IMG/VR virus record: IMGVR_UViG_3300025168_000412
Coordinates: 1 to 30,375 of that record
DNA: 30,375 nt
From: a virus
Direction: 5' to 3' (one strand)
Positions within the stretch are counted from its first letter, which is position 1. The number at the start of each line of letters is the position of its first letter. Both the position numbers and the translations under genes were made by a program. Below are positions 1 through 30,375 of the stretch, in pieces. The notes below the pieces were generated by a model. It made no database searches and was not told the origin of the DNA. It saw nothing but the letters and a program-made list of their open reading frames with translations.

Positions 1-1065
1 GGAATTCCAGTATTTGATACTCCAGATCATGATGTCTTCGACCCTCACGGAGAATTAATAGATGTAGGTGTTGTAGAGAACTGGCAAAATGAAGCTGATG
101 GGCTAAAGAATGATCAAGATGCATTAAACGAATTTTACAGACAATTCCCAAGAACTACAGAGCACGCGTTTAGAGATGAAGCAAAGGGTAGTATATTTAA
201 TCTAGTTAAAATATACGAGCAGATAGATTACAACGAGGAAATGTCTAGAACATTAGGTATTACAAGAGGTAATTTCCAATGGGTGAATGGAATAAAAGAT
301 TCAACTGTTATATTTTACCCAGATAAAAAAGGTAGGTTTAAGATAAGCTGGGTACCACCAACAAATATACAGAATAAAGTAATATTAAAAAACGGTATTA
401 AATGGCCTGGCAACGAACACATGGGTTCTTTTGGATGTGACTCATATGATATATCTGGAACTGTAGATGGTGAAGGGTCTAAAGGCGCTTTGCACGGTTT
501 AACCAAGTTCAGTATGGAAGACGCGCCAGCTAATAGTTTCTTTTTAGAATACTTAGCAAGACCTCAGACCGCAGAGATATTCTTTGAAGATATTTTAATG
601 GCTTGTGTGTTTTATGGAATGCCAATATTAGCAGAGAATAACAAACCTCGTCTATTGTATTATTTCAGAAGAAGAGGGTATAGAGGATTTTCTATGAACC
701 GCCCTGATAAAGTATGGAACAAACTATCTGTAGCTGAAAAAGAAGTTGGTGGAATACCTAATTCAAGTGAAGATATAAAACAAGCGCATGCCGCTGCTAT
801 TGAGATGTATATTCAAGAGCACGTAGGTATGAAACAAGATGGAACGTTTGGTGATTGTTATTTTAATGAGTTATTAAATGACTGGTCTAAATTCGATATA
901 AACAAAAGAACAAAGCATGATGCGTCTATTAGTTCTGGATTAGCTATAATGGCTAACAATAGGCATCTATACAGACCAAACGCGCCAATACAAAAACCTA
1001 AACTAAATATAAATATTGCCAAGTATCAAAACAAAGGTGATATGTCTAAATTAATCAAAGAATAA
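1..1065 (+). CDS. terL: Terminase large subunit, C-terminal part (5' truncated)
   Basis: The reading frame is open from base 1, so the ATG at 241 is internal and the gene begins upstream of the window; 354 codons are visible. This is the C-terminal part of the phage DNA-packaging motor, which cuts concatemeric DNA and drives it through the portal. The visible part opens with the end of the ATPase region, including a FPRTTEHAF segment (about residues 50-58) typical of terminases just before the nuclease. An RNase H-like nuclease follows, with candidate metal-binding acids at D147 (in GCDSYD), E212 (in ILAENNK) and D307 (in KHDAS, followed by SSGLAIMA). These assignments come from motif spacing. 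The N-terminal Walker motifs are outside the window. The portal gene starts 2 bases after the stop, the usual terminase-portal order. Confidence 0.92.
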   Translation, partial: GIPVFDTPDHDVFDPHGELIDVGVVENWQNEADGLKNDQDALNEFYRQFPRTTEHAFRDEAKGSIFNLVKIYEQIDYNEEMSRTLGITRGNFQWVNGIKDSTVIFYPDKKGRFKISWVPPTNIQNKVILKNGIKWPGNEHMGSFGCDSYDISGTVDGEGSKGALHGLTKFSMEDAPANSFFLEYLARPQTAEIFFEDILMACVFYGMPILAENNKPRLLYYFRRRGYRGFSMNRPDKVWNKLSVAEKEVGGIPNSSEDIKQAHAAAIEMYIQEHVGMKQDGTFGDCYFNELLNDWSKFDINKRTKHDASISSGLAIMANNRHLYRPNAPIQKPKLNINIAKYQNKGDMSKLIKE

Positions 1066-1067
1066 AT

Positions 1068-3482
1068 ATGGCAGAGTCTGCGGTAAAAAGTTATTTTCCA
1101 AATCAAGTTGTTAGCGATAGTGAAAAAGCTTCTAATGAATACGGTTTAAAAGTAGCGAAAGCTATTCAAACTGAGTGGTTTGATGATGACCGAAATAACT
1201 TTAGATATACTACTAACAAAAATAACTTTCATAATCTTAGATTGTACGCTAGAGGCGAGCAATCTATACAAAAATATAAGGATGAGTTGTCTATAAACGG
1301 TGACTTGTCCTATCTTAATTTAGACTGGAAACCAGTACCTATTATACCTAAATTTGTAGATATAGTTGTTAATGGTATTGCTGAAAGAACTTATGACATA
1401 AAAGCTTATTCACAAGATAAGATAGCTGTGGATAAGAGAAGTAAATATATGAAAAATATATTATCAGATATGGTTTCTCAACAATTTAATGATACTATAA
1501 AAGAAGGTTATGGTATTGACATTACAAAGAGTAACATGTCTCAAGAGGAACTACCGCAAACTAGAGAAGAATTAGATCTACATATGCAACTCACTTATAA
1601 ACAGGCTATAGAAATAGCTGAGGAGCAAGCGATAAACGTTCTTATGGATGGTAATAATTATGAACTTATAAAGAAAAGATTTTATTATGATCTTACGGTT
1701 CTTGGTATTGGTGCTGTTAAAACTGATTTTAATCACTCTCAAGGCGCTACTATTAAGTATGTTGATCCAGCAAATCTAGTATACTCATACACAGAATCAC
1801 CATATTTTGATGATATATATTATGTTGGTGAAGTTAAAGAGATTCCTTTCAATGAATTAATAAAAGAATTTCCTAATTTAAGTACAGCTGAATTAGATGA
1901 TATAGCAAAAAATAAAACGTTTAACAAAACAAACAATAATTCTAAAAATACTGATAAAGACAAAATTCAAGTTTTATATTTTAATTATAAAACTTTTATG
2001 AATGAAACTTATAAAGTAAAAGAAACTGGTAGTGGAGCTACGAAAATAATCCCTAAAGATGATAAATTTAATCCACCTAGAAATTTAGAAGGTGCTTTTA
2101 ATAAATTACAAAGAAAAGTTGAGGTTTTATACGAAGGCGCTTTAATATTAAATACTGATAAACTACTTAAGTGGGGAATGGCTAAAAATATGATGAGGCC
2201 AAAAAGTGATTTTACTAAAGTAAAAATGAATTACTCTATTGTAGCTCCTAGAATATATAAAGGTAAAATTGAATCATTAGTAAGAAGAATTACTGGATTT
2301 GCAGATATGATACAATTAACACATCTAAAGTTACAACAAATAATGGCTCGCATGGTGCCAGATGGTGTTTATTTAGATGCTGATGGTTTAGCTGAAATAG
2401 ATCTAGGCAATGGAACAAACTATAATCCACAAGAAGCTTTAAATATGTTTTTCCAAACAGGATCTGTTATTGGTAGAAGTTTTACTTCTGAAGGTGATAT
2501 GAATCCAGGTAAAGTTCCAATACAAGAAATAACGAGTGGTAGTGGAGGTAATAAGATACAAGCTCTTATAACAAACTACAACTATTATTTACAAATGATA
2601 AGAGATACAACCGGATTAAATGAGGCGAGAGATGGTAGTATGCCTGATAAAAACGCTTTAGTTGGTGTTCAAAAACTCGCTGCGGCAAATTCAAACACAG
2701 CAACAAGACATATATTACAATCTGGATTATTTTTAACAACAGAAATTGCTGAATGTTTATCTCTTAGAATTTCTGATATTATAGAATATTCTCCAACAAA
2801 AGATGCTTTTATACAAGCTATAGGCGCTTATAACGTTGGTGTACTTGAAGAATTAAAAGAATTACATCTTTATGATTTTGGTATATTTATTGAATTACAG
2901 CCAGATGAAGAGGAAAAAGCTATGTTAGAAAATAATATACAAATGGCTTTACAACAACAAAATATAGAACTTGAAGACGCTATTGATCTTAGAGAAATTA
3001 AAAATATAAAACTTGCAAATCAACTTCTTAAAATACGTAGAAAAAAGAAACAAGTAAAAGATCAAGAAATTCAAGAAAGAAATATCCAAGCGCAATCACA
3101 AGCAAATCAACAATCTGCTCAAGCTGCTGCTCAAAGTGAAATGCAAAAAACTCAAATGCAAGCTCAAATAGAGGGACAGTTAGAAGCGCAGAAATCAGAA
3201 TTAAGAATGAGAGAACAAGCGGCAGAAGCTGAATTAAAAAAGGAATTAATGGAGCAAGAGTTCCAATATAACATGCAACTGAAAAATCTAGAGTCTAGTG
3301 CTTTAGGTAATAGAGAGAAAACCAAAGAAGATCGTAAAGATGATAGAACTAAGATACAAGCAACACAACAAAGTGAAATGATAGCTCAAAGAAATAATGA
3401 AGAAGCACCTAAAAACTTTGAATCTTCAAGTGATAATACACTAAGTAGTGGAATGGAATTAGATCCTATAACTTTTGATTAA
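1068..3482 (+). CDS. Portal protein with long Gln-rich C-terminal coiled coil
   Basis: An 804-residue protein directly after the terminase and before the scaffold-like and capsid genes, which is the portal position. Portals form the dodecameric ring at one capsid vertex through which DNA enters and leaves. The length fits the large portals of P22-like and crAss-like podoviruses. The N-terminal two thirds are mixed alpha/beta, with a central part (about residues 400-550) rich in predicted helix, including a stem-like DMIQLTHLKLQQIMARMVPDG segment. Residues about 645-780 form a long, highly charged and Gln/Ala-rich helical extension, probably a coiled coil, comparable to the barrel at the top of P22-type portals. 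The ATG at 1068 follows the terminase stop by 2 bases and has no Shine-Dalgarno sequence. The call rests on synteny, size and general character, not on a single diagnostic motif. Confidence 0.86.
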   Translation: MAESAVKSYFPNQVVSDSEKASNEYGLKVAKAIQTEWFDDDRNNFRYTTNKNNFHNLRLYARGEQSIQKYKDELSINGDLSYLNLDWKPVPIIPKFVDIVVNGIAERTYDIKAYSQDKIAVDKRSKYMKNILSDMVSQQFNDTIKEGYGIDITKSNMSQEELPQTREELDLHMQLTYKQAIEIAEEQAINVLMDGNNYELIKKRFYYDLTVLGIGAVKTDFNHSQGATIKYVDPANLVYSYTESPYFDDIYYVGEVKEIPFNELIKEFPNLSTAELDDIAKNKTFNKTNNNSKNTDKDKIQVLYFNYKTFMNETYKVKETGSGATKIIPKDDKFNPPRNLEGAFNKLQRKVEVLYEGALILNTDKLLKWGMAKNMMRPKSDFTKVKMNYSIVAPRIYKGKIESLVRRITGFADMIQLTHLKLQQIMARMVPDGVYLDADGLAEIDLGNGTNYNPQEALNMFFQTGSVIGRSFTSEGDMNPGKVPIQEITSGSGGNKIQALITNYNYYLQMIRDTTGLNEARDGSMPDKNALVGVQKLAAANSNTATRHILQSGLFLTTEIAECLSLRISDIIEYSPTKDAFIQAIGAYNVGVLEELKELHLYDFGIFIELQPDEEEKAMLENNIQMALQQQNIELEDAIDLREIKNIKLANQLLKIRRKKKQVKDQEIQERNIQAQSQANQQSAQAAAQSEMQKTQMQAQIEGQLEAQKSELRMREQAAEAELKKELMEQEFQYNMQLKNLESSALGNREKTKEDRKDDRTKIQATQQSEMIAQRNNEEAPKNFESSSDNTLSSGMELDPITFD

Positions 3483-3485
3483 AAA

Positions 3486-3515
3486 TTATTAATTATTATT
3501 ATATTATATTATGGC
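3486..3515 (+). promoter_or_regulatory. AT-only leader, copy 1 (repeated upstream of 6267)
   Basis: The 25 bases before the ATG at 3511 consist only of A and T and match the 25 bases before the ATG at 6267 at 23 positions; the match runs through ATGGC. It holds a TATTATATTATATTATG-like core and no Shine-Dalgarno sequence. It is probably a translation-initiation leader of the A/T-rich type used in Bacteroidota. A promoter role cannot be excluded but no clear Bacteroidota promoter motif is visible. Confidence 0.45.
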
Positions 3516-4710
3516 AAAAAAGAAAGAAAAAGTAGTAGTTGAAGAAACTACACAACCAACTGTGGAAAAGGTTGAAGAAACAGTTGAAGAAACAAAATTT
3601 GAAAGCGCTGATGACGATAGTGTTATTAAAATAGATTTAAATAAACCACCAAAACCAAAAGAAAAAGAAAATGAAACTAAAAAAGATAACTCTGACGACA
3701 AGGGAGTGGCTACAGAGCCTGATAATGCCGAGTCCACAGAAAAACAAGAAGAAGTACAACCGGAAGAACAAGCACAAGAAGAAACACCAGTATTAGAAGA
3801 AGTAACTGAAGAAGAAGTTAAAGAAGAAACAGAGACTTTAACAGAGGAGTTATTAGATGCTAAAATAGAAGAGGTTGAAACTGGTAAAGCAATACCTGAA
3901 AATTTACAAAAAGTTGTAGATTTTATGGAAGAAACCGGAGGTACACTAGAAGATTACGTGCGTCTTAACCAAGATTTTTCTAGTTATGATGACATAACAG
4001 TGTTAAGAGAATACTATAAACAAACAAAATCTCATTTAACATCAGACGAAATTGAATTTTTAATAGAAGATTCATTTACAGCAGTTGAAGATGATAGCGA
4101 TAGAGATATTAAAAAGAAAAAAATAGCGTTAAAAGAGCAAGTTGCCAACGCTAAAGCCCATCTGGACGGGCAAAAGTCCAAATACTATGAAGAAGTTAAA
4201 GCTGGGTCAAAGTTGACCCAAGAACAACAAAAAGCTGTAAATTTCTTTAATAGATATAACAAGGAGTCAGAAGAAACTCAAAAAATAGCAGAAAAACAAA
4301 CCAATACTTTTTTAAATAAAACTAAAGAGGTTTTTAACGATAAATTCAAAGGTTTTGAATACAATGTCGGTGAGAAAAAATATAGGTTTAATGTGAAGAA
4401 CGCTGGAGAGATAAAAGATAGTCAAAGCGATATTAATAATTTTGTCAAAAAGTTTTTGAACAAAGATAATGAAATGTCAGATGCTAAAGGTTATCATAAG
4501 TCTCTATTCACAGCAATGAATCCCGATGCTATTGCTAATCACTTTTACGAACAAGGTAAAGCAGATGCTATGAAAGATAGTGTTGCTAAAGCTAAAAATG
4601 TAAATATGGATCCTAGACAGTCGTTTTCTAATGACAATACTAGCGGACCAAAAGTAAGAGTGCTTAATGATGATTCTCCTAACTTTAAGTTTAAAATTAA
4701 AAATAAATAA
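3511..4710 (+). CDS. Putative capsid scaffolding protein
   Basis: A 399-residue hydrophilic protein between portal and major capsid protein, where tailed phages usually keep the assembly scaffold. The first ~130 residues are low-complexity and strongly acidic, rich in Glu, Thr, Val and Lys with repeated EE/VEE/ETxE runs, and are probably disordered. The rest is charged and helical (for example about residues 190-280), with a C-terminal segment rich in Lys and Asn ending FKFKIKNK. A basic helical C-terminus after an acidic body is the usual make-up of scaffolding proteins, whose C-terminus binds the capsid protein. No catalytic motif of a maturation protease is seen. The first residues (MAKKK, then VEK and ET repeats) resemble the start of the protein at 6267, which also shares its leader. 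The call is by position and composition. Confidence 0.62.
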   Translation: MAKKKEKVVVEETTQPTVEKVEETVEETKFESADDDSVIKIDLNKPPKPKEKENETKKDNSDDKGVATEPDNAESTEKQEEVQPEEQAQEETPVLEEVTEEEVKEETETLTEELLDAKIEEVETGKAIPENLQKVVDFMEETGGTLEDYVRLNQDFSSYDDITVLREYYKQTKSHLTSDEIEFLIEDSFTAVEDDSDRDIKKKKIALKEQVANAKAHLDGQKSKYYEEVKAGSKLTQEQQKAVNFFNRYNKESEETQKIAEKQTNTFLNKTKEVFNDKFKGFEYNVGEKKYRFNVKNAGEIKDSQSDINNFVKKFLNKDNEMSDAKGYHKSLFTAMNPDAIANHFYEQGKADAMKDSVAKAKNVNMDPRQSFSNDNTSGPKVRVLNDDSPNFKFKIKNK

Positions 4711-4731
4711 TAAATTTAAAAAAACAAAATT

Positions 4732-6180
4732 ATGGCAATTACAAGTGCGGACGGTATAGATGCTGCTCCGAGAAAACAAACGTTGGCATCCAACTATATA
4801 GACTTTACGTCTGCAGCAACAGAAGGATGGGCACAACAATATTTACCAGATCTTATGGAGAAGGAGGCTGAGGTTTACGGTAAAAGAACAATCGCAGGAT
4901 TTTTAGCTCAAGTAGGAGCTGAAGAAGCTTCTGCATCAGACAGAGTGATTTGGTCTGAACAAGGTAGATTACATTTAGCATATACATGTACATATCAAGA
5001 TTCTAATAATACTTACGCAGTATTAAACGATATGGATGGTAATACTGTTACTACTAATCATGGTCTTAGAGTTGGTGATATAGTAGTTATGTCTAACGCT
5101 TCAGCTACTGCTAAGGGTTATATTTCTGCTGTAAACGAAGACGGTGATAATGCTGCTGAATTTACAGTTTTAGCTTACGCAGATGACGCAATGACTTCTG
5201 CTGATGCTTTAAATTCTACAGCAACTACTGCTGGAGCTCATAGAGTTTTGGTTATTGGTTCTGAATTTGAAAAAGGATCTGATGCAAGAACAGCTGCAAA
5301 CGCTCCACAATTCAAATCTCATTCTAATAAGCATTTAATTATGAGAGATTACTATGAAATTTCAGGATCTGATGCAACTGCAATTGGATGGGTTGAAGTT
5401 TCTGGTGAAGAGGGTCAAAACGGTTACTTATGGTACTTAAAAGCTGAAGGTGATACTAGAGCTCGTTTTTCTGATTACTTAGAAATGACTATGTTAGAAG
5501 CTGAAACTGCTCATGCTGATGCTGGAGCAATTGGTGGTACTGATGGTGGTGCTCTTCAAGATGGTACGCAAGGTTTATTCCAAGCTATTACATCTAGAGG
5601 TCATTCAACTACTGGTGTTACTGGTGTTAACGCTTCTACTGACTTAGCTGAATTTGATGCTATTTTAGCTGTATTTGACGAGAATGGTGCTATTGAAGAA
5701 AACATGATGTTTGTAGATAGATCAACATCTCTTGCAATGGATGATATGTTAGCTTCAATGAACTCTTACGGTGCTGGTGGTACTTCTTACGGGGTATTCA
5801 ACAACTCTGAAGATATGGCATTAAATTTAGGTTTTTCTGGTTTCAGACGTGGATCTTATGATTTCTACAAATCTGATTGGAAATATCTAAATGATAAAGG
5901 TGCTAGAGGTGGTTTAAATGACACTGTTAATGCAATTAGAGGTGCTGTTATCCCAGCTGGTGTATCTTCTGTATATGATGAGCAATTAGGTAAAAACTTA
6001 AAAAGACCATTCTTACATGTTAGATATAGAGCTTCTGAAACTGAAAACAGAAAACTAAAAACTTGGGTTACTGGTTCAGTTGGCGCTTTAACTTCTGGTG
6101 TAGATGCAATGCAAGTTCACTACTTATCTGAAAGATGTTTAGTTACACAAGGTGCAAATAACTTCATGTTAATGAACTAA
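4732..6180 (+). CDS. Major capsid protein (HK97-fold, crAss-like type)
   Basis: A 482-residue protein that would form the hexamers and pentamers of the head. The N-terminal stretch around residues 30-80 contains QYLPDLMEKEAEVYGKRTIAG followed by a WSEQGRLH segment, a pattern I associate with capsid proteins of crAss-like and uncultured marine phages. The C-terminus (VHYLSERCLVTQGANNFML) also fits. Residues about 105-175 form an Ala/Asp/Thr-rich beta insertion with a LRVGDIVV motif, probably a surface domain. Codon use looks distinct from its neighbours: GCT, GGT, TCT and GAA dominate, as expected for a very highly expressed gene. It is followed directly by a strong intrinsic terminator, which would let the capsid message end separately. 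The start at 4732 follows an A-rich leader without Shine-Dalgarno sequence, 21 bases after the scaffold stop. Confidence 0.88.
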   Translation: MAITSADGIDAAPRKQTLASNYIDFTSAATEGWAQQYLPDLMEKEAEVYGKRTIAGFLAQVGAEEASASDRVIWSEQGRLHLAYTCTYQDSNNTYAVLNDMDGNTVTTNHGLRVGDIVVMSNASATAKGYISAVNEDGDNAAEFTVLAYADDAMTSADALNSTATTAGAHRVLVIGSEFEKGSDARTAANAPQFKSHSNKHLIMRDYYEISGSDATAIGWVEVSGEEGQNGYLWYLKAEGDTRARFSDYLEMTMLEAETAHADAGAIGGTDGGALQDGTQGLFQAITSRGHSTTGVTGVNASTDLAEFDAILAVFDENGAIEENMMFVDRSTSLAMDDMLASMNSYGAGGTSYGVFNNSEDMALNLGFSGFRRGSYDFYKSDWKYLNDKGARGGLNDTVNAIRGAVIPAGVSSVYDEQLGKNLKRPFLHVRYRASETENRKLKTWVTGSVGALTSGVDAMQVHYLSERCLVTQGANNFMLMN

Positions 6181-6196
6181 GCACAAAACTACTGAA

Positions 6197-6243
6197 GAGG
6201 GGTAAACCACGCAAGCAAATGCCCTGTTTGCCCCTCTTTTTTT
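6197..6243 (+). terminator. Rho-independent terminator after the capsid gene
   Basis: An 11-base-pair stem (6197-6207 with 6226-6236, GAGGGGTAAAC against GTTTGCCCCTC, one G-U pair) with an 18-base loop is followed directly by seven Ts (6237-6243). GC-rich stem plus T-tract in an otherwise AT-rich genome is the standard intrinsic terminator form. A smaller competing hairpin (GCAAA 6215-6219 with TTTGC 6227-6231) could form inside it. It lies 17 bases after the major capsid stop, so it probably ends or attenuates the head-gene transcript. Confidence 0.88.
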
Positions 6244-6271
6244 ATTAATTTATATTATATTATATTATGGC
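6242..6271 (+). promoter_or_regulatory. AT-only leader, copy 2 (repeated upstream of 3511)
   Basis: Second copy of the A/T-only leader, 23 of 25 bases identical to the one before 3511 and aligned without gaps up to the start codon. It begins inside the T-tract of the capsid terminator. Transcripts that start or read through here would have almost the same ribosome-binding region as the scaffold message. There is no Shine-Dalgarno sequence. Confidence 0.45.
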
Positions 6272-7124
6272 TAAAAAAGCAAAAACAAAAGCCTCATACC
6301 AAGGAGATCCTGGCGATGAGCATGTAGAAAAAATTGTGGTAGAAACTCCACAGGTTGTAGAACAACCAAAAAAAGTTGAAACAAAATCAATAAACCTAGA
6401 AGACAATTGGGAAATTAAAGATAGAATGTATTATTTAATGGGTAACAAATCACCGTTAACTTATTTAATGAGAGGTAGTAATGTTTTTTATTTTGATGAA
6501 GAAAAAGGCTATGAAAGAGAATTAAAACACACTTCCAATCAAAAAACATGTTTTGTAGATGAAATGAAAGGAGAACAGAGGCTAGAGCATATTATATTTA
6601 GAAGTGGCTCGCTAATGGTTCCTAAAAATAAAACTGTTTTACAAAAACTTTTATCTTTATATCATCCTCATAAAGATAAATTATTCAAAGAGCACAAGCC
6701 TCAAGTTATAGCTGAAAATCAAATTGATATATTAGAAATGGAAATAGAAGCATTAAACGCGGCTCTAAATTTAGATATTGATATGGCGGAAGCTGTTATG
6801 AGGGTAGAGAAAGGTTCTGAGGTGTCTAGGATGAGTTCTAAAGAACTTAAACGTGACTTATTGTTGTACGCTAAAAAAAATCCAAGTTTATTCTTAGAGT
6901 TAGTGAATGATGAAAATGTTGTTCTTAGAAACTTTGGTATTAAGGCAACAGAAATGAATATACTAAAATTATCTTCAGATCAAAGAACATTTAGTTGGGG
7001 TTCTAATGATAGAAAACTAATGAATGTACCATTTGATGAACATCCATATTCAGCTTTAGCCTCTTGGTTTAAGACTGATGAAGGTATGGAAATATATGCA
7101 AATATAGAAAAACGATTAAAATAA
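6267..7124 (+). CDS. Conserved virion-region protein of unknown function
   Basis: A 285-residue protein; I do not recognise a named family with certainty. The first ~45 residues are low-complexity and rich in Lys, Val, Glu and Pro, probably disordered, and begin MAKKAK like the scaffold protein (MAKKK). Residues ~50-130 look like a compact beta domain (WEIKDRMYYLMGNKSPLTYLM, then VFYFDEEKGYERE). Residues ~150-230 are helical and charged. The C-terminal ~50 residues carry a well-ordered segment, TFSWGSNDRKLMNVPF followed by HPYSALASWFKTDEG, with the feel of a strongly conserved core. No membrane segment or catalytic motif is visible. Lying between the capsid terminator and the connector genes, it may be a head-neck or capsid-associated protein, but that is by position only. 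Confidence 0.8.
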   Translation: MAKKAKTKASYQGDPGDEHVEKIVVETPQVVEQPKKVETKSINLEDNWEIKDRMYYLMGNKSPLTYLMRGSNVFYFDEEKGYERELKHTSNQKTCFVDEMKGEQRLEHIIFRSGSLMVPKNKTVLQKLLSLYHPHKDKLFKEHKPQVIAENQIDILEMEIEALNAALNLDIDMAEAVMRVEKGSEVSRMSSKELKRDLLLYAKKNPSLFLELVNDENVVLRNFGIKATEMNILKLSSDQRTFSWGSNDRKLMNVPFDEHPYSALASWFKTDEGMEIYANIEKRLK

Positions 7125-7130
7125 TCAAAC

Positions 7131-7169
7131 TGTAGGAGCGGTCGCTCTTCGGGGCGATCGCAAACTACA
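7131..7169 (+). other. Strong GC-rich hairpin with UUCG tetraloop, no U-tract
   Basis: In the 57-base gap between two genes, 7138-7147 pairs with 7152-7161 (ten base pairs, two of them G-U) closed by a C(UUCG)G tetraloop at 7147-7152. A further five-pair stem (7131-7135 with 7165-7169) lies outside a small internal loop. The block is very GC-rich in an AT-rich genome. It is followed by an A-rich stretch rather than Ts, so it is not a standard terminator. It may protect the 3' end of the upstream message, serve as an RNA processing site, or attenuate transcription. Confidence 0.75.
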
Positions 7170-7181
7170 ATAAAAAGAAAT

Positions 7182-7919
7182 ATGATTAACATAGACGCTG
7201 TATATCAAAAAGTTTTAGCAATAGCTAATAAAGAACAAAGGGGTATGATAACACCTCAAGAGTTTAATTTATTTGCTGATCAATCGCAAATGACTATATT
7301 CGAACAATATTTTTACGATATTAATCAATTTAAAAGAATGCCTGGTAATAATACTAATCATTCTGATATGGTATCTTTATTAGATGAAAAAATAGCTTTG
7401 TTTAAAATAGAAAAAGGTATAGAAGACGGAAATTCTTTAAATGATTTTGCTTGGAATGATATAAATTTAACAAATGAAGTTCCAAACTTATATAGATTAG
7501 ATACTGTTAGAGTTGTTTATGAAAATCAAAACGCTGTTAATGCCGAGTTAATAAGTTTAAAAGACTTAGCGCTTATAGCAGAAGGACCATTAACTAGATA
7601 TACAAAAAAACGACCTGTTTATACCAGATATTCAACTGACAATAATCCTAATAGATTAAAAATCTATCCTTTGTATTTAACATCAAAAGTAGAGATATCA
7701 TATATAAAAAAACCAAGTAAACCTTCTTGGGCTTATGTAATTGTTGCTGATCAAGCTCTTTATAATTCTACTGCTTCTGTTAATTTTGAATTGCATCCAT
7801 CAGATGAAAATAATTTAATATTTAAAATATTAGAATTAGCAGGTATATCTATGGGTAGTGATCTTTATCAAATAGGTATTCAAGAAGATTTAAAAGAAAT
7901 TCAACAACAAAAAAAATAA
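7182..7919 (+). CDS. Putative head-tail connector (ring/adaptor) protein
   Basis: A 245-residue protein, first of two consecutive genes in the connector position between capsid and tail nozzle. The N-terminus (IANKEQRGMITPQEFNLFADQSQ, about residues 13-35) is helical. The middle includes a beta region with RLKIYPLYLTSKVEISYIKKP (about residues 160-180). The C-terminus (NLIFKILELAGISMGSDLYQ, then QEDLKEIQQQKK) is a helix ending in a Gln/Lys tail. This layout resembles ring proteins of crAss-like phages and short-tail adaptors, which sit under the portal. No signal peptide or enzymatic motif is visible. The start ATG follows the UUCG hairpin by 12 bases. The next gene starts 3 bases after its stop. 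The exact ring assignment is uncertain. Confidence 0.62.
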   Translation: MINIDAVYQKVLAIANKEQRGMITPQEFNLFADQSQMTIFEQYFYDINQFKRMPGNNTNHSDMVSLLDEKIALFKIEKGIEDGNSLNDFAWNDINLTNEVPNLYRLDTVRVVYENQNAVNAELISLKDLALIAEGPLTRYTKKRPVYTRYSTDNNPNRLKIYPLYLTSKVEISYIKKPSKPSWAYVIVADQALYNSTASVNFELHPSDENNLIFKILELAGISMGSDLYQIGIQEDLKEIQQQKK

Positions 7920-7922
7920 TAA

Positions 7923-9248
7923 ATGGGATTATTAGATAACACAACACAAAAAGCTTATTATGAAGGTAAAGATTTTGGTAATTACCAGTTCACGTCTTTA
8001 GATGATATTATAAATCAATTTTTAATTACTTATGTTGGTGAAAATAAAATTATATCAAAAGTTAATAGAACTGACGTTCAGTTTCACGCCATGAGGGCAA
8101 TGCAAGAGCTTTCTTTTGATACTTTTAAATCTACTAAATCTCAAGAAATAACAGTACCAGCAACATTACAAATGATATTACCACAAGATTATGTAAATTA
8201 TACAAAAATAAGTCGAGTGGATTCTGCTGGTATAAAACATCTATTATATCCTACAAACAAAACTTCAAATCCAACAAATCTATTACAAAATTCTGATGGA
8301 GATTTTAAATTAACTGCAATTGGCACTTTAGTAAGTGGTTCTAGTGATATAGAATTAGATGCAGAATACAAAAATATTCAAGTTGGTATGGTTGTTATTG
8401 GTCCTTATATACCGGTTAACACTATAGTTTCAGCCACTTCTAATGAGAGTAGTATTACAAAAATAACATTATTAGACGTTACTGGAAACGCGGTTACTCC
8501 TACAGAAAGTAACGCAGGAACAACTTTAGAATTTAAAAATACAAATGATTCTTTAATATTAGAAAAAAAATCTTCTCATGTAGTAGAAAACTTATCTTGG
8601 AATATTACTGATTATAAAATAACAGGAACCGCTTCTGAATTGACCGATATAAAGGTTGGTATGTTAGTATCTCATGATAATTTTCCAGAGGGAACAACAG
8701 TAACAAACGTTTATACAACTACTATAGTTGTGTCTGCATTACCAGATACAGTCGTAACTTCTGATGGTGAAGTTACTTTTATATCTCCAGATTCTGAATC
8801 TGATACTTGGTCAAGTTATAAATCTACAACACCATCTGAAAATCAAGATGATTATCAAGATGATACATATTGGCTTGCTGAAGGAGAAAGATACGGGTTA
8901 GATCCTCAACACGCTCAAACTAATGGATCGTTTTATATAGATCAACAATCAGGTAAAATACATTTTAGTTCTAATATTTCAGGAAAAACAGTAGTATTAG
9001 ATTATATAAGTGATGGACTTGGTACAGATGAAGAAATGATTGTTCATAAATTTGCAGAAGAAGCAATGTACAAGTGTATAGCATACGCTATTTTATGTAC
9101 AAAATCTAATATTCAAGAATATATAGTAAGAAGATTTAAACAACAAAAATTTGCAGCTGTAAGAACAGCTAAATTAAGGTTATCAAATTTAAAGATAGAA
9201 GAATTAACCCAAACTTTAAGAGGTAAGTCTAAAGTTATAAAACACTAA
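7923..9248 (+). CDS. Putative second connector/ring protein (tail tubular A-like) with two inserted beta modules
   Basis: A 441-residue protein tightly coupled to its neighbours (3-base gaps on both sides). The N-terminus contains YYEGKDFGNYQFTSLDDIIN (about residues 13-32), VQFHAMRAMQELSFDTFKS (about residues 51-70) and LPQDYVNYTKIS, a pattern I recall from connector proteins of uncultured marine and crAss-like phages, comparable in place and helix-bundle character to P22 gp4 and T7 gp11. The C-terminal end (about residues 350-441) returns to this core with the helices KFAEEAMYKCIAYAILC and FKQQKFAAVRTAKLRLSNLK. Between them, residues ~130-206 and ~226-289 are two beta-rich modules with the shared pattern VGM-V-x-IP/FP-xx-T-V. 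These look like decorations inserted into the connector fold. It should form a ring below the portal and contact the nozzle protein. Confidence 0.68.
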   Translation: MGLLDNTTQKAYYEGKDFGNYQFTSLDDIINQFLITYVGENKIISKVNRTDVQFHAMRAMQELSFDTFKSTKSQEITVPATLQMILPQDYVNYTKISRVDSAGIKHLLYPTNKTSNPTNLLQNSDGDFKLTAIGTLVSGSSDIELDAEYKNIQVGMVVIGPYIPVNTIVSATSNESSITKITLLDVTGNAVTPTESNAGTTLEFKNTNDSLILEKKSSHVVENLSWNITDYKITGTASELTDIKVGMLVSHDNFPEGTTVTNVYTTTIVVSALPDTVVTSDGEVTFISPDSESDTWSSYKSTTPSENQDDYQDDTYWLAEGERYGLDPQHAQTNGSFYIDQQSGKIHFSSNISGKTVVLDYISDGLGTDEEMIVHKFAEEAMYKCIAYAILCTKSNIQEYIVRRFKQQKFAAVRTAKLRLSNLKIEELTQTLRGKSKVIKH

Positions 9249-9251
9249 TAC

Positions 9252-12200
9252 ATGGCGGAAATTAAAAATGATTTCTCTCAAGGTAAAATGAATAAAGATC
9301 TTGATGAGAGATTAGTACCTAATGGTCAATATAGAGACGCAATGAATATACAAATCTCTACTTCAGAAGGATCTGACGTGGGTACTGTTCAAAATATATT
9401 AGGTAATTCTCTTGCTGATGATTTAATTTTAGATCAAAACTCTACTTGTGTTGGGGCTGTTAGTGATGAAAAAAACGATTGTTTTTACTGGTTTATAAAA
9501 GGTCCTGTTTATAGCGATTTAAATGTTGGTGTAAATAAAGACTCTATTTATAAATATAGACAAGGAGTTGTTACTCCAGTGTTTGTAGATGTTCATGAAG
9601 TTATAGCTACTTACGTTGGTCATGATGACTTAAACAATACAATCACTATATTTGATCAAGATGCTAAAAGTGTATCTGTAGGTATGATTGCACAATTTTT
9701 AGATAACTTCAACCAAACGTGTCATTGGAATGATAATCCTATTGTTTCTATTTCTAGGAGTCAAGGACCGTCAAATGATTTAACGATTTTAACTTTAAAA
9801 AATAATGTCAATTTAGGTGTTTTGATTTCTCAAGTAACGCAAACGGCTTTATATAAATTTGTAAAAAAAGATAGTAATTTAACTTGCCCGGGCTCTGGAA
9901 TTGATACAATAAGTAAGTCTTTAGATTTTCAATTAAATAAAATTATAACAGGAATAAATATACTTGAAGATTTGTTGTTTTGGACAGATAATAATAGTGA
10001 ACCAAAACAAATAAATATAAAGAATTGTATAGAAAATACAGATCCAAACGGTAACACAAGCACCATGTTGCCTAACAGTTCAGAACCTATGACAGTTGAT
10101 CATATTACGGTTATAAAAAAATCACCTTTATTGGCCCCTATTTTAGAAATGTCTAGTGGTAAAAGATCAGGTCTTACAAGTGGAATTACTAATATAGATT
10201 TTGATGGAAAAGTAGTTGGTCAATTTTTTGATGCTCTTATACAAGCACAATCTTTAGAATTTAATTGGAATGTTGATGATGTAGTTATTTTTCAAAGTTA
10301 TGAGATAAACCAACCTTTAACACCCTTGTTTGATTTTGAAATAAAGGCAAGGTTAGACACAGTGTACAGTAATGTTATTGGTCAGTCTTCTGCGGATTTC
10401 CAATTTGAAATAATATCAATAGATAGTGCAACCCCTACAGGTTTAGATAGCGTGACTGGGTTAGCCCCTAGTTTTGTTGCAGATCTTTACCAACCAACAG
10501 AAAAATTATTTGAATTTAAATTTCCTAGATTTGCTATTAGATATAAATACACAGATAATAAATATTCTTGTATAGGTCCTTTTTCTGAAATAGCTTTTTT
10601 ACCTGGTAATTTTGATTACCATCCAACAAAGGGTTATAATCTTGGAATGACAAATCAATTGACAAGTTTGTATATTAAAGAGTTTGTAGCAATTGATATA
10701 CCTGAGGATGTTATTGGGATTGATATTTTGTATAAAGAATCAAATTCTTCAAATATATATGTATTAGATACTATAAAACCTGACGACGATTTTTTAACAG
10801 AAAACCCTTATTCAAACACTTACAATGCTTGGAATTATCCAAATAATACTTATGAAACAACGATACCTGGTAAATACGAAGTAAAAGCAGAAAGTATATA
10901 CGCTACACTTCCTTCTAATCAAACTATAAGACCTTGGGATAACGTTCCAAGAAAAGCTCTTGCTCAAGAAATAACAGGTAACAGGATAGTTTATGGTAAT
11001 TACTTACAAAATTATGATTTAATATCAACACATCCAAAGTTTAATGTTAATATTCAAGAATTTAGTTACGATTTATCTGCAAAAACTCCTCAAAAATCTA
11101 TAAAATCTTTAAGAGATTATCAATTAGGTGTTGTTTATTTTGATAAATACGGAAGACAAACTCCTATACTAACTAGCAACTCCGCAAGTGTAAAAATCCC
11201 AAAACTACAAGCTAATAAATCATCACAATTTAAAGTAAAGCTAAATTCGTCTCCACCTTCTTTTGCTACACATTATAAATTTTATGTTAAAGAAAGTTCT
11301 AATGAATATTACAATTTAGCTATGGATCGTTGGTATGAAGCTGAGGATAATAATATTTGGATTGCCTTTTCCTCTAGTGATAGAAACAAAGTGGATGAGG
11401 ATATGTTTTTAATATTAAAAAAAGGTAATGATTCAGATGATTTAGTAGAAGATTCGGCAAGATATAAAATAATAGCTATTAAAAACCAAGCTCCTGATTC
11501 TTTAAAATTAAATAAACTACCTCAAGGTCTTGAGTATCACAACAATAGCAATAATGATGTTTTTGGACAAGATACTGGAAAATTTCCTTTACAATCAAGA
11601 GATTACTTTAGTGTTAACGCTGACGTGTTTTTTAATAGTAGTTTAGATAATATATACAAAGCATTAGAAAATAATTTAAATGATGAATTATGGGTAAGGT
11701 TTGAGCAGTCAGGAAATGCTAAAACTACTAAAGATTATAGAGTTACAAATATATCAGCAACTACAGATGCAGACGGCGTTGTACCGGGTTCTATGCTTGA
11801 ATTTAAAGTAGAAAAACCTTTTGAAAGCGATATTACTTTTATATATGACGAGGTAAATGGTCAAATAGAAAATGCTACCGCTATAGTTTTTGAAAAACGT
11901 AAATTAGAAAATTCAGCTAAATTTGATGGAAAGTTTTTTGTTAAGATAAACAAAGATCAAGTTATAAAAAGTAATATTGATAAAAAAATAGATGAAGATA
12001 CAAAATACAGGGTGGTGTCTTCAAAGAAAATATACTACATGTCACCAGACCATATGGCCTTACATTCTGATAGTAATGATAATAAAGCTAATTGGCATAC
12101 CAATGGCCTTACTTGGGCAAATACAGGTAGAAATACAGGACAAGTTCCCAATACCAACGTGTTAAGTGATTTCTTTTATAAATTTACTGGTTTTGCAAGA

Positions 12201-15200
12201 ACTGCGGGTGATTTAAGCATAGACAATAGACGTGCTCACAACGCAACCCCAACAACTAATACGTTTGAAGATATTTGGTATGTAGATGGGTTTCAATCTA
12301 CAATAGATGGTAAGTTTGTAGGTGCTTCTGATACTAGTGGTACTTTTAGTAGTCAAGATCATACAGATAGCACTTCATCTCCAAATACTGGTTTTGAAAC
12401 TAGAGGTATTGGTGTTACAAATTACACCAACGTGTCAAGAATAGAAATTGGTTTTACAGGTTTAGAGCCAGATCCAGATAATTTCCACCACGCAAGAGGA
12501 GATTTTGGTAATGTACACACGGATTTTGGTGCTTATTACGAACAATCTGATGATAATAATAATCCAGGTCCATACGATTATTACAGAGGAGATCAGCATA
12601 GATTGGGATGGGGCATAGGAAATAGTTCAATATATAATGTAGGGGAAGGTCAAATAAATTCTAATTACGCTGAAGAAAGTAGATTTATAAACGCTTTAGT
12701 TCCTGGAACTAAAATAAGATGGGCTGAAGATCCAAACGGAACAGTTTACACCATAACATCCATAGATGATAGTTATAAGTTAAGATATGATTATAGAGTA
12801 ACTCATACTTATAATACAGAAAGTAGAAGACCTGAAAATTTTAGTAGGAATTGGAGACTTTGGTTAGATAAAAAAATGCAATGGGATCCAACAGCTCCTA
12901 ATGATGGGCAATTAGCTATGAATGGTTTTTCTCCTAACACAGATCCTTTTGCTGAGTTTGCGGAAGATGGTAGTACTGGTAGTGGTAATGACGCGGCTAT
13001 TATTAGAGATGGTATTTCAAAAGCACAAGGTTATACTATAGAAATTATAGAAAATATAATTGATGATGAAGAAGTGCCTGAAAATCCTGCTGTTTGGGAA
13101 ACTGAACCGAAACAAGAAACTGATATAAATATTTACTACGAAGCAAGCAATGCTTATCCTATAAATCTAAATAGAAAAAATATACACCATTATATAAAAC
13201 CAGGTATGGCGGTTAAAATTGCTCCTTGGATTCCTACATATGGCACTGGACAATCTCAACTTGGGGTTAGTGATGGGGTTACTGGGTCTGGGCTTAGTCA
13301 ACGATGTACTGTAGATATGGTTAATGTAGATGGAACAATTTTATTAGCTAGTCAATCTGGCTTTTTTGTGGATTTATTTTTACAATTACAAAACCCTGAT
13401 AACAATAATGAACCTGATATTTTAATGTTTAGTGATGATGAAACAACTATTCAGTTTAAAGTTAGTAAAAACCATATAAACACAGGGGTTATAAGTATTG
13501 ATTTTGATTTCCATAATACCGCTACAACTGAATTACCTTGGTTTAATTGTTATTCTTTTAGAAATGGTGTTGAGTCAAATAGAATTAAGGATGCTTTTAA
13601 CAATATAATTATTGATAAAGGAGCTAAGGTTTCAACAACTTTAGAAGGAAATCTATATAAAGAAGAAAGAAGAACTAGTGGCTTAATATATTCTGGTATA
13701 TATAATTCTACAAGTGGTACTAATGATTTAAATCAATTTATACAAGGAGAAAAAATAACAAAAGATTTAAATCCTACATATGGTAGTATTCAAAAATTAT
13801 TTTCAAGAAACACGGATTTAATAACTTTTTGTGAAGATAAAGTCGTAAAAGTTTTAGCAAATAAAGATGCTGTTTTCAATGCTGATGGAAATCCTCAATT
13901 AACTGCTAATCAAAACGTGTTAGGGCAAACAATACCTTTTGTTGGTGATTATGGAATATCAAAAAATCCAGAATCTTTTGCTTCTCAATCGTATAGAGCT
14001 TATTTTACAGATAAACAAAGAGGAGCTATCTTAAGATTATCTAGAGATGGTTTAACTCCTATATCAGAGTATGGTATGAAAACTTGGTTTTTTGATAACT
14101 TAAAAGATACTAAGTATTTAATAGGTGGTTATGATACTAGAAAACAAGAGTATAATTTAACTTTAAAATATAATAATTTAATTGATTCTTACAACACCAC
14201 CAACAAAACCTTAAGTTACAAAGAAGATGTTAAAGGTTGGGTTAGTTTTAAATCTTTTATTCCAGAAAACTCAATTAGTGTTGCAAATGAATATTTTACT
14301 TTTAAAAAAGGTCACGCTTACAAACACCATGATAAGTCTGTTGATAGAAATACTTTTTATTTAGATGTTGCTAATGCCGGGTTTAAACCGTCTTGGGTTG
14401 AAGTTTTATTTAATCAAGAACCACAAACTATTAAATCTTTTTCAGCTCTTAATTATGAGGGTAGTAAAGGGCAGACTTTAGATCTCTACGCTAGAGATAA
14501 TTTTAAAAACAGAATAACATCAACCGGTTGGTATGCAGGAATTACTACAAATGAAGAAACTAATGGAACTGCTTTTAATTTTACAGAAATGCAAGACGAG
14601 TGGTTTAGCCCTATAAAAGGTAATGCAACAATATTAAATACAGAAAATTTCACAGTTCAAGGTTTAGGTATTCTTTCTAGTTTTCTTGTTGCAGGAAATC
14701 CAATTGGGCCAGTATTACCTCCTTTTACGCCATCAGGCAATCCAGTTGTAACTATTGATAATAATCCAATATATACATCTCAAATTTCATATAACATAAC
14801 AGATCCATTATCGCCTTATTTAGATCCACCTAGTTATTTTGATTATGACATAACAATCCCGAGTCAACCTAATGTCAATGGTAACAACGTACCTTATTCA
14901 AATAATTGGGATCTATTTATAACATTAACTTCAGATGGAATTTCAGAAGGTGTATTTACTTTTTACTGGTATGACGCGACTCTTAACGCAATAATACATC
15001 AACAAACTTCAGCTGTGTCTTTTTATGCTACTCTTGGTTGCATGGATAGTTCTGGAGATTCTTCAAATTATAATGCATTAGCTAATGTGAGTGATGGTTC
15101 TTGTTTATATGATTTAACGAATTTATATACACCACCAATTCTTCGTATATACAAGGAATTTATACAAACTTTAGGCCCTGTAAATGAATGGGTATTTTAT

Positions 15201-15608
15201 ATCCAAACGCAATCAGCATCAGCTTTTGGCGCTTTAGTCAATGAACCCTATGTTTATGAATTTCAATATGGTATAGACAGTGGATCACAAAGTCTTCCTG
15301 ATTGGACTAGTAATGGTTTTTCTTCTAACCCAGACGATATGAATAATGGAAATGGTATTGGTGGTGGTGGTGTTTGGTTAGATGCAAGTGCTATTCTCAA
15401 CGGTATTAATAAGTTTATAAAACCAATAACTGAGGGTGAAACATCTCCATTTAATTTCAATTTACAACAACCTAGTAGTAATATAACAGGAGCAGGATTA
15501 TATACTCCAACCGGAACATACACGTGGTTTGGATTTAGATTAAAATGTACAGACACTGTTAATGGTAGAGTTACATTTTCTAATATAGTATCAATATATA
15601 TTAACTAA
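9252..15608 (+). CDS. Giant tail nozzle/muzzle-like protein (2118 residues)
   Basis: The N-terminus (NDFSQGKMNKDLDERLVPNG, residues ~5-24, then QYRDAMNIQIS) is a hallmark I associate with the nozzle/stabilisation proteins of marine and crAss-like phages, related in role to P22 gp10 and T7 gp12. FWTDNNSEPKQINI at residues 243-256 resembles a beta-propeller blade motif. Near residue 1560 comes YFTDKQRGAILRLSRDG, and KGWVSFKSF at 1661-1669 ends the probable propeller core. The protein is several times longer than T7 gp12 (about 800 residues), so large insertions, mostly beta with many Asp/Asn/Ser/Thr, lie between these anchors. The C-terminal ~350 residues are an extra beta-sandwich-like extension. 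It carries a GCMDSSGD ... DGSC module at 1929-1951, a type seen in secreted proteins of marine Bacteroidota, and may contact the host surface. No membrane segment is seen. Confidence 0.75.
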   Translation: MAEIKNDFSQGKMNKDLDERLVPNGQYRDAMNIQISTSEGSDVGTVQNILGNSLADDLILDQNSTCVGAVSDEKNDCFYWFIKGPVYSDLNVGVNKDSIYKYRQGVVTPVFVDVHEVIATYVGHDDLNNTITIFDQDAKSVSVGMIAQFLDNFNQTCHWNDNPIVSISRSQGPSNDLTILTLKNNVNLGVLISQVTQTALYKFVKKDSNLTCPGSGIDTISKSLDFQLNKIITGINILEDLLFWTDNNSEPKQINIKNCIENTDPNGNTSTMLPNSSEPMTVDHITVIKKSPLLAPILEMSSGKRSGLTSGITNIDFDGKVVGQFFDALIQAQSLEFNWNVDDVVIFQSYEINQPLTPLFDFEIKARLDTVYSNVIGQSSADFQFEIISIDSATPTGLDSVTGLAPSFVADLYQPTEKLFEFKFPRFAIRYKYTDNKYSCIGPFSEIAFLPGNFDYHPTKGYNLGMTNQLTSLYIKEFVAIDIPEDVIGIDILYKESNSSNIYVLDTIKPDDDFLTENPYSNTYNAWNYPNNTYETTIPGKYEVKAESIYATLPSNQTIRPWDNVPRKALAQEITGNRIVYGNYLQNYDLISTHPKFNVNIQEFSYDLSAKTPQKSIKSLRDYQLGVVYFDKYGRQTPILTSNSASVKIPKLQANKSSQFKVKLNSSPPSFATHYKFYVKESSNEYYNLAMDRWYEAEDNNIWIAFSSSDRNKVDEDMFLILKKGNDSDDLVEDSARYKIIAIKNQAPDSLKLNKLPQGLEYHNNSNNDVFGQDTGKFPLQSRDYFSVNADVFFNSSLDNIYKALENNLNDELWVRFEQSGNAKTTKDYRVTNISATTDADGVVPGSMLEFKVEKPFESDITFIYDEVNGQIENATAIVFEKRKLENSAKFDGKFFVKINKDQVIKSNIDKKIDEDTKYRVVSSKKIYYMSPDHMALHSDSNDNKANWHTNGLTWANTGRNTGQVPNTNVLSDFFYKFTGFARTAGDLSIDNRRAHNATPTTNTFEDIWYVDGFQSTIDGKFVGASDTSGTFSSQDHTDSTSSPNTGFETRGIGVTNYTNVSRIEIGFTGLEPDPDNFHHARGDFGNVHTDFGAYYEQSDDNNNPGPYDYYRGDQHRLGWGIGNSSIYNVGEGQINSNYAEESRFINALVPGTKIRWAEDPNGTVYTITSIDDSYKLRYDYRVTHTYNTESRRPENFSRNWRLWLDKKMQWDPTAPNDGQLAMNGFSPNTDPFAEFAEDGSTGSGNDAAIIRDGISKAQGYTIEIIENIIDDEEVPENPAVWETEPKQETDINIYYEASNAYPINLNRKNIHHYIKPGMAVKIAPWIPTYGTGQSQLGVSDGVTGSGLSQRCTVDMVNVDGTILLASQSGFFVDLFLQLQNPDNNNEPDILMFSDDETTIQFKVSKNHINTGVISIDFDFHNTATTELPWFNCYSFRNGVESNRIKDAFNNIIIDKGAKVSTTLEGNLYKEERRTSGLIYSGIYNSTSGTNDLNQFIQGEKITKDLNPTYGSIQKLFSRNTDLITFCEDKVVKVLANKDAVFNADGNPQLTANQNVLGQTIPFVGDYGISKNPESFASQSYRAYFTDKQRGAILRLSRDGLTPISEYGMKTWFFDNLKDTKYLIGGYDTRKQEYNLTLKYNNLIDSYNTTNKTLSYKEDVKGWVSFKSFIPENSISVANEYFTFKKGHAYKHHDKSVDRNTFYLDVANAGFKPSWVEVLFNQEPQTIKSFSALNYEGSKGQTLDLYARDNFKNRITSTGWYAGITTNEETNGTAFNFTEMQDEWFSPIKGNATILNTENFTVQGLGILSSFLVAGNPIGPVLPPFTPSGNPVVTIDNNPIYTSQISYNITDPLSPYLDPPSYFDYDITIPSQPNVNGNNVPYSNNWDLFITLTSDGISEGVFTFYWYDATLNAIIHQQTSAVSFYATLGCMDSSGDSSNYNALANVSDGSCLYDLTNLYTPPILRIYKEFIQTLGPVNEWVFYIQTQSASAFGALVNEPYVYEFQYGIDSGSQSLPDWTSNGFSSNPDDMNNGNGIGGGGVWLDASAILNGINKFIKPITEGETSPFNFNLQQPSSNITGAGLYTPTGTYTWFGFRLKCTDTVNGRVTFSNIVSIYIN

Positions 15609-15609
15609 C

Positions 15610-16908
15610 ATGAAAGAAATAAAATCAATAATTATAAATAATAATGATTTATCAAAAAACGAAACAATAAGAAAACTTTATATAACTGGTGATATTGGTT
15701 GTGTTTTTAGTATTTACGTTACAAATGAAGATAATCACTATTATAATTTTGAAACAAAATCTTTTACAGCTACAACCTATAGACTTTTACAGCAAAAACT
15801 AGATAGTGATGGAAATTTTATAAAAGATATAACTTTTCCAGCTATTACAGACGATGATAAATATGATGTTTGGGTGTATGCAGAAAGTCATTTTGAAACT
15901 AAAATGTCTTCACTATTATCTACAAGTTTATTGTATAAAGTGCCTAATTATAGTTTAGAAACAAACGATAATGGTAGTTTAAAGTATCCATGTTCGATAT
16001 ATCAATACTTAGACGTAACTACTACATTGTCGCTTTTACATACCGACGCTGATGTCGTGGAACCGTCTAATTATACTTTTGTAAAACCTAAATCCACTAA
16101 ATTTGTTAATATTGGCACTAAGGTTGCGGATGATACACCATCAAATACTGTTACTTTAGATTGGACTATAACAACAAATAACGCTGACCACACTATGAAT
16201 GTTCTTGCTCAGCCTTTAGAAAGTCATTTTTATACAACAACAACAAAGCAAGTTAACGGCGCTATAAGTAGCGATTATTTTCCGATTTTAGACGATGTTA
16301 CGAATTTAAAACCGGGTATGCTAGTAACGCATAAAACTGTAAACGTTGGAGAAGATGATACTTTAACAGCTATAACTCATTCTATTATAAAAACAGTTGA
16401 TCCGGTTGCAAAACAAATTGGTATGAGTGTTGCACAATCGTTTGAAGATAATTCTGTATTGACTATTAGAGGATACGGCTTTTCTGTCGCAAGATATTTT
16501 TATGGAGCTAAAATTACTGCAACAGATTTAAAATTTGCTTTAGACACTGTTACTAACGGTAATACTAGTAATGCTACAGATTTTAACTTTAGATCACAAA
16601 TAAAAACAGAATGGTCAAGCGGAACAAGCGTAGACATAGATTCTACTAAAGGATTAAAAGCTGGTAATACGTTAGAAATAGCTGGTTTAAATCAAGCATT
16701 AACTGTTGCTAGCGTTACTGACGCTGATACTTTTGTTGCAAGTGGAACGAATGCCACAACAATACCTGTTGATACTTATGTTTACGCTACTGGTAGTGCT
16801 TTTTCAGCAACAGTGACAGGTACTATTAAATTTTTAGAAGTACCAACTGAAAGCTTTACATTAACATTAGATTTAGATAAAATAATAACAATAACAGACA
16901 CCTATTAA
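15610..16908 (+). CDS. Beta-rich virion protein of unknown function
   Basis: A 432-residue protein starting 1 base after the muzzle stop. I do not recognise a family. The first ~150 residues look like one domain (TIRKLYITGDIGCVFSIYVT and YNFETKSF near the start). Residues ~220-292 and ~334-396 each contain a beta module with L-K-P-G-M-L-V or L-K-A-G-N-T-L followed by T-x-V and x-S-V/TD-A-D-T strands. This is the same kind of module found twice in the connector protein at 7923. The C-terminus is Thr/Ile/Leu rich beta (TGTIKFLEVPTESFTLTLDL). No signal peptide, coiled coil or enzymatic motif is visible. By location and composition it is probably a surface-exposed head or tail decoration or fibre component. 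Confidence 0.7.
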   Translation: MKEIKSIIINNNDLSKNETIRKLYITGDIGCVFSIYVTNEDNHYYNFETKSFTATTYRLLQQKLDSDGNFIKDITFPAITDDDKYDVWVYAESHFETKMSSLLSTSLLYKVPNYSLETNDNGSLKYPCSIYQYLDVTTTLSLLHTDADVVEPSNYTFVKPKSTKFVNIGTKVADDTPSNTVTLDWTITTNNADHTMNVLAQPLESHFYTTTTKQVNGAISSDYFPILDDVTNLKPGMLVTHKTVNVGEDDTLTAITHSIIKTVDPVAKQIGMSVAQSFEDNSVLTIRGYGFSVARYFYGAKITATDLKFALDTVTNGNTSNATDFNFRSQIKTEWSSGTSVDIDSTKGLKAGNTLEIAGLNQALTVASVTDADTFVASGTNATTIPVDTYVYATGSAFSATVTGTIKFLEVPTESFTLTLDLDKIITITDTY

Positions 16909-16909
16909 T

Positions 16910-17323
16910 ATGGCAAGTGCAACTTTTAATATAGATCAAACTTTAAATAATTCTTTAAAAATTGGAGATTCATTATATTTTTGCGAACATAACGTATCAT
17001 CTTACGGATGGCAAGGAGCAGCTGCTCAATACGACGAAGAATCTAATCCACATGTTAAAATTGGTAGCATAACAAGTATTAGTGATAGTAGTGTTACTGT
17101 CGATTCACCGACTTTAAAAAAAATAGATTTACCAGGTGGTGTTTATTATGACACGACTGGTTATCAAAATCCAGAAAATTATTTTTTATTTTTTAGTAAG
17201 AATAACGCTATTGAATTAACAAGATTAAAAGGTTATTATGCTAGTGTAAAGTTTGTGAATAATTCTAAAGAAAAAGCAGAATTATTTAACGTTGGCGCAG
17301 AGATAGTAAGAAGTAGTAAATAA
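16910..17323 (+). CDS. Small beta-rich virion-region protein
   Basis: A 137-residue protein starting 1 base after the previous stop, so translation is probably coupled. No named family is recognised. It contains LKIGDSLYFC (about residues 17-26) and IGSITSISDSSVTVDSP, a short barrel-like pattern related to the modules in the neighbouring 432-residue protein. It then has PGGVYYDTTGYQNPENYFLFF and a C-terminal strand-rich part (LKGYYASVKFVNNSKEKAELF followed by NVGAEIVRSS). A small partner or cap of the preceding protein is plausible. It is followed by a 58-base AT-rich gap. Confidence 0.65.
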   Translation: MASATFNIDQTLNNSLKIGDSLYFCEHNVSSYGWQGAAAQYDEESNPHVKIGSITSISDSSVTVDSPTLKKIDLPGGVYYDTTGYQNPENYFLFFSKNNAIELTRLKGYYASVKFVNNSKEKAELFNVGAEIVRSSK

Positions 17324-17381
17324 CAATCAAAAAATGTAACTATATATATATGTGTATAAAAATTAAAAATAAAAAAATATT
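17324..17381 (+). other. 58-base AT-rich gap, no gene
   Basis: Contains an alternating TA run (TATATATATA-like) and a long A-rich leader directly before the ATG at 17382. No GC-rich stem with T-tract, no convincing promoter pair and no Shine-Dalgarno sequence are visible. It marks the switch from beta-rich tail/decoration genes to Ala/Gln-rich internal protein genes, so an unrecognised promoter here would make sense. Confidence 0.4.
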
Positions 17382-18068
17382 ATGGGTCCTTTAGCAATAA
17401 TGGCTGTAACAGGAGCGATAGGAGGTTTATCCAAAATAGCAATGGGTATGCAAGGTCGTGGTGCGAGAAAAGCCGAACTAACAAAAGCACAAGGTGAATA
17501 TGACACTGAAAAGAAAAGATATAAAGATTTTGATATAACAAATCCTTTTGAAAATATACAACAAGATTTTGAAAATACTTTTGAAGACTTAACTGTTAAT
17601 CAACAACAAGCTCAATTCCAAAATCAAATGTTTCAGCAAGCTCAAGCAAATACACTGCAAGGTTTACAAAGATCTGCTGGTGGAAGTGGTGTTGCGTCGT
17701 TAGCACAGGCTTTATCAAATCAATCTATGATGCAATCTCAAGCAGCTTCAGCATCTATAGGCGCGCAAGAATCAGCTAATCAATTAGCAATAGCTAAAGG
17801 CGGTATGATGGAACAACAAATGGAATTACAAGCCCAAACAGTTTATGGTAAAGGTTCTAGTGAACAGCAAAGATTAGAAATGAGTAGACAAAGTACTTTA
17901 CTGGGTATGGGCGCTAATAGATTAGGTGCTGCTAGGCAAGATATAGCTACTCATAAAGCTATGATTGCTGGTGGTGTTGGTGAATTAGCCGGTGCTGTAG
18001 CAACTGGATATGCAGGTGGTTATGATCCTGCAACAGGTGGTTTTAGTAAAAAGAAGTTTTTAGGTTAA
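17382..18068 (+). CDS. Putative internal virion (ejection) protein, Ala/Gln-rich
   Basis: A 228-residue protein with a hydrophobic N-terminal segment (GPLAIMAVTGAIGGLSKIAM, about residues 2-21) and a second Gly/Ala hydrophobic segment near the C-terminus (MIAGGVGELAGAVATGYAGG). Between them lies a long Gln/Ala/Met-rich helical region (about residues 75-165) with a Gly-rich break (RSAGGSGVASLAQAL). This composition is typical of small ejection proteins such as T7 gp14 and P22 gp7, which leave the head with the DNA and help form a channel across the host envelope. It precedes two larger probable internal proteins, as in those phages. The ATG follows an A-rich leader. The role is inferred from composition and position. 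Confidence 0.7.
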   Translation: MGPLAIMAVTGAIGGLSKIAMGMQGRGARKAELTKAQGEYDTEKKRYKDFDITNPFENIQQDFENTFEDLTVNQQQAQFQNQMFQQAQANTLQGLQRSAGGSGVASLAQALSNQSMMQSQAASASIGAQESANQLAIAKGGMMEQQMELQAQTVYGKGSSEQQRLEMSRQSTLLGMGANRLGAARQDIATHKAMIAGGVGELAGAVATGYAGGYDPATGGFSKKKFLG

Positions 18069-18086
18069 GAATAAAAATAATAAAAT

Positions 18087-19814
18087 ATGGCAAACACAAC
18101 AGGACAAGCGGATAGAGGGATATTAGAAGCCGATAGAGGAACTTATGATTCAGGCGCTGCAGACGCTATGATGTATACAGCTTTTGACAAAGGTTTTTCA
18201 GGTGGTACAAAAGCGCTAAAAGAAAAAGCGCAACAAGATTATCAAATACAACAAACTAAATACAATCAATTATTAGAAGCTAAACCACAGCTTATATCTG
18301 CTTATTTAACTGATCAACAAATAGATGATTTGCGGCCAGTTTTAAATGATATTAGTAATGTTTGGTCTGAACAAGCTAGTATATTATCTCAACCAGGCGG
18401 TAAAGATAATTTAAAAGCTCAAAATAGGATTCAAGAAGCAGCTAGTTATATTGCTAATATTGAAAACGGAAATCAACAACTATATAAAATAAGGGAGTTT
18501 AATGAAGATAAAAATGGTGATTTTTCTTTAATGTTAAATGATGAACAAAGACATCATATAAGATCAATAAGTAATACTATTAATGGGGCCGAAGACACGG
18601 GTGTTGTGATTGAGTATCCAAAAAAAGATGGATATCACATGAAAGTAACCATGCCTGATGGTACTGTTTATGATAGAAATAATCCTATACCACAACCTCA
18701 AGGTGAATTTAAAAGAGGTGGAACTGGATTATTAAACATAGCAAATACCGCGAAAGATGATGGGGGAACTGCAACTGCTCCAATGAATACAGGGGTTGCT
18801 GCTAATAATATTTTAAATGAAATAAAAAAATTAAAATCTGATTATAGTGATGAAGATGGTTCTGCAACGAGTCAAGAAAAAAAAGATTTATTCTTTAGAG
18901 ATTTAACACCAGATGGTCAAGATATATCTTACGCACAGGCTTTTGCAAGTGGGAATTTACCAAGAGAGTTTTATTTGGATGAGAATAAACAAATGATATA
19001 TCTTGATTCAAAATCAGATGATAGACAAGGTCCATCTCGAATTGTAGGTCCTAGAAGAAGAGGTAAGGGTGTTAGTAAATTAGGTGTACCGTTTGAAGAT
19101 AGAGCTGCAGTACCAGTGTTTGGCGGAACAGGAGGATATGCAGAAATTCCAAACTGGGCTGGTAGTTTTCAATGGAATGAAGAAGAAGTTAGAGAATATC
19201 TTACAGATAATACTATTTTAGAACGTAATTTAAAATTATTTTCTAAATATTACGGCGGTGCTGTAGCTCAATTGCATAATGATCAATTTAATTTGAAAAA
19301 AGATAGAGCTGGTCAGTATTTAATGGGTATGGATGGTAGTGGTAATATAGTGGACATGTATGGTGACAAAACAGATATGACAATAAAGAAAAGACAACTG
19401 TATTCTAATATGATAGTTGATGGAGCTTTGTATGGTCTTGACAACCAAACTACATCGTTATTAAGAAATGGAAATTACGATCAAATTAGTCAAAATTTAA
19501 CTAGTACATTTACAGGTACTGGGATAACGGTTGGAAAAGTAAAAGATCCAAAGAAAAAAGGAAAATTTATGGCTTCAAATTTTGTTGGAGTAAAGGTGGG
19601 TGATAAACAGCAATTGTTTGATATATCAAAACCTGGTCAAGTTAAAAAAATGAAATTAATGTTAGGTAATAGTAATATATATAATCAATTATCTTTAAGT
19701 GGTAATCCAGAAACTTGGAGAAGTTTTGATGGAAGTGAAATATTGTTTAAAGGTGAAAAATGGAAGACTGGGTATCATTGGAAGGCTACGAATGGTGGAA
19801 TGGATTTTCAATAA
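18087..19814 (+). CDS. Putative internal virion/cargo protein
   Basis: A 575-residue protein in the middle of the internal-protein block, 18 bases after the previous stop. The N-terminus has a short internal repeat (ADRGILEADRGTYD, about residues 8-21), then a helical Gln-rich stretch (about residues 45-140, including KEKAQQDYQIQQTKYNQLL). The central part (about residues 150-320) is Gly/Asp-rich with probable loops. The C-terminal ~200 residues are mixed alpha/beta and include LKLFSKYYGGAVAQLHNDQF and a basic KDPKKKGKFM loop. No enzymatic motif, signal peptide or membrane helix stands out. Position between a gp14/gp7-like protein and the giant multidomain protein suggests a component ejected with the genome. 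A tail-associated role is possible. Confidence 0.6.
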   Translation: MANTTGQADRGILEADRGTYDSGAADAMMYTAFDKGFSGGTKALKEKAQQDYQIQQTKYNQLLEAKPQLISAYLTDQQIDDLRPVLNDISNVWSEQASILSQPGGKDNLKAQNRIQEAASYIANIENGNQQLYKIREFNEDKNGDFSLMLNDEQRHHIRSISNTINGAEDTGVVIEYPKKDGYHMKVTMPDGTVYDRNNPIPQPQGEFKRGGTGLLNIANTAKDDGGTATAPMNTGVAANNILNEIKKLKSDYSDEDGSATSQEKKDLFFRDLTPDGQDISYAQAFASGNLPREFYLDENKQMIYLDSKSDDRQGPSRIVGPRRRGKGVSKLGVPFEDRAAVPVFGGTGGYAEIPNWAGSFQWNEEEVREYLTDNTILERNLKLFSKYYGGAVAQLHNDQFNLKKDRAGQYLMGMDGSGNIVDMYGDKTDMTIKKRQLYSNMIVDGALYGLDNQTTSLLRNGNYDQISQNLTSTFTGTGITVGKVKDPKKKGKFMASNFVGVKVGDKQQLFDISKPGQVKKMKLMLGNSNIYNQLSLSGNPETWRSFDGSEILFKGEKWKTGYHWKATNGGMDFQ

Positions 19815-19830
19815 AATTAAATAACAATAC

Positions 19831-22800
19831 ATGGCTGAAGCAAAAAATATATATAGTCCATCCACATACGCCATGCCTAATAGTAGCCTGGCTGATAGGG
19901 GAGACATGAGTTTAGCAGAGTTTAATAAAAACCCTGGTAACATCATGTATTATCAAGTGTATCCTGATAAAATAACAGGTAAAGGTCATACAAAAGAAAA
20001 ACCTGTTTACGTAAAACATCCAAAAGCCGGTCAGTTAATAATGCGTGATGGTAAACCAAAAATATCTGATTATGCACAACATCTTTTAGATAATAATTTT
20101 GATATTAAACCTGGCGCTGCAAATAACCACGGTGTAATGATACATTTTGAAACCGATAATGATGGTTTAAAAGCAAAGAAGCAATGGTGGAGTACGGTTA
20201 AAAACTGGAAACCATATAAAGGTAAAACTGTAGATGAAGCTCTTAGAACTTACAGTGGTGGTGCCACTGGTTATGATTCTAGTGGAATTTCTGGTGGTTT
20301 TGATGGTACTAAATTACTTTCAGATTTAAACCAATCAGAATTAGATTCTCTTTCTATAAACCAAATGAATGCTGAAGATTCCGTTAACTATAAACGTTTA
20401 ATCAATAAGAATCTTATAATTATAGATCCAGATTCTAATACTGCTTCTATAAATCCAGCTAACGATACTACGTACAATATCCAAGGGGACGAGATAAATC
20501 CTATTACTGGAGAGATTATAATTAAAGATAGTGGTGATAGTACCGCAAACATACCTATCGATACTAGTGATGTTATAGCTACAGAGACTATTTCTAGCGA
20601 AGGTATAGGTGTCACACCTACTGCTGAAGAAAGAGAAAAATACAATGCAGAGATAGCGCAAAGGAGATCTAATAATCTAAAACCGGATTCTTCTACTGAA
20701 AATTTTATTAGAAACCCTGAAGCTCATTCAGCAACTCAAACTGACGATATAACTACACAGGGTTCTGAAGCTATACCAATACCTTCTGGTTCTTCAAATT
20801 ATGAAACTGCAAATTTGAAAAATAAAAGTACGAGTATTTTATCGGAGACTGATGATGAACAACCTGCGCCAGAAACAGACGAAGAAATATTTACGGTTAA
20901 ACCTCTTAACGAACAAACAACTGATTCAGAAGCTGAAAATCGTTACGGACCTAACCCACTAGATAATAATTTATTTCAAACAACTAGTGATGATAAAGTA
21001 GGAAAATATAAAGGTAGACCTCATCAATTAGTAATTGGTAAAACCACTATTGATGTACCTGGAACAGGTGCGTACGAAGGACTTAATTTTACGCAAGATG
21101 ATCTTATACGTAATGTAGACGCACAGGTAGATGCTGAAGCTTTAGGTGCTGATAGTGAAGCAATAACAAGCGTGGATGTTGGAAGCATATATACAAGTCA
21201 TTTAAATACTATTGAAGATTGGGAAAGTTTTCCTGAAAATAAAAAATTATCTGACGTATACGATGCTGACAATTATGACCGCACACTTCATGTGCCTCCT
21301 GACATAAAGCGAATAAGATATGAAGTTGAAAGATACAATAAAATAACAGACAATGTACTACGAGGATATGACGCTAAAGAACAAGATTTAGAATTAAGAG
21401 CTGCTATATTATCATCAATGACACCTGAAGATATATTAAAAGCAGAAGCGGATAGATTTACAGATATTGAATACGAATATTTATACTTAAATGGAGTAAA
21501 CAAGGTTTTAGAAAATAATCAAAAGAAATTAAACCTTGAAAATACAAAAATAATAGATGAAGGTGAGGTAGTTAAAAGAAAACAAGAGAAAATAACAAGT
21601 GATGTTGAGGGATATTTAAGTGAAGTTGATGAGTTACAAAGTCAATGGAAGGATATAAAACAAAACGGTAAATTTACATATTTTGGTGGTGTTCAAAGAT
21701 GGGTACCAAATTTTCAAAACGAATTTCAACAACTTGAATATAATGAGTTTTTAGAAACAAAAAAAGATTTAGACATATGGAGAGATGAAATTAATGTAGA
21801 GCAAAAAGAGTTTGAAAAAGATGTTGCTGATGTAAACGGACTTATAGAGATTTATAACGAGGAAGCAAACAAATTATATGCTAATATTGGTTTTCATCAA
21901 CAAGAAATGGTTTTCACACCTTCTGATCCTAGTCTAAGATATATGACCGGAGAAGATGGTCAATTTGTTATAAGTAATTCTTGGAATGAATCTATAAGAG
22001 ATTTAGGTGGTAAAGACAATGAAATGGCTAAAGCACTTGACGTTGTGTCTAGTGGCGCTAGTAATTATCTTGAGTTTAAAGCCTTTGTGAAAGTATTTTC
22101 TGGGAGCATGAAAAAATATACATATCCAGCGGCAGCCATAATAGTTGGTGGCGCTGCGGTTATGTCATGGGCTGGCATAGGAACAACAGATTTAAAAAAC
22201 ATGCGAGGTTTTAGAGGTAAAAAGGATGTAGATGGAATGATATCTTATGATGCAATGGATTTCCTTGCTGATGCTTTTGGTAATTTATCGAAAAAAAATA
22301 TACTACCTACTTCTAATCGTCCAGATGCAAATTTATTTTTACAAAAACCTATTGAAGGTCAAATATTTCCATATATTAATAGTGAAACTGGTGGTTGGTA
22401 TAAGTATGGTAAGGCCATGAGTGAATTAATTCCTTATACTTTAATGATCGCGGGTGGTGTTAGAAAGTACGCGGCAGGAAGGGCCACTTCTTCTGCAGAA
22501 CGCCTACGTGCTGTGCAAGGAGCTGGTAAAGGAAAACAATTTAGAAGATTAGGATTGGTTGATGTTGGTGGTAAAATTTCTTTAAATCCAAGCAAGTTTG
22601 TAAATAGTTTGCAAAAAAGATTTAAAATGGGTGATAGGTTAGCCAACAACTTGAAACAAATAGATTTAACTTACAAAATGTTGCTTTCTCAAAATGTTGC
22701 TTATGCTAGATCTGAAGGTTTAGATGGTCAATCAGCCTTCGCAATGGGTAGTTGGATGAGTTTAATGACGGGTATTTCTCAATCAATAATGCCTGATTAC

Positions 22801-25800
22801 TTGTGGTTTAAAGGCGTTAAAGGCAAAAGCTTAATGAAAGGTCTTGTTAATGAGATGAAAAAAACTGCAGCATTTACTTTGTCTAAAAATATAACTTTAG
22901 GCGCAAAAGCTATAGCTTTTAAAAAAGCTGGTACACAATGGTTTAGAAACTCTTTTAAAGAATTATTAGAGGAAGAATTAGATGTAGCGTTAAATGATGT
23001 AGTAAAATCTAATTACTTAGCAAATCATTCACCAGAGGTTTTTGATATTATGACGCAAAATCATTTAGTTGTTGGGACAATGATGTTAACTGGTATGCTT
23101 GGTAGTGTACAAGCGTTTAAAACACAAAAAGCAGTAAAAAACAACATTTATTATTCACTACTAAAGGATCAATCAACCATTATAGACGGTATTGGTGATA
23201 AATTACAAGCTGTTGAATCTGAAATAAAAAGACTTGAAGGTTATACTAGTTTAGAAAATTGGGAAAAAACTCATTTAAAAGAAATGAAGAAGTCTAAAGA
23301 TGCTTTAGTAAAAACAAGGGATCATGCGTTTGACATTGCTAGAGCTATACAAATAGCACCTGAATATGTAACCACTGAAACTATTGATTTATTGATAAAG
23401 AAAAATAAATTAGTTGATGAAAAAGTTGAATTGTTAAAAAGTAAAGATAAGGTTGCTGTTGAAAAACAAGTTGAAGATTTAAATGCTAAAATTGAAAAAG
23501 TAAACGAACAAATAAGAACCGAAAGTTATACTGTTAAAAAAGAAAAATTAAATAAAATATTAGAAAAAAGAGGTAGAAAATTAGCTAAAGACGAGGGGTA
23601 CGAATATTACGAAACAAAAAGTAGAGAAGAATATCTAGAGTTTGCTAATAAAGAAAACGCTAAAAGAGCAAAAGACAATAAAGATTTGAATGATAAAATT
23701 GTTGCTTTAGAAAGAGATTTTAATAACTATGTTAAAGGAGGTCAATTAAATGAAAAAACTCTAAAAGAAATAAAGAAATTAAAAGAGAAGAAACAAGTTC
23801 TTGTACCTGATACTTTACAAGAATTAAAAGGTAAAAGAGCTGGGGGTTTTACGTATTATAATGATATAACTAAAAGACATACAATTATAATAAATTGGGA
23901 TATTGCTAGAGAATCTAAAAACTTTGCAGTTGTACAACATGAAATAATGCATGCTATGTTAAGGCAAAGTTTTAATACTGCTAAGGGTCGAAAAATGATG
24001 ACAAGAATGGCTATGGCTATAAGAGCTGAATTATTAGAAAACCCATCTGTAATGTCTAGATATGTTATCAATAAATTCGCTGGTTATGATGGTGGCTTAA
24101 TAAACGAAGCAAATGCTGATGAATTATTTACAATAATGTCGGAGTATATGCTACAAAATAATTATAGGCTTTCAAAATCATTTTTAGGTAAAATTGGCGA
24201 TATGCTTAGACTTATTGCTAGAGAGTTTGGTTATAACTTTAAAATTAACAATGTTAACGACGTAATGAACTTTATTCAAGATTACTCAAAAGAGGCAAAA
24301 AGAGGTAAGTTTAGTCTTGGAATGAAAAAAATTAAAGAAAAAGGATTAAAAGGAAGTGTGAAGCTTTCTGCGGAACAAAGAGCTAGGCTAGATGTCGAAA
24401 ATAAAATTACTGGAGCGGCAAAAGTAAGTAAATCTATATATACAGATCCAAAAATATTAGAAGATTTAGGGTTGAAAGAATCGTCTAAAAAAATAATTAT
24501 TGAAAACGCTAGAATAAGACAATTAATTTTAGATGAAGGTATAGAGCAAGATGGTAAAATTGTAGCGTCACCAGAGCTGCAAGACGCTTTAATAGCAAAC
24601 AACATGGCTGCAGCTGTTAATTTAGCTAAGTTTGCTGCGGCTAATCCAAAAATAATGGTACTTGAGGAGGGTAAAAGAGTTGATTTTAAACAATTTTTAT
24701 CTGGTTATTATAAAGAACTGACTGAATTAGCGGGAACGTATGATGCTAGTATAAATGAATTTGGTCAATACATGAACACTATACTACCGCTTAGGTATAA
24801 TCAAATATTAGACGCAGAGAAGAAAGGTGAAATAGAAGGCTCTGTAAGTTTAGACGCTGAAGGTGTAAATGAAGTTGAAGATACAGACGTTGGAATATTA
24901 GGTAGGTTAGATGAAAGTGAATCTAGTTTACCTGGTGTTAATATAGCTTTTAAAGTTGGTGGAGAGGCTTTACAAAAAGAATATGAAGATCATTACGAGA
25001 AAGGTTATTTAATGATTAAAAATGGTCCATTAAAAGGTCAAAGCAGGGAAGAATGGCTTGAAGAACTGAAAGAACTTGGTTTTGTTGATGCTTTTGGAAA
25101 TATTTTTGATATTAATAATATAGATTTAGCAAATCTTCAAGATTTAGCAGTTAATATAACAAGTAAAATATCAGGTATTGATGCTGATAAGTTAAATTAT
25201 GTACTTAATGCTAAAGCAAGGAAAGAAGGTAAAATACCAGCTGTTAAGTTTATGGCTAATTTAAGGATAGATGAGTCAAGAGGTTCTAATGAACTAAGAG
25301 ACGCTCAGTTAGCTATGAAAAAAATAGGGATGGCATTATTTGTTGGACCAGTATTAACAGAGGGTTTTGTTGGTACTACAAGCAAGCCAATAGGATCATT
25401 AAAAATAAGACCAAATCTACAAAAATTACATTATAATAAAGGAAGCAAAAAGAACAATGTTCAAATGTTTCATAAGAAACCAAATATTGATATTAAAACA
25501 GCTGAAGAATCTGCTGGAATTATAGATGGTAAATCTTTTAGAGCAGATAGAAATATATCAGCAAACGTTCATGCTTACTGGAATGCGTTTGGTAAAATGG
25601 TAGGTAGTCAATCAATGAGAAATGTTTTAGCAAAACACGGTGATTTAACTCAAAAGATTAGAGTAGCTTTAGAGGATGGTAAATCTAAATTAGCACAGTC
25701 TAAATATTATAAAGAGTCTGCAAAAGAAATAAGAGAAGAAATAATAGAAGGCTTAGAAGGAATGTCTATAAACCTTACCGGTATAATTATTGACTATCAA

Positions 25801-28800
25801 GAAGATTCTGATACATTTAAACAAAAAACTAAAGAATTGTTTAAAGAAACATTTGAAAATTCAAATGTTGATTATAATAAACTATATAATCAACTATTTC
25901 AAAAAATAGGTTTGTTAACAATATGGGGCTCAATGTCTGTTAGATATCAAGCGTTAGGTATGGAGGCGCCTGTGTTTAAGGATTTTATAGAAGAACAATT
26001 AGAAAATATAGCAGAAGATAGTGAAGTGTTTAATAGTATTGGTATAGTACCATCACCTGGCTTTGGTCCACTTTCTAAAAACGCTGCTTACGGGAGAAAT
26101 GACGTTGAAAGAGGTAGGGCTAATTTAGCTGAATATGCGCAAGAACTTAAAAAACGAGTTCTTGATCCTAAAGATAGTATGACAATAGAAAAAGCTATGA
26201 TATATCTTACTATGATGGGTGGAATGTATAAAAACGCTAGTGGCATAGCAAATAAACAATTTAGTCCGGAATCAAAAGGCTCTACTAATGTTAAATACAA
26301 TTTTGTAATGTTAGATTCTAAAAGATTTAGAGCTAATGTAACTGAAAGCGCTCAAGATTATTATGATGTAATAAATTTAGCGACTGATAACTTTTTTGAT
26401 ATTAGTGGAAAAAAATTATCCTTATTACTTAAAGATAATTCAAATGCTTTTTTAAAAGAATTAATGAAAGACGGAATTGATGCAACTCTAGAAAAAAGAA
26501 ACGCACAAGCTGATATTGCTAGAGAACTTTTTAAAGACACTATTATTAGAAATTGGAAAAAGTACGGTATAAGTGAAAACCCAAGAGATAGAATGATGTT
26601 TGCGCAGGTAATTTTTAGTTATAGTGAGGGTATGGAATCGCCATCGAGAAAAGCAGCTAAAATTTGGGGTATTGCTGAAGGTTTATATGATTTTAAAAAT
26701 AATAAATATATTGGTGGTGATATAAACAAAGTTGGTTCTGACTTAGAATATGACCATAATAAACCTCATCGTAAATTAATACAAAGATCTATTGAGATTT
26801 TATCTAAAAACAATGAGATTGAATGGAATGATTTGTTTGATAAAGCTTTTGAGGATTATACTATAAGTATTATAACAAATAAACATAATAAAGCTATTAA
26901 TAGTGCTGGTTTTCAATCAATAATAGGGCCTAATTATGCTGAGGGTAGTAAAATGACAGACGTAACGCGTGGTGTTTTTAACAGATCTTATAATGATATA
27001 CTTTTAAATCATCCTGATATTAAACCTATTCTTGAAATTGCATCTAGAGGTAAAGTAAGAGTTGGAGATGGTTTTGTAAATGTTAAAGCACCTAAAGTTA
27101 GCAAGTCAATAGCTTACCATGAAGTTGCTAAAATAGCTAGATCAATAGAGTATACAGAAAATACTAAAGGTATAAGTATTTTAGATTTTGACGATACTTT
27201 AGCAACAACTAAGTCAAGCGTGTTGTTTACTACGCCTGAAGGCATTAAAGGTAAGTTAAATGCTGAGGAATATGCTAGAGATTATGTTGCTTTAGAAAGT
27301 GCTGGTTATAAATTTGATTTTTCAGAATTTAACAAAGTTATAGATGGTAAAGTTGCTCCATTATTTAATAAAGCTTTAAAACTTGCAAGAAAGTTTGGAA
27401 CAGAAAACATGTTTGTGCTTACGGCTAGACCTGCAGAAGCTGCTCCAGCTATATACCAGTTTTTAAAAGAAAATGGACTAGAAATACCTTTGGCAAATAT
27501 AACAGGTTTAGAAAATTCTACTGCAGAAGCTAAAGCAATGTGGATAGTTGGTAAAGTTGAAGAAGGATACAATGATATATATTTTGCTGATGATGCTCTA
27601 CAGAATGTTCAAGCAGTTAAAAATGTTGTAGAACAATTAGATGTTAAATCAAAAGTACAACAAGCTAAGGCATCTAAAAGTATTGAATATAGTGAAGAAT
27701 TTAACAAGATACTAGAAGAGGCAAGTGGTATTAATGCTGAAAAACAATTTTCTGCAACAAAAGGTAGGAAAAGAGGTGAAAAGAAAGGTAAGTATAGATT
27801 TTGGATACCACCATCAGCAGAAGATTTTATGGGTTTATTGTATAGTTTTTTAGGTAAAGGTAAGAAAGGTGATGCGCAAATAAAGTTTTTCAAAAAAGTT
27901 TTATTAGATCCTTTCGCTAAAGCTATAACTCAACTAAATCAAGCTAAACAACAAATGGCTAATGAATATGTAGAGTTATTAAAAAGTTTTAATGGTATGC
28001 GAAAAAGACTTCAAGAGAAAATTATGGATGATGATTTTGTAATTGAAGACGCTGTTAGAGTTTATTTGTGGAATAAAGCTGGTTACAAAATACCTGGTTT
28101 ATCAGAAAAAGATAAACAAGAATTAATTGATATTGTTGAAAGTGATGAAAAACTATTAGCATTCGCTGCTTCTGTTGGAAAAATATCAAGAGATGAAAAT
28201 GGTTATATTAAACCAAGTGAAGAATGGGAGACCGATGGTATAAGGCATGATCTTTTTCAAAAATCTGGTAAAATTAAAAGAGCAGAATTTTTAGAAACAT
28301 TTAAACAAAATAGAGAAATAATATTTGGTAAATGGTCAGGTAAAAAATTAGTTGGTCCTAACATGAACAAAATAGAAGCTATTTATGGTCCTGATTTTAG
28401 AAGCGCTTTAGAAGATGTGTTATGGAGAATGGAAAATGGATCTAATAGAACTTTTGGTAATAACAAAAAAGTTAACGCTTTTATGAACTGGGTAAACGGT
28501 TCGGTTGCTGCTGTTATGTTTGTTAACGTAAGATCAGCCGTGCTTCAAACCTTGTCAATGGCTAACTTTATAAATTGGGAAGAAAATAATATGTTTGCAG
28601 CGGCTAGTGCTTTTGCAAATCAAGGACAATTTTGGACTGATTTTGCTTATTTATTTAATTCTGATTTCTTAAAACAACGTAGATCTGGTTTAACAACAGA
28701 TTTAAACGCTTCTGAATTAATAACACATTTAAGTAAAACTGATAATAAAGCAAAAGCAGCTGTTAATTGGTTGTTAAAAAAAGGTTTTTTACCTACTCAA

Positions 28801-29805
28801 ATTGCAGATAGTTTTGCAATATCAATGGGTGGGGCTACTTTTTATAGAAATAGAGTTGGCAAATACATAAGTGAAGGTTTAGATCAACAACAAGCAGAAG
28901 AAAAAGCTTTTCAAGATTTCCAAGAAATAGCGGAAGCTACTCAACAGTCAGCTAGAGCAGATATGATTTCTCAAGAACAAGCGAGTCCACTTGGTAGATT
29001 AATATTAGCTTTTCAAAATACTCCTATGCAATATGCTCGTTTAATGAAAAAAGCGGGATTAGATTTAATAAATGGTAGAGGGAGCACAAAATCAAATATA
29101 TCAAAAATAATATATTATGGTTTTGTTCAAAACCTTATATTCCATACTTTACAAACAGGTTTATTTGCTTTAATGGCACTTGGTGTAGATGATGAAGACG
29201 AAGAGTTAATAGATAAAAAAGAAGCGCGGGTACTTCAAGGAATGCTTGATACTACGTTAAGAGGTTTAGGTGTTGGAGGTGCTATTGTTTCTACTTTAAA
29301 AAATATGGCGTTAAAAGCGTATGAACAAGATAAAAAAGGTAGAAGAGCTGATTATACTTATGTTTTATTAGAATTTTTAAACCTATCTCCTCCAGTTGGT
29401 ATTAAAGCAAGAAAACTTTACGGCGCAACGCAGAGTTGGAAGTGGAATAAAAAAGAAGCTGAAGAATTAGGTATTGTAAATTTAGATAATCCTATATGGG
29501 AAGTTAGTACAGGAGTAACAGAAGCTGTTTTTAACGCTCCAGTAAATAGAATGTATAATAAATTACAAAACATAAGCGAAGCATTAAACTCTGAAAATGA
29601 AACTTGGCAACGTATAGCTGTTATTATGGGTTGGAATGCTTGGGATTTTGGTATAGACACAAGAAAAAAGACAACAAGTGGACGGGATTTGGCTAGTGGT
29701 GGATTTGAGTTTGCAGATGATAATTTTGAATTGGCAGGTGATGATTTTGAGTTTGCAGATGATATTTTTGAATTATCAAATGATGAGTTTGAGTTTGCGA
29801 ATTGA
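19831..29805 (+). CDS. Giant multidomain polyvalent virion protein (NPGNI domain, Zn-peptidase, HAD)
   Basis: A single 3324-codon frame, a third of the window. In order: an NPGNI-type domain (residues ~30-155), resembling muramidase-like domains of virion proteins; a Ser/Thr/Asp-rich linker (~190-390); coiled coil (~590-710); hydrophobic segments at ~765-784 and ~1078-1096; long Lys/Glu coiled coil (~1115-1330); a zinc-peptidase with HEIMH at 1370-1374 and candidate third ligand in NEANADE (1425-1431); a large helical middle with YDHNKPH near 2307; a complete HAD domain (DFDDT 2452-2456, LTARP 2530-2534, ADD 2586-2588); a C-terminal region with RFWIPPSAEDFMGLLYSFLG and hydrophobic stretches at ~2888-2915 and ~3093-3121; and an acidic, Phe-rich repeat tail from 3292. 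Large virion proteins joining peptidase and modifying domains are known as polyvalent proteins, thought to enter the cell with phage DNA. It is probably packed in the head and ejected. No RNA polymerase motif was found. Confidence 0.8.
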   Translation: MAEAKNIYSPSTYAMPNSSLADRGDMSLAEFNKNPGNIMYYQVYPDKITGKGHTKEKPVYVKHPKAGQLIMRDGKPKISDYAQHLLDNNFDIKPGAANNHGVMIHFETDNDGLKAKKQWWSTVKNWKPYKGKTVDEALRTYSGGATGYDSSGISGGFDGTKLLSDLNQSELDSLSINQMNAEDSVNYKRLINKNLIIIDPDSNTASINPANDTTYNIQGDEINPITGEIIIKDSGDSTANIPIDTSDVIATETISSEGIGVTPTAEEREKYNAEIAQRRSNNLKPDSSTENFIRNPEAHSATQTDDITTQGSEAIPIPSGSSNYETANLKNKSTSILSETDDEQPAPETDEEIFTVKPLNEQTTDSEAENRYGPNPLDNNLFQTTSDDKVGKYKGRPHQLVIGKTTIDVPGTGAYEGLNFTQDDLIRNVDAQVDAEALGADSEAITSVDVGSIYTSHLNTIEDWESFPENKKLSDVYDADNYDRTLHVPPDIKRIRYEVERYNKITDNVLRGYDAKEQDLELRAAILSSMTPEDILKAEADRFTDIEYEYLYLNGVNKVLENNQKKLNLENTKIIDEGEVVKRKQEKITSDVEGYLSEVDELQSQWKDIKQNGKFTYFGGVQRWVPNFQNEFQQLEYNEFLETKKDLDIWRDEINVEQKEFEKDVADVNGLIEIYNEEANKLYANIGFHQQEMVFTPSDPSLRYMTGEDGQFVISNSWNESIRDLGGKDNEMAKALDVVSSGASNYLEFKAFVKVFSGSMKKYTYPAAAIIVGGAAVMSWAGIGTTDLKNMRGFRGKKDVDGMISYDAMDFLADAFGNLSKKNILPTSNRPDANLFLQKPIEGQIFPYINSETGGWYKYGKAMSELIPYTLMIAGGVRKYAAGRATSSAERLRAVQGAGKGKQFRRLGLVDVGGKISLNPSKFVNSLQKRFKMGDRLANNLKQIDLTYKMLLSQNVAYARSEGLDGQSAFAMGSWMSLMTGISQSIMPDYLWFKGVKGKSLMKGLVNEMKKTAAFTLSKNITLGAKAIAFKKAGTQWFRNSFKELLEEELDVALNDVVKSNYLANHSPEVFDIMTQNHLVVGTMMLTGMLGSVQAFKTQKAVKNNIYYSLLKDQSTIIDGIGDKLQAVESEIKRLEGYTSLENWEKTHLKEMKKSKDALVKTRDHAFDIARAIQIAPEYVTTETIDLLIKKNKLVDEKVELLKSKDKVAVEKQVEDLNAKIEKVNEQIRTESYTVKKEKLNKILEKRGRKLAKDEGYEYYETKSREEYLEFANKENAKRAKDNKDLNDKIVALERDFNNYVKGGQLNEKTLKEIKKLKEKKQVLVPDTLQELKGKRAGGFTYYNDITKRHTIIINWDIARESKNFAVVQHEIMHAMLRQSFNTAKGRKMMTRMAMAIRAELLENPSVMSRYVINKFAGYDGGLINEANADELFTIMSEYMLQNNYRLSKSFLGKIGDMLRLIAREFGYNFKINNVNDVMNFIQDYSKEAKRGKFSLGMKKIKEKGLKGSVKLSAEQRARLDVENKITGAAKVSKSIYTDPKILEDLGLKESSKKIIIENARIRQLILDEGIEQDGKIVASPELQDALIANNMAAAVNLAKFAAANPKIMVLEEGKRVDFKQFLSGYYKELTELAGTYDASINEFGQYMNTILPLRYNQILDAEKKGEIEGSVSLDAEGVNEVEDTDVGILGRLDESESSLPGVNIAFKVGGEALQKEYEDHYEKGYLMIKNGPLKGQSREEWLEELKELGFVDAFGNIFDINNIDLANLQDLAVNITSKISGIDADKLNYVLNAKARKEGKIPAVKFMANLRIDESRGSNELRDAQLAMKKIGMALFVGPVLTEGFVGTTSKPIGSLKIRPNLQKLHYNKGSKKNNVQMFHKKPNIDIKTAEESAGIIDGKSFRADRNISANVHAYWNAFGKMVGSQSMRNVLAKHGDLTQKIRVALEDGKSKLAQSKYYKESAKEIREEIIEGLEGMSINLTGIIIDYQEDSDTFKQKTKELFKETFENSNVDYNKLYNQLFQKIGLLTIWGSMSVRYQALGMEAPVFKDFIEEQLENIAEDSEVFNSIGIVPSPGFGPLSKNAAYGRNDVERGRANLAEYAQELKKRVLDPKDSMTIEKAMIYLTMMGGMYKNASGIANKQFSPESKGSTNVKYNFVMLDSKRFRANVTESAQDYYDVINLATDNFFDISGKKLSLLLKDNSNAFLKELMKDGIDATLEKRNAQADIARELFKDTIIRNWKKYGISENPRDRMMFAQVIFSYSEGMESPSRKAAKIWGIAEGLYDFKNNKYIGGDINKVGSDLEYDHNKPHRKLIQRSIEILSKNNEIEWNDLFDKAFEDYTISIITNKHNKAINSAGFQSIIGPNYAEGSKMTDVTRGVFNRSYNDILLNHPDIKPILEIASRGKVRVGDGFVNVKAPKVSKSIAYHEVAKIARSIEYTENTKGISILDFDDTLATTKSSVLFTTPEGIKGKLNAEEYARDYVALESAGYKFDFSEFNKVIDGKVAPLFNKALKLARKFGTENMFVLTARPAEAAPAIYQFLKENGLEIPLANITGLENSTAEAKAMWIVGKVEEGYNDIYFADDALQNVQAVKNVVEQLDVKSKVQQAKASKSIEYSEEFNKILEEASGINAEKQFSATKGRKRGEKKGKYRFWIPPSAEDFMGLLYSFLGKGKKGDAQIKFFKKVLLDPFAKAITQLNQAKQQMANEYVELLKSFNGMRKRLQEKIMDDDFVIEDAVRVYLWNKAGYKIPGLSEKDKQELIDIVESDEKLLAFAASVGKISRDENGYIKPSEEWETDGIRHDLFQKSGKIKRAEFLETFKQNREIIFGKWSGKKLVGPNMNKIEAIYGPDFRSALEDVLWRMENGSNRTFGNNKKVNAFMNWVNGSVAAVMFVNVRSAVLQTLSMANFINWEENNMFAAASAFANQGQFWTDFAYLFNSDFLKQRRSGLTTDLNASELITHLSKTDNKAKAAVNWLLKKGFLPTQIADSFAISMGGATFYRNRVGKYISEGLDQQQAEEKAFQDFQEIAEATQQSARADMISQEQASPLGRLILAFQNTPMQYARLMKKAGLDLINGRGSTKSNISKIIYYGFVQNLIFHTLQTGLFALMALGVDDEDEELIDKKEARVLQGMLDTTLRGLGVGGAIVSTLKNMALKAYEQDKKGRRADYTYVLLEFLNLSPPVGIKARKLYGATQSWKWNKKEAEELGIVNLDNPIWEVSTGVTEAVFNAPVNRMYNKLQNISEALNSENETWQRIAVIMGWNAWDFGIDTRKKTTSGRDLASGGFEFADDNFELAGDDFEFADDIFELSNDEFEFAN
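19921..20295 (+). other. NPGNI (muramidase-like) domain in the giant protein
   Basis: Residues 34-38 read NPGNI. About 80 residues later comes HFETDNDGLKAKKQWWSTV, then YKGKTVDEALRTYSGG. The order NPGNI, aromatic-plus-Gly-Ala 'F-x-T/D-x-x-x-G-x-x-A' and a 'Y-x-x-K-T-x-x-E-x-x-x-x-Y' helix matches a peptidoglycan-cleaving domain found in phage structural proteins such as PRD1 P5-like and tail lysozyme-like proteins. Placing such an enzyme at the N-terminus of an ejected protein would let it open the cell wall during infection. No catalytic residue is assigned. Confidence 0.5.
23836..24285 (+). other. Zinc-metallopeptidase domain in the giant protein
   Basis: Residues ~1336-1485. A beta strand (RHTIIINWDI) precedes the helix with HEIMH (1370-1374), giving two zinc-binding His and the catalytic Glu. 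About 50 residues further, NEANADELFTIMSEYM supplies acidic residues (E1426, E1431) suited as third ligand, as in gluzincin-type enzymes. A helical end (LRLIAREFGYN, then VNDVMNFIQDY) follows. It may process virion proteins, itself or a host target. Confidence 0.72.
27166..27660 (+). other. HAD-superfamily hydrolase domain in the giant protein
   Basis: Residues ~2446-2610. Motif I ILDFDDTLA has the nucleophile D2452 and acid/base D2454; motif II is LTARP (T2531); motif III Lys is probably in AEAKAMW; motif IV is FADDALQNV (D2587, D2588). All four motifs are intact, so a working phosphatase or related hydrolase is expected. The cap region is the insert after motif I. Repeated KxSKSIxY-like motifs bracket the domain. 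Confidence 0.82.
29704..29802 (+). repeat. 21-base tandem repeat encoding an acidic Phe-rich tail
   Basis: Four full units (29704-29724, 29725-29745, 29746-29766, 29767-29787) and a partial fifth (29788-29802) end the giant gene. Each encodes F-E-[FL]-[AS]-[DGN]-D/E-x. Units 1, 3 and 5 share FEFA and units 2 and 4 share FEL, so there is a 42-base higher-order period. The result is a 33-residue acidic, phenylalanine-rich C-terminal tail. Confidence 0.93.
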
Positions 29806-30350
29806 AAAAACTTTTTATACTTTTAATATTAGTGTCTTGTGCGAAAGAAATTGATGATCTTGGTTTTAGAGTTTATACTATTTTAGAAGGCCAACACAGC
29901 TCTGGTGTTTTTGTAAATTATGCAGAGAATTCTAGAATAAAATTTGATTTTATGCTTAATGAATCTGCTTATTATGAAACTGAAATACCAGAAAACCAAC
30001 ATGATGTAAATAAAATATACGGCGTAAGTGATTTTGGAGTTAGGCATCAAAAATACTCTATAAGATTAGGATGGAGGTACTTAAATGAACAGTTAGAACT
30101 TTGTTGGTTAAAACATGAAGACGATGTTCATTCGTCTGCTACAATAAAAATTATACAACCAGATGTAATATATAGTGCTATTATTGATATAAATACGTTT
30201 TATTATGTAATAGTAATAGATAACGATACTACGCTTGTTCGTAGAAGACCAAAAGGTAACTGGGGTTTAAAAAGAAGGTATTATTTATACCCTTATTTTG
30301 GTGGTAATGAATATGCACCACACAACATAACAATTAAAATAAAAGAATGA
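29802..30350 (+). CDS. Lipoprotein of Bacteroidota-like family, TTG start
   Basis: A 182-residue protein whose start is TTG at 29802, overlapping the TGA of the giant gene (TTGA, 4 bases). An in-frame stop at 29790-29792 leaves no upstream start, and only TTG gives the full signal peptide MKKLFILLILVSC. The lipobox is LVSC with C13 as lipid attachment site. The following AKEIDD is acidic, a feature linked to surface export of lipoproteins in Bacteroidota. The mature protein is beta-rich. DVNKIYGVSDFGVRHQKYSI then RLGWRYLNEQLEL, and near the C-terminus YLYPYFGGNEYAPHNITIKI, match a pattern I recall from lipoproteins of Bacteroidota genomes. It may act at the cell surface, for example in superinfection exclusion or lysis. 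That is inference. The next gene overlaps its stop by ATGA. Confidence 0.75.
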   Translation: MKKLFILLILVSCAKEIDDLGFRVYTILEGQHSSGVFVNYAENSRIKFDFMLNESAYYETEIPENQHDVNKIYGVSDFGVRHQKYSIRLGWRYLNEQLELCWLKHEDDVHSSATIKIIQPDVIYSAIIDINTFYYVIVIDNDTTLVRRRPKGNWGLKRRYYLYPYFGGNEYAPHNITIKIKE

Positions 30351-30375
30351 AAAAACTAATCGCACCAATGTGTAT
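30347..30375 (+). CDS. Start of a further gene, 3' end outside the window
   Basis: An ATG overlaps the TGA of the lipoprotein gene (ATGA). Nine complete codons read MKKLIAPMC before the window ends. The Lys-Lys-hydrophobic start with an early Cys hints at a signal peptide or membrane protein, possibly a second lipoprotein, but too little is visible to name it. Confidence 0.5.

Follow-up and report, generated by a model that had tools for sequence, protein, structure and literature searches.

The window analysed here is a viral record of 30,375 bases, in which the plus-strand gene at 19831-29805 encodes a putative giant polyvalent ejection protein of 3324 amino acids. The open reading frame starts with ATG and its 3324 codons contain no internal stops, so the single uninterrupted gene of a preliminary description is real. 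Landmark motifs in the protein are NPGNI at residue 34, HEIMH at residue 1370 and DFDDT at residue 2452. The gene order of the window runs from the end of the terminase gene through portal and capsid-type proteins, a tail-tip muzzle-like protein and two ORFs to genes encoding proteins of 228, 575 and 3324 amino acids. The muzzle-like protein (2118 amino acids; 9252-15608, plus strand) matched PHROG 14478 with an E value of 5e-125 and the Pfam family crAss_MUZ_C with an E value of 8e-4, which is under the curated cut-off. The 228-amino-acid protein (17382-18068, plus strand) is a small ejection-protein candidate that resembles gp14 in place, size and make-up; it had a match in 50 of 94 family loci and none in a search of the PDB. 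Directly 5′ of the giant gene lies the 575-amino-acid protein (18087-19814, plus strand), gp15-like by place and size, and an ORF of at least 100 amino acids (median 520) terminates at the start of the giant gene in all 91 relatives compared. The giant stop codon is overlapped by a lipoprotein-like ORF of 182 amino acids (29802-30350, plus strand), a 73% identical relative of which lies 3′ of the giant gene in G027. Gene order in G026 (72 kb) and G027 (71 kb) is as in the window, and the giant gene follows the tail and neck genes in all three. The muzzle-like relatives at G026:C1:18569-28759 and G027:C1:28192-35460 are larger than the window protein (3396 and 2422 amino acids), and the homology is mostly to parts.

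The portal of the window has its relatives in Elemovirus, Pervagoviridae and Pachyviridae, groups represented here by phages of marine and Baltic Flavobacteriia; two phages from the Pervagoviridae and Pachyviridae, Gundel and Calle, have podoviral shape (PMC8776804). The host is probably a marine flavobacterium, but it is unproven, because the hits of the giant family in genomes are phage contigs within metagenome-assembled genomes (MAGs) of mixed taxa. The contigs of family members L204-L209 had been assigned to MAGs from unrelated taxa, among them a Woesearchaeota bin and a Maricaulis bin, which is likely to reflect misassignment of phage contigs during binning.

An alignment query located the giant family at 444 places, 80 of which were fetched, and 93 relatives were fetched overall. 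The position of the gene in these marine podovirus-like genomes is constant, as first seen in IMG/VR contigs found through their portal, and complete members are 2032-3620 residues long. A Pfam scan with the whole protein gave zero hits, and tblastn of both halves against named phages found no match. A search with the C-terminal 633 amino acids as sole query returned no close relatives, a result that carries no weight, as its reference was not frame-checked. Identity along the protein is low as far as residue 2400 (9-26%) and higher across residues 2401-3300 (24-66%).

The N-terminal 200 residues or so form an exchangeable slot among the relatives. In the window, this slot (residues ~25-175; 19903-20355, plus strand) holds a putatively lysozyme-like domain with the NPGN motif, which is shared with L128, where it was found only through comparison within the fetched family. 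This domain had no match in Pfam, PHROG or the PDB, and a direct search of viral contigs found no relatives; one weak phage match (E 0.5) came from a separate search. In other relatives, the slot contains an SLT transglycosylase (L124 and L149, the latter 94% identical to L151 over its full length) or a GH108 muramidase (L125, L148, L179 and L186, each above the Pfam cut-off). In L126, we read by eye an M15-like sequence (SAHFTGNAFD...PHYHFEA) that Pfam did not confirm. Wall enzymes open two clades, whereas the majority of the family has plain linker sequence from the N terminus onwards.

The closest view of an exchange comes from L148 and L149, which are 93.6% identical over 3108 residues (L148 260-3366). 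Similarity between them is undetectable before residues 260 and 222, respectively, and DNA similarity returns at the start codon and continues upstream. The intervening segments, which begin at the start codon, encode GH108 in one phage (L148:2462-3238) and SLT in the other (L149:2633-3295). This difference is the exchange of a wall-enzyme cassette. Misassembly is an unlikely source, as SLT is present on two contigs of the clade (L149 and L151) and GH108 on four, and the pairs window/L124 and L126/L128 also show slot exchange. In a tree of the conserved C terminus, the slot labels are interleaved: the window pairs with L124, L126 pairs with L128, and a third group unites L148, L149 and L151. 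That close relatives have SLT, GH108 or an M15-like sequence at this position places the proposed wall-opening role of the N terminus on firmer ground than the window by itself. These data support a wall-cutting head on the giant, for which the cassette exchange is the best evidence; for the NPGN domain, the argument is its position in the slot. The muramidase-like identity given to it in the preliminary description is thus a tentative one based on slot position, the databases offering no direct support.

Between the slot and the next recognizable domain, residues ~201-1279 (20431-23667, plus strand) make up a linker with coiled coils that evolves fast, relatives being 10-26% identical there. 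Membrane passage by hydrophobic segments had been proposed, but a Kyte-Doolittle scan of the giant found a single 19-residue window above 1.6, at residues 767-785, and a strongly hydrophobic window is absent from 66 of the 89 complete relatives. Downstream of the metallopeptidase-like domain, no family matched the variable middle region (residues ~1571-2440; 24541-27150, plus strand).

The metallopeptidase-like domain (23668-24540, plus strand) contains HEIMH at residues 1370-1374 (23938-23952) and a candidate third-ligand glutamate at residue 1431 (24121-24123). An HExxH motif is present in 88 of the 89 complete relatives, compared with 0.008 expected per composition-shuffled protein, so the motif is not due to chance. 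The sole exception, L143, has HDAFH at the same place, with the catalytic glutamate replaced by aspartate. Glu 1431, which lies 57 residues past HExxH, is invariant in all 87 aligned relatives in a region of approximately 15% mean column identity, and H, E, H and this E are the only invariant columns. Because the sequences were picked by HExxH, invariance of that motif in the alignment is by construction, whereas Glu 1431 was unselected. Together, the motif and the glutamate read as a gluzincin signature. The conserved residues thus bear out the peptidase motif, but not yet a peptidase fold: an AF2 model of the region (pLDDT 82) had no Foldseek match in the PDB, and its only match in a viral library was the giant protein of Flavobacterium phage elemo (probability 0.97, E 0.18). 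In line with this fold match, the domain matched elemo gp72 in a profile search (iE 4.8e-7, Z set to 1000). Profile searches of the PDB with the peptidase and HAD alignments yielded chance matches only.

The HAD phosphatase domain (residues 2441-2615; 27151-27675, plus strand), with Asp2452 as the predicted nucleophile, is intact, as had been described: an alignment of 37 diverse members shows no variation in motifs I (DFDxT), II (LTAR), III (Lys) and IV (DDA), and DFDxT is kept in 89 of 89 complete members. It has the lowest dN/dS of the giant (0.008-0.11, against 0.11-0.60 in the linker). Between the window and L124, dN and dS were 0.12 and 1.11 for the HAD and 0.72 and 1.21 for the linker; as these dS values are near or above 1, close to saturation, the L149/L148 comparison (HAD dN 0.002, dS 0.30) is the better measure. 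By these substitution rates, the HAD is the part of the giant under the strictest selection. An AF2 model of the region (pLDDT mostly 71-88) matched HAD phosphatases in Foldseek, namely 1nnl (probability 1.00) and the Legionella effector HADs Lem4 (0.91) and Ceg4 (0.89), although the matches were weak, with E values of 0.05 and above.

Several observations bear on the substrate. The HAD matched PHROG 415, ‘polynucleotide kinase’ (E 5.4e-7), and one of the 37 members matched TIGR01664, a DNA 3′-phosphatase family. In three of 93 relatives, a P-loop kinase of zeta-toxin/AAA_33 type is inserted between HAD motifs I and II (L118:7645-8352; L163:10013-10720; L123:8489-8938, the last cut by the contig end); the window HAD has none, and L198 carries a short non-kinase insert at this site. 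Because of the two family matches and the kinase insert, the leading candidates for the substrate are nucleic-acid ends or nucleotides. The same three observations favour the possible, if unlikely, reading that the HAD, with the kinase where present, heals ends that host defence nucleases leave in DNA or tRNA, as T4 Pnkp does. The giant resembles Pnkp in that its HAD matches PHROG 415 and in that three relatives have a P-loop kinase too; this kinase, however, lies inside the HAD rather than before it as in Pnkp. Against end-healing, 90 of 93 members have no kinase, and the RNA ligase PF09414, the only ligase family searched, is absent from 24 large contigs.

The C-terminal module (residues 2616-3290; 27676-29700, plus strand) is conserved and mostly helical and belongs to no known family. 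In blocks of 60 residues, identity is approximately 40-63% along most of the module, which agrees with the conserved C-terminal region first noted. The module had a weak profile match to the C terminus of Gundel_1 gp074 (iE 2.6e-7, Z set to 1000). We considered LPD38 for this region and rejected it, as PF18857 had no match in the window, in elemo, Gundel_1 and MW202828, or in four large family contigs from IMG/VR.

The domain architecture, the conserved catalytic residues, a fixed genomic place and repeated exchange of wall cassettes were thus established by computation, and they invite comparison with known entry proteins. According to a review (PMC8954989), T7 gp16 has an N-terminal transglycosylase, a long tape and a cytoplasmic C terminus. 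Similar to the giant, gp16, part of the podovirus ejectosome, is the last and largest of three adjoining genes (with gp14 and gp15) and places a peptidoglycan hydrolase ahead of a long helical body; a hydrolase in this position is clear in L124, L125, L148, L149, L179 and L186 and unrecognized by Pfam in the window. The giant differs in being 2.5 times longer, in adding HExxH and HAD domains and in swapping wall enzymes among unrelated folds, and it had no Pfam or PHROG match to the gp16 families and no detectable sequence relation to them. The review passages on this point concern a hydrolase that has moved from gp16 to gp15 homologues or back, and not an exchange of wall-enzyme types in one slot.

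Polyvalent proteins of the N4 vRNAP and P1 DdrB type (Iyer et al. 2017) also join disparate domains in one polypeptide beside virion genes. They combine lysozyme and zincin domains, and early-phase injection and zincin self-processing have been proposed for them (PMC5512222). The giant joins the wall slot, HExxH with its glutamate, the HAD and the C-terminal module in one chain, and its gene adjoins structural genes. It differs from these proteins in its HAD phosphatase, a domain for which a term search in the main text of Iyer 2017 came up empty, and in having no LPD38 match. Among closer phages, the giants of elemo (gp72) and Cellulophaga phi40:1 (gp101) end the same late-gene block; elemo gp72 shares the peptidase domain and Gundel_1 gp074 part of the C-terminal module, and the HAD profile matched none of these three proteins. 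Crassviruses (phicrAss001 gp45-gp50) offer a parallel to the window phage and its muzzle-like protein in that they have a muzzle and store proteins that are later ejected, with the cargo gp45 thought to exit N terminus first, partly unfolded, past the muzzle (PMC10172136). No sequence relation of this cargo to the giant was shown, and, by ORF size in the two longest contigs, no ORF besides the muzzle, giant and fibre-like genes is big enough for a virion RNA polymerase.

We infer that the giant is packaged in the virion, by synteny with phi40:1 gp101, which, together with its neighbours gp097-gp100, is annotated as a virion protein by MS/MS. Whole-family profiles matched gp101 and the giant of the Manatee Spring phage only with bias filters off, and we do not take these matches as evidence of homology. 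Taken together, we think it probable that the giant is a T7 gp16-like polyvalent ejection protein of a podovirus-like phage that opens the wall and then brings two enzymes into the cell. Within a presumed set of three ejection proteins (228, 575 and 3324 amino acids), it is the largest, and it would be stored in the virion and exit N terminus first through the portal and muzzle. Its N-terminal domain would cut peptidoglycan at the entry site, as the swap slot suggests, and the helical body and C-terminal module may cross the inner membrane or guide DNA. The HAD phosphatase would reach the cytoplasm and act early on a phosphorylated substrate, and polyprotein processing is the likeliest task of the gluzincin domain, in keeping with proposals for other members of the polyvalent class. 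The approximately 80 of 93 relatives with no recognized N-terminal wall enzyme count against this reading, as do the scarcity of hydrophobic windows, the empty PDB fold search for the peptidase, the weak E values of the HAD fold matches and the absence of PF09414 from the 24 large contigs. Of the original proposal, the joining of a wall-opening N terminus, a metallopeptidase-like domain and a HAD in one protein at the ejection or cargo place is upheld, whereas the peptidase fold, membrane passage through hydrophobic segments and presence in virions are not.

Alternatively, the giant may be mainly a structural or channel protein, like T7 gp16, with its HAD and peptidase acting in virion assembly or maturation, such as scaffold or polyprotein processing, instead of after infection. 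A precedent is DdrB of phage P1, whose cleavage precedes packaging and is probably the work of its own metallopeptidase domain (PMC5512222), and the C-terminal module is conserved as much as the HAD. We nevertheless consider this account doubtful, as the N-terminal wall enzymes point to entry, and we know of no maturation step that needs a HAD phosphatase. That the HAD is instead a protein phosphatase, for example for phosphotyrosine, that rewires host signalling is improbable despite its fold matches to Lem4 and Ceg4, as the sequence matches go to polynucleotide kinase/3′-phosphatase families and the inserted kinase is of a zeta-toxin/AAA_33-like type that mostly acts on small molecules or nucleic acids.

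Under the preferred reading of an ejection protein, it is conceivable, although we give the idea little credence, that a virion-delivered phosphatase, with a kinase in some members, processes nucleic-acid ends or nucleotide signals within minutes of the onset of infection and disarms nuclease-based defence, with the wall-cutting head exchanged as a cassette to fit the walls of different hosts. Wall enzymes in ejection proteins and zincins in polyvalent proteins are already known. Within a limited literature search, the giant family, the HAD as its strictest part, the kinase insertion within the HAD and the exchange of one wall enzyme for an unrelated one in giants that are otherwise nearly identical are new. 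These results define a large marine phage family of putative giant ejection proteins, and the HAD phosphatase is its most strictly kept part, so that phosphatase activity injected early in infection can be tested directly. The L148/L149 pair amounts to a domain swap made by nature, which bears on the question of what part of the entry apparatus contacts the host wall.

Two minor features were also observed. The C-terminal tail of the window protein (29704-29802) is a short acidic repeat, FEFADDNFELAGDDFEFADDIFELSNDEFEFAN, in place of which many relatives have a tail rich in lysine and arginine. Near the start of G026, we read by eye a GroEL-like gene (L211:75-1415), and a groEL gene is annotated in the Manatee Spring phage (MW202828.1, 40933-42561).
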